Positions 1 to 64,000 of a stretch of 64,000 nt of DNA are shown here, one piece after another. How positions within the stretch are numbered: the first letter of the stretch is position 1; each line of letters opens with the position of its first letter. The notes beneath the pieces were generated by a model. The model made no database searches and was not told the origin of the DNA. It was given only the letters and a program-made list of their open reading frames with translations. The stretch comes from Sinohyriopsis cumingii (lineage: Eukaryota; Mollusca; Bivalvia; Unionida; Unionidae). Made by a program: the position numbers and the translations under genes. The DNA lies in NCBI GenBank assembly GCA_028554795.2, contig CM068825.1:92598951-92662950 (forward strand). Reading direction: 5' to 3'.

Positions 1-830
1 AACAAAATACACTACAAGAAACAAAGTAACTGAATGTATGCCCTATTCCAAACTAAATACACAAGTGCAGATTCATCATTACACAACAACATTACTGTGC
101 ACATAACTCCGCCCAGATAAATTTGAACTTAGTTGCACTCTCGACATAACATTCAAAAGAAAATGGCGTGTCTAGTTAAAATTGAAATTTGGAGTCATAT
201 TGTGAATGAATGCACATTACAACAACTTTTCCATTTGATCTGGAATGAATAGATTTTGGTATTTTTTTTTCGATTCTACGAAATTTCATGATTATGAACT
301 AGATTTATATGTGACAATTCCACATGAAATACATCAGATTGAAGAGGCAAGGGAGAAGCGTGTTGACCTGCTTATTTGTTTCTGTTTCTGTCATTGAATG
401 TTTTAAATCATAATGTGGGGAAATTATGAAGTCTTTCAATTGCAATTATCAAATAGAAGCTATGGAATTTAATGCTTATTTCATTTTGAGTGCAGTAAGG
501 AGGATGTAATTGCATTTATGTTCGAAATTACAGTACAATTTTGAAATGTATAATCAAGATGACATAGCTCATGTAATTCGGATTTGCAGAACTAAGAAAG
601 TACAGATGTAAAACTAAGTATCTTTTTTTGCCATTTTTATTACCAGCTAAAGAAGACAGTTTATGCCTTTTCACTTGTATGTTATTTGTAAGGACCCTTT
701 CTTGCGTCTACTGTACAGCTAGCCTTAATCCGAAACATTGCAGTGTTTCCCTTTACGCACATTTGTGCATCTTGGATGCACGCTGGAGAAAATTGATGCA
801 CACATTTTGTTGCCGTGCATTTTTTTGATG
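1..830 (+). repeat. Interspersed repeat, inverted relative of 15.9-16.5 kb
   Basis: Several stretches match the reverse complement of 15900-16500: around 120-215 against 16400-16490, around 635-650 (ACCAGCTAAAG) against 16145-16165, and the GCTAGCCT block near 718 against 16050. The order is preserved, so this is one repeat family in opposite orientation rather than chance. No coding potential was recognised. It lies in the EPRS1 intron upstream of the first visible exon, and the left boundary is outside the window. Confidence 0.5.
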
Positions 831-2080
831 CAAAGGATTTGCATAATTGGATCAGGATTTATTTAATATCCAATGCATTGGAAGAAGGGTTGCATCGTGT
901 ATACTTCGAGCATAGGCATTGACTGGTTACCTGCTTGTTTACTCCCTGTGTTGCGCTCCTCTATTCGTATAGCAGAGTGCAATGCAGGGAACATATGAAA
1001 TAAGGAACCAGACTAGCAATGTTATGACAGAGTAGCTTCCCCTAATCTTGCAAGCTCTCACGCGATTTCCACTGAGTCCAGCAAGATGTCATCTTGATGT
1101 TTAACCGCAATGCTTGTTGCACTAGAAAGTGATCTCCAGTTTGAAACATTGTGCACTAAAAATCATTAGCGAAGAAAGTGAAAGAAGCAGAACACAAAAG
1201 AGTAACTGTGGATCTAACTTACAATGAAAAATGGAGAAAATAATTCCCTTGACTGGAATACGGCACATTAGGATTACCGGTGTGACTTCTGTTCGCGTGA
1301 TTGCAAAGACGGCAGAAGTAATCCTTTCCTGACAGGGTTTAAGAATTTTTACAAATCTGCCCTTGTTCACCACAAGATATCCTGAGAACACATTATAACC
1401 CAACACATTATTTCACAACAAAGAAATCGGTAAACTTGCTGAGACAAGTGCGTTTATTTGGATTACACAGTCTGGGGGTCATTGCAGATTTTGTTGGTTT
1501 TTAACTTTGCTGCAATAAAAGAAAGATCTTAAAGTTCAAGTGTAACTTATTAGAAACAAGATGAATCATTATCCTCCTTGATTTTCTGATAAATTTGTTC
1601 TAGGACGAAGTACAATGAAACTAATGATAGTACACATTTTATGACAGGCAGTAAATTAACTGCCATTTGGTTAAAAAGATTTATTAGGCTTTTTGTATTG
1701 ACTTGTATGTAATGTGTTAGTGTATAATATTGTTTCAAAAAGATTATAAGGAGACTGTTAAAAGTACGACTTTAGAAGAAAAATGAACCAATAAAATTAT
1801 TCTTTGAAAGGACAATGCATTTGTTTGTTAATTGTACATGTTGGTTTATTTGTGTGTTGTGCAAGTTGCAGTATCCTATTTCAAGCTGAAAAAGTACAAG
1901 TCAGATGAAAATTTGTCAGTACATTTTTGACCTACACATGTATTTTATTTGACCCCCAGTTCTGACACCAAGGTTTTTTTTTACCCTCAGTTTTAAACCC
2001 CAGTGGGATACACTGACATTGTATCAAAAAGTTAATGCAGTACGTGCCAAAGCAGCTGGTATGTGGGAGTCAATGAAACA
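831..2080. other. Intron, nothing recognised
   Basis: AT-rich intronic sequence. No exon of the upstream GluRS body was found here in any + frame, and no clear terminal repeats or tandem array were seen. Confidence 0.5.
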
Positions 2081-2084
2081 TCTG

Positions 2085-2866
2085 CACACCTGCCAACTAT
2101 TACAATTTTGCTGTATGTCATACAAAAATTATCCTTAAAATACTGACTTAAGGCATACTAGCAAAAGCTATGGAAAAATGATTGTTGCTGAAAAATCCAG
2201 ATAATTGGTTCATCCATGTTGTATTTCAATCTGGGTTTCATCTTAGATTTAGTGAAATTAGTCAGGGAACCAGACTAACTTTACAGCAGCACCCCAGATA
2301 CTTGAAACTGCACCTATTTGTTCATGTGAAGCGTCTGCATGATCAAACTGTTGATTATAGAATTTTTTTAAATGGCATCTAGAAAGCAATGCATTAAGAT
2401 GAAAGGGAAAATAAGCTTCAAGAAAAGTGTTAATAATCAACACAGAAGAATAAAATGGAGTATTTAGATTCTTGTGAATAAAAGCTGAAAAGGACACAAT
2501 TACGCTTATTGGACATCACATGCCAATTTAAGTAAGTCTCGTGGCTGAAAATATGAATGCTGTCATCATGTGAAATGGAAATGAATTTCCAAGAATTATG
2601 TAAAGTTGAGAGGTAGCAAAAAGCCATTGAGCTGCATAGGGCTTGGAACTAGAGTTTGTGCAACTGTACTAGTGGTAAATAAAGTACGTGTACTTTACAA
2701 ACTTTTCAGTTGAACATAATGTTTATCGTCGATACGTCAAACTTTTAATTACATTTTCCAGCTTTACAATAGCAGTTATTGATATTTTCTTACACCTTAC
2801 TGAAAACTGGTCAATCTTATGGAAAAAAAATCAGCTGCCTTACTGAGACGAACTGGTCAGGGTTGG
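2085..2866 (+). mobile_element. Transposon-like repeat, paralogous to 62.83-63.76 kb
   Basis: This block matches 62830-63765 almost end to end, for example GATAATTGGTTCATCC, AGAAAAGTGTTAATAATCAA and the closing CACCTTACTGAAAACTGGTC. The left edge resembles a TGCCAAC-type hAT terminus. The distal copy continues into a hAT-transposase-like reading frame after 63765, while this copy is interrupted at 2869 by another element. It lacks the SINE found inside the distal copy, so it preserves the empty site. Confidence 0.6.
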
Positions 2867-2869
2867 TAC

Positions 2870-4075
2870 ATAGCTGCCAACCCTCACGAATTTGGTGTGA
2901 ATTTCATGACTTTTTCAGCGATTCACAGATTCACGCTGCAGGCCAAAAATTCACGAATTCTTCAATTCTCAATTATTTTAAATATTTAATAAAATAACCG
3001 ATTTCCCGTTAAACACTAGTCATGATATTCGCAGTTGCCAAAACGATCCGGTATTGCTGGTCGCGATATTAGTAGAACTACAGCCAAGTAGTACAGTGGG
3101 CCTGGTAGCAAGCATTTTAGCCTATTTTATTTTATATGTATAAGAGTAGTTTTACAAATGCTTTTGAGAGAAACTGGGACCTAACTGGAATTTTGCTCCG
3201 CGCATGCGTCACCAGCACTGATTTGAGTTACTGTTCAGCATCGCATGTAAGATCTTGAAAATGTCTTAACCACCAAGGAAAAATAAATGTATTGCTCAAA
3301 AAGTGAAGTTTAATTTGGAATATATCAAAAATTGGCCGTACATTCTGCCATTAAACATTGATATACGTCATGGTTTTTGCACTCGGTGTGTCCCAAAGAC
3401 ACAGTCACAGAGACGATGTGAGGAAGCATATCGGTCGCAAAAAACCTGTAGAAGTTGGGGAAATTAAGAATTCGCAGATTTCGGCTCTGGAATATTTTAA
3501 GCCACCGGCAGAAGACCTGCAAGCTACCAATGCTGAAGCATTATTTGTGCGTTTTCTTGTTGAACACAATCTACCTTTATCAGCTGGAGACTATGCTAAA
3601 CATTTGTTCTGACAAATATTCCCGGACTTGAACATTGCTTCCAAACTTTCCTGTGTAAGAATCAAAAGTGCTGCAGCTCCTGTGTATTCCTCACAGCAAC
3701 AGTGATAGCAAAGAGTATTTTCTCTAGTGAGGAAAAATAAGATAGACTTTAGGGCCTCCTTAGCTGCAGAAAATTTGTCAGCAATTTTAGTCGCCAAGAT
3801 CAACCAGCAGGCAAGAAGTATGAACTGTTTAGAAAACAAATTTACGATCAAGCTTTTAAGGAAGTTCAAGTCTGCCATAGTATCATGTCTTGATAAATAA
3901 ATATTTCTGCATTTATGTAGTGTTTTAGTTTTATATTGCGATCTTGATATAGTGTAGTATTGATGGTCAGAATGGATGGAGTTATGGTCATGGTATTTTT
4001 CACTAATTCATGTCCAAATTCACGACTTTTTAGCCCTATTTTCACTAATTGTGAGCCTGGAAGGTTGGCAGCTAT
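2870..4075 (+). mobile_element. hAT-like element with BED-finger fragment
   Basis: The ends are inverted repeats, ATAGCTGCCAACC at 2870 and its complement GGTTGGCAGCTAT at 4063-4075, extended by similar GTGA/TCAC-rich sequence inside. The flanks GTTGGTAC and GTTGGCAG (8 bp, 6 matches) look like an aged hAT target duplication. The interior, from about 3320 to 3890, encodes broken pieces of a hAT N-terminus: a C-x2-C ... H-x4-5-H BED-type finger (HGFCTRC, then VRKHIGRKK after a frameshift) and a downstream helical segment (FLVEHNLPLSAGDYAKHLF). Frameshifts, stops and the absence of a catalytic core make it non-functional and non-autonomous. Confidence 0.65.
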
Positions 4076-4083
4076 GTTGGCAG

Positions 4084-4440
4084 GTTTGCATCTGCTTTAC
4101 TTCATTCAGAAACAAATGTAATCAACCAAAACGTAAATCGCCTACTACACGAGTGTACATAATTTGTTTACAAATCAAAAGTGCTGGCATCTGTGTCCAT
4201 TGTTTGTTTACAATAGAAAGTAGTTCCTTTATGCACGTGAATACAATATGAAGTAGTTGTGCAATATCATAAAATACTGAACAATTTGGACAATCTAAAG
4301 TTAACGGAGAAAAAAAAATGAGCATATAATAATGAGTATTAAGTTGAATACAGCTGCAAACAACATAGAACCTAATCTGCCATGATATAATGCACTGGTG
4401 AATTTGAGTCATTGGAGTTTAATATGAGTTATAAGAAGAA
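4084..4440 (-). repeat. Interspersed repeat, inverted relative of 15.36-15.59 kb
   Basis: The reverse complement of this block resembles 15358-15590: shared TTATATGCTCAT, CTCCGTTAACTTTA, TTTTATGAT and CACGTGCA landmarks occur in the same order. Together with 1-830 it suggests that the sequence splitting the satellite at 15.36-16.79 kb is a shortened, inverted copy of the repeat at the left of this window. Confidence 0.5.
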
Positions 4441-4462
4441 CAAAAGCTGGTGCATGCTATAA

Positions 4463-4720
4463 CAGCAGTTGTTGCGGCTAACCATTATTCGGCTTATGGG
4501 ATGGCCTGTTGTCTATTGTCCATCGTCTTATCAGTCTGTTCACACAGTTTTGTTATTACTACTCCACATTAAAAAATATGTGGTTTTCAGTAAAAGACTT
4601 CTTATGATGTCTAGTTAGTCCTAAATGAAAATGGTGCCAATCTTGTATCCAATATTGGTGTCTGGTTTGTCTTAAATGAAAATGCTGCTGATCTCACACC
4701 CACTCCAGCAGCTTATTTGA
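4463..4720 (+). repeat. Interspersed repeat family X
   Basis: This family has landmarks GCTTATGGGATGGCCTGTTG, 'GTCCTAAATGAAAATG' and 'GCCAtcTTGAAAATCTT'. The same landmarks recur at about 20.85-21.05, 35.45-35.75, 40.09-40.44, 51.43-51.69, 51.97-52.70 and 60.88-61.43 kb. It is non-coding. The family includes internal tandem copies of a roughly 130-150 bp module. Confidence 0.55.
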
Positions 4721-5180
4721 AAATCTTATTGCTTAAGAATGTCAGATGGTTTCAGTTCTTGACATTTAAAAAGAAGAAATGGTCTTATCTTGAATTCCTG
4801 GAATTCTTTTTAGGCAGTAGAGCATCCGACCCTTCAAGAGATTCTTGTTTTATATAATATACAGCATCGTGTTTTATTTAATCCATCACAGTTGGTGTTT
4901 ATTTCATATTTGGTTTTTTTATAAACACAAAACAATTTAAAATAGACGACTTGATGAGTGGATTTTGATGTAAATGGAATTAGTATATTCAAAGTAAATT
5001 GGCAAGAATATGTTGCTTAGGTATAATTAAGACAAGCTTTTGCTTACTATATATTTTTTATATTAGGCAATGTGCCAGGAAATCACTAAAATTTTTTACA
5101 GTGACTTGGTTTCTCTTTGAATGACTAGTTTCTTGAAGTAGCTAGATCTGTATTTTCTAAAATGTTGGGCCCTTACATGC
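4721..5180. other. Intron, nothing recognised
   Basis: AT-rich intron without a recognisable repeat, exon or RNA gene. Confidence 0.4.
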
Positions 5181-5184
5181 TGTG

Positions 5185-5725
5185 CGTTGTAGAATAGGCA
5201 TGGTGTGCCATCCAGCATGTCTTAAAAGGCAATTAATGGGGACAAGAATCACAATGGGTCAGTGATTACATGCTGGACTTGTGATTCAGATGGTGTGGGT
5301 TCAAATCCTACTGGGATCCTTACAGGCTGCAGGATGTAGAATAGGCTAGGTATGCCACCCATCATGTCTTAAGAGGCGACTTGTGGAGACAGGAGCCACA
5401 GTGGTTCAGTGGTTAGCAGGTTGGACTTGTGATTCAGATGGTGTGGATTCAAATCCTACTGGGATCCTTACAGGCTGCAGGATGTAGAATAGGCTAGGTG
5501 TGCCACCCAGCATGTCTTAAGAAGCAACTTGTGGAGACAGGAGCCACAGTGGTTCAGTGGTTAGCAGGTTGGACTTGTGATTCAGATGGTGTGGATTCGA
5601 ATCTTACCATCTGATCAGTCCAGGTCAGCTACTCTAGTGTGCCACAAGGGAAGGCAATTTACTCAAACTGCCTCAGCAATAAATATAACTTCTTTATCTT
5701 GCTGTGCCATAAAACAGAAAAATCA
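5185..5725 (+). mobile_element. tRNA-derived SINE with three tandem tRNA-like heads
   Basis: A unit of 147-148 bp repeats three times (landmark GTAGAATAGG at 5189, 5336 and 5484, with a tRNA-like section after each). Each unit has an A-box-like GTTCAGTGGTTAGCAGG and a B-box-like GGTTCAAATCC or GGATTCGAATC, the two internal RNA polymerase III promoter boxes. Only the last unit is followed by the SINE body (CAAGGGAAGGCAATTTACTC...) and an A-rich tail. The heads have no acceptor stem that folds convincingly, so they are not tRNA genes. Confidence 0.65.
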
Positions 5726-6564
5726 AGCAAAAAAACGGTAGTAAAATGAGAGTGCAAAATAGTACCCAGATTTGGCGCAAAATCTGAATTATCTGGTTTC
5801 AACTTATATTGTGAAAGTAAGTTTACACTGAGATCATTCCAACTGAGATGAGTGGTGAAAATTTTTGAATGAAGATTGACATTGGCATCATGCTAAGAAC
5901 GGTAACTCTACTAATCTGTACTGAAACTCAGTTACATATTTAAATGCAGTGTAGGTGTTTGTTATTTTAAAGTCATATTATTTTTAAATCAAATTTTAAC
6001 TACTATTTTAAAAAATCAAATAACCTGTTGAATGTCTTTACCCAGATACTTTTAATGGTATTTCATTACAAACATTATATCCTAAAATTGGTCAAAACTT
6101 GACCTGAAAGTTTAATATGATAGAGTTACCACTGCTTGACGCTCTTGTATCTGCATTGACTAAAAAAAATTTAAATCAAAGAGTAGCTCTATGTTTACGA
6201 TGCAGTATTATTGCAATGGTTAGTGAAGGATAACTTCCTTGTAAATGTGTTGGAAAAATTGGGGGAAGCGTGAAAAGGCTAACAATTAGATATGACCTTT
6301 TAAAATTAAAATTTTCTAAACTGTTGTTAAGGTTGTTTATGGACTTGTCATCAAGCATGGGCTTATCATTAGAAAATCACTGAACATTAAGGTGCCTATT
6401 ATTCAGTAATACAGTTCACCTTTATTAGACAATTGCCAATAAAACATGGTTTTTTCAAAGACAGGCGATCTCTAAGACACACCCCCCCCCACACACACCC
6501 CACACCCCCGCTACGTACTGAATAAAGATTTTAATAATGCATTGGTAATTTTTTATTTAAACAG
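5726..6564. other. Intron, nothing recognised except a C-rich tract
   Basis: Non-coding intron leading to the acceptor at 6564. A C/CA-rich simple repeat sits at about 6480-6510. Confidence 0.4.
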
Positions 6565-6723
6565 GACTATAAGAAAACTCAGAAAATCACCTGGCTGGGT
6601 TATACAAAATGCACTGAGGGGTCCTTCACTCCCACCATATGTGTCCAACTGGATCACATCATTACTAAACCAGTTTTGGGCAAAGATGAGGACTTCAAGG
6701 CCTATATAAACAGAGACTCCAAG
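6565..6723 (+). CDS. EPRS1: EPRS1 exon: GluRS C-terminal beta-barrel, part 1
   Basis: This exon encodes 53 residues (start [12 protein letters not shown], end AYINRDSK) of the C-terminal tRNA-binding beta-barrel of glutamyl-tRNA synthetase, within the bifunctional Glu-Pro-tRNA synthetase. That cytosolic enzyme charges tRNA-Glu and tRNA-Pro and in animals belongs to the multisynthetase complex. The [11 protein letters not shown] segment is diagnostic of animal EPRS rather than GlnRS. The boundaries are a pyrimidine-rich tract plus ACAG acceptor and a GTAAAG donor. It is phase 0 at both ends, and the next exon continues KEVEMLGDP as the family requires. The GluRS catalytic core is not in the window, so this is an internal exon of a gene starting upstream. 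Confidence 0.95.
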
Positions 6724-7073
6724 GTAAAGTATGCTGTTAAAATTTACATATGGACACCCATAAATGTATGTAGCAATTATACCCATATTAAATCAGACTG
6801 TAAAATATTATTCATTGTATAGAAATGAAACCTGCGTTAAGAGACATTGCCAGGTAAAGAATACTTTTTCATGGTTGGTATTTAGATCAAAAGCTTATGG
6901 TTAGGTGATTGATGAGAATAATTAAAAATGTGTTGGTAAAGTCAGTGTTTCATCATGATTTTCCAAAATGAAGGATTGCAGTATTGTCCTTACAGAAATT
7001 TGTCTTGTACCTTTAATTTTTAAAATTTTCACTGAATCACATCCAGAGATAGTGTGTATTTAATAATTGGTAT

Positions 7074-7238
7074 GCAGTATTAAAGGCTCAGTTTTGTTGA
7101 CACTGTACCAGTAGACAGTATCAAAGACTTAATTGTGTTGACACTGTACCAGTGGGCAGCATTAAAGACTTGATTCTCTTTGACACTGTACCAGTAGGCA
7201 TCATTAAAAACTTGATTGTGTTGACACTGTACCAGTCA
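7074..7238 (+). repeat. Minisatellite, about 51-bp unit, four copies
   Basis: TTGACACTGTACCAGT occurs four times at a spacing of about 50-53 bp, separated by ..GGCA.CATTAAAGACTTGATT-like sequence. Purely intronic. Confidence 0.75.
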
Positions 7239-7705
7239 ATGATGGCATGTGTATAAGTATTATGTAAATCAGGTGTGACAGACATGTCTCAAAATTTACA
7301 CCATTGTTATGAAAACATTGACTACCCTTTAAAGACCCATATTTCAGCAAGATGTCTGTACATGCAAGTATACTTCCTTGTCATTAATGTACTGAAGTTT
7401 TCTTCAGTAAGTACAGTATCTCAGTAGAAGCTTATGCTTTACAAGTCTTCCATATTTTAGCATGTCCCAAGCACCTACAAAATCAGACCATAAATGTGCC
7501 TGTAAAAATATTGGACATTTTGGGATGAATGCAACTTCCCCATATATTGGTATTTAGTATCTCTAGATGAATTTGTTGTATTTTTAAATTGTTTGCAATC
7601 ATTTCTAATCATTATCTTGATTATGATTTATTGGTTCTGATGAATCAATCATCTTTAAATTTCAACCAATTCCCAAAGCTAAAAAACTTTTTAAGCCTGT
7701 CGATA
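7239..7705. other. Intron, nothing recognised
   Basis: No exon, RNA gene or repeat recognised between the minisatellite and the TA tract. Confidence 0.4.
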
Positions 7706-7707
7706 TA

Positions 7708-7709
<2 letters not shown>

Positions 7710-7774
<65 letters not shown>
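7710..7774. repeat. (TA)n microsatellite
   Basis: An uninterrupted TA dinucleotide run of about 65 bp, one of four long TA tracts in the window. Confidence 0.95.
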
Positions 7775-7779
<5 letters not shown>

Positions 7780-7889
7780 TGTCAGTGCAGTACCGTGATA
7801 TTAAACTTGCATAAAATGTGAAAACACTTATTGATAAATGCTGTTATTGCATGTAAGTGTAATAGCATCAACAATAATTGTATGTTTCT

Positions 7890-8560
7890 CATCCAGAATT
7901 ATGTTTGATCAGCGGTCAAGAAATATGGAGGGGGCTGTTGTAGAAAAACTTTGGGCCTAACCTTCCTGAAAATATTCTTTTTTAAAAACACAACCATGTC
8001 AGGGGGTTTGGAAGTGCCAAATAGTGTTTCTTGTGTGACATGGTATGTTATGGCTGAGTCTTTTTCAGCTGTTGGCAGCTACGATGTTGTACATTTGCCT
8101 AATTTTGTGGATGACTTGGTCTTCTTAGGCGTAAGGAAGAACCCGCTCTGATTTGGCGGTCAAAATGATCAAAGGTCACGATTATTTATTTTTATGGGAA
8201 GAAGGAAAAATGGTTTCCGCACAATGATATTAACTGGATATTACAATTGTGAACCAAATTTTGTTCATGGTTTGCACTTGGGAGACAGACAATTTTTGAT
8301 TTGATGTTTGAAAGATCATTGGTCAAAGTCACAGAGTAATAGAAAAAATATGGTTTCAGCAAAGAAATTTAAGTTATCAACCATGTATTTAACAAGTATA
8401 TTTTACTAGATTGTGAATGACTTGCATTTGGTAAGAAGTATCCTATTGATTTAGGGGTGAAAAGATCAAAGATTGAGGTCATTGTGGCTCTAAGAAAAAT
8501 TAGTTTTGCAGAATAATATTTGTTCAAGAGTAAGTTCCTTGACAAAAGTTTGTTGATGGC
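7890..8560 (+). repeat. Interspersed repeat family Y (tandem modules)
   Basis: Degenerate modules recur about every 160-200 bp with landmarks TCAAAGGTCA..., 'aaaaATGGTTTcaGCACAATaATATTA' and 'GaAtGGCTTGCACTTGG'. The same modules occur at about 22.9-23.45 kb. No coding potential was recognised; the open frame at 7951 is a by-product. Confidence 0.5.
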
Positions 8561-8766
8561 TAATTATAAGAAACAAGAATAAACTCAGTAATATTGGAAA
8601 GTGCATAAAATCCACATGCACTCGCCTAACTGTTAAACTTTAGAATTTTTAATTTAATTTTCATGTTGTTTAAATGTTTGGACTATCATCATGCAGCAGA
8701 TAGTCTGTGCTTGAGTGATTTTTTTGTCTAAGAACACAGACTAAACAGTAATTTTGAATTTTTCAG

Positions 8767-8879
8767 AAAGAGGTAGAGATGTTGGGTGATCCCCATTTGA
8801 AGACATTGAAGAAAGGGGAGGTAATCCAATTGCAAAGACGTGGATATTATATCTGTGATCAGCCTTATGAGCCAGTAAG
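8767..8879 (+). CDS. EPRS1: EPRS1 exon: GluRS C-terminal beta-barrel, part 2
   Basis: The exon encodes 37 full codons ([20 protein letters not shown], then [17 protein letters not shown]) plus two bases of a split codon. The 'KKGxxIQLQRRGxxICDQPY' pattern is the conserved end of the class Ic synthetase anticodon-binding barrel in animal EPRS. Acceptor is TTTCAG and donor is GTGAGC. The split codon AG+T becomes Ser across the junction to the exon at 10995, which confirms both ends. There is no frameshift or stop. Confidence 0.95.
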
Positions 8880-9079
8880 GTGAGCTGACAGTCACTATAA
8901 AGTATAGAAAGGACACTTGATTGCATTATAAGTCATTCATTTTTATCCCCATTATTTTTGTATTTTGTTGCAATCTTTCTAAATGTGTCTAGGTGTGGAT
9001 AACTGCAGACATAAAAAAGGCTGCGTTTGCTTAGTGTGCACTACTTTTACATGAATATACAGATGTTAGAAAGTTACTG

Positions 9080-10730
9080 ATACAATCATGACAGGAGGAA
9101 GGGGCATGCATCTTCCTCTTCATCACTGGGTGAAACTCCACCATTCCTAGCAGGGGTCTGTAGAACTTTCTGATGTGGGGAAATCATGAACTCATTTAAG
9201 GGGAAGGTATATGGCTGTTTCCAGGATATGGAAATTGCCTGCATTCACAAGGGTGGGATCTCTTACCCTTAGAGGAACGTTGTCAGGTCCTGTGAGGGAA
9301 GGATCCTTGGCACTTAATGGTGGAGGGAAGTCTACATATCCTATTAGTGAGTTCTGCCTTTTTGATGCAAAGTTTAGCCTTCTTCATTGGCAATGTGCAG
9401 ATGTTAAGGTCATTAAATGCCTGTCAGTAGGTTAGGCAATTAATATGGGTCATGTTGGGCATTGGGTTTAGGCACCGTCATTGCACTAGGTACTCTTGAC
9501 CTCTGGTCATGGGAAAGTGATCAACTTAATATGCTGCGATCCCCGATGCTGCTGTTTAGTTCTTTTGTGAAATGGGATCCAGGGTTTGATCACACTAGGT
9601 TCAGGAAAGGGTGATCAGACTCCTTTCTCAATATTACTGTTCAACTCCCATGGGTTTGAGGACTCTCACCACCTGTGCTGAGAATTGCTCTTGCCATATC
9701 TCCCTTTCCTCTCATGTTACCATGGTTGATTTTCCAATGGCTCCATGATTTACTAGATGAGGAAGACCAAAGACCATCCCCATCCCTTCCAGCCTCATAA
9801 TTAAAGAAAAAGGAATGTGGCCACCACTTGCCTCTTCCTGCATTGAGAGGGGATGATCTTTTTCTTTATCCAAGGAAAAAGAAACAACAGGTTAGTCCTT
9901 TCCCTTACCATCATGAGCAGAGATAATAATGAATAGTCCTAGCTCACCTTGATAGCTAAAACATTGACAAACTCTCAAAAGGGTCTGTTGACCGATTTGA
10001 TCCCTGACGTCCCCTGCTTTTGACTCTGAAACTACTCAGATGGGAATGTCAGCAGGGATCTGAGCCTGTCACTTTCCGTATGTCCCTTGCAGTTTTAGAA
10101 CTCGAGACTTATATACTGGTTAATATAGCTCCCCACTGATATAATTTTTGGTTTCCTCCTTTAGTCTGTTGAAGGTGCTCTCAATGTCTCTGGTGGCACT
10201 GAAGAGATTGTTGGATACCATTGCCAAGACGTCAGAGCATACACTCTCAATGTTAATGACATCACGGAGAGATGCAACTGTGGAGAAATCAAGGGTTTTG
10301 GTAGAGCATTAAAGAAAACGCAAATGGAAGGGCCAATTTATAGTGATCTAAAAAGATTTGAGGGATCAACAGCACTAAGCCCATGCCGGGGTCCCAGGAT
10401 CTAATTTGGCAAGAAATTATCATGAAAGGTGAATAGGTCCTTCCCCCAAGCATTTGAAGGTAGGAATTCTGTTGATCACTCCCCCATGGTCAGACCTTAG
10501 ATGATGTGTGTGTTCTTTCTGCAATAAATGAGGGATCTTGGCTTGACTTCCAGAACCTTCACCTCTTTCCCCGATTTGGTTCCACTACCACTCCTAACTG
10601 GTATCCTTAAGGTAGGATGTGTACAGCCTTCATAACAAGTGAGCCGTAGAAAGGGTGACAAACATCCCAAGTCCCAGTTTTCATCTCCCAAACATCCTAA
10701 GTCCAGGTTTTCATCTCCAGATCTTCCTAG
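9080..10730 (+). mobile_element. Decayed DIRS-like retroelement, gag-like region (tentative)
   Basis: This stretch is less AT-rich than the surrounding intron and carries short protein-like runs without a continuous frame. The best, at about 10140-10320, reads LLKVLSMSLVALKRLLDTIA then KTSEHTLSMLMTSRRDATVE, resembling the helical 'RRDA' part of DIRS-type Gag. Composition and Pro/Ser-rich fragments resemble 57.5-58.8 kb, where a DIRS reverse transcriptase follows. No reverse transcriptase or recombinase was seen here. The assignment rests on weak similarity. Confidence 0.35.
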
Positions 10731-10994
10731 TTTAAAAAACAGGAGGAAAGTTTTTAGTCATTTTTTTACTTTTTTTTTTGTACCTTGTATACCATATTTA
10801 CATACACTTTTTTAATATTGGAACATGTAAATCTTCTAGTTATTTTACTTTATTTTGCAGACAGAAACTAAATTTTTCAGTAAAGAATTTTCTCTGTACT
10901 AAATTATAATGATTGTTTTGGATTGACAATGCACAAAAAATGGAAATATCCCAAAAATATACATACAATATGGTAGTTTCTTTTCCATCAACAG

Positions 10995-11106
10995 TCGTTA
11001 CACTGGCAGAGCAAATCCTTGTGTTCTGATCAACATTCCTGATGGCCACCAAAAGGAAATGCCAACATCTGGTTCTAAACACAAGCAAGAAGGAAGTACC
11101 AAAGGG
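10995..11106 (+). CDS. EPRS1: EPRS1 exon: end of GluRS half
   Basis: After completing the split Ser codon, this exon encodes 37 residues ([20 protein letters not shown], then [17 protein letters not shown]). The '[21 protein letters not shown]' stretch marks the end of the GluRS moiety; the Lys/Ser/Gly tail begins the flexible linker to the WHEP repeats. Acceptor is CAACAG and donor is GTATGC. It ends in phase 0, matching the phase-0 start of both WHEP exon A (17794) and its duplicate A' (21931), so either can be joined without changing frame. Confidence 0.95.
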
Positions 11107-11239
11107 GTATGCCACTTTTCTTTATGGTTCTACAATGAAAAGCATGTTTATCAAGCTTACTGAGTCTATCCAATCATATGCCCATCTATATTCTAATCCC
11201 CTGTGGATTTGAATATTAATTACTTTTGGACTTTTTGAT

Positions 11240-11312
11240 GTTATTATTCTTATTATTATTATTATTATTATTATTATTCTTTTTATTCTTCTTCTTATTA
11301 TTATTATTATTT
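11240..11312 (+). repeat. (ATT)n-rich microsatellite
   Basis: TTATTATTATT runs interrupted by CTT-rich steps. Confidence 0.85.
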
Positions 11313-11864
11313 AGGTGCCCACATTTAGGTGTGGGAGTCTTATGGTAATCACCATTTCTGTCTGCCCATCTGTTTGCACTTCTTATAATCATCAAAGCTC
11401 TGCAACCACTTCAACCATTCAATATATTCAAATGCAGTTCATTGTTTACTTTTTCTAATAGACAAAGATACTTTGCCACTCATGTTGATATAATGTTTGC
11501 ACTTCACACGTGAAATATTTCCTTATATCTGCTAAGAAAAAGCATATATCCTTTATAGATTTTTAAATAGTGTTTTGATTCTTGGTCGTAAATGAAAGTG
11601 GTGCTAATCAGAACTCCCATTTCATGGCCATTGTGATTAACTTGTAAAATGTGTTATTGCTATATCTTCAGTATTGATAGCCGAAGTGGCATAGGGTATC
11701 TTCATGATTGTTTATTTATACCCACTTTTCCTGAACAAATGGTACTATACACATTTGATTTTGCTGGAAGACTTACGTATGATACCTAATTAGTCTTAAA
11801 TAAGTGGTGCTGATCGTTGGTAGCAGTGTTGATAATCTTGTTATCACTACTTTTGGCAGTATAG

Positions 11865-14340
11865 TCATATCTATTTGGGTATTTTACTAAATCTCTACTT
11901 CTCTTGGAGGTATGGTATCTACACTGGTGTTGTACTAAATCACAATTCTTGTAGATATAGTCATATCTACATGGGTGTTGTACTAAATCACAATTCTTGT
12001 AGATATAGTCATATCTACACTGGTGTTGTACTAAATCACAATTCTTGTAGATATAGTCATATCTACATGGGTGTTGTACTAAATCACAATTCTTGTACAT
12101 ATAGTCATATCTACATGGGTGTTTTACTAAACCCTTACTCTTGTAGATATAGTCATATCTACATGGGTGTTGTACTAAATCACAATTCTTGTACATATAG
12201 TCATATCTACATGGGTGTTGTACTAAATCACAATTCTTGTAGATATAGTCATATCTACACTGGTGTTGTACTAAATCACAATTCTTGTAGATATAGTCAT
12301 ATCTACATGGGTGTTGTACTAAATCACAATTCTTGTAGATATAGTCATATCTACATGGGTGTTGTACTAAATCACAATTCTTGTACATATAGTCATATCT
12401 ACATGGGTGTTGTACTAAATCACAATTCTTGTAGATATAGTCATATCTACATGGGTGTTGTACTAAATCACAATTCTTGTAGATATAGTCATATCTACAT
12501 GGGTGTTGTACTAAATCACAATTCTTGTAGATATAGTCATATCTACACTGGTGTTGTACTAAATCACAATTCTTGTAGATATAGTCATATCTACATGGGT
12601 GTTGTACTAAATCACAATTCTTGTACATATAGTCATATCTACATGGGTGTTTTACTAAACCCTTACTCTTGTAGATATAGTCATATCTACATGGGTGTTG
12701 TACTAAATCACAGTTCTTGTACATATAGTCATATCTACATGGGTGTTGTACTAAATCACAATTCTTGTAGATATAGTCATATCTACATGGGTGTTGTACT
12801 AAATCACAATTCTTGTACATATAGTCATATCTACATGGGTGTTGTACTAAATCACAATTCTTGTAGATATAGTCATATCTACATGGGTGTTGTACTAAAT
12901 CACAATTCTTGTACATATAGTCATATCTACATGGGTGTTACTAAATCACAATTCTTGTAGATGTAGTCATATCTACATGGGTGTTGTACTAAATCACAAT
13001 TCTTGTACATATAGTCATATCTACATGGGTGTTGTACTAAATCACTACTCCTGTTGGAGGTATGGTCATATCTGCACAGGTGTTTTACTAATCACTTCTG
13101 TAGGCAATATCGTCATATCTACATGGGTGTTTAACTAAATCCCTACTCTTGTAGATATAGTCATATCTACATGGGTGTTTTACTAAATCACAATTCTTGT
13201 ACATATAGTCATATCTACATGGGTGTTGTACTAAATCACTACTCCTGTTGGAGGTATGGTCATATCTACACAGGTTGTTTTACTAATCACTTCTGTTGGC
13301 AATATGGTCATATCTACATGTGTGTTTAACTAAATCCCTACTCTTGTAGATATGGTCATATCTACATGGGTGTTTTACTAAACCCTTACTCTTGTAGATA
13401 TAGTCATATCTACATGGGTGTTGTACTAAATCACAATTCTTGTAGATATAGTCATATCTACATGGGTGTTGTACTAAATCACAATTCTTGTAGATATAGC
13501 ATATCTACATGGGTGTTTTACTAAACCCCTACTCTTGTAGATATAGTCATATCTACATGGGTGTTTTACTAAATCACTACTCCTGTTGGAGCTATGGTCA
13601 TATCTACACAGGTGTTTTACTAATCACTTCTGTTGGCAATATGGTCATATCTACATGGGTGTTTAACTAAATCCCTACTCTTGTAGATATAGTCAAATCT
13701 ACATGGTTGTTTTACTAAATCGCTAATCTTGTAGATGTAGTCATATCTACATGGGTGTTGTACTAAATCAGTACTCTTGTAGATACAGTCATATCTACAT
13801 GGGTGTTGTACTAAATCAGTACTCTTGTTGGCAGTATAGTCGTATCTACATGGGTGTTTTACTAAATCCCTACTCTTGTAGATATAGTCAAATCTACATG
13901 CTTGTTTTACTAAATCGCTGATCTTGTAGATATTCTCATATCTACATGGGTGTTTTACTAAATCAGTACTCTTGTAGATACAGTCATATCTACATGGGTG
14001 TTGTACTAAATCAGTACTCTTGTAGATATATTCATATCTACATGGGCGTTTTACTAAATCAGTACTCTTGTAGATATAGTCAAATCTACATGCTTGTTAA
14101 CTAAATTGCTGATCTTGTAGATATTTTCATACCTACATGGGTGTTTTACTAAATCCCTACTCTTGTAGATACAGTCATATCTACATGGGTGTTGTACTAA
14201 ATCAGTACTCTTGTAGATAGTCATATCAACATGGGTGTTTTACTCAGTCACTACTCCTGTTGGCAGTATAGTCATATTTGCATGGGTGTTTTACTAAATC
14301 CCTACTCTTGTAGATATAGTCAAATCTACATGGTTGTTTT
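11865..14340 (+). repeat. 48-bp satellite array
   Basis: This array is built from tandem 48-bp units (landmarks ACATGGGTGTTGTACTAAAT, CACAATTCTTG). Each unit contains an 8-bp inverted repeat with a 4-base loop: GTAGATAT, AGTC, ATATCTAC. Because 48 is a multiple of three and the unit lacks stops in some frames, long frames stay open on both strands (about 1.1 kb each), with a period of 16 residues. They have no splice, codon or conservation support and are not genes. The first 1.1 kb is very homogeneous; from about 13.05 kb the units are more varied, with GTTGGAGGTATGG and ACTCTTG variants. The array lies in the EPRS1 intron between 11106 and 17794. Confidence 0.95.
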
Positions 14341-15360
14341 ACTAAATCATACTCCTGTAGGCAGTATGGTCATATCTGCATGGGTGTTTTACTAAATCAC
14401 TACTCCATTTGGAGGTATGTTCAAATCTACATGGGTGTTGTACTAAATTTTTACTCCTTTTGGAGCTATGGTCATGTCTACATGGTTGTTTTATTAAATC
14501 ACTACTCCTCCTGGAGGTATGGTCATATCTGCATGAGTGTTTTACTAAATCACTACTCATTTTGTAGCTATGGTCATGTCTACATGGGTGTTTTATTAAA
14601 TCACTACTCCTTTTGGCGCTATGGTCATGTCTGCATGGGTGTTTTATTAAATCACTACTCCTTTTGGAGCTATGGTCATGTCTACATGGGGAGGTATGGT
14701 CATGTATACATGTGTGTTTTACTAAATCACTACTCCTCCTGGAGGTATGGTCATGTCTACATGGGTATTTTACTAAATCACTACTCCTTCTGGAGGTATG
14801 GTCATGTCTACATGGGTGTTTTGCTAAATCACTACTCCTTCTGGAGGTATGGTCATGTCTACATGTGTGTTTTGCTAAATCACTACTCCTCCTGGAGGTA
14901 TGGTCATGTATACATGGGTGTTTTACTAGATCACTACTCCTCCTGGAGGTATGGTCATGTCTACATGGGTATTTTACTAAATCACTACTCCTCCTGGAGG
15001 CATGTTCATGTCTACATGGGTGTTTTACTAGATCACTACTCCTGCTGGAGGTATGGTCATGTCTGCCTGGGTGTTTTACTAGATCACTACTCCTTCTGGA
15101 TGTATGGTCATGTCTGCATGGGTGTATTAAGAAATCACTACTCATTGTGGAGGTATGGTCATATCTACATGGTATTGTACTAAATCACTACTCCTGTTGG
15201 TGGTATGGTCTTCTCTGCAATGATAGTATACTAACTCAAAACTCCTCTTGGAAATATGTTCATATTTACATGGGTATTGTACTAAATCACTACTCCTGTT
15301 GGCTGTATATTCATATCTACATGGGTATTGTACTAAATCACAAATCCATGAAGGTATGGT
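14341..15360 (+). repeat. 51-bp satellite array, sister of the 48-bp array
   Basis: This is a continuation of the array with a 51-bp unit (TTTTACTAAATCACTACTCC, then ..CTGGAGGTATGGTCATGTCT, then ACATGGGTG). The extra three bases keep the period divisible by three (17 residues), again leaving frames open on both strands. The stem is weaker because GTAGATAT is replaced by GGAGGTATGG. The last units decay into single-copy-like sequence at about 15.36 kb. Confidence 0.93.
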
Positions 15361-16786
15361 AATTTATTATATGCTCATATTTGTCTCCGTTAACTTTACA
15401 TTGTCAGAATCATGCAATATTTTATGATACTGAATACTCATATTGTATGCACGTGCACATGACTCATGTGCCAAAAATAATATTGTGTGTTAGGAACTAT
15501 TTTCTAAACAAACCGTATACACGCTTGTAGTAGATGCTTTAGGTTTGGGCTGATTAAATTTGTGAATAAACTAAAGTAGCTGTTATGTCCATTTGAAAGT
15601 AGAGATGATAAAGTTAATGATGTGGATGAACTTTCAAACAACCAAATGAATGTAAGACACATTCACAATGTCAATAACAAACGTGAGAGACACAGTAATT
15701 GAAAATACTGTTTTGATCATTGAAACAATTGTTTAGGAGAATATTCATATTGTTTTCAAAATAGAATGGTTCAGTCTATTACCATTGCTCTCTAGGGTCT
15801 AAAAAATCAAGCTTTAAAAAGCATATTGAGGCCAAGGGCTATTGCATATCTCTCAGAGATGTAGCATTTTACAAGTCTGTCAAAATACTAGGATTGAGAA
15901 AAAAAATGGAACTGAAAATTTGTTAGGAAAATAAGAGCCTCAGAGCCAATAATCCAAGACGATGAAAAAGTATTATTTCCACTGGGTAAATAGAGTGTCG
16001 CACAACAGCTGCTTTTCATTTTTCCCAGTGTAACTATTTGGATACAATGTTAGGCTAGCAATAGAAGACACAGTATACACTGTATGATCATAGCTGGGGT
16101 CCCTTCAACAGTGAGATGTAAGTGACAGGGAATAAACATATTTTCTTTAGCTGGTAATAAGAATAGTACTAAATGTAAGTATATTTTACTTACATTTATG
16201 CATCTTAAATTTCCTTAGCTCTTCAGATCTGGTCAATATGTCCTACAAAACCTAAATACACACCAAAACTACTGGAATCTCGAGTAGCCTAGGTTTCCAG
16301 TTGAAATTCATTCTCCTTACTGCACTGAATTGACTCAATAATCCAGTCATACTCAGAAAAGCAGGATTGAGTCGGATCAACCTAGAAACCAAATCCAAGC
16401 GCATTCATTCGCAATATGACTAAAAATTTCAATTTTAAATAGACCAGAACAACATTCTTTTTTAAACTAAGCTCGCGACTAAGTTCAGAGGTTGCTGGGT
16501 TGTACCGTATATGCATTAATTATTGTGTTGTGATGAATCTATCGTTGTGTATTTATTTTGGAATACAGCATAAATTAATTACTTTGTTTATTGTAGTGCA
16601 TTTTTTTAAAAATTCAGCCATAGGTAGAATAAGAAAATGAATATATAATAAAAAGGTTACTGCATTAATATGGGAAAATATGAACTTGTCTTCTTGGATG
16701 GGTACTGTACTCCCACAGGTAATGCAGTTTCCATCCAAAAAAAACTTGTTGATATTTTCTCATACAAATGCAGTAATTTATAAATC
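15361..16786 (-). repeat. Insertion splitting the satellite; inverted relative of 1-830 and 4084-4440
   Basis: The satellite stops in mid-unit after GAAGGTATGGT and resumes in mid-unit at GATGGGTGTTTTACTAAATC, so this 1.4 kb segment was inserted into the array. Its two ends match, in reverse orientation, blocks at the left of the window. A local palindrome (TAAGTATATTTTACTTA) sits at about 16170. There is no coding potential and no clear target duplication. Confidence 0.55.
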
Positions 16787-16920
16787 AAGATGGGTGTTTT
16801 ACTAAATCACTACTTCTCTTAGAGATATGGTCATCTCTACATGTGTGTTTTACTAAATTACTACTCCTTATGGAGGTATGGTCACATCTACATGGGTATT
16901 TTAATAAATCACTACTCAAC
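16787..16920 (+). repeat. Detached end of the satellite array
   Basis: Two and a half 51-bp-type units (ATGGGTGTTTTACTAAATCA, CTACTTCTCTTAGAGATATGG...) separated from the main array by the 1.4 kb insertion. Confidence 0.9.
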
Positions 16921-16962
16921 TTCACTCTCTATAACATCAAAGCCCTTTATACACCTCACAGG

Positions 16963-17280
16963 ACTGCTCCGGTGGCCTAGTAGTTGGAGCATCCACCACT
17001 GATGCGGGAGGTTGTGGTTCAATCCCCAGCCGAGTCATACCAAAGACTTACAAAAATGGTACTAACAGCTGCCTCGCTTGGCACTCAGCATTAAGAGATT
17101 AGTGTTAGGACTGGTTGGTCTGGTGTCAGGATAATGTGACTGGGTGGGACATCATGTTACATGTCTGCAGCATGATGCCCCAGTGCTAGACATCACTATA
17201 AACTGTCACGCTGCAGACATCATAGCGATATGACTGAAATATTGTTATAGCTACGCTAAAAGCCAAATTACACGCACATT
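16963..17280 (+). mobile_element. tRNA-derived SINE, second family
   Basis: Head with A-box-like GTGGCCTAGTAGTTGGAGC and B-box-like GTGGTTCAATCCCCAGCC; body with CATACCAAAGACTTA and CAGCTGCCTCGCTTGGCACT; tail ending ..AAGCCAAATTACACGCACA. Related copies are at 24033, 37835/37952 and 42457. Confidence 0.8.
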
Positions 17281-17793
17281 CCTCAATAGTTACTGTATGA
17301 ACATTGACTGATGATAGATTCTGTTTGCTTTACTTTTTTTTACCTTTGTCTCTTGCCAATATGTAAGACTTTTTCCTTTTAATTTTTAAGGCAGTAACAT
17401 AATTGTTTGCCACATACTGGGTGTCTCCTAATGAAAAGCAGCACAGTATTGTAAGAGCAGAAATTCTTTTGATTTGCAAATAACTACTGAAATTGAAATG
17501 ATTTTGGAAGCATGGCATAATAATCATTAAAATATGTGAACATTATTGTTGTAAACCACATGATAGCCTGCTGACACAAAGTTGTTCACTATAAGTACCC
17601 CTTTCTGTTCCTCATAAAGTTGAGTTTTGACATTTTATTTTTATAGTGATAGCCACAATATGAAATGGATATAAAATGGTATGGTCATGTGGACAGTGAG
17701 TCTTATATGATACAGTAAATAAATCCTGACATTGTGAGTGCATGGTTAGATGATTGTCTAGCTGATGAAGTGTTGTTAACTTCTGTCTTGCAG

Positions 17794-17958
17794 AAGGCCC
17801 AGAGTGGAAAGGGTAAGGCTGCAGAGAAGTGCCTGCAACAGGAGGTTGTTGCCACCCATTTGAGTGACACTGCTGCCAACATGCCATTGGAGCTGGATGC
17901 TAAAATCCAAGAACAAGGAAACAAAATCAGGGAACTTAAAGCTAGCAAAGCTCCAAAG
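17794..17958 (+). CDS. EPRS1: EPRS1 WHEP exon A (linker plus first half of a WHEP domain)
   Basis: The exon encodes 55 residues: a basic, Gly/Lys/Ala-rich linker (KAQSGKGKAAEKC) followed by helix 1 of a WHEP domain (ELDAKIQEQGNKIRELKASK, then APK). The 'QGxxxRxLKxxKA' signature is typical of WHEP repeats, which form a helix-turn-helix that binds RNA and proteins in metazoan EPRS. Helix 2 is not in this exon; it comes from an exon of type B. Acceptor is CTTGCAG, donor is GTAATT, phase 0/0. A near-identical copy A' lies at 21931-22095, with similarity running into both flanking introns (about 17285-18063 against 21420-22200). Confidence 0.95.
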
Positions 17959-18063
17959 GTAATTACCTACCCATTTATTAAGATTTATTTCACTTGTAGA
18001 GCTTTCAGAAGATTTTTGGCCTGTCTGCGACTGCTGTATGTTTTCATGTTCTACAGGCCACAA

Positions 18064-18870
18064 ATACATTACTGTACATCTGGAATACCTGCATCCATGA
18101 TCATTGTATCACATGAATATTGTACAACTGGAATATTTGTGACAAAACTGATACTACACATTTGCCATTTCTCTAACCAAACTCTGCTCAAAATATGTTA
18201 CAGTATACTTAACTTACATAGACATTGTGTTCAAATGTTAAGTTGACTGAGTCAAATATTTTATTTATTTGGAAGGACAGTTACTCTTTGAATTAAAATT
18301 GTTTAAAAATATTAATGTTACTGGTTATAGAACTGTGCAAAAAATACTGCTAGAGCCAGGGACTATTTTTTACACCCAACAAATGAAAGGTATAGTTTCT
18401 AAGTTGGAATGAGTGAAATTATTTATTCTCCTTTCTCTTTTTCCATTAAATTAAAAACTGCGTGATAAACATAATCTTAAATGGGAATGATTTAATGTTG
18501 AATTTATTTTATGAATTGAAAAATATCCAGCTTTTTCAAGCCTTTGCAGAAAGGCTTTCACAAGCTGGACATTACTGAAGCCATTTCATAAATTCAGTAT
18601 TAAATTATTGCCCATTTGAGATCTCTATTCTTGGGATGCATTTAAAGCATGAAAAATTTAATCTTTCAATGTAATGGTGTCAGTATTTGTTTTAGCATAA
18701 GTACAGTCAGTGTTTGTATACATTCAGTCAATATTAACTATATGATTAGATCATGTTTATGATGTTCATTGCACATTGAAATGATGACACTTTATTCTGT
18801 TAGAACCCTAATCAAATAGAGTGAGATAATTGAGTACACCCTTTGTTAGTCTTGGTCACTAAGACATTGA
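18064..18870. other. Intron, nothing recognised
   Basis: AT-rich intron between duplicated block A and the SINE; no exon or repeat recognised. Confidence 0.4.
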
Positions 18871-18886
18871 GTGCATTCTCAATGGG

Positions 18887-19136
18887 GGCCCCGAGTGGCT
18901 GAGTGGTCTAAAGCGCTCACCGTTCCGGATCACTGCCATCTCACCTCTGTCTGCGTGGGTTCGAGTCCAAGGCTCGGCTTGCGTGGGTACGTGGGAAAGC
19001 CTGCCAGTAGCTTCACGTGGGTTGGTGGTTCTTCCCTGGGTTTTCCAGGGTTCTTCCTCCACCTGTTATACTGGCCACCATGTATAGCCTATCTTGTGCT
19101 GAAAAATGGCGTTAAACCCTAGAACAATAACAACAA
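18887..19136 (+). mobile_element. tRNA-derived SINE, main family, full length, TSD
   Basis: This is the reference copy, 250 bp in sense orientation. The head has A box GAGTGGCTGAGTGGTCTAAA and B box GGGTTCGAGTCC, resembling a Leu/Ser-type tRNA. The body ends GAAAAATGGCGTTAAACCC and the tail is CAA-rich. It is flanked by a perfect 14-bp target duplication, GCATTCTCAATGGG (18873-18886 and 19137-19150). The conserved 3' end suggests a mollusc MetaSINE-type family (inference). Confidence 0.92.
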
Positions 19137-19149
19137 GCATTCTCAATGG

Positions 19150-19152
<3 letters not shown>

Positions 19153-19230
<78 letters not shown>
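19153..19230. repeat. (TA)n microsatellite
   Basis: A TA run of about 78 bp directly left of the region duplicated around exon B. A similar run stands 150 bp left of the B' block. Confidence 0.95.
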
Positions 19231-19233
<3 letters not shown>

Positions 19234-19511
19234 GAATAATATTTTTAAATTGTGTTGTACAGTAACTGTTAGAGCTTAGAAATTCCACGTATTCTTTTGT
19301 AATTTTACATGATCCTTGATGAGTGCAATTTGAAGCAGATTCAGTATCATATACAGGGTAGGATGAGTAATATTGATGCAGGACAAGTAGTCAACCATAT
19401 ATTTTCAAGCACTGACAATATAATTGTTTCCCAATCAATTACCCAATTGGTATGGACAAGTGAATTGGCTATATAGTGAATACATATTACTGGTAATACA
19501 ATGAATTTCAG

Positions 19512-19742
19512 GAGCAGATTGATCAAGCCGTGAAGCTTTTGCTGCAACTGAAAGCTGAATATAAAGCTGTAACAGGTAGTGATTGGAAGCCATCATCTCA
19601 AACAGGTGCCACTAATATTCAAGTAACAGCAACATCCCCTAGCAGTATGGCAGATACTACCATAAAAGCAACAGATTTAAAGGCTAAAGTTGAAATGCAG
19701 GAGGACAGAGTACAGCAGCTCAAAAGCACAGCAGCACCCAAG
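19512..19742 (+). CDS. EPRS1: EPRS1 WHEP exon B (second half of one WHEP, first half of the next)
   Basis: The exon encodes 77 residues. It opens with WHEP helix 2 (EQIDQAVKLLLQLKAEYKAV), runs through a Ser/Thr/Gln-rich spacer, and closes with helix 1 of a following WHEP (DLKAKVEMQEDRVQQLKSTA). The usual Gly of the QG turn reads Glu here (MQED), a departure from the WHEP consensus. Acceptor is TTTCAG, donor is GTGGGA, phase 0/0. An exon with this half-and-half structure can be repeated in tandem, each copy adding one complete WHEP. The paralogous copy B' is at 38822-39052. Confidence 0.94.
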
Positions 19743-20207
19743 GTGGGAAATCACTTCTCTGTATATTCATATTTGGGCTGAATTCATTCAGGAAAATATT
19801 TTTTTCAAGGAAATTCTGAGAGATTGAGGTGATCCTAATTAGTATTTGTAAACAGAGGTGAAGAAGTGACAGTCTTCGAGCTCATCCAGGCTAAAGTCAG
19901 AGTGAACTTGTGATATCGCCCCAGAGTTTTTTGTGCTTATTTGTTGTTTTTTTACATGGCTGTTCATCAACACTTCCTTGTTGACACTCAGCTGTCTTTC
20001 TTTTTTTCTGAAAAGATGGCCATTGCCACTATATTAATAGACTTTTCTTAGCCGTTTATGGGCCTTTCTTTGGCAATATAGTCACATTTAGGTGAAAAAC
20101 CTCTTAAACACTTATATCTTAAGCAACACACATGCATTTGCTAGTATTTAAAAACTTGCACTTTTTAATTTTGATTTTTTTTATCAGATGATGAAACCCT
20201 TTTTATT

Positions 20208-20455
20208 AATGAAAGATGACTAGATCAGTGTGTGCGTTCGTGTGTGGTATGCCTGACAGCAATAATGAAAGATGACTAGATCAGTGTGTGGTATGCCTGA
20301 CAGCATTAATGAAAGATGACTAGATCAGCGTGTGTGTTTGTGTGTGGTATGCCCGACAGCATTAATGAAAGATGATTAGATAAGTTTGTGTGGTATGCCC
20401 GACAGCATTAATGAAAGATGACTAGATCATTGTGTGTGGTATGCCCGACAACATT
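20208..20455 (+). repeat. Minisatellite with AATGAAAGATGACTAGATCA units
   Basis: Four to five copies of a 55-75 bp unit: AATGAAAGATGACTAGATCA, a GT-rich stretch of variable length, then GGTATGCCTGACAGCATT. The GT run explains the unit-length variation. Confidence 0.85.
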
Positions 20456-21380
20456 AAGATTTTCATTAGCTTTGCTCTTTTGCTTTTTTATATTTTTGAA
20501 TTTCCATTTATTTCAGGGAATGATGTATATGTATATCTGTCTCCTATAGCATCTTGAACGTATGATAATTTGTGTGCAGATTGTTTTTATAGCACTCATC
20601 CATTTATGTCACAAGAAATAAAAAGCCCAGTACAACTTTTCTGCTAAGACAGGACATAAGATTTTCTATACTTTGTGTATAAAAACCTTCAAGATATTGA
20701 TTAACAATGTCTATAACTCTTGTACATTTAAAGCTAAGGCAAGTTTGCAGGCATATGAACAAAATCACACAAGTATCTTTACTTCTGGCTTGTTTTAATC
20801 ATCAGTACTTGAAACAAACAAGAAAAGGATATTAATAAAACAACAGGAAATTGATGCAGTTATGCCTTGCAAGATAACTCTGATAACATCAGCCCTAACT
20901 CTATTCTCAGATTCTCCATCATCTGATGTTCATCAATTAGCACAAGTTTGTTACCATTAATCATCTTAAACTACATGGAGGATTGCCATGAAACTTTGCA
21001 CACATTCATCCAAAGGTCTGGTGGGTTTTAAATCATTGTAGATTATGAGTGTTCTTATAATACTTCATAGGCCTGCTTATTGTTAAGTTATGTAAACCAT
21101 ATCAGGACCACATGGATATCTTGCTATTGGTCTTAGTTTTAATTTTTTTTATGAATGAAAAATGAATTTACAGTACCAGTACTTGAGTTTTTTTTAAAAA
21201 CTTTTAATCTGGTCATACTCTGCCTTCTTATTATCTTTTATAGCTACTTTAGTTTGTAGTAACTGAAAAGTTAAAGGTTTAATACTTTACAACCACAAAA
21301 ATGGCCTTTGAAATAACAGAAAAAAATAGGTCACTCATTATGAAGGTAGATAGTAATTTTGGCAGCAGCCATTTGACAAT
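20456..21380. other. Intron with a family X fragment
   Basis: Mostly unremarkable. About 20.85-21.05 kb carries family X landmarks (GCACAAGTTTGTTA, GGATTGCCATGAAACTTT, CATTCATCC). No exon. Confidence 0.4.
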
Positions 21381-21930
21381 GAGAAGGCTGTTAACAGTTG
21401 TTGCCTTGTGTTTCATTCCTGCACAGTTACTATATGAACATTAAGACTGGTGACATTCTGTTTGGTGTATGAATTCTGTAGTTTTGTCTCTTGCCAGTAT
21501 ATGATATGTTGGCGTTTAATTTTTAAGGCAGTAACATGATCGTTTTCCACATACTGGGTGTCTCCTAATGAAAAGCAACACAGTATTGTCAGAGCAGAAA
21601 TTCTTCTGATTTGCAAATAACTACTGTAATTGAAACGATTTTGGAAGCATGGCATAATAATCATTAAAATAGGTGAACATCATTATTGTAAACCACATGA
21701 TAGCCTGATGACACACAGTTGTTTAGTAAAAGTACCCCTTTCCATTCCTCATAAAGTTGAGTTTTGGAATTTTATTTTTATAGTGATAGCCACAGTAAGA
21801 ACAAATGGATAAATGGCACTGTCATGTAGACAGTGAGTCTTATATGATACAGTAAATAAAACTTGACATTATGGGTGTATGGTTAGCTGTTTGGCTAGCT
21901 GATGAAGTGTTGTTAACTTCTGTCTTGCAG

Positions 21931-22095
21931 AAGGCCCAGAGTGGAAAGGGTAAGGCTGCAGAGAAGTGCCTGCAACAGGAGGTTGTTGCCACCCATTTGA
22001 GTGCCACTGCTACCCACATGCCATTGGAGCTGGATGCTAAAATCCAAGAACAAGGAAACAGAGTCAGGGATCTTAAAGCTAGCAAAGCTACAAAG
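21931..22095 (+). CDS. EPRS1: EPRS1 WHEP exon A' (duplicate of exon A)
   Basis: This is a second 55-codon copy of exon A with the same splice sites (CTTGCAG acceptor, GTAATT donor), the same phases and seven amino-acid differences, including QGNRVRDLK for QGNKIRELK. The reading frame is open and the WHEP helix-1 signature is intact. If spliced directly after exon B, it would interrupt a WHEP domain: B ends with helix 1 and needs helix 2, but A' begins with the basic linker and another helix 1. It is therefore either an alternative first WHEP exon, a skipped exon, or part of a linker with one half-WHEP. Its use in mRNA cannot be decided from DNA alone. Confidence 0.75.
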
Positions 22096-22199
22096 GTAAT
22101 TACCTGCCCATTTATTAAGATTTATTTCATTTGTAGAGCTTTCAGAAGACTTTTGGCTTTTCTGTGACTGCTGTCTGCTTTCATGTTGTGCTGCAGGCT

Positions 22200-23450
22200 A
22201 CCTAACAATGTCAAATCCATTCGTTTGCTTAATGATTAGCTCACCTGTCTCATGTGTCATCCATTCTCCATCTGTTTGACCTTTAGTTGTTATTACATGA
22301 GTGCATTCTTTGAGCACATGTTTATCAAACTTGGTATATGGTTTCTGGGTTAAATCATTAGGATCAGTGACAAGCTCAGTCTTTTGTGGACTAGTGACCC
22401 AGTCTAGCATCTGACTGTCTGAGCTTTTTGACACAACAAGAGTTATTAGCTCACCTGTAGAAAGTAGAGGAGAGCTTTTGTATAATCATCAGCTTTGGTC
22501 TTGGTGTTGACAGATATGGTTTTATCTAATTACATTGACAGCTTAAGGGCACATTTAAAAATCACTATCTGGCCTGCACCTTGGAGGGAGTTTGCACCTG
22601 CCTGTTTTATATACATGTACTATTGTTGTGCATTATTGGTTAAGTTTTTGCCTTTAGCTTAGGTATTCTGCACACTGTATACATACTGTTTTACTGGGAA
22701 TGATTAAACTTGATAAGAAGCTGAATCTTGAAAAGTACTATATCCTCGTCATAAAAGTAGGTCACTTTTGATGCACATTTCACACTTCACTAATAGATTA
22801 AATTATGTTCTCAGGTTAATTTCTCAAACAATTTTCATGCTGGAATGCACAAACTAAATGATTGTTATACATCACTGTTAGTACCAAACCTTTTCAACAA
22901 AAATGTCACTGACCTAGGTTTTTATATTTTGTTGGTTTAGGTTAAGTTTTGCATTTAACTTGTGACAAAATAGGTTTTTATATATCTGCCATAAATTGCA
23001 GCTTTTTATGTTATGATGTTGTCCATCTGACCATCCATCTAAAATTTTGTTTGACATAATAACTAGATTTCTTTGCCATATACAGTTACCAAACTTCATG
23101 GATGGCTTGCACTTGGAGTTAGGAAGAACCATATTGATTTGGGCTTAAAGGTCAGTGATTAAAAAATGGTTTCATCACAGTAATATTAGTTTCATATCAC
23201 ATTACCTTTACCCATATTTGTGGAGGACTTTAAAAAGCCTAGATATTTTGGGGTCAAAAGGTCAAAGGTCAAGGCCACTGAGTGAAAGAAGGAAAATGAT
23301 TTGAGCACAATAACATTAGTTCTGCTTCACATTGTTAGACCATACTTTGTGAATAGCTTGTACTTGGGATAAGGAAGAAACCTGTTAAAGTTGAAGTCAT
23401 GGTCAGAGGTATAACAGGGTACCACAAAAATTGTGTACCACTGTATTTCT
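22200..23450. repeat. Interspersed repeat, family Y-like modules
   Basis: TTAGCTCACCTGT occurs at 22237 and 22448. Further right, GGTCAAAGGTCAAGGCCACTGAGTG and GAATAGCTTGTACTTGGGAT match the modules at 7.9-8.56 kb. Non-coding. Confidence 0.45.
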
Positions 23451-24032
23451 GAATATACTGCAAAAATGCCATGGTACACTGCAGTTCTTTTATGGACCAA
23501 AAATTCAGTGTTCTGGAGCAGGGGCCTAATACTATTTTGTTTAATTTCTGTCTGTCAGTAGCTGAAGAAAATACCTTGTACTGGTTTAAAGCAAAATAAC
23601 ACGATATTATATCCATGATATTATGTGGAAAAAATATTAATTGAGATAAAAGAAAAGACAATTAAATGGTTAGAATCTTATAGAAAATGAATTTGCTACA
23701 TGTTAACTATTGTATAAGTTGTAATCTAAAAATTGTAACAAACGGCTGATGATTATATTTAACACTGTAGCTGATACTGTGAAAGATACCTTGCTGATAT
23801 TAGAGAACCTATTGATAAAAAGAGGAAGAGTTTGATACTGAAGCCCACAGTTTTACTTGCTACTCTGTTGATATCATAGATAGGAAATCTTTGAGTGGGA
23901 TGCCAACACCTGGGCCAGTAAACATGAAACTTAACAAATGAAAAAAATTAATGGCTTTGGGAAACTAGATAAAGTTCAGACAGAAAACAACCGCAAATCA
24001 CAAAGTTGTTGGATGATTTGCAGTATTGCAAA

Positions 24033-24319
24033 CGACTGTGCCAGTGAGCCAAGTGGTCTGAGCATCTTCCTTTGATGTGGAAGGTCATGGGTTTGAACCC
24101 TAGCCAAGTCATACTAAAGACTTATAAAAACAGTACTAGCAGCTGCCTCCCTTGGTGCTCAGAATTAAGAGGTTAGTGTTAGGACTGGCCAACCTGGTGT
24201 CAGGATAATATGACAGGGTGGTACATGATGTTAAATGTCTGCAGTATGAACTCGATAAACTGTCACACTTTAGACACAGTAGCAGTTTTTAGCAACGTTA
24301 AAAACCCAAATCACACACA
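24033..24319 (+). mobile_element. tRNA-derived SINE, second family, TSD
   Basis: This 287-bp copy has head AGTGAGCCAAGTGGTCTGAG and B box GGGTTTGAACCC, followed by the family body (CATACTAAAGACTTATAAAA, GTGTCAGGATAATATGAC) and a CACACA tail. A perfect 12-bp target duplication, CAGTATTGCAAA, flanks it (24021-24032 and 24320-24331), fixing the boundaries of this family. Confidence 0.9.
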
Positions 24320-24740
24320 CAGTATTGCAAAGGAATATATGCACTTAACATATTCATATATGCTAGTAAATAACTAAAACATGAAGTGGTTTGGGTGTGT
24401 GTGTGTGTTTCTTTCAAGCTGAAGTTTTTCAACATGATAGATTTGGTCCTGATGATATCTTTCTCTACAGTCCATTAGGCTAACGAGTTGGCATAATATG
24501 TGATGCATGTCAAAACAAGCGATTAAACGATCATAAATATAATTATATTTGTAATATTTACAGTAATTTTTGACATACAACCATTTGGTACAAAAAAGAA
24601 AATACTTTTAAATTTGTTTTCTTACAATTGTTCATGAATAAAACACACTATTATTATACTTGGTTATAACAAAATTACTCAGGAATTTCCAGACATTCCT
24701 TACTGATGGAAACTGTTGATGTACTGGTATAATGAAAAAG

Positions 24741-24986
24741 CTGTTGTAGAATTTAACACCATTTTTCAGCACAAGATAGGCTTTACATGGCAGCCAGTAT
24801 CATTGGTAGAGGAAGAACCTGGGAAAACCCCGGGAAGAACTACCAACCCACGAGAAGCTAATGGCAAGCTCTCTCACATACCCACATTGGCCAAGCCCGA
24901 GATTCGAACTCTTGCAGACATAGGTGAGATGGCAGTTATCCATAACGGTGAGTGCTTTAGACCACTCAGCCACTCAGGTCCCCTAG
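24741..24986 (-). mobile_element. tRNA-derived SINE, main family, TSD
   Basis: Full-length antisense copy. An 8-bp direct repeat TGAAAAAG flanks it (24733-24740 and 24987-24994). It is more diverged than the others (ACACCATTTTTCAGCACAAG at the tail end) and is among the older insertions. Confidence 0.85.
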
Positions 24987-25215
24987 TGAAAAAGTACTGT
25001 AGTACATACCCCTGAAGAAAAAATACTGTGGTGAACTGATATGCTGATAATACCATGCACATCTAGTCAGAGGTCAGGCTCATTTTGACTGAAATCTGTC
25101 AAATGGTTTTTGCACAAAAGCGATTTAAAAACCAAAAGCAAAAACATTTTAAAAAAGAGGGAGAAGATAAAAACTTCTCTGTACAAACTGAATATCAAAG
25201 TTAAAATATTATGTT

Positions 25216-25465
25216 GTTGTTGTTGTTGTAGGGTTTAACGCCATTTTTCAGCACATGATAGGCTATACATGGCGGCCAGTATTAATGGTGGAGGAAGAAC
25301 CTGGGAAAACCCCGGAAAGAACCACCGACCCACGAGAAGCTACTGGCAAGCTTTCTCACATACCCACATTGGCTGAATCCGAGACTCGAACCCACGCAGA
25401 CAGAGGTGAGATGGCAGTGATCCGTAAAGGACAGCGCTTTAGACCACTCGGCCACTCGGGGCCCC
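25216..25465 (-). mobile_element. tRNA-derived SINE, main family, TSD
   Basis: Full-length 250-bp antisense copy with a (GTT)n tail and a perfect 13-bp target duplication AAAATATTATGTT (25203-25215 and 25466-25478). The B box reads GGGTTCGAGTC on the minus strand. Confidence 0.92.
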
Positions 25466-25800
25466 AAAATATTATGTTTGCATTGATGGGATAATTGTTA
25501 TTTTTGGAATATTTTATCTAAATTACATTCAAATATGTTCAAGTGAGTAATTGTATGTCTATAATTTTCAAGCACATGGTAAATCCATATCCAAAAAAGC
25601 AAAGTTCTTAGATTTTGCTAAAACAAGGGCAGCTTGTGAGTATAAGTATAATAATTAACACTATTTACCATGCAGCATTAACTTGAATATAAAAGATGGC
25701 TACACTGATTTTAGAATGGTAATTTGAGATATAAAACCAATTAACCATAAAGTTTTGAAGAGGTCATAAAATTGATTCTCCAGTTTCATTAAAACATTAA

Positions 25801-26401
25801 CCCCTGGAGCTTTTCGTCATTTTCGCCTGAAAATTGAGTAGCAGGCACATTTTGAAAGCTATTTCTGAATAGACTCGAAAACACCAATTCCCTGGTCATC
25901 TTTCAATAACATATTGCCTAGTTGCATTAGAAACATCGTTTTTCATAGGCTATTTTACTCGCACATGAGCAGAAGTGTAAAAGTTGGAGGGTTTTTTGGT
26001 TGTTTTTTTTTGCTAAACGGAGCCATTATTTTTGTATGGAGACCACTCTTTATTACAAATGCCCATCTTATCCTACTTTTTGCAAAGGCTCATCTGTCTG
26101 TTTGCAGTTCATACCAGTTTGCCTTAGATCTGAAACCAAAAAGTCTAAAATCCAGACACAAAATCGGATTCCGACCACGGGCGAATTTTGGGTAAAAAAA
26201 AATTCGTGCCCAAAATAGGAGTTTTTTTAATCTGTATTTTGTAGTGCAACTGGATATTCCAGATTATTTGGTATCATTGTAGGGCTTCATCTGTCTACCT
26301 TTCTATAATACCACCCACTTTAGTGAATCTTGCATGACCATAATGCTACAGAGCTCGGCAGTAGGCTACTACCTCCAGCCCCGTTAAGTCGTCGCTAGGG
26401 G
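25801..26401. mobile_element. piggyBac-like non-autonomous element (TTAA-flanked)
   Basis: A 601-bp segment begins CCCCTGGAG and ends CTAGGGG, with TTAA immediately outside both ends (25797-25800 and 26402-26405). TTAA target sites and CCC...GGG termini are the hallmarks of the piggyBac superfamily. Only about seven terminal bases are inverted. No DDD transposase is encoded; the open frame at 25914 has no recognised domain. This is the best reading, but short TIRs leave some doubt. Confidence 0.6.
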
Positions 26402-26458
26402 TTAATGTGTTAAGTCATTTTACGATTGAATGTATGATCGCAAATGGTTTGCCACCTG

Positions 26459-26643
26459 AGGGCTGTTCCATTTAGACATACTTGGTACCCAGAGAAGGCA
26501 GTTTAAAAATAAGTATATGCCAGAGTACTTTAATTTCATTCAGTTCATATTAACATGACAAGAAAATTCAAAATTGCATCTTTAGTACCCCACATAAAAA
26601 GTGCCTTCCCTGTGTCTCAGGTATGTTTTACTCAGACAGCCCT
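26459..26643. mobile_element. MITE with about 40-bp imperfect TIRs
   Basis: The ends AGGGCTGTTCCATTTAGACA and, as reverse complement of the right end, AGGGCTGTCTGAGTAAAACA continue into similar CATAC..GAGA..AGGGAAGGCA sequence. It is 185 bp and non-coding. A related right end occurs at about 51320-51365. No target duplication is obvious. Confidence 0.6.
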
Positions 26644-26859
26644 GATACAATAATCAAGAAAATAAAAGTGTTAGTAGTCCTGAGACCAATAAATTATTAG
26701 TGTGTGATTTATAATTCCAATAGATTTTACTGTATTTGGTGCCACTTTCCCTAAGGTTTGTTCCTTAACCATTTAGGAAAAGTTGATATAGAGTTTTAAA
26801 ACATAGTGAAATATAGGTTATGAGGAATTTGATTTGATAAGTGCAGAATTTGTAAATAA

Positions 26860-29469
26860 GACTTCTACTTAACAGTCTTTTGGAAGAAAAGTATTTCAGC
26901 CTAAAACAAGCCCTTCTAAAACTCAAACTGGCACAACTTCTAAACATCAAACTTCGGAAAAGCTTGATTCAAGATCCTTGTCTCTTCCTATGTGTACCTA
27001 TTGCAAGAAAAAGGACACGTTATTTCTGACTGCTACAAATTGAAAAATAGGCATTAGCATCAAGACAGACATATTCCAAATGCTCTTATTTCTAAGAGGT
27101 CAAGGTCATGGTCATATATTGAAAGCAATACATTTGTTGGGTCTAATAAACCCCAGTCTGATTTGATTATGGAGAATTATGAACCATTCATATCAAAGGG
27201 TTCTATATCACTCTTGGGTGATTCGGCCAATCCTATCCGTATTAAAATTATAAGGGACACAGGAGCTTCTCAGAGTCTTTTATTGTCGGGTACTTTGCCT
27301 TTTACTGAGAATTCTTCTTCTAATGAGAGTGTTCTTATTCAGGGAGTAGAGCGCGGCTTTATTAATGCTCCTCTCCATTGTGTAAATTTGTCACAAACTT
27401 AGTTTCAGGACCCGTGACAGTCGGAATGGTCTCTGTTTTACCCATTGAGGGCATTCATTTATTACTTGGCAATGACTTAGCTGGAGACAAGGTTGTGGTT
27501 AATCCACTTGTAACTGACAAGCCTTGCTTGGATCAGAAAGTCGATCCAATTGAAAAAGAATTCCCTGATGTATTTACAGCATGTGCAGTTACCAGAGCTA
27601 TGGCAAAGAAAGCACTTGAGAATGATGTTGATCAGGAAAGTATTCCTTTAGCTGACACAAGTAATGGTCAGGCTTTTGATGATGTCACTTTCACTCCTTA
27701 TTTGGATCAATCTTTTAACGACTCATTCTCTTTATTCTAATCAGGGTGATAAATGACAATCACTTGTCGTCGAACAGGAAAAAGATCCTGAGATCTCCTG
27801 CTTGTTTCAGAAGGCCATTAGTGAAACTGAAGCTAATGAAGTTCCTGTATGTTATTTCATTAAAAATGAAATTCTTATGAGAAAATGGAGACCTCCAGAG
27901 GTACCTGCTGATGACGAATGGTCAGTGAACTATCAAATTGTAGTTCCAAAACCTTACAGACAGGAAATACTTAGTCTGGCCCATGAAACTCCATTGGCTG
28001 GTCATTTAGGGATCAATAAAACTTATCACAAGATCTTAACTCACTTCTATTGGCCAAAAATCAAGAGTGATGTTGGTAAATACTGTAGATCTTGTCATAC
28101 CTGTCAAATGGTAGGAAAACCAAATCAGAAAATTCCCAGGGCTCATCTACAACCTATTCCTGCCTTTGACGAACCATTCAGTAGAATTATGGTAGATTGT
28201 GTTGGTCCCTTACCTAAGACCAAGTCAGGTAACCAATACCTGTTGACCATTATTGTGCGTCAACAAGGTTTCCAGAGGCAATTCCCTTGAGGAATATAAA
28301 CTCTAAAATAATAGCAAAAGCTGTGATAAAGTCTTTTACTCAATTTGGCCTTTCTAACTATCCGATCGGATCAAGGGTCAAATTTTAGGTCTGGAACTTT
28401 CCAGCCTATATTGCATGAATCTGGCATTCAGTGATTCAAGTCAGAAGTGAAAGTTATGGTTTGATAGAACTAAAATAGGGAGAACTTTTGAGTTTTGTAG
28501 TAGTGGAGTTCTGTCTCTCTTCCTCATTCATCACATTTTTCTTCAGTTTAGATATTATGGCCCTTAAAAGATTAAGAAGAAAATGAATGAGTTAAATTAT
28601 AATATTAGTGCTCCTGGGATCTAAATAAATTATAGGAGTACCATTATATTGAATGAGATAGCCAAGTTAAACATGCAATAAATTTAGTTGTACCTGTCCC
28701 ACTCAGTGAGGATTTAAGTGAAGGAATATCATCAGATTCTACTGACATTGGAGTGACAAATCTTTGGAATTCTGAAATTATGAAAGATCTGGACCAGAAA
28801 CTTTCACATTTGCAAGAGCAAGAAAGAAATGAACTTAAACAGTTATTCTTTGAATATGAGTACTTATTTCCAGATGTTTTTACAAGGACAAACAAAATTT
28901 TCCATGACGTTGAAATTGTAAATTCCAAACCTGTCCAACAACACCCATACAGGATAAACCCTCTCAAACAGGAATACTTGAAAAAAGAAATTCAATATTT
29001 GCTGGAGAATGATTTTATAGAGCCCAGTAAAAGTGACTGGACTTCACCATGCATACTTGTTCCAAAACCAGATAAAACTCCATATGGTACTGATTATAGG
29101 AAGGTGAATAGTGTGACAAAAACAGATCCATTTCCATTACCAAGAATTAATGACTGTATTGATAAGGTCTTCGATTATTGTGTTTAATGACCACAACCCC
29201 CTTACTTTCATCAGCAAGATGAAGAAAAAATCTGAGTCTACTAAGGTGCAGTTTGTTGTTACAGGAATATAATCTTGACATCAGGCACATCAAAGGAAAA
29301 GATAATTTAATAGCAGATGCACTTTCCCGTGTTTAGAAATGTATTATTTCATGTACACTGTGTATAATTCATAAGAGTTCTCTTTTTTTTCTTTAACCTC
29401 ATGTATAATTAATCTATGGTAAAAAGAAAGCTTTATTATATAAATCTTTCTTTTTCTTTATGGGGGAAG
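26860..29469 (+). mobile_element. Ty3/gypsy-type relic with PR-IN-RT-RH order (Gmr1-like)
   Basis: This is a 5'-truncated LTR retrotransposon. In order it carries: a gag CCHC zinc knuckle (CTYC, then GHVISDC after a 1-bp deletion) at about 26990-27045; an aspartic protease with DTGASQS at 27256; an integrase HHCC finger (AHETPLAGH ... CRSCHTC) at 27950-28115; integrase core remnants with VDCVGPLP and SDQGSNF; reverse transcriptase fingers (SDWTSPCILVPKPDKTPYG, DYRKVN) at 28753-29187; and an RNase H end (DHNPLTF, KGKDNLIADALSR) at 29190-29335. The RT palm with YxDD is deleted, and stops break every domain junction. A polypurine tract GGGGGAAG (29462-29469) precedes the 3' LTR. Integrase upstream of RT is unlike ordinary gypsy elements and matches the Gmr1 clade. 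Confidence 0.85.
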
Positions 29470-30470
29470 TGTTACGTATATCCAATTTAATTTATATTTA
29501 TTTTAATTGTATTGTTTGTCAGCTTTAAAAATTTTCATTCTGTTACATGCTATTATAATATAATCTTGCTTATGCGATTTGGAAATTTTTTCCAGAAAAT
29601 AGTTTGACCTTGACTGTTCATTTGTAAACACTTAAAGCTGACCTAGTTCCCAACCTTAATTCAAAATTATTTACACCACATGAACAAGTTCTTTATTTAT
29701 TTTTATTTTTTGTGGGAATAATAGGGGTGAGATCAAGGCTGTATTGGATACATGACTAGTCTTGTAAATAGTTTTTGTGTAGTAAACAGCTTTTTTATTT
29801 TATTCTTAGAATAAAATGATTTATTTTTGTCAGGGCCATGTTGAGAGTATGCGATGTAAACATGATCACATGAGCCTCATATGGGTACATATTCTGCATC
29901 ACAAAATTACTGTATAACCATTGTTTTAGAGAAATAATCTCAGTCTGGGCTTAAAGCACTTAATGTCAAGTTGTTTTCTTCTGTTGTTACCAGTTTTTGT
30001 GTTATATGTTAATTTTTATTAAAATTATTTGGATTCTAAAAGATTAATTCGTTTCTCTGGAAATATTTGAGTGCTGATACAGAATTCTTGAACAAAGACA
30101 TTTCTTAAAAATTTTACTCGGATTTCCAACACAGGAGTGTAGTTTCTTGTGTTTCTACAAGGAACTGTAGACAACATCACTGTACAAGATACAGCATATG
30201 TCATCGCCTTCCATCTTGGATTCTTTGTCTGGACTCAAACTTGAATTCGTTAGAACATATCATTACTAGGACTTCTCAAATTTAATTTGTGGATTATTCT
30301 TGGATTATTTTTGGATTTGATTCTTAAAACCGTAAGTTCTTATTTTTTCATTTTTACAGAATTTGTCCAGGGAAATAAATTATTTGTTAAATTTTTCAAA
30401 GCTTGTTGTTTTCAATCTTTCATGTGTTACTGTTTATTCGAGCCTAAACACATAGCATAAGACTGTAACG
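29470..30470 (+). mobile_element. 3' LTR of the Gmr1-like element
   Basis: It begins TGTTACGTATATCC directly after the polypurine tract and ends ..GACTGTAACG, so the terminal inverted repeat TGTTAC/GTAAC(A) is nearly intact. The identity as an LTR is supported by a second copy in reverse orientation at 36198-37134. The 5' LTR and most of gag are missing. Confidence 0.82.
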
Positions 30471-30479
30471 AAAAGGTAA

Positions 30480-31765
30480 AATTACAGATCCAGTCTAGTA
30501 ATACATGTTAAGGATATAAATAGAATGAGGGAAAGTTCCTACAACTAAGAGTTTACTTACTTTTGATGGGGTATTTCAAAATAAAATTCTGAGACTGCTG
30601 TGGAGGCCATTTTTAGTACAGCAGAATCATCCCTGAGTAATTAAACTTTGCAAGTCAATAAATGGTAACATCTGAAAATATATAACTCCTCACAAACATG
30701 AACAAGCACCAAAAGGTATAAAACATCTTAATCCTCACTGTCATTGTATTACAAACAATCCAAGTTGTATTAAACCCAAACAAGTTTCTTATAATAGTGG
30801 TGATACATGTAAGGTAAGTGATTATAATATTTATATGTGCTATTTTTTTCTGTATTATTTATTTAACTTTTGTCCATGATTGTAGATTGTAAGGGTCCAT
30901 TGTAAAACAACATATTGAATAGCTACTTTTTCCATGATTGTATATTGTACTTGATAATATAAACATGTTGACATGGAGACCTTTTCCTGTCTTCTATGTA
31001 AGTTATAAATAAGTTGTTTACTGATATTTGAGTTCAACATCCATACTTTGAATGTTCTGGTAGAGAACTTGTTTGCTAATTTGATGGGAAAATTACTCAC
31101 ATCTTGGCCCTCACATTGTGTCTCAGGTTTTTGTATAAAGGTTGTCATCAACAGAATTATTTATTCCTATTTTAACATATCTCTAGTGGAATCAATTTTA
31201 GTTGTGTTCAGTTATAATTTCAGAGAATGTATTTAAACTATTCATTGGAATTACAAAGTGCTCATTGTTTGGACTAAAACACTATTTTAGTATTATTGTG
31301 AATTCATTCAAGGACATTCTAGATTATATAATTGTGATACATCACGAGTTTTGGCACATCCACTCACCAAATACTACTGGCACATCAGCGCAGTCAGTAC
31401 TATACTTGTCGACTTATGATAGAACTTTTAATTTTTTACCAGGGTTTAGATGTGTCAGATTTAAATATGACCCATTTTTGACGTTTGGAAATTTCAGCTT
31501 GTGTGTCTGTTTGATGCACATAGATTTGGGATGGAGGATGAATCTTTATTACACTTGATTCACCTCCACCTTAGTTTCTTACTAAGAGTATGGTGTCCAT
31601 AACAAATTTACTGCAGGAGGCACTGATCAACATCTGCTCAACAACGGTTTCAACTTGACGGACAATAATATTGCACCAATATATGAACTGGGCAGAGCTA
31701 ACAGTTCACTAATTCAATCAGTCTTAGTTGTAACTGAGTTAGGCTGGATTGTTTTGAGATTAGGT
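30480..31765. other. Intron, nothing recognised
   Basis: AT-rich, with several short random open frames. No recognised repeat family, exon or RNA gene. Confidence 0.4.
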
Positions 31766-31779
31766 TGGAATTTTATGAT

Positions 31780-31901
31780 GTGGTTGTTGTTGTTTTAGGG
31801 TTTAACGCCATTTTTCAGCACACGATAGGCTATACATGGTGGCCAATATTAATGGTGGAGGAAGAACCCGGAAAAACCCTGGAAAGAACCGACCCACGAG
31901 A
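31780..31901 (-). mobile_element. 5'-truncated SINE, main family, TSD
   Basis: Only the 3' 122 bp of the main SINE is present; the tRNA-like head is missing. A perfect 13-bp target duplication GGAATTTTATGAT (31767-31779 and 31902-31914) shows that it inserted in truncated form, as expected for LINE-driven reverse transcription that aborted. Confidence 0.9.
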
Positions 31902-31914
31902 GGAATTTTATGAT

Positions 31915-33280
31915 AGAGGAAGAGGAAACAATTATGACATGAATGGATTGCCTTTTCATCAAATATCAGCATTGGAATAATTGAACATCAAATTTTAATC
32001 AACTGGTTAAAACTGGAGCATATGGTGGCTCGCAAAACTGATTGTTTTATTGTCAATTTGCTTCATTTGGCAGAATGTTTAAAACTTCAGAATCATTTTA
32101 TGACTTCACTGGATTCATTTCTGATAAAATATCTGCATTTGTTTGATTGTGCTTTAAATTGTAATCATTTAGACAAAACAGGAATATATGGCTTCTCTCA
32201 GAGCCAGTTTTCAGTGTAGGGTTGTATTATTGGGTTTAGTTGCTTCAATCAGAAATATATATATATTGCATATGTTCTTTTTTGATTGTCTTCAAATTTT
32301 TGAGCATTAAGAAGTTATACAATGTATTTTTGTTAAAAACATTGTGTATGAAAAAAGTTTGACCCACTATTAGCATTGAATACAGCATGGACAATCCATT
32401 AACTTAAAAGTAAAAAAATGTTGAATCCAAATTTATATGAAGGTTTCAAATGCAAATAGAGACCGCATATTACAAATTATAACATCTTGTATGAAAATTT
32501 AATTAACAGTTCTCAAGAGTTTCATTAATATTTTAAAAAAAACTACTGCTGTAACTTATGGCATAGTATTTAAACAGTTGGGTAGTAAATAAATACACTG
32601 CTTTTCATTACAAAACAATTTTCCGTAACGGAAACTGCTTAGGCTTTGTATTGTGTTCAGAAAAGTAATCACCAGTTTTTTAATTCTAAACTCTTGCATT
32701 TTTAAAAGTTTGTATGTAAATAAATTCCTCAAATTGTTTGAGAATCCTTTTATATAAAAAAGGATATCATAAAATGTTTCATCTTGTATGCTTTTTTATA
32801 CTGAAAAATAATTACCTTCAGATCAGTAAGGTTCAGATAAGGTTAGCATTCATTATGTTCCACATGTAAAGTTAGCCTTGTGTGGTTGTCAATGTTTATC
32901 ACTTGAAAACCAAGTTCTAGCTTCAGTAAAATTTATAGATCAATCCAAAGACAGTACCCACTAGCTGAGAAATAAAATTTGTTTCATTTGTACATGATGC
33001 AATTAAAAAAATATTAAGTATTCTGCAGTTGAAGATAAAACTGCAGATGGATTTTGTGTAAATTATTAGTTTTCACATAGAGATACTTGTATATTTCAGA
33101 TTTTGTTAGCAGTAGTAATTGCTTATACATGTCTACTAAAAAATCTGTAAGACATCAATCTTTCAACAATTTTCACATGAGAACAAGTTGGTGTTTTTTT
33201 TTAAATATAATATTAATATTTTGTATAACCAAAGTCCATTCAGTTCTGATTATTGAATGTTCTGTACATTTGCTGATATC
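31915..33280. other. Intron, nothing recognised
   Basis: Strongly AT-rich with many TTTAAA and poly-A stretches; no exon or repeat recognised. A poly-A run lies just beyond, at 33366-33382. Confidence 0.4.
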
Positions 33281-33284
33281 AAGG

Positions 33285-34400
33285 AACTTCCGGACGAAGA
33301 TTGTCGATCGCTATGGACTATTTTAATGTAAGACAAGTACTAAACTGACCAAGAGAAAGAAAGAGAAAAAAAAAAAAAAAACAAAGAGCACGTTGAGTCC
33401 AATCGTTTAAATATAGGGTAGTATGAATTTGTGTAATATGCGTAGCTCTCATTGTGACATCACAGCGCGCCACATTCAATCCGACTGTAATGCATCACAC
33501 CTTTAGGTTGAGCGCGTCCAAGTATGTCCACGTACTGTAACATAGATTGTTGCCGTGTGTACTAATTGGGTCGTGTAAATAACGATCTTTCAAAGGAATA
33601 ATGATGTATTAGGATCCAAATGGAGTGAATAATTGCCATTTGAATGTATGTAGAATCAAATTCGAAATAATTACACACATTTTTGAAATATATTGGTATT
33701 GAACGCCTACTTGACCTGAATGACTTTTACAGTTTAGTTTTTTTATAACTGAAGGATAAAAAAATTAAAGCTCTTGTCCCAGTTTTGCAAAGTCATTTAC
33801 ATGGTGTTACCACGCTGATGTTGTGGAGTTTACTGTCGGTATTTGTAATGAAGGAGGTCTACATAGTATTTGAATGCCTCAAAGCGCTTCATCATCGCTG
33901 GGAATAAACTGCTGGCTTTGTGCGAGTTTAGACCTAGAGCCAATCAAATCGTCAGGCGTGGGTCAGACGAGGTCATCTACCTATACATGTTTCTCCACAC
34001 ACGTGTACAAATGCAATGCTAATATTTATACTGGCATGTGGATGATGCAACTAAATGCAATTGAACTCCACAGGTATTCGACTGATAATTAAAGCAGTTC
34101 CTAAAAGTTATACAATTTACGTGAATACATTTCGAGGTCGATTTACCAGCGAACGTAGTCGTATAGTAAACACGAGACAGGAAACGAAAAGCATTCAGAA
34201 TACGGCCGCAAATCGGATATTGTAACCTGCTACCTGTACATATTGAAACTGTCTTTGTTCTTAAGGGAGTAGTAAAACACATAGCTCGGTTAGTTTACTT
34301 ACATTGTTTCACAAACTGAGCACATTAAGGATAATCGAACGACTTGGATCATTACACCATGTATTTTGGCCTTAACTTAAGGCTTCCAAAACTACTCGTG
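33285..34400. other. CpG-rich pocket inside the A'-B' intron
   Basis: I count about 40 CpG dinucleotides in this 1.1 kb, several times the density of the surrounding intron, with clusters at 33460-33550 (CAGCGCGCC, GAGCGCGTCC) and 34130-34220 (GCGAACGTAGTCG, ACGGCCGCAAATCGG). No long open frame, splice chain or RNA gene was recognised on either strand. It may be a regulatory or promoter-like stretch, or foreign sequence that has not lost its CpGs. Both readings are inference. Confidence 0.4.
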
Positions 34401-34525
34401 GAATGCAAGTAAAAACTAGTACAGATATTTATTAAACACCATAGGCTTATCATAATGTATTTTAGTCCAACTAAGTAGTGATTACTGATATTACAGGTGA
34501 GTAACCTGATCTTTGTTGTAATATG

Positions 34526-34526
<1 letters not shown>

Positions 34527-34593
<67 letters not shown>
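34527..34593. repeat. (TA)n microsatellite
   Basis: TA run of about 67 bp with inverted borders GATTATATA ... TATAATC. Confidence 0.95.
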
Positions 34594-34595
<2 letters not shown>

Positions 34596-34599
34596 CAGT

Positions 34600-35440
34600 C
34601 ATTGGGAGAATTGGCAAAGTAGGCAGTGGTTACATCTGTTTAGGAATAGGCAGTTCAGTCAGTTTTGGAACAAGATACATTAACATTTATTGTAGGATGC
34701 TTTGAAATTATTTTTAGTGGCATATTTTTTTATTAGAACATATAACAAGATGGCACAAAGCTGTGGACCATCAGATCTTGTTAATGCATAATTTCTTTGC
34801 ACTTTTGACATTTAGAAACCTAGGTATTTATAAACAATAGTTTTGTTCAAATGTTACTTTAGAATCTTACCTGAGCCATTAGTTGATCAGGGCAGTTGTT
34901 TTTACATGAAAATGATATATCCAGGTAATGTACAAAATTGCCACCAGCTTGCAAATCCAGTGCCAGTCAGTTTCACTGCAGAGTAGTGCAAAAAATGAGT
35001 TGGCAGTCTGTCGAGCCAGTTTTATTACAAGAAATAGTAAAAACCATGTGAAATATAATTAATAGTGAACTGTCTTGAAATAGTTACTGGTTCTGTCAGC
35101 TTGCTTGAGTTTTTTTGTAAGTTTCACACACGGCATCCATGCAATCAGTTACAGTTTTTGATGTATAAACTCTAATCAGTCTTACCTAACAACTCATACA
35201 TTTTGGAATTTTTTCTTAATGAGAATCCTTATATGTACCATACTCGAGGATTAATGTATCTTTATACCAAGGATGTAAACCGCAAAAGTATTGAGCTGAA
35301 AAATTGAACTTTATTGTGTACTATTCACAACATTACACAATAGGTCTGCTTGCCCTGCATTAAAATGGACATCATTGGAAAAACTTCTGTTAACAATGGC
35401 TGTATATATGAGTATCATGTTTCAGAGCCCATTTTCCAAT
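34600..35440. other. Intron, nothing recognised
   Basis: AT-rich intron without a recognised element. Family X landmarks start at about 35450. Confidence 0.4.
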
Positions 35441-35449
35441 ATCACGTCT

Positions 35450-35760
35450 AGTTATATCTCGTCATGTTTAGTTCTACTGGTCATGACCAGAAATGCTTTT
35501 GTGATAACCTGTAGTCCCATTGTACATCCATACATTAGCACAAGTTTGTTATTATTACTTCTGCTAAACTACTTTGAAGAAACTTTACACCAAGGTCTAC
35601 TTTGTCCTAAATGTAAATGATAACGCTTGGACATTGAATATGGCTACCACAATTGCCATCGTTTAATTCTTGTTATTGCAGCTTGTCCAGAACAGATACT
35701 GAACGTTTTTAGCCTTCATGTGATGTCTAGTTGGTCCTAAATGAAAGCAGTGTATATCTT
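35450..35760 (+). repeat. Interspersed repeat family X
   Basis: Contains CACAAGTTTGTTATTATTAC, GAAGAAACTTTACACCAAGG and GATGTCTAGTTGGTCCTAAA in family order. Confidence 0.55.
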
Positions 35761-36197
35761 GTCATGTACTGAAAAATAGTCCTAAACACCACAAAAGCAA
35801 ATAAAACTAATGAAAATTATGACCAATCATACATCCTATATCGTTGCTATCATAAATTCTCATTACATCATCAGAATATCAAAGACAGTTTCAACACTCG
35901 ACAGATAAAGAAAAGAATGATGTTGTCATTGAATACCAGGAGATTAATTCTTTCAGCCAGTAAAGTCTTACCCATTTGCAGGGACTCTTGGAAAAATTAT
36001 TGATTGTAGGAGGGGTGTTAATGTAGTTATCTGAGGTAGACCAGGATCTACTAAGGTATATCATTGTCACACACACCCCTGACTGGGGAGTCAGGGTCAC
36101 ACCAAATGAAAGCATCACTCTCTTACCAGTTTCAGTTTTCTTGATTGTAACTTGAAAGCTCCAGCAGCTACTTTAATGAAACATAGCTCAAATATAC

Positions 36198-37134
36198 TGT
36201 TACATGTTTAGGCTCGAATAAACAGTAACACAGAAAGAGTGACAACAACAAGCTTTTTAAAATTTAACAAATAATTTATTTTCCTGGAAGATATTCTGTA
36301 AAAATGAAAAAGGAATCAAATACAAATATAATCTGAGAATAATCCACGAATTATTTTGCAAAAGTCCTAGTAACAAATGTTCTGATAATTTCCAGTTCGA
36401 GTCCTGATAGAAACTCCAAGATGATGATGATGATATATGCTGTTGTCAGTACTGTGCTTATTTACAGTTCCTTGTAGAAATACAAATAATGGCACTCAGG
36501 TGTTGGAAATCCAGATTAAATTTGTAAGCAATATCTTTCGAAAATTTCTGTGTGAGCACTCCTCAAAATATTTCCAGAGAATAAAGAGTTAATCCTTTTG
36601 AAATCCAACTAATCAGAAGAAAATTACAGCCCAAGATCTGGCTACAACAAACTGACTTGTCATCAGTGTAAAAAAGCCCCAAACAGAGATCTCTCTCTAA
36701 AACAAAGGTTATACTATATTGTAATATAAGACACAGTTTCGAAATTCGTCCAAGTTGTGAAATCAGAAGGGGGATCACATGATCATGTTTATATCACGTA
36801 CACAGAATATGGTCTTGAATAGACCAATAATTTTCTCTAAAATAAAAAAATTAAAAAAACAGTTGTTAACATATTAAACAATGTAGGCCCATCATAACCT
36901 TGGAAACAACCAATCATTTTAAAATAGAACTTTGTTTACTAATTTTGAATCAAGGTCAGCATCCAGGCCAACACCTGGTGTTTATGAAAAGAATGATTCA
37001 GGTCAACCAATTTTCTGGAAAAATATATCTAGTGAATAAATTTACATTATAATAGCATATAATAGAATAAAAAAATAAAAACTGACAAACAATTAAATTA
37101 AAATAAATTTGAATTAAGTCAGATATACGTAACA
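36198..37134 (-). mobile_element. Solo or isolated LTR, inverse orientation
   Basis: The minus strand reads TGTTACGTATATCTGAC ... GAGCCTAAACATGTAACA, the same LTR family as 29470-30470, with intact TGTTAC/GTAACA ends. No polypurine tract or pol sequence adjoins it, so it looks like a solo LTR. The 5-bp flanks (TATAC and AAACA) do not match, so recombination or decay is also possible. Confidence 0.78.
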
Positions 37135-37830
37135 AAACAGCATGACAAGAATCAGTGTCGCCTACAAGTCATGCTTCCTATCTGAGCGGTCAGTGTCAAT
37201 GTTGTGGGATATTTAACCCGTGTGTAGTCACTGTTTGTCACTTATTGATATTTTTACATAAGTTGACAATTCAGTTCTCACAATACACACACACACACAC
37301 ACACACAAGCATCTTTTTGCATGCAACTTTGACAGGACATTTATATTTTGTTTTGTATCATGTATTGAAGTGCAGGACATATTTTGCTCTACACCAAGTT
37401 ACATACCATTTTGGTTAGCCATTTTGGAAATGTTGAAAATAGGCCTTTTGTTGTATAACTGGCTCATCCAATTTGGAGAAAAAGTAAAGGATTTCCACTT
37501 GATTGTTATGGTTACCATGCTAATGAAACTAATTAGATGCACAATTTTGGTAAAGTATATCTTTATGAATTATTTCTACCTAATATTCGTAAATTTGGCT
37601 CTGCAGTTTTTTTTTTAGAAGTAAAGCATGACATATGGTTGACTGGTGGATGAATGGACACAAGGATGGAGGCAGATTCTATGATCTCGTGTGTTCATGT
37701 ATCAAACAGATTTAGATAAGCAGAATATTCACACAATTTACATACATAAATGGACTATAAATGCCTGATCAATTTTTGTATGCATTTTTTAGGACTAATG
37801 TTTCAAATTCTGAGATATGGCCAGATGTCA
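37135..37830. other. Intron with a short (CA)n run
   Basis: (CA)n at 37286-37307; otherwise nothing recognised. Confidence 0.4.
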
Positions 37831-37834
37831 AAAC

Positions 37835-37951
37835 AACAGAGCAATGTGGCTGGGTGGGATATGATCCTACATGTCTATGGCATGATTCCCCAATGCTAGA
37901 CATAACTATAAGCTGTCACACTGCAGACATAGCAATATGACTAAAATTGTT
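37835..37951 (+). mobile_element. 3' part of a second-family SINE
   Basis: Body sequence only (GGCTGGGTGGGATATGATCC ... CACTGCAGACATAGCAATAT), lacking the head and directly abutting the full copy at 37952 as a head-to-tail pair. Confidence 0.75.
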
Positions 37952-38266
37952 GACTGCACCGGTGGCAGAGTGGTTAGAGCATCCATCTCTGATGCGATAG
38001 GTCGCAGGTTTAAACCCCAGCCGAGTCATACCAAAGACTTATAAAAATGGTACTAACAGCTGCCTCACTAGGCGCTCAGCATTAAGAGGTTAGTTTTAGG
38101 ACTGGTCGACCTGGGGTCAGGATACTGTGACTGGGTGGGACATGTCTGAGGCATGAGGTCCCAGTACTAGACATCACTATAAACTGCCACACTGCAGACA
38201 TCATAGCAATGTATGGCTGAAAAACTGTTAAAGCTACATTAAAAATACAAATCACACACACACACA
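37952..38266 (+). mobile_element. tRNA-derived SINE, second family, full copy
   Basis: Head CCGGTGGCAGAGTGGTTAGA (A-box-like) and GCAGGTTTAAACCCCAGCC (B-box-like), full body, (CA)n tail. A short further tail-like segment (AGCTACATTAAAAATCTAAA) follows to about 38300. Confidence 0.82.
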
Positions 38267-38340
38267 CTAAAATTTTTAAAGCTACATTAAAAATCTAAAT
38301 CAAACATTGCTTAATAAACCATTTAAAGCCTTCTCCTATG

Positions 38341-38342
<2 letters not shown>

Positions 38343-38402
<60 letters not shown>
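38343..38402. repeat. (TA)n microsatellite
   Basis: TA run of about 60 bp, 150 bp left of the region homologous to exon B's upstream intron. Confidence 0.95.
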
Positions 38403-38406
<4 letters not shown>

Positions 38407-38821
38407 CAGGACTTCTTATTTTACACATGGTTACTATAATTAAAAAGACTGTATCCCCATTGGGATATGTCCAAAAAAGACCCGACCTACTTTGGTAACT
38501 TACCCTCCAACTTGAAATCTAATGGAAGGCCTTTACATTCACACACTTCTGGAATAATGTTTCAAATTGTGTTGTGTGATCAGAGCTTGGAAATTGTACT
38601 TATCCTTTTATAATTACTTTTTCATGTCCCTGAATGAGTGGCATTTGAAGCAGATTCAGGATCATGTACAATATAGGACGAGTCAGAATGATGCAGGAAA
38701 AGTAGGCAGCACTATATTTTCAAGCACTGCCTGTCTTCACCCATTAATTACCCAGTTGTTAAAATAAATTACATGTAGCTATATAGTGAATACATCTAAC
38801 TTGTAATGCAATGAATTTCAG

Positions 38822-39052
38822 GACCAGATTGATCAAGCTGTGAAACTTTTATTGCAACTGAAGGCTGAATATAAAGCTGTGACAGGTACAGAGTGGAAGC
38901 CATCATCTCAAACAGGTGCCACTAATAGTCAAGTAACAGCAACACCCTCTAGCAGTATGGCAGATACTACAACAAAAGCAGCAGACTTAAAGTCTAAAGT
39001 TGATATACAGGGTGACAGAGTACGACAGCTCAAAAGTTCAGCAGCATCCAAG
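38822..39052 (+). CDS. EPRS1: EPRS1 WHEP exon B' (duplicate of exon B)
   Basis: This is a 77-codon paralogue of exon B with identical length, phases (0/0) and splice sites (TTTCAG / GTGGGA). It begins with helix 2 (DQIDQAVKLLLQLKAEYKAV) and ends with helix 1 (VDIQGDRVRQLKSSAASK). Here the QGDRVRQLK core has the canonical QG turn that copy B lacks. About 15 of 77 residues differ from B. It joins well to either A-type exon upstream and to exon C downstream. Intron similarity to B extends from about 19231/38549 through about 20000/39300. The intron between A' and B' has grown to 16.7 kb by retroelement and other insertions, against 1.55 kb between A and B. Confidence 0.92.
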
Positions 39053-39309
39053 GTGGGAATTCACTTCTCTGTATATTCTTAGTCTGGGCAAAATTCATTC
39101 AGGAAAATATTTTCTTTCAAGGAAATTCAGGTAGATCCAGGTGATTCCATTTTGTGTTCATAAACACTGGTGAAGAAACATGTGTTTGTGCCGATCTGGC
39201 TACAGATCATGTGTACTTGCCCAGTCTTTTGTGATGAACTCTTGGTATGTTGTCCATTTATCAACACTTGCTGGTTGGCACTTGACATTATTTCTTTACT
39301 TGTGAACAG

Positions 39310-40089
39310 GTTTGGTCTTACTTTGTATTTTGGCTTATATCTACAGTATCTCGTTGAGATAAATCTGATGGGCTAAATTTGATGACAGCAAAACATTTTT
39401 TTACAAAAATCAGGAAACCATTTATTCATATTCTTTCCACATGTCAGTTTTGTTTCTGTTCAATAATGGGGAAACCATTTGAGATAAAGGAACTCAAAAA
39501 AACTATATACCTATATAACAGCAATAGAAGGTTAGCTAAAAGGAGTGTCAAGGTCTAAGATGAACTTGAGAAAATATTAGTTTCTGCTCTCAATGTTTTT
39601 AGAGCTATTTTAGATTGAGGGGTGTAATTGTGTACACTTTTTGTATTGTATCTCACATGGAATCTATATGTGTGTGTGTGAGAGAGAGAGAGCGAAAGAG
39701 ATAGTGAACTAGTCAGGGTTGTAACTTACATAAATGTCATTGTGAACAGTTTTGTTTAGGTTGTGGTTGAGTTTTTTTAATTTACATATATCTCATAATG
39801 AATTAATCGTTAGGGAGGTTGAAACATTATGAGGCTAAGAGAATTCATTCTGTGACACTGACTTGCCCATTTGACCTTGCTGGCAAGGTCATAGTTATAG
39901 AAAATGTATATTATGGTTTTGTTTTAAAATGATAGATTCTGTTCCAATGAAGATTTGTGTTGAGGTTTGTGATTTTTCTATTTATATATCTTTTAACCTT
40001 TCATGAATTCTGTCAGTACATGGAATCTCACATTTTGAAGGTGATTTAAAAGAAAAAAACATGTATTGATGTTTATAGTTTCTGCTTGT
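39310..40089. other. Intron, nothing recognised
   Basis: A short GT/GA simple repeat at 39668-39692; a 'CCTTGCTGGCAAGGTCAT' motif near 39876 is shared with 40503. No exon. Confidence 0.4.
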
Positions 40090-40640
40090 TTTTCATTCCA
40101 CTGGCCACAGACCAGGTGAGCTTATAGGGTGACCTGTTTGTCATTTTTCAGTCTCGTAACAAGTTTGTTATCTGTACTCCTCTTAAGATTACTTGAAGGA
40201 TTGTCATAAAATATGTACATTCTTCCTAAGGTCTAGATGGTACTAAATGAAAATGGTGCTGCTTGGACACCCAGTATAGCTGCCATATGCAAATCTCTTT
40301 GAAACTTCTCAAGGATGGCGATGAAACTTTACACAGACATTCACCTCAAGGTCTAGTTGTTTGCAGATGACAGTGTTGCTAGTTGGGCATCCAATATGGC
40401 TGCCACAGCCACCATTGTTAATGGATTTTCTTCATTCTTGTATTAGATTAATATGAAGCTAAGACAATTCATATTGCAACATTCTTGCCACTTTAACTTT
40501 GGTTGTCAAGGTCATATTTTAAAAAATTTGCATTGAGGTTTTTGTAAGTTTCTTTGTTTACTCTAATGTATTTTTATGTATCTCTTTAAATAACTTATCA
40601 ATGGCTTGCATGTCACTTATATAGATCACTTATAAGTGAT
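40090..40640 (+). repeat. Interspersed repeat family X
   Basis: Two modules in tandem (CACTGGCCACAGACCAGGTG ..., GGTCTAGATGGTACTAAATG and AGGTCTAGTTGTTTGCAGAT), each followed by '..GCTGCCA..'. Non-coding. Confidence 0.55.
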
Positions 40641-41656
40641 AAACAGGTGCATAGATGCTGTGGGATTGCAGGTTTTCACAATAACAATCGCTAGTTACAC
40701 AGCTTCTCAGAACCATTGTGGAAAAAGCCATGCAAATTATTTACAGTACCACCAATTCCTTTTTTTTGTAAACACAAAAATTGCAAATTAAGATCTGTCA
40801 GATTAAGTGTTGGTCATCCATTTTGATCTCAGTGAAGTTATACTTAGGTAGATTTAGTGTTTGAATTCAGTCAACTGTATGATTGAGATCTACTGGGGTT
40901 TTTGCAGAAACTATCCAGGGGGTCCAGTCTGTCATCTCAAGAGGTATAAGAAACTGATCCTACAACAGAAATATCATTGTGACAGCATGATCGATTTGTG
41001 GAAAATTATGTTTGAATATTGTAAAGACCAGTTCCCAAATTTATTTAAATTGGCCAAAATTGCAGTGGTGTGATAAGATGAACAGAAGAACATATACCAG
41101 CTCAGCAAACTAAATTGAAAATGCCCATGCCCAAGATAGGTGCTGGGACCTGCCCCACTTAAGAAAATTCATGGCAGTCTCTCTGCATGTGAGTAATTAG
41201 ATGTTACTTGCAATTTTGGCATTTCACTTATAAATGAAGTATACTTACAAACAGCGATGTGCAAGCAGGATCCTATGTGCAGGGGAACACTGTCCCCCTC
41301 CCCCCCCCATATGGGTGGGTATCAGCAAAATTTGGCAGCAAGCATCCTGGCATCATGGCTTTTACCTTGTTCAGATGATTATGATCCTCCATTAAATATT
41401 GCTACCATTACTTAAATATGGTGCTGGGATAAAAAAAGAAAGTTGACTCGTTATTTTCTCCATTTTAGGTGAACATACTTCTGATTAGGCACACAATATT
41501 TGGTTGGTTATTTCTTGATTCTTTTGAATCCCAGACTTGGCCTCTTACGTGTGTGTGTGTGACCACCAGGTTTTAAAATCACATCTTTAAGTAGAAAAAC
41601 ACTTGAACATCATCTTTAAAGCTTTTCAGAAGTATGCATTGTGTTTGTATTTACAG

Positions 41657-41735
41657 GAAGAAATTGACAAGGCAGTGAAGGAATTGCTGTCACTTAAGGC
41701 TCAATACAAGGACTTGACAGGGGATGATTTAACAG
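41657..41735 (+). CDS. EPRS1: EPRS1 WHEP exon C (terminal second half-WHEP)
   Basis: The exon encodes 26 residues (EEIDKAVKELLSLKAQYKDL, then TGDDLT) plus one base of a split Gly codon. This is WHEP helix 2 and completes the domain begun by B' (or by B if B' is skipped). Acceptor is TTACAG and donor is GTAATG. The phase-1 end fits the acceptor at 44825 (G+GT gives Gly). No exon of this closing type is visible between B and A', which is the main argument that A' does not simply add a third independent A-B-C block. Confidence 0.93.
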
Positions 41736-42456
41736 GTAATGAACTAACCTGATACATGTGACAACACTGAAAAGTCAAACAAGGTTTTCAAATTTTGATG
41801 GGAGTTTTCATTATTTTAGTCATCCTGATTTTCAGCAAGTAAAAGGAACTTTGCATGCTAAGGTTCTTCATTTGTGGCAGAAAGTGGTGCAAAGTTAGGT
41901 GCATTGAATTTTTTTTAAACATTACTCCAGAGCAGCAGTATCTGCTACATGTATTGTAAAAGGTAATGTTGAGTGCAGTCATAAAGAAAATACTGAAATC
42001 TTGACCATAAGGTGTGAAAATCTATGCATATGAGACAAAACTTGTTTTTTATCTTATTTTAGATGAACCTCACATTGTATCAAAAGTGTATTGATTGCTT
42101 ATAATATTGTTTCCTTTGTTAAAAACCAGTGATGAAAGTTGCCATAAGGCAGTCTACTTGAAAGTTGCAAATGCTCTTTCAGATTTTATGTTGCTTAGCT
42201 GTAATAATTTGGTAATCTTAGATGTTAAGAGTACATATCAGTTTAGTTGAATATTAATTGTGTATGATGACAGAAACTGGACTTTAAAAGAGTACTTAAA
42301 AAAAATCATAAGTATATTTTTAGCATTACTGGTCAAAATCCAGAAACCACATCTGTTCATAATTTAGCACATGTTTGTTATTGCTAGTTGTCTTAATCTA
42401 CTTGAATAACTGTCATGAGACTTACCACACACTCATCCCAAGTTTCTCCATATTAA

Positions 42457-42730
42457 AGCATCCGCCTTGGATGTGGGAGGTTGCAGGTTTGAATCCAGGC
42501 TGAGTCATGCCAAAGATTATAAAAATGGTGCTGTCAGCTGCCCCACTTGGCGCTTAGCATTAAGAGATTAGTGTTAAGGCTGGTCAGCCTGGTGTTAAGA
42601 TAATGTGACTGGGTGGGGACATGATGCTACATGCCTGTGGATTGATGCCTCAGTGCTGGACATTACTATAAACTGCCATGCATCATAGTGATGTGACTAA
42701 AATTGTTAAAATTACATTAAAATTTTTAAC
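42457..42730 (+). mobile_element. tRNA-derived SINE, second family, 5'-truncated
   Basis: It starts within the head (AGCATCCGCCTTGGATGTGG); B box GCAGGTTTGAATCC; the full body lacks part of the GCAGACAT region. Confidence 0.78.
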
Positions 42731-42769
42731 AAAGACCATTTTCATGAGTCTGATATACATGACAGATGG

Positions 42770-42975
42770 ACCAAAACAGATGGTATGACACTCCACCTCT
42801 CATTTCAGCAGTATTTAAAAATTAAATGCAGACATGTCAAATAACATACAGACAATTTAAAATTTGGATGTACCTTTTGTTTCTTTTATCATCACAATTT
42901 AGCCCTACAGGATCGTGCTAGAAAACCATATAGCCCTTGCACAAGGGTTACGATAAATCTAATAAATTGTAATCT
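42770..42975 (+). repeat. Repeat shared with 57.13-57.34 kb
   Basis: Shared order of TCATTTCAGC.GTATTT.AAAATTAA, TTTTTGTTTCTTTT, ATTTAGCCCT..GGATC and AAAACCATA.AGCCCT. Probably part of the same hAT family as the adjoining transposase relic. Confidence 0.5.
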
Positions 42976-43172
42976 AAAAACAAAATTAAGAAGTAAAGAT
43001 ATTTATTTGATTTCGCACTAATGGACCCAAATTCCAATAGTGAATTATGGAATAGTAAACCTGGCATAATAGGCCCTAGAGTGCTGAGTCAAGAAATTAA
43101 ACTTGGCAAAGCTTATTTTAGCTAATAAAAATTCATTTTGGAGCAGAATTATCAAAAAGACAACTGTGAACT

Positions 43173-43470
43173 GTGGCAAATTTTACACAACAACATAAAG
43201 AACAGTTTTCAAACTTGTTCCAGCCAGCAAAGCTAGTTATGTATGTACACCTTCAGACAGCAGACTGTGAAAAGTTGTTCTCAGTACAGAACAATATTCA
43301 TACACAGAAAAGGAACAGGCTAAGCTCAGAAACTATCAAACAATTATTGCTTATACAACTGGAGGCATCATCTTTTAAAGATTTCATTACATTCTTGGAT
43401 AAAACATTTTCTGCTGGAAAGTTCGGGTTTTTTAAATTCCCCTGGCCAAATTACTATATCTTTCTAAGAT
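43173..43470 (+). pseudogene. hAT transposase C-terminal dimerization relic
   Basis: The open frame includes PAKLVMYVHLQTADCEKLFS, then VQNNIHTQKRNRLSSETIKQ and LLLIQLE. The pattern 'A-x-C-E-K-x-FS ... K-x-RNRLS' is the conserved C-terminal dimerization region of hAT transposases (ZNF862-like type). Only this end is present; the catalytic core is missing and no TIRs bound it, so it is a dead fragment. Residues after about position 85 run into unrelated intron. Confidence 0.7.
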
Positions 43471-43506
43471 ATTGTTATAGGATTCCTTTCTTACAATATA
43501 TGAATT

Positions 43507-43681
43507 AGGGGTCTCAAACATGCAGCCCACTGGCCGAATGTGGCCTGCCAAGCTGTATCATGTGGCCCACAAAATGATTAGGGTCACAAGGTGTCATGAG
43601 ATCTAACATAGGTGGTACAACCCTTGGGCCATCAAAAATGCCCTCATGTGGCCTGCAGGATAGTTTGAGTTTGAGACCCCT
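43507..43681. mobile_element. hAT-type MITE, 175 bp
   Basis: Terminal inverted repeats AGGGGTCTCAAAC (43507-43519) and GTTTGAGACCCCT (43669-43681), with internal GTGGCC/GGCCAC-type palindromic sequence. Non-coding. No clear 8-bp target duplication. It directly follows the transposase relic. Confidence 0.75.
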
Positions 43682-43689
43682 TCTTATTT

Positions 43690-44820
43690 GGTTATAGTGT
43701 TTGAATTAGTTCGGTTATAATGTTTTATCACCAGATATGCCAAAGCCAGGCAAACAGTGGCATTTGTTTAAACAAGAAAAGTGTAACAAAGGCATGATAC
43801 ATCATTCATAATCGCTAAAAAAACAAAGTTGCAAGAAATGCAGAAAATAATAGAAGCATGATAATCACACGTCATTTATGATCAGTAATTTACAATAATG
43901 GTTTGCTAGTTTAGTACCATTAAAGCATAAAACCATGTACTTTCTTGGCCAAAAATTAAAAATATCCTTTACCTATCATTGTATACCCATATAATGAATG
44001 AAAGGAGTATAGCTTGAAGTGAATCTCTCCCTCTTGTGTTTCAAAGAGTCACCTTGCTTGAAATCAAAGTACTGGCATCCTCTATTCCTAATATAACCTC
44101 ACAAACCTTGACAAAATGAGTAAAATAATTCTATTTTTGTCCAGGTCATTATGATTAATCATGCATGACATGATGATCCCACAGATTCTTTGCAGCTGTT
44201 TTGTCAAGGTTTATTGAGTAAATGGATTTCATAACAAATGATAATGCTAATGATGTACTCATTGCATCTGCATTTTATGTGTTAGACCTATTTGGGTCTT
44301 GATAATGAAGATGTTGATTTCCTCGATTATGTTTATTCCAATCCTGATAGTGTCACATCAGCAATACCATAAATTGAAGATATTGTTTATGAAATTAGTG
44401 ATTGCCAGTAAGAGATTAATTTTCTGCTACTGCAACTATAACAGTGTTGTAACCATAACAATGTTGTGACCATAACGAGCAAGGTTCTGGATAGGTTAGT
44501 ACACATAAGACTGTCAACAAGATTAGTGATACACCTAATATTCTGAATATTTGCATGTATTGGAAGAAAAAGGGTTATTGAAAAACAGATGACTGTTAAC
44601 AATTTCTTCCTTTCTGTTTTGTGTACATGTATGTCTAGTATCATTGACAGGTACAGTAACTTGGATTTGAAAATAAATATTTTGAGAACAATCTTTACTG
44701 TACTTGAGAAACATTTTTTGATTTTGATTGCTGGTTACAGCTAATTTTTGTGCTCAAAGATTTTTTTCTCGGTAACCTTTTGCACATGATCACCTAATCT
44801 GTCATTTGTGTTGATGATAT
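43690..44820. other. Intron, nothing recognised
   Basis: No exon between exon C and the Lys-rich exon was found. One short tandem, AACAGTGTTGTAACCATAAC / AACAATGTTGTGACCATAAC, lies at 44440-44480. Confidence 0.4.
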
Positions 44821-44824
44821 TCAG

Positions 44825-44948
44825 GTGGCGGGAAGAAAGACAAGAAATCTAACAAGGATAAAAAGCCTTCACAACCAGACAAGAAAGAAGAAAAGGAGGA
44901 AGTAAAGGACAGTGATACATCTGGTAGGGAAATAAAGAAAATCACAAG
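44825..44948 (+). CDS. EPRS1: EPRS1 exon: Lys/Glu-rich linker before ProRS
   Basis: The exon encodes about 41 residues of very low complexity (GGKKDKKSNKDKKP... ...KKEEKEEVKDSDTS) and ends REIKKIT plus two bases of an Arg codon. A charged, disordered linker of this kind separates the last WHEP from the ProRS domain in animal EPRS. Acceptor is TTCAG and donor is GTAAGA. The split AG+G codon gives Arg, then LGLES, reproducing the family's TRLGLE junction. Its sequence is poorly conserved, so it is placed by splice sites, phase and composition. Confidence 0.88.
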
Positions 44949-45449
44949 GTAAGAAAAGAAGAAAAAAAACGACATGTTTATTCAATTTGAATCAGTCTTC
45001 AAGATTTTAGTGGTCACATTACCCTGCATGAATTTTATGAATAAAATGAGCTCGTCCAAGCAGGATCTCACTCAATTATTATCGGTTGTTGCAAAATACT
45101 AATGTTTTTGAAAGAATTAATTTGTGGTGTAAATAGTGCCACAAATATCATTTGTATTTTAGTAACTGTAAGGTGACTTGTAAACTTTATTTCATCAAGC
45201 CCTAATAGTTTGGTCAGCATAGAAATTTAGAACAATGAGTGGAGAATTATTTTGCTTCAACCTTAGGGAAACCAATGAAATAACTTGATGGGGTTTTCTA
45301 AACCATAAAACATATCACCTGGCCTTGGCTTCTCTGATAAGATGCCTTAGCATTCATTTCTTCTGATGATAATTTATATTCATAAAGCCTTAGCCATATC
45401 AGCATTTAGCTAAATTACTGGCAAGTGTAATTTATTTTTCTTCTCACAT

Positions 45450-45720
45450 GGCCATGAGACTCTTTGAGATTAATGAAATGGACTCATACTTGTCATTCAT
45501 TGTGTGTCCTGCGTTGTCCATCCATCAACAGTGTCAGGTTACCACTCTGGGACCATATTTCTGAACCAGTTTTGATCAAAATTGGGCTTATTTCATCAAA
45601 AACTAAGTTGAGATTGATGATGGGTTTGGTCCATGTATGCAAAAGAAGTGATATTGCAGCTGATTGGCATAGCTCGTTTCCACACCACGGGCTGAATTTC
45701 TGATGAAGCGTTGGTCAGTT
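45450..45720 (+). repeat. Interspersed repeat family Z
   Basis: Module with 'GGTTACCACTCTGGGACCATAT', 'TTCTGAACCAGTTTTGATCAAA' and 'GGGCTTATTTCATC'. Further modules are at 47.05-47.77, 50.13-50.36 and 52.76-53.06 kb. No coding potential. Confidence 0.5.
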
Positions 45721-45904
45721 TGGTAAATAAACTTATATTAAGATCTCGGATTAATGTGATAATGAATGAAATTCATGCATAATAATCAACAGATTTTTCT
45801 CCATTTTAAAGCAGAATTCCGCTTTTCTCCTAACTTGAATCAGATTTTTCTTGATATAGTACATTTTTATATCATCTCAGATCCGGGTTTTTTAAAACAG
45901 TCTT

Positions 45905-47070
45905 GTCCAATTCCGCAACAACCCTTGTAAATTATTGTCAAATATTAGTTGGCACATGACTCTTGTAAAGAAGAGTATTCTGATTGGTCAAAGGTTTAAA
46001 TTCATCCAATGAATCTTCATGTAATGGAAACTGATGGCAATGAAAAGAAGAAGCATGCTTGTAAAACATGGCGTCCCTAGTTGTCGTGAGAGAGAGCATA
46101 ACACAAAACATTTAGATAAAGGTTTAAAAAGCATATGGAAATGGGAATGGCTGGAGCGAAATGTTGACGGAAATTTAGTTGGTCAGTTTATGAGAAAACT
46201 GAACGCTAGAAGACTGGCATTTTGTTACCTCTGCAAGAAAGATCTGAATTTTGGTAATTGTTGTTGGAGGTGTTTGGAACAGCACCTACAAAAGAAGCTG
46301 CATACGAAAAATCAAAGCTCAGAAGGCATCTGGAAAAAGTGCAGCTAATTACTATAAGCAGAAAGATTTCTTGTGTGAGAGAACAGATGTAGCCCTCTGT
46401 CAGTATATGTGCACTGTGTGTCGCCAATACAAGCATTAGCTTGAAACAAAAAAGGCTCTTATTGAGAAGGAAAAGAAATGATTGCACATTGAGCAAAAAA
46501 AGTCGATGGTGACAAAAAGGAAGGCTAAAGACAATTTTGCCAAAGCTGCAGAGCTCAACTGGCATATCAACAGGTTGTGTCCATTGGAGAAAAAGACAAG
46601 CGAATGTATGGGATTATTTGTATATAGTTGATATACTTGGGTGTTTATTTTACAGATTTGTTATGATAAGATTAAAGTATAATATATTTGCTGCAAAAAT
46701 TGAGAAATTATTGTGACTTAATTACGATGTGAACACTGACATGCACATGAAATAACTTAAGCATCAATAGTATTGGAGAAAAAAATTCATGTGACTATAA
46801 ATATTGTGAAATTATTGAACTCAAGTTGAACATTTTTGGTAAGTTTATTAGTTTTTCAGATGATTATTTTGGTTTATTTAATGATCATAAGTTGCACCAG
46901 GAGCAGTTTTTTTATGAGCAAAGGCCATTTTTGGCTTCAGCTTCCCCTTCCCCTCCCCCCCAAAACCCCAGATGAGGGGCGCTGTTCCTCAAGACCCCAT
47001 TGGGGGAGGACGCCCGAACACCCTCTTATAATTTTTTTCTTCTCTTTTTTATGGAAGACCAAAATCATCT
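45905..47070 (+). repeat. Zinc-finger-bearing repeat, copy 1
   Basis: About 1.15 kb shared with 54050-55260, from TTCCGCAACAACCCTTGTAA to the G/C-rich end (GACCCCATTGGGGGAGGACG). The main open frame (46034-46348) carries WKWEWLERNVDGNLVGQFMR followed by a C2H2-type finger (FCYLC ... EQHLQKKLH). A charged coil follows in other frames (KKALIEKEKK, LCPLEKKTSECMGLFVYS). Frames are broken by shifts and stops. The finger plus W-K-W preface resembles DNA-binding N-termini of hAT-related transposons, but no catalytic domain is present. It could also be a dispersed processed copy of a host gene. Confidence 0.6.
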
Positions 47071-47770
47071 CTGAATCAAGTGAACTTGTATTATACTGGC
47101 TCTGTCTTGTTACCCACTCTGGTAGTCATATTTCTGGTTCAATTTTATTTGAACTTTGAATAGAAGTATTTGGTCAGGAACTTTCATGATCCTGGATAGT
47201 AAGATATCAATATTAATGAGTTGACTTTGCGTCTCATTGCCTAAGCTTGTCAACTATCTGGAGGACATATTTCTGATTAGATTCTGACCCAACATAAAAG
47301 ACGGTCTGATGCCATAAAGTTCTTGGATGGCTTAAATAATGCACAAGATCTACACATATTTTTGAGGTGATCTTGCATCTTATTATTAGCTGAACTTGTT
47401 ACTGCTCTGGAAGTCATATATCTTGCCTAGTTTTAAAACTTTGAATATAAATTTGTATCACCAATATCTCCGATGAATTTGAGTATGTGGAAGATACTGA
47501 AACATTATTGAGGTGGTCTTGCATATGGTTGGGTGAGCTTGTTGCCACTCTAGGGACTGTATTTCTAATCTGATTCTGGTCATACTTGTAAATAGGCTTA
47601 ATTTATAGATATTTCCATTGATTTTTTGTTGTGATCGAGGTCTATTTATATTAATGATATTATCTTGAATCTGATCTGCAGAGCTTCTTGCCTCTTGAAG
47701 GGCTATTTTTGACCCAGTTTGATAAAACATAGTGAGTAGAGTCTAAAATAATATCATTAAGCCTCATTTT
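47071..47770 (+). repeat. Interspersed repeat family Z, about five modules
   Basis: Modules of about 125-145 bp with 'CTTGCaTCTgATTGgcTgAgCTTGTtaCCaCTCTgGa..' and 'TATTTCTGATTAGATTCTGA' at about 47.10, 47.23, 47.38, 47.52 and 47.68 kb. Confidence 0.55.
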
Positions 47771-48934
47771 GATTGGATTTTGATAAAACTTGTTATGAGG
47801 TGTTAAACATATTCTGTAAGATATGGACATATTATTATGGAATGTTACAAAAATTGGTTTGGCTTGTTTCTGAAGAGGCAGTAAATTCCCATTTGATTTT
47901 AATTAAAGTTAGTAAATATTATCAGGATTTGGCATGAGTTTGATTAAATATTTTACAATACATAGAAAAAGCATTAAAAGGACTTCCGAAGAAAGAATGT
48001 TGAAATGAATTTGACCAAACTTTACAGAAAGCATTCTGGATTAAAGGGGTTTTAAATTTTGTACAAATGATGCCAATCCAATGCTAAAGTAGAAAAACAT
48101 GTTGCAACCTATATCTACAAGAAAATGCTGAACATTCTTTGACCAACCTTGACTGGGGTCTTACAATAATAGGCTGATGATGCTGGTGTGCAGTCAGTCA
48201 TATATGGATGAAGAAAGAAAAAGTTGAGAAACCTTGAAACAGCTGGTTTCTTCATGTATGCAGTCAACATCATTGGAAATAATTTCAGGAGATAGCATCC
48301 TGCTATCCCAGATTTTTGGGCCAATGGCTCTTGTGTTTGGCTGTTAGGTAGATGTAAAGGTAATTAGGTGAATTCAGGCCTTGGTCCTCTTGTTTATCAA
48401 ACTTAGTTTGTGAATATGTGTATCAGAACAATATCTTCAATAAAATTTTCCACCAGATTAGCAGTTATAGATATAACCTAAATTAGCATGTGGGTAAATC
48501 CTGACATTGTATAAGACAAGTTAATTTGAATATACAAAAATAATTTTGTTAACAGTTATGGTATAATGGAGTTTTTCGAGATTATCAGAGATGGTTTAAA
48601 TAATCCACTGTTAAATGGAATTAAAGGACACAAGAAAAAGACTTAGATTCCATGAAACTTTTTTGGCCAGTGGAGCATTAGTTCCTTCAAAGTACCTATG
48701 CTTTCATTTTGAAAGATATATCTAGAGTACAAGTCTTTAAATGGTCCTGGCAAAAACTTTTCTCAGGTATCATGTCTTAAGTCCATGTTCAGTTTTATGC
48801 ATTTATGGAGTGTTGACAGAATTTATTTATGGCATACATAACTTTAAAGTGACATAAAAGTCCAATATTTCAAACCCCTTGATCTGACAAAATAGTACAT
48901 GTCTGACAAGCTGGATCTTGCTTACTAATTCATG
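47771..48934. other. Intron, nothing recognised
   Basis: No exon, RNA gene or terminal repeats recognised. Confidence 0.4.
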
Positions 48935-49140
48935 ACTCAGTTGGATCCTGAAGCCGTCATTGTGCAAGAGTGAGTACTCAGTTTGATCCTGGTGTCATCA
49001 TTGTGCAAGAGTGAGTACTCAGTTTGATCCTGATGCCATCATTGTGCAGGAGTGAGTACTCAGTTTGATCCTGATGCCACCATTGTGTACTAATTCATGA
49101 CTCAGTTTGATCCTGATGCCATCATTGTGCAAGAGTGAGT
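48935..49140 (+). repeat. 41-bp minisatellite, five copies
   Basis: Unit ACTCAGTTTGATCCTGATGC + CATCATTGTGCAAGAGTGAG + T, five times in a row; the fourth carries the variant end TGTACTAATTCATG, which also precedes the first unit. Confidence 0.9.
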
Positions 49141-49584
49141 CATTTTATATCTGTAGTGGCTGTTGTTTTTTTTTTTTCTTCTTCTGGTTATTCCATTTGT
49201 CCAACACAGTAAATCACTGTACACCCAAGTTTTGTCTTTTGAAATATAATAATTATGAATAATAATAATGAGGACTTTGTATAGCTCCTAATCTTTAGAA
49301 GCTTTAAGTGCTTTACAACATTAGGCAACACCTAAAAACAGCATATATAATGATAAGATTACAAAAAACAAACACCATGAAAATAGAAAACAGAAAACAC
49401 GCTGAAAATATTTAAGGTAAGGAAGCATTATTAGGTCTTTAAGTCTGTTCTTGCAGTCGAAATAGGTGAGTTTTAAGAGTGCTTTTGATTGAGATCACTG
49501 TGTCTTTGTGTCTAAGTTCAGTGAGCATACATTCAATTTATGTTATTACAGTTAAAATTTATAGATGTCTGGATGTTTGTACAG

Positions 49585-49846
49585 GTTGGGACTTGAAAGC
49601 AAGAAAGAGGAAAACCTGTCTGACTGGTACTCTCAGATAATCACCAAGTCTGAGCTGATTGAATATTATGATGTTAGTGGCTGCTACATTCTCCGTCCAT
49701 GGGCATATGCCATCTGGGAATCTCTCAAGGACTTTTTCGATAGAGAAATAAAGAAACTTGGTGTGGAAAATGCATACTTTCCAATGTTTGTGTCAAATTC
49801 TGCCTTAGAGAAAGAAAAGACCCATATTGCAGACTTTGCACCAGAG
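49585..49846 (+). CDS. EPRS1: EPRS1 exon: ProRS catalytic domain, motif 1 region
   Basis: The exon completes the Arg codon and encodes 87 residues of the class II prolyl-tRNA synthetase core. It starts [18 protein letters not shown], passes through [20 protein letters not shown] and ends HIADFAPE. The [20 protein letters not shown] segment is the class II motif 1 helix-strand with its invariant Pro, used for dimerization. The enzyme activates proline with ATP and charges tRNA-Pro. Acceptor is GTACAG and donor is GTAAGT. A Met codon at 49565 just upstream lies in the intron before the acceptor and is not a start. Confidence 0.97.
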
Positions 49847-50129
49847 GTAAGTTTGTTCAAAATTACTTTGTAGCCTGAAACTGTTTGACCATTTACATTT
49901 TTCATTTAGGAGAGTGCACATAATATTAGAGTTGATTTATATATAAAAAATGATAATGACTGGTCTGCACAAATCTTAAAATATATTTATTAACATGAGC
50001 ATTTCAAAGATCTTAGCTCACTTGGCCATAAATACAATTGAGCTTTCTGTGTGTGTGATATCCTTCTATTATCATTTGCATGCTACCACTTTAAAGACCT
50101 CGTTTTTGATTTAGTTTTATTTATCATCG

Positions 50130-50360
50130 ATATGTACAAGTTTGAATGTGACCCTGCTCTGGGCATATTAATAAGGTATTCTCACATCTGATTGACTGAG
50201 CAGGTTCCCTCTCTGGAATCAGTATTTTGGATACAATTCTCATCAGTCATGGAATAAATGCTTATATCGTCAGTATCTTTTGACAGGTTTGATCATGACT
50301 GAAATGCATGCATATTAAGGTGATGATCTTACATCTGATTGACTGAGCTTGTTACCATTT
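50130..50360 (+). repeat. Interspersed repeat family Z, two modules
   Basis: 'TCTGATTGACTGAGCAGGTTCC' and 'TCTGATTGACTGAGCTTGTTAC', each preceded by a 'GCATATTAA' element, about 150 bp apart. Confidence 0.5.
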
Positions 50361-51319
50361 AGTACTAATATTAGTACCCCTACTCCTACCTCATGGATGG
50401 GGTACTAACACGAGCATATATGTGTCAATGGAGCAAGCCGAGTGTGATTCACACCTGACCCTTTTTTCAGCCTAATATCAACAATTTGAACATGTTCCTT
50501 GCATATAATGGAATAAATTGAGTAGTCCTCTTATTTAATACCAGAAGTATCGCAAATCATTGTAGAAATAATTGTAAAATCTCGTTTACCTTTCTTATCT
50601 GATATTTTCGTTTAAATTTTCTGCCATATTAGTTCAAATAATGACATTGATTTTACAAGTACTCTGGGAAATATGATTCCTTGACTCGTCCATTTTTTAA
50701 AATCTAATTAATGATATAAAAATGTTTGACCCGCTATATTTCTTTTGTTTTTTTAAACTTTATATTAGTTAGTCTTGCAACAAGCAGCATGTCGAAGAAC
50801 AAAGAAAAATAGCAAAACATAGTGATCACTTTAGTATACACAGAGTTTAGTAAGGATGCAAATTCATGATGTCTGTATTAGAATAGAAATCCCTATAATA
50901 AAATCTGTATTCATTGACATTAAATTAGTAGGTATTAAGGGACTGATCAATGACATCTACAAATAATAAGCCACCATGAAAATTTGTGATTTCACAGTAT
51001 CAGAGACATACTTGGCAGACAGACAAACAAACAAAAGGACAAAAGATTGATTATAATGAATGAATACAAATAAAAATATGCAGTAGATTATATGATCTAT
51101 AAGAATTCAGTAGATTACCTCTAGTCAGCTGTCATTTAAATCACTTCTTTCCCCAACCCAATATTAAAATTGCTTCTACTGCCCACTGATCCATAGCCAG
51201 AAATTATGTTTAAAAAATATGTAGGGGCAGTCACCAGTGTTTTTTTTTTTAATTATAACATCTCTGACAGTGGATCATATTTTTTGTAAATTGCTTCTGT
51301 TTTGGGTTGGTTGAATTTG
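50361..51319. other. Intron, nothing firm
   Basis: AT-rich. About 51165-51365 has the right end of the MITE seen at 26459 (AGGGCTGTTCCAGTAAACAT on the minus strand), with its left end unclear. Confidence 0.35.
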
Positions 51320-51424
51320 AAAGTGCCTTCCCCCCAGAGGGTATATGTTTACTGGAACAGCCCTTAGACTTTGCAAATAAGCTAATATCATTAAGATATG
51401 GGATGAGTTTTGCCTACTGATCAT

Positions 51425-52700
51425 AAACCAGAAGAGCTTACAGGATGGCCTGTTGTCTGTTTTCCATCCATCCATTAGTACAAAGTTTGCTTATCACTGC
51501 TGCTCCAAAACTATTTGGAGGATTGCCATGAAACTTTATACACATACATTCATCCAAGCTCTAGACAGTGCTGCAAAGATATCTGATGCAGCCGCCGTAG
51601 CAGCCATTTTGAAAATGTTGTTATTGCTTCTTCTCCTGAATGGATGTTCAAATGAAGATAGGATTTTCACTGAAAGACTTATTATGAATGACCTAAATGT
51701 CAGTGGTCCGAATGTGTTGTTTTTGGGTTTAACGCCATTTTTCAGCACAAGATAGGCTATATATGGCGGCCAGTATAACTGGTGGAGGAAGAACCCTGGA
51801 AAACCCAGGGAAGAACCACCAACCCATGAGAAGCTACTGGCAGGCTTTCCCACATACCCACGCTAGCCGAGCCTTGGACTCGAACCCACGCATACAGAGG
51901 TGAGATGGCAGTGATCCGGAATGGTGAGCACTTTAGACCACTCGGCCACTCAGGGCCCCGGTCCCAATGTGACATGAAATCTTGCCACCATGGCAGCCAT
52001 TTTGAAAATCTTTTTACTACTACTTCTTCAGAACAGACGATCATAATGACAATGAGTTTTCAAAAGTAGGCCACTTTTGATGTCTAGTTGATCTTAAATG
52101 AAAATGATTGTATTTGTACATCCAGTATGGTCATCAAGGTGGCTGTAATGAAAATCTTCTTGTTACCGCTCATCCTGAATGGTCAGTAAAAGACTTCTTT
52201 TGATACCTTGTTGGTCCTGAATTAAACTGGAACTGATCTGAAATCCAGTGTGGCCATCACACCAGCCATCTTTAAAATCTTTTTATTGCAATCCCCTCAT
52301 GAATGGAAAGTCCTGTCAGCATGGACTATTCATCACAAGACTTCTTTTGATCTTGAGTAAACATTGTACAATCTGATGTCCAATATGGCCACCATGGCAG
52401 CTGTCTTTAGATCTTGTCACTCCTCATAACTGGAAAGTCATTTCAGCTTTGCATTTTCACCAGACAACTTTTTATTATGTTGATATGGAAAGTCATATTG
52501 ACATAGGGTTTCTACCAGAAGACAAATTGTGAACTCTTGTTGATCCTAAATGAAAATGCTGATTTGACCTTAAATTAATAGCTGTCATATCAGCATTGGG
52601 GTTTCACCAAAAGTCTTCTAATGGTGTCTAGTTTGTCCTAAATGAAAATGGTGTCAATATTACAACCAATATGACTGCAGCAGTGTGTAATTTGAAAATC
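51425..52700 (+). repeat. Family X cluster, interrupted by a SINE
   Basis: Begins AACCAGAAGAGCTTACAGGA and runs through at least five modules with '..TTTTGATgtCTaGTTGgTCcTAAATGAAAatG..' and 'CCA.tATGGCcacCAtggCaGCcat.TTgAAAaTCTT', at about 51.6, 52.07, 52.2, 52.33 and 52.6 kb. The SINE at 51717-51959 interrupts the first. Non-coding. Confidence 0.55.
51717..51959 (-). mobile_element. tRNA-derived SINE, main family, TSD
   Basis: Full-length antisense copy, 243 bp, flanked by GGTCCGAATGTG (51705-51716) and GGTCCCAATGTG (51960-51971), a 12-bp target duplication with one mismatch. It lies inside family X. Confidence 0.9.
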
Positions 52701-52759
52701 ACTCAAGAATATCAGAGATGATTTCAGTGCTCAGTAGTTAAAAGAATAACTGGTCTTAT

Positions 52760-53060
52760 CTTGAATTACTGTTAATTGGAATGAGACCTATACATTGGCA
52801 GATTTTTGTACCACTCTGTTGACTGATTTTTTTTACAAGTTGGTGAATAGGCCTGTAAAAACAATTTTTTGATTATTATGATCATGAATGAAATTCATGC
52901 ATATTAATGACATGATCTTGCAGCTGATTGGTTGAGTTTGTCATCACTCTGTAACTGAACAGATATTAATCAGATTTGGTAAATAGCCTCATCTTATCAG
53001 GATGCTGGGTGAGTTTATGAATAAGATTTGCATACATTGGCAAGATGATCTTGTATCTGT
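52760..53060 (+). repeat. Interspersed repeat family Z
   Basis: Two modules with 'CACTCTGTTGACTGATTTT' and 'CAGCTGATTGGTTGAGTTTG', plus 'AATGAAATTCATGCATATTA' shared with 45767. Confidence 0.5.
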
Positions 53061-53272
53061 TTATGCCAAATCACTAAGAGACTGAATTACAATTGGACAA
53101 ATACTTATAAAATACAACATTTATTAACATTTTCTCAAGTTGACTGACATTAAGGACATCAGTCTATAAAAGACTGTTTTTTGTCCTTTGAGTGTCCTTT
53201 ATTGACAGATTTCACTATATCTGTCTAGTGGACAAGAAAAGAAATTATACAATATAGCTAAATGTTGCATAA

Positions 53273-53509
<237 letters not shown>

Positions 53510-54049
53510 TAAAGTATATTATGCCAGTGAACTAGATTGTTGGTCTGGCCTATTGGATCCAGAATCATTGTTAATTATTGATCTAATTCTATGGTTAAAT
53601 GTCCAAACTTATGATTTTTATATCCTTAGGGGTATATATTAATCCATATGTCTCTGTGTCTGGCTGTCCATCCTTTTGTCTTGTGCTAGTTATTCAACCA
53701 GTCACCCAGATTTCAATGGATTGCCAATAAATTGGGCAAATCTTATGGTCATCATGTGAAGATGTGTATGTTGACAAATCACTTTCCTAACACAATCTCA
53801 TTAGTGCAGCTAGTCCCATAGTGTCTTGCAGTGTTTTATGGATTGCCAAGTATGGTTTGCATCTAATGATGACACATCTATGTGTTTCCTTGATGATATT
53901 AAGAGTTATTGCCCTTGTTGACTTAACAGCTGGACGCAGTGTTTGCCAGAATTTTGTGATGCAGCTACTTATAGTTTGTAGTGAATTCATGTGAAACTTG
54001 GTACATATATGGTCATCAGTTGAAGATATACCAGTTGACATATTGTATT

Positions 54050-55265
54050 CCCATTCCGCAACAACCCTTGTAACGTATTCGTTCCAAATATTAGTTAGCC
54101 AATGACTCTTAAAGAGTATTCTGACTGGTCAAAAGTTTTAAATTCATCCAATGAATCTTCATGTAATGGAAACTGATGGCAATGGAAAGAAGAAGCATGC
54201 TTGCAAAAAAAAATGGCATACTGATTTGTTGAGAAAAACCATGTCACGAGAGGTTTAGATAAAGGTTTTAAAAATGTATAGGAATGGAAATTGCTGGAGC
54301 GAAAAGTCGACGGAAATTTAGTTGGTAAATTTATAAGAAAACTGCTAGAGGATTGGCATTTTGTGACCTCTGCTCTACGGTAATCGCAGTTGGGAAGAGC
54401 TTGGAACAGCACCTAAAAAAGAAACTGCATATGGAAAAATCAAAGCTCAGACAGCATCTGGAAAAAGAGCAATTAATTGCTATAAGAAGAAAGATTTCTT
54501 GCATGAGAGAACATCGTGTGCTGAAAGATGGCGTTAAACCCTACAACAACAACAACAACAACAACATGAGAGAACAGATATAGCTCTCTGTCAGAATACG
54601 CACTGCATGTCGTCAATACAAGCACCAGCTTGGAAGAAAAAAGGCTCTCATTGAGAAGGAAAAGAAATTATTGCACATTGAGCCGAAAAAAATGTCAGTG
54701 GCGACAAAAAGGAAGGCAAAAGAAATCTTTGCCAATGCAGCAAAAAGAGCTCGACTGGCATATCAACAGGTTGTGTCCATTGGAGAAAAAGACAAGTGAA
54801 TGTATGGGATTATTTGTATATGGTTGATATACTTGGGTGTTTATTTTACAGATTAATTATGAAAAGAGAGAGGTATAATATATTTGCTGCAAAAATTGAG
54901 AAATTATTGTGATGTAATTACAATGTGAACACTGACATGCAGATGAAATAACTTAAGCACCAATAGTATTGGAGAATAAATTCATGTGACAATAAATATT
55001 GTGAAATTATTCAAGTTGAAATTTTTTGGTAAGTTTGTTACTTTTTCAAATGATTATTTTGTTATATATTATAGTCATAAGTTGCACCAGGAGCAGTTTT
55101 TTATGATTGTAAAATGCATTTTTGGTCGGGGGCCAAAGGCCCCCTGGACCCACAGATCGGGGGCACTGCCCCTCGAGACCCCAATGGGAGATGACCCCCA
55201 AACACCCCTTTCCAATTTTCAGCTTTTTGGGTGGAATACCAAAATCATGTCTGCATTGGGAAATG
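54050..55265 (+). repeat. Zinc-finger-bearing repeat, copy 2, hit by a SINE stub
   Basis: Paralogue of 45905-47070 with the same order of landmarks (TTCCGCAACAACCCTTGTAA, TTGGTAAATTTATAAGAAAA, the FCDLC...EQHLKKKLH finger at 54359-54435, LCPLEKKTSECMGLFVYG, and a terminal G/C-rich part with GGGGGCCAAAGGCCCCC, which can form a 7-bp stem). It has its own frameshifts, and a 51-bp SINE stub is inserted at 54514. Neither copy has an intact protein. Confidence 0.6.
54514..54564 (+). mobile_element. 51-bp extremely 5'-truncated SINE, TSD
   Basis: Only the last bases of the main SINE are present (GTGCTGAAAGATGGCGTTAA, then ACCCTACAACAAC...), flanked by a perfect 12-bp duplication CATGAGAGAACA (54502-54513 and 54565-54576). 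The paralogue at 46375 has a single GAGAGAACA here, confirming the insertion. Confidence 0.92.
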
Positions 55266-55560
55266 TGTATAGTAATAGTCACAGAAAGTCTGTCACCAGG
55301 TACCAGGTACCAACTCACTAGGAACTGGACATTGGACACAAGGCACAGGTTACTGCGGAATGCTTAAGTGACCCAAGTTTCTGCCACCAGGTACTGGACA
55401 CCATGTGGCTATCAACAGGTATGGGGGCATTGTTTTTGGTCACAGGTCACCAATCATGGAGCATTAGTCACCAAATTTGGACACTGGTACTGGACACTAA
55501 ATAACCAAGTATGGTGCAGAGATGCTCTCAGAGTGCATGATCGCTTGATTCATGTAAAAT
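55266..55560. repeat. Degenerate GGTAC/GGACA low-complexity stretch
   Basis: Loose repeats of ACCAGGTAC, ACTGGACA and GTCACCA give an irregular tandem-like texture without a fixed period. Open frames here are chance. Confidence 0.4.
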
Positions 55561-55569
55561 GTTAAGAAT

Positions 55570-56820
55570 TTGTGCACTTGGAAAGCGGTGATGCACAAGA
55601 ACTTAATTTCAAGTCATGCACATGAAAATATACTCTACGCAGAATACAACTTTATTCAGCCATTCAACCTTAAAGTGTTTGCAGAAATAGTAGCGATATT
55701 GAAGAGCTTGTTGCAACATGTATTTTTTCATAACTGTTTCTAATTTCTTTGGCTGACATGAGTGATTTTCAAACCAAATTTGATTGGCACATTGTGCCCC
55801 ACAACAATTATTCTCTAAGTTTGAACCCTGCATCAAGGAAGTTTTACAAATGCATGTTTATAATATAAAAGACCTAAAATGGCTGATTGCCAGTGTCCTA
55901 AAATGGCTGATTGCCAGTGTTGTTTATATTTAGATGATGATTTAGTTTGCTGATCATTGTAATTAAGGCAATTTATTTTTAAATTTAGGAAGTATATGAG
56001 ACTATAGGAATTGGGAAATTGTTAATGGAGATAGCAGTAAGTGATTTTAAACCAAAAAATGCTATTAAATCAGTGTTTTATCTACCCATGCATCATGCAT
56101 CAAATACACAGACTTTTCCGACTGATGCCCACAAAAGTCGTTGACGGTACATAAACTGATGCATCCTAATGTTATGTTTTGCTGATTTATACCAAACAAA
56201 GGTTTGGTCTAAAAATTATTGCTGGCAAATAAATTGATGTACTCCAATATTATGTTTTGCTGATTAACACAAAATAAAGATTTGCTCTAACCACTTTATT
56301 GGGTAGATTACTCTTCCAAGCAGGGAAAACACGGGCACATCAGTTTCTTACGCTGATGTTATCATAATACATAGGGTTATATGTGAATGTGGAGCATGGA
56401 GCTGATCTTACGTGACCTGTAATGGTCACATCATTTGTAGAACTGTATAATCACCACACAAGAATGTTTTATGCACATCCTTGTCATGCAATGAAGCAAA
56501 AATTTCCATGCGCTTAAGTGTCTGCCTTGCATTGTTCCAAGATACTGTCAGTGTTCGACTGAAAATGGCATCCAAGGCAAAAAAATTAAATTAGATCTGA
56601 AACAAACAAAATTCACATTTCGACTGCATTTGTACAACCGGTCGTCAGCAAGGGAATTGCCTTATTGGCTTTAATCACATTTTATAACTAATATTTTTAT
56701 TGTGTATTTAAACAATGTAATTATTTTTTAAAACTACTGAAGACTGATCATGGGCTTGAATAGGACTCATAGGTTTGGATTTTGACTCACTATTTTTTGC
56801 CTTGACGAGTCAAATGGCTT
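55570..56820. other. Intron with two small tandem duplications
   Basis: CCTAAAATGGCTGATTGCCA is duplicated in tandem at 55873-55920. A diverged pair of about 76 bp (TTATGTTTTGCTGATT at 56171 and 56250) lies in 56147-56295. Nothing else recognised. Confidence 0.5.
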
Positions 56821-56836
56821 ACATGAAGCCATTTGT

Positions 56837-57083
56837 TGTTTGTTGTTGTTGTTTTAGGGTTTAACGCCATTTTTCAGCACAAGATAGGCTATACATGGCG
56901 GCCAGTATAACTGGTGGAGGAAGAACCTTGGAAAACCCAGGGAAGAACCACCGACCCACGAGAAGCTACTGGCAGGCTTTCCCACGTACCCACGCTAGCC
57001 GAGCCTTGGACTCGAACCCATGTAGACAGAGGTGAGATGGCAGTGATCCGGAACGGTGAGCGCTTTCGGCCACTCGGGGCCCC
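56837..57083 (-). mobile_element. tRNA-derived SINE, main family, TSD
   Basis: Antisense copy, 247 bp, with (GTT)n tail and perfect 11-bp target duplication AAGCCATTTGT (56826-56836 and 57084-57094). A small deletion lies near the A box (CTTTCGGCCACTCGG). Confidence 0.92.
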
Positions 57084-57129
57084 AAGCCATTTGTAGATAA
57101 AACACTGTTAAATACAAATCTGGTGTACA

Positions 57130-57345
57130 TGCTGAATCAATAAAAATTGATGGCATGATGGTCATCCCCTCATTTCAGCGGTATTTCAAAATTAATTGTA
57201 GAAAAGGCCGACAAGAAGCCAAATTAAAATATAGACAAAAAATAGAGTGAACTTTTTGTTTCTTTTCTCATAAATTTAGCCCTGTGGGATCATATGCTGT
57301 AAAACCATACAGCCCTAACATAAAGGTTACAATCAGTCTATTAAA
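57130..57345 (+). repeat. Repeat shared with 42.77-42.98 kb
   Basis: Collinear with the earlier block, including CCCTCATTTCAGCGGTATTT and TTAGCCCTGTGGGATCATAT. Confidence 0.5.
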
Positions 57346-57499
57346 TAAAGAGGCAACATTTTTTAAAGATTTTGATTTCAATAAGGGTTTTGGATCTGGA
57401 AGAAAGAGATATGGATATTGAAGTGTTATGTAGATATTGAGCTATGGCAGTTTCCTCCTCGCCCCTTATTTTTGTGACAAGGGGTGAAATCTCTCCCCC

Positions 57500-59430
57500 C
57501 CCCCCAAATGATAAAATCCTGAGAGCATCTCTGATGGTATTTGGTGCCAATCTTTGATTGTCAGTCTCAGCTCATTGATTACAGCACTCCAGTTGCTGAA
57601 TACCAATCATCATACTTCAGTTTTTCAGATTAGGTAACTTATTTGACCACTGTTCTAGAGGAAAATACTGGGTCATTAATGCCCCGTTCTCCGTATTCCC
57701 ATTCAATCTCTGTGAAACAACTGACTTGGAGTTTTGAAAACCAGTCTGAGGGGAAGGGATCTTGTTAATATTCCTTCCTTTCTGATGTTCCCATTGAACC
57801 CCAATGGTGCCTGGGGATGCCAACCACCTAGTGTTTAGTCAGACATGGTTCTTTTGCTAACTCTGCCACCACTGATGACTTGCCTGTATGGATTAACAGC
57901 CTGAGCACACACCATGACCACCACTAGCCACCTCCAGTGCTGAGAGGAAATGCCTAAGAACTAGGCACATCCCGTAACTGAACTTATTGTTCCTCCCGCA
58001 ATCAGTGATGGTGAGGGAGTTGACTCAAAATGTTTCTAAAGGATAAAAGGAGCTGGAGGGCATAAATGGGTGGTCTGTTCCTTCTGATGGGTGGTCTGTC
58101 TCTTCACTGTTTAGGTCCCTGGTCTTAGCAAATAACTAGAAGGTCCATTTGCCTGCTTGGCCAATTAGGCCTTCAACCATTGACTTGGGTGGTACTTTCA
58201 GCAGGGCACCTGGGCTTGATACTCCATCAAGACCTTCAAGATTTTAGAACTGAATGTGCTGATACTTGTTGCCCTAATCTTTTCTCAGCTGCCTAATTCA
58301 GTCCAGCAAAGAAGCTATCTTTGTCTTCAGGTTAGAGGTGGAGGCAAAACAATGGCATATGTGCTTTCGATATCTATGCGCTCTCTGCAGAACCTCATCT
58401 CTGTAGGAATGCAGCCTTGAGGACACCCAGGATTTTTTGATGGATCAGATGTGGAGACACTGCTTCGAGGGTTAGTCCATGTAGTGGCCTCTGAAGTGAT
58501 CAGTAACACCAGTCCCTGGCCACAGTAATGGGTCACATTACATGGATGAAGAAATGCCTCCATCCTTGGTATCCCTTCTTTGCATATTCAGTAGGGAAAT
58601 AATTGGAATTAAAATCAATCTCAATGTAAAAACCCTTTTTGCCCCTGATTCTGTTGACAAGTTTGCTTGAGGAGTCAGGGGAGGAAAATATTGGGCCCCT
58701 CACCATTCCCAAATGGAAGTAGACAATCAATCTTAGGGAGTCTCACCCTCTTCTGCCTAGTTCTTCTATTCATAAAGCCCCATTAGCAGGTGAAGCCCTT
58801 TTGCAGAGGCTTTGTTGGACCTCTCAGAAGGTCCTTTTCTACATTAAAGGAGTGTTATTACTGGCTTTGGTCTCCCCAGTGCTCTCCATAAGTCCAGGAA
58901 CTTATTCTTTCTTAGTTTTGAAGAAATGGGGAATGTCTGGACTATTCATCAGACCTTCCCATTTGAACAAATTCCATCTAGAAGAGCGGTTCAGGATGGA
59001 GACTGTTGCCTTAGTCAGGAATGCCATCTTACCAGCCCACAGGAAATTTTTCTGGATTTGTCTTGGGCAGGACATATTCAGTTTCAGGTCTTTTCCTTTT
59101 AGCATAGCTTCCTTTCCAGAAGCCTTCACCAGGGTGATGGGTGTGATATCAACTTATTTAAGGTCCTTAGGGATTCCTCCAGTATTAGTATATGTCCTCA
59201 GATGTTCCTTTATGATGTGTCTGTCTCTCTTTTAGGAGACTAACTCGCCTGGACTTTTGATCCCCAATCTTGAGGAAATGGATCTTATACCTTCTCAGAA
59301 TTTCATTTACATGGGGATGAATTGCCTCACCTTTCAAGGAACAGTCTCTGTTCCTCCCAGAAGACTCTCACAAATACTTGCTCACTTAATAAAACTTTAC
59401 GAGAAGACTCCTATTTTACTAGTAAAATAA
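57500..59430 (+). mobile_element. Decayed DIRS-like retroelement (gag-like plus reverse transcriptase)
   Basis: The RT part is clear: 58801-59235 reads SISPGTYSFLVLKKWG, LNKFHLEERFRMETVA, LVRNAILP, AHRKFFWICLGQDIFSFRSF and FTRVMGVISTYLRSLGI. This is the conserved string of DIRS-type (tyrosine-recombinase) retrotransposon RTs. Sequence between ILP and AHRKF, which normally holds the first catalytic Asp, is missing. The YxDD motif is degraded (VLVYVLRC). The thumb-side end follows in another frame (IPSQNFIYMGMNCLTFQGTV). The upstream 1.2 kb is fragmentary gag-like sequence full of stops. No tyrosine recombinase or terminal repeats were found. Confidence 0.72.
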
Positions 59431-59679
59431 TATCTTGGGCATTTGTCCAGGCACAAAATTTGTATGTTTCAGATGAAGATAAACATAAAACATGATTTCA
59501 TATTCATTAAGTAGTGAATTATATTCATGATATTGGCAAATATTCAGGCAATACTACACAAGTCTTGCAATACTACATAAGCCTGCATTGTAAAATGGTC
59601 AACCTTCAAGTTATATATGCCACCTGAATGATACCACACCCTTTTTTGCCTACAGGTCATACACCAGAAGAGCTTATGA

Positions 59680-60871
59680 CAGTAATTCTCAAACTGTGTG
59701 CCTCAGCACACTAGTATGCTGCGAGAGATTTGCAGGTGTGCCGTGTGAGTTTTTTAAAAATATTTAAGATTGCTAGCGTTTTGAAACCTTTAACATATCG
59801 AAAAATTAAATGGTAAATCAATGTCGCAAAAGTTAAAAAGTAACATATATAAGTTCTGAACCAAGTTATTCAGGTTGTAAACTTCATCAATCTCGACTTT
59901 TCTCTCAACTCTGTGAAGCAATGGATTTAGACTACAAATACCTGCTGTACCATACCGACATTCATTGGCTTTCAATGGGGAAAAGTGTTAAAGCGTCTCG
60001 TCTATCGCAAGATTGAAGTGATTTCGTTCTTGAAGGTTGAGAAAACAGACTTTGGATTCTCTCTTCATGACGAAATCTGGTGGCTGAAGGTTCAGTTTCT
60101 CTCCGATTTATTCGACAAATTAAATTCGCTAAATTTAAGTCTTCAAGGACCATCAGAAAACATCATCACTGCAACATCAAAACTAAAGTCATTTGATGAA
60201 AAGTTGTCGCTGTGGCAAAATATGGTCTTGAAGGGAGTCCTCAACTGCCTTCCTATTGTCAACGAATCTCATTCAAACAAGAAAATCATCCCCGAAATTC
60301 TGGACACACTGAGAGACCTACAATTGGCACTGCAGCATTACTTCCCATCACATGTAAGCGAGGAATATGGATGGGTGAGCAATCCATTTGGAAACAACGA
60401 AACTACAAATCTTACAACCGAAGAAGAAGAACAGCTCATTAATTTAAAAAGAAGCGATAAATTTTTTCAGTCAATATTTCTTGAAAAGACCCTGGATGAG
60501 TTTTGGATCTCAGTCAAGAAGTCATATCCTGCAATCAGTTCAAAAGTAATCAAAATAATCCTGCCATTTGTGTATTCGTGGTTTTGTGAGTTTGGATTTT
60601 CAGCATTGACTGACGTCAAATCGAAAGAGAGAGAGAGACTTCTTAAAATCGACGATGAAATGCAGTGTTGTTTGTCAACTTTGGAGTCTCGCTTCAATCT
60701 GATTCGCTCTCGAAAGCAGGCACATCCTTCACATTAAATTTAAAATTAAATATATATGTAAAAACAAATAAGTTCTTCACCACAAAAATTGTTAAATCTT
60801 TTCAGGTGTGCCGTGAAATTTCTTAGATCTTTTTGGTGCGCCGCAAGACAAAAAAAGTTTGAGAAACACTG
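59680..60871 (+). mobile_element. hAT transposon, 1192 bp, TIRs and 8-bp TSD
   Basis: It starts CAGTAATTCTCAAAC and ends GTTTGAGAAACACTG, inverted repeats with two mismatches, flanked by perfect 8-bp duplications GCTTATGA (59672-59679 and 60872-60879). This is the exact signature of hAT. Subterminal GGTGTGCCGTG repeats occur at both ends. It inserted into a family X repeat, whose sequence continues on the right (GAGACGGTCTGTTGATTGTC). It is an internally deleted copy carrying only the C-terminal part of a transposase. Confidence 0.93.
59895..60737 (+). pseudogene. hAT transposase C-terminal half (SCAND3/ZBED-like)
   Basis: The frame beginning SRLFSQLCEAMDLDYKYLLY, HTDIHWLSMGK breaks by one base at about 59980, and a 250-codon frame continues from 59985 (LKRLVYRKIEVISFLK) to 60737. 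The IHWLS motif and the C-terminal FVYSWFCEFGFSALTDVKSK, with RERLLKIDDEMQCCLS, match the hAT catalytic end and dimerization region of the ZBED5/SCAND3/FAM200-type group. The catalytic N-terminal half and BED finger are absent. The frameshift and truncation rule out activity, though the 250-codon run without a stop suggests a fairly recent insertion. Confidence 0.85.
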
Positions 60872-60879
60872 GCTTATGA

Positions 60880-61435
60880 GACGGTCTGTTGATTGTCTCT
60901 ATGTTAGCACGTGGATATTACTTCTACTCCTAAACTAGTTGTAGCATTGCTATTAAACTTGAAACATGCTTTCTTCCAAGATTTTGTCATTAGTACTCAT
61001 GCTGAACAGGGGTTGTGAGTAAAAGACCTTGTGATATCTGGTTGGTCCTAAATGAAAATGGTGCTCCTGTGACATCTAGTATGGCTGCCACCACAGCCAT
61101 CTTGAAAATCTTTTCATAGTTACCCTTTCTCAGTGGAAAGTCATGGTGAGGTGGCTTTTTTACCGGGAGTCTGTTTTTTCTGATGTCTTGTCTGTCCCAG
61201 ATAAAATGAAGCTGATCTGATATCCAATATGTTCACCATAGTAGCCATCTTGAAATTTTTTCCATTGTACACCTCCTGAATGGAATGTGATACCAATATG
61301 GGAATTTTCGCCTGAAGACTTGTGATGTCTAGTGTATGGTAAACAGAAATGATGTAGATCTGACCTCCAGTTTGGTTGTTATGTGGCAATCTTGTAAACT
61401 GTGATATTGATACTCCTTCTCTGTAGGGTGGTCAT
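60880..61435 (+). repeat. Interspersed repeat family X (right part)
   Basis: Three to four modules: GATATCTGGTTGGTCCTAAA..., GCTGCCACCACAGCCATCTT, and GTTCACCATAGTAGCCATCTT. The left end of the same repeat (ACACCAGAAGAGCTTATGA) is at 59661-59679, cut by the hAT element. Confidence 0.6.
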
Positions 61436-61518
61436 ATTTACATAGTTTTTATAGATTTCAGTGTAATAATGCAAAAATTATATTTAATGCCTGTCCAGTT
61501 TGTGAGTGTTTCTTCTAA

Positions 61519-62820
<1,302 letters not shown>

Positions 62821-62824
62821 GCCT

Positions 62825-64000
62825 TGCCAACTCATGAGTTTGCCATAAGTCTTATGAAAATTACCCTTAAAATACGAACTTACAGCATACTAACAAAAAT
62901 TACATAAAAATGATCATTGCCAAAAAGTCTGGATAATTGGTTCATCCGTGTTTTATTTGGATCCGTTTTTCATCTTAGAATTAGTGAAATTAGGAAACCA
63001 GACTTACTTTACAGCGTGTGAAGCATCTGCATGATATACTGTTGAGTATAAAAATTTTAAAAATGGTGTCCAGAAAGTGATGCATGTTAAGATGAAACAG
63101 AAAATAAGCTTCTAGAAAAGTGTTAATAATCAAATCAGAAGAATTTTTTGTTGTTGTGGGGCTTAACGCCATTTTTCAGCACACGATAGGCTATACATGG
63201 CGGCCAGTATTAATGGTGGAGGAAGAACCCAGGAAAACCCCGGAAAGAACCACCGACCCACGAGAAGCTACTGGCAAGCTTTCTCACATATCCACATTGG
63301 CTGAATCCTAGACTCGAACCACCGCAGACAGCGGTGAGATGGCAGTGATCTGTAATGGAGAGTATTCAGAGTCTTGTGAATAAAAGCTTAAAAAGACACA
63401 GTTATGTTTATTGGACATCACATGCCAATTTGCGTATGTCTCGTGGCGGGAGATATGACTGCTATCGTCATGTGAAATGGAAAATAATTGCCAAGAATTT
63501 TATGTCAAGTTGAGAGATATCAATAAGCCATTGAGCTGCATAAAGTTTGGAATTAGAGTTTGTGCAGTTTTAGTAGTGGTAAATAAAGTCAACACGTACT
63601 TTACAAACTTTTCAGTAGAACATAATATTCATCGTCCATGCGTCAAACTTTTAATTACATTTTCCAGCATTATCATAGCAGTTACTGATACTTTGTTACA
63701 CCTTACTGAAAACTGGTCAGTCTTACAGGGAAAAAATCAACTGCCTTACTGAGACGGACTCGTCAAGGTTGACAGGTTTGCTAGCGGTAGAAGACTACAT
63801 TGGTCTTTTGTTCAAACACATTTCCTTATTCCAAAACTGCAGAAAATATGCAATTGCAAGAACAAAATCATCTAATATTGTTAGGTGTTTAGCAGAAGAC
63901 ACTTCACTTAAAATTGCAAAAGCCAAAAAAATTGAGACGTGTAGTATTGCAATAGACAGGAGTAGTTATTATGACAAAAAGTTGTACCCAGTCTGTTTAA
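62825..64000 (+). mobile_element. hAT-like element, second copy of the 2.09-2.87 kb repeat
   Basis: Collinear with 2085-2866 apart from a SINE insertion. Beyond 63765 an open frame runs to the window edge: LLAVEDYIGLLFKHISLFQN, CRKYAIARTKSSNIVRCLAE, ..CSIAIDRSSYYDKKLYPV. The 'ADH...F ... RTK' pattern followed by a D-rich strand resembles the region around the first catalytic Asp of hAT transposases. The element continues past the window, so intactness cannot be judged. Confidence 0.6.
63140..63355 (-). mobile_element. tRNA-derived SINE, main family, head-truncated
   Basis: Antisense copy from the tail (TTGTTGTTGTGGGGCTTAAC) to about the A-box edge (CAGTGATCTGTAATGGAGAG). It interrupts the repeat homologous to 2421-2470; the paralogue shows the empty site (CAGAAGAATAAAATGGAGTA). 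The head end seems to be lost by microhomology at AATGGAG. Confidence 0.85.

Follow-up and report, generated by a model that had tools for sequence, protein, structure and literature searches.

The stretch of Sinohyriopsis cumingii DNA analysed here (64,000 nucleotides, hereafter the window) carries a pair of homologous blocks within one EPRS gene, arranged A-B-A'-B'. The duplicated segment, exon A plus exon B, is out of register with the WHEP repeat, because the introns of this gene cut WHEP domains in half. We think it probable that a single tandem duplication of A and B, followed by separation of the second pair and by gene conversion, gave rise to this out-of-register array. The event is of an ordinary kind; its register is unusual. 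Animals need EPRS but vary in how many WHEPs it carries, and a duplication whose introns can still be read shows one route by which that number can change. It suggests that what is gained follows the borders of exons rather than those of domains.

The duplicated exons and their gene

Exon A (17794–17958, 165 nt) encodes the linker from GluRS to WHEP1 and the first half of a WHEP; exon B (19512–19742, 231 nt) encodes the second half of WHEP1, a linker and the first half of the next WHEP. Their copies, A' (21931–22095, 165 nt) and B' (38822–39052, 231 nt), lie on the same, forward strand, as do all the exons described below. A' differs from A at 7 of 165 nucleotides and 7 of 55 residues, and B' from B at 27 of 231 nucleotides and 15 of 77 residues. 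All four are bordered by AG and GT, are in phase 0 at both ends and are free of stop codons, and the six bases on either side match within each pair (TTGCAG and GTAATT for A and A'; TTTCAG and GTGGGA for B and B'). The homology, introns included, is far above chance: the forward-strand block around A (17277–18061) aligns within the window with that around A' (21414–22201) at 88.8% identity (E printed as 0.0), and the block around B (19232–20015) with that around B' (38550–39309) at 77.9% (E 1.9e-173). An earlier note on this DNA had claimed that A and B recur as A' and B' with equal lengths, phases and splice sites, with homologous introns and with these same counts of residue differences; all of this stands, its coordinates being exact to the base. 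Homology of exon and flanking intron together with equal phase, the marks of tandem exon duplication, are thus found in both pairs, and among ten exons compared with their flanks A and B are the only ones with a second copy in the window (E <= 0.01).

The note had also judged the copies too diverged to be alleles, and their introns agree, with differences at 64 of 612 positions (10.5%) between A and A' and at 94 of 512 (18.4%) between B and B' (Fisher p 2e-4; this and our other Fisher tests assume independent sites). Differences of 10–18% make it very improbable that the second pair is an assembly artefact, formed when two haplotypes were joined end to end. Two further observations speak against such a join: eight of the ten exons tested are single in the window, and the assembly yields no further copy of the exons (E <= 0.001).

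That the pairs lie inside one EPRS gene, as the note had it, is borne out by the exons around them. In tblastn searches the C-terminal part of GluRS is represented by E1 (6565–6723; 60% identity over 57 columns) and E2 (8767–8879; 82% over 33 columns), and the end of that part by E3 (10995–11106; match at 10936–11085, 52%, E 1.6e-8), each with AG and GT borders. Downstream of B' lie exon C (41657–41735), a Pfam WHEP-TRS match that supplies the second half of the last WHEP and has no second copy in the window at E <= 0.01; exon D (44825–44948), the lysine-rich linker to ProRS; and the first ProRS exon (49585–49846), 86% identical to human ProRS over 90 residues. The GluRS and ProRS matches were obtained with a human EPRS query; in the PDB, the first ProRS exon matches bifunctional glutamate/proline--tRNA ligase (E ~4e-51). 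All ten exons, E1 to E3, A, B, A', B', C, D and the first ProRS exon, can be joined in frame, so that GluRS, WHEP linker and ProRS fall within a single gene and frame. Three more GluRS matches occur in the flanking 10-kb stretch on one side and three ProRS matches in that on the other; the in-frame joining covers the C-terminal GluRS exons through to the first ProRS exon. Human EPRS, which has three WHEPs, shares with this locus the order GluRS, WHEPs, lysine-rich linker, ProRS; what differs here is that the GluRS-proximal linker exon has been copied together with a WHEP exon.

A genome-wide protein search with spliced A-B-C returned five matches, all of them exons of this locus (E <= 0.001), and with the same query and threshold no retrocopy was found that might have revealed how the gene is naturally spliced. 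A Pfam WHEP search of the assembly gave ten matches, four of them exons A, B, B' and C. The six others (C9:73770580, C9:88803909, C9:56171762, C12:116745678, C18:47222495 and C6:106359979) lie off EPRS, and the spliced EPRS query recovered none of them. Two of the C9 matches lie on opposite strands but are identical in score and in length of frame. The two off-locus frames that were read look MetRS-like.

Halved domains and the register of the duplication

Introns split each WHEP of this gene after its first half, and splicing A to B, B to C, B' to C, and so on, rebuilds whole domains. By Pfam WHEP-TRS (PF00458; curated cut-off 32.5 bits) all five spliced whole-domain combinations belong to the family: A+B scores 88.2 bits, A'+B' 86.0, B+B' 68.8, B'+C 68.6 and B+C 60.4. 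The start of exon A shows a weak alignment (29%, E 0.013) to the segment that links GluRS to WHEP1 in the human protein, and A joins the last GluRS exon in frame; judged on this, A is not a repeat exon, and it carries the GluRS-proximal linker. The earlier note's "two WHEP exons" is therefore apt for B and only in part for A, whose first ~33 codons are, by our division, linker.

A motif scan of both strands placed a first half in each of the four duplicated exons and a second half in each of B, B' and C, although such a scan could miss a degenerate half; a third, short motif also matched at 38431, with a stop inside, and at 60950, with no other WHEP feature, and both places were disregarded. 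If a repeat unit had been duplicated, first halves would equal second halves; here they number four and three. The gene would have started out with two WHEPs (A+B and B+C), and three have been possible since the duplication. On these numbers a third WHEP is the most that can be gained, and if all four exons are used the first half in B is left an orphan. The note's claim that the duplication changes WHEP number thus survives in part: a rise from two to three is possible, four is not, and A+B is not a repeat unit. We infer that the number in the protein has changed.

In the form that uses all four exons, B's orphan half would be followed directly by the GluRS-proximal linker, there present for the second time. 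The protein across the junction of B and A' matches no Pfam family at E <= 0.001. In the full all-four-exon protein Pfam marks four WHEP stretches at E <= 1; hence the orphan half is still half-domain-like.

Lineage-specific duplication of WHEPs in protostome EPRS, one mollusc included, is described in the available portion of Ray and Fox (2014; PMC4072531), where WHEP number varies through linker duplications and ants have 2 to 5. The likeness is that number varies by lineage-specific duplication within the linker; the difference is that the comparison there, as far as that portion goes, is of protein domains, whereas at this locus the duplication can be read in the DNA itself and does not keep step with the domains. 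The tandem exon duplicates presented in the available parts of PMC9741552 and PMC9013439 are likewise homologous, adjacent and of equal phase; here the unit is two exons long, and any exclusive splicing of it would be hypothetical. The available parts of the literature on WHEP and EPRS evolution, molluscs and exon duplication yielded no report of this locus.

Which exons are joined

Six splice combinations that keep A, B, A' and B' in genomic order were translated from E1 to the first ProRS exon, and every one of them is open. Among the mature transcripts that might result, A-B-A'-B'-C, which would encode three complete WHEPs plus the orphan first half from B, is our leading candidate, if a tentative one. 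It is ranked first chiefly on two residues. The first half in B reads QEDRVQQLK, whereas the other three follow QGxx(V/I)RxLK; the G and R lost in B alone are present in the three distinct solved WHEPs with which we compared them. Such losses would be foreseen for a half that lacks a partner, which is the position of B's first half in A-B-A'-B'-C, and are less expected if the transcript is A-B-B'-C or A-B-C. The degraded half clearly predicts what the mature mRNA should contain. Counting against the all-four-exon form are the score of B+C as a WHEP and the loss of a proline from A' and B': it is kept in A and B, and A' (KATK) and B' (AASK) each lack it, although one of the three solved WHEPs has S at that position.

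Comparison of the copies bears on the same choice. B and B' both look as if they are used. Nonsynonymous differences between them (16 in 178.5 sites) are scarcer than intron differences (94 in 512; Fisher p 0.003) and scarcer than synonymous ones (p 0.03), and synonymous change in the exon does not differ from that in the introns (p 0.71). In the part of the exon that encodes the second half of a WHEP there are 3.5 nonsynonymous differences in 65.7 sites and 6.5 synonymous in 18.3; in the part that encodes a first half, 8.5 in 56.5 and 3.5 in 15.5. Indels between B and B' number zero, against 6.7–9.5 expected from intron rates, and were one copy neutral the chance of finding none would be p 0.009–0.035, these ranges reflecting the dependence of the expectations on gap costs.

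A' could be neutral. The probability of seeing no indels between A and A' under neutrality is 0.34–0.39, so that the test lacks power there. All seven A/A' differences change a residue and none is synonymous; compared with the introns, nonsynonymous change gives p 0.10 and synonymous change p 0.04. With A and B pooled, nonsynonymous change is not significantly lower than synonymous (p 0.14). Positive selection on A and A' was considered from the seven nonsynonymous differences against none synonymous, and is unproven (Fisher p 0.35).

The apparent constraint on B and B', which A' need not share, would suit a gene that skips A'. The working transcript would then be A-B-B'-C, with B' an in-register gain and A' a passenger that may decay. 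Such a transcript would have three complete WHEPs and no orphan, its B+B' chimaera passes as a WHEP at 68.8 bits, and an intron of 16.7 kb follows A'. We nonetheless regard it as rather unlikely: A' retains an open frame and the splice-site cores of A, and the chimaera would need the first half from B, the one that has lost the G and R kept by the other three.

Alternative pairs are somewhat less likely still. The gene would then always make two WHEPs, in differing sequence versions, as A-B-C, A'-B'-C or A-B'-C. The phase 0 borders permit this and these combinations are open; A-B-C scores 135.7 bits and A'-B'-C 141.8, and splice forms of Nematostella EPRS with one and two WHEPs appear in the available portion of PMC4072531. 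An exclusive choice between sets of two exons, however, requires coordinated skipping.

A fourth idea, which we rate about as doubtful as the skipping of A', is that, by using or skipping A', the once two-WHEP gene makes alternative linkers, with two WHEPs, with three, or with three plus an orphan half and a further linker of the GluRS type, the first half in B already decaying after losing its partner. If so, a domain repeat would have been caught in the middle of a change in number, by way of a broken intermediate.

History of the locus and the interval between A' and B'

On our preferred history, one tandem duplication within EPRS would have copied exon A, the A-B intron and exon B together, in a segment that we infer to have been ~2.7 to 4.1 kb long. 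Mobile elements and other sequence would then have separated A' from B', and A and A' would later have been homogenised by gene conversion. The lower divergence of the A/A' introns, together with a run of 109 identical bp that spans the 3' splice site of A (17758–17866, forward strand), suggests conversion at A. Column shuffles matched this run once in 20000 trials; a 34-bp identical B/B' run was matched in 128 of 5000. Uneven constraint may account in part for the 109-bp run, and selection on coding sequence may have had a share in both runs.

The same difference in intron divergence would also follow if there had been two events, B being duplicated first and A copied later to a place between B and B', a history compatible with any of the transcripts above. 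We consider this improbable. Tandem copying of A alone gives A-A'-B, whereas A-B-A'-B' takes one event, and the 109-bp run is indicative of conversion. The order of the exons fits a single tandem event, and conversion at A is on that account the likelier explanation.

The earlier note ascribed the spread of A' and B' to elements that landed between them, which is borne out in part. Repeats do lie there: an old dispersed repeat at ~22603–23191, with copies at 68–80% identity (at least 46 further matches, with 40 of 1636 candidates scored); short dispersed-repeat copies at 24073–24249, 24742–24998, 25214–25465, 31783–31901, 37843–37947 and 37990–38262; and a fragment of an H2C2 integrase domain within 27757–28287. 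What fails to appear is any convincing remnant of the A-B intron beyond 18061. With 18062–18884 as query against 22202–38549 the best blastn match has an E of 0.039, which is unconvincing, and against 22202–24000 the score of 55 falls below the maximum of 62 among 20 shuffles. Each B block has a (TA)n tract on its left side. Tracts of this kind occur four times in the window, twice in the interval from A' to B', and they give little support to a shared A-B intron. The 147 bp at 38403–38549, just before the second B block, have no other copy in the window. In the first copy of the A-B intron there is an imperfect inverted repeat (18474–18622, 75% over 150 bp), possibly a small transposon.

The right boundary of the duplication was not found in a comparison of 20016–21413 with 39310–41640. 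The score of 86 exceeds all 20 shuffles (maximum 66), and there are weak collinear matches, 20942–21033 to 40159–40248 (75%) and 21166–21201 to 40739–40775 (78%). We give the match no weight either way: its best part overlaps a stretch that also matches at 42354 and 51469, and it could therefore be a dispersed repeat as readily as a remnant of the duplication.

Other introns of the gene hold repeats of their own. A fragment of the C-terminal dimerisation domain of a hAT transposase lies between exons C and D (43170–43508). Five copies of a 41-bp tandem repeat (48935–49140) immediately precede the first ProRS exon, and a second array of 41-bp period is found at 7070–7236. The intron before exon A contains ~3.5 kb of minisatellite arrays (11860–15341) with units of 48–51 bp; the two unit lengths are divisible by three, and long open frames run on both strands.
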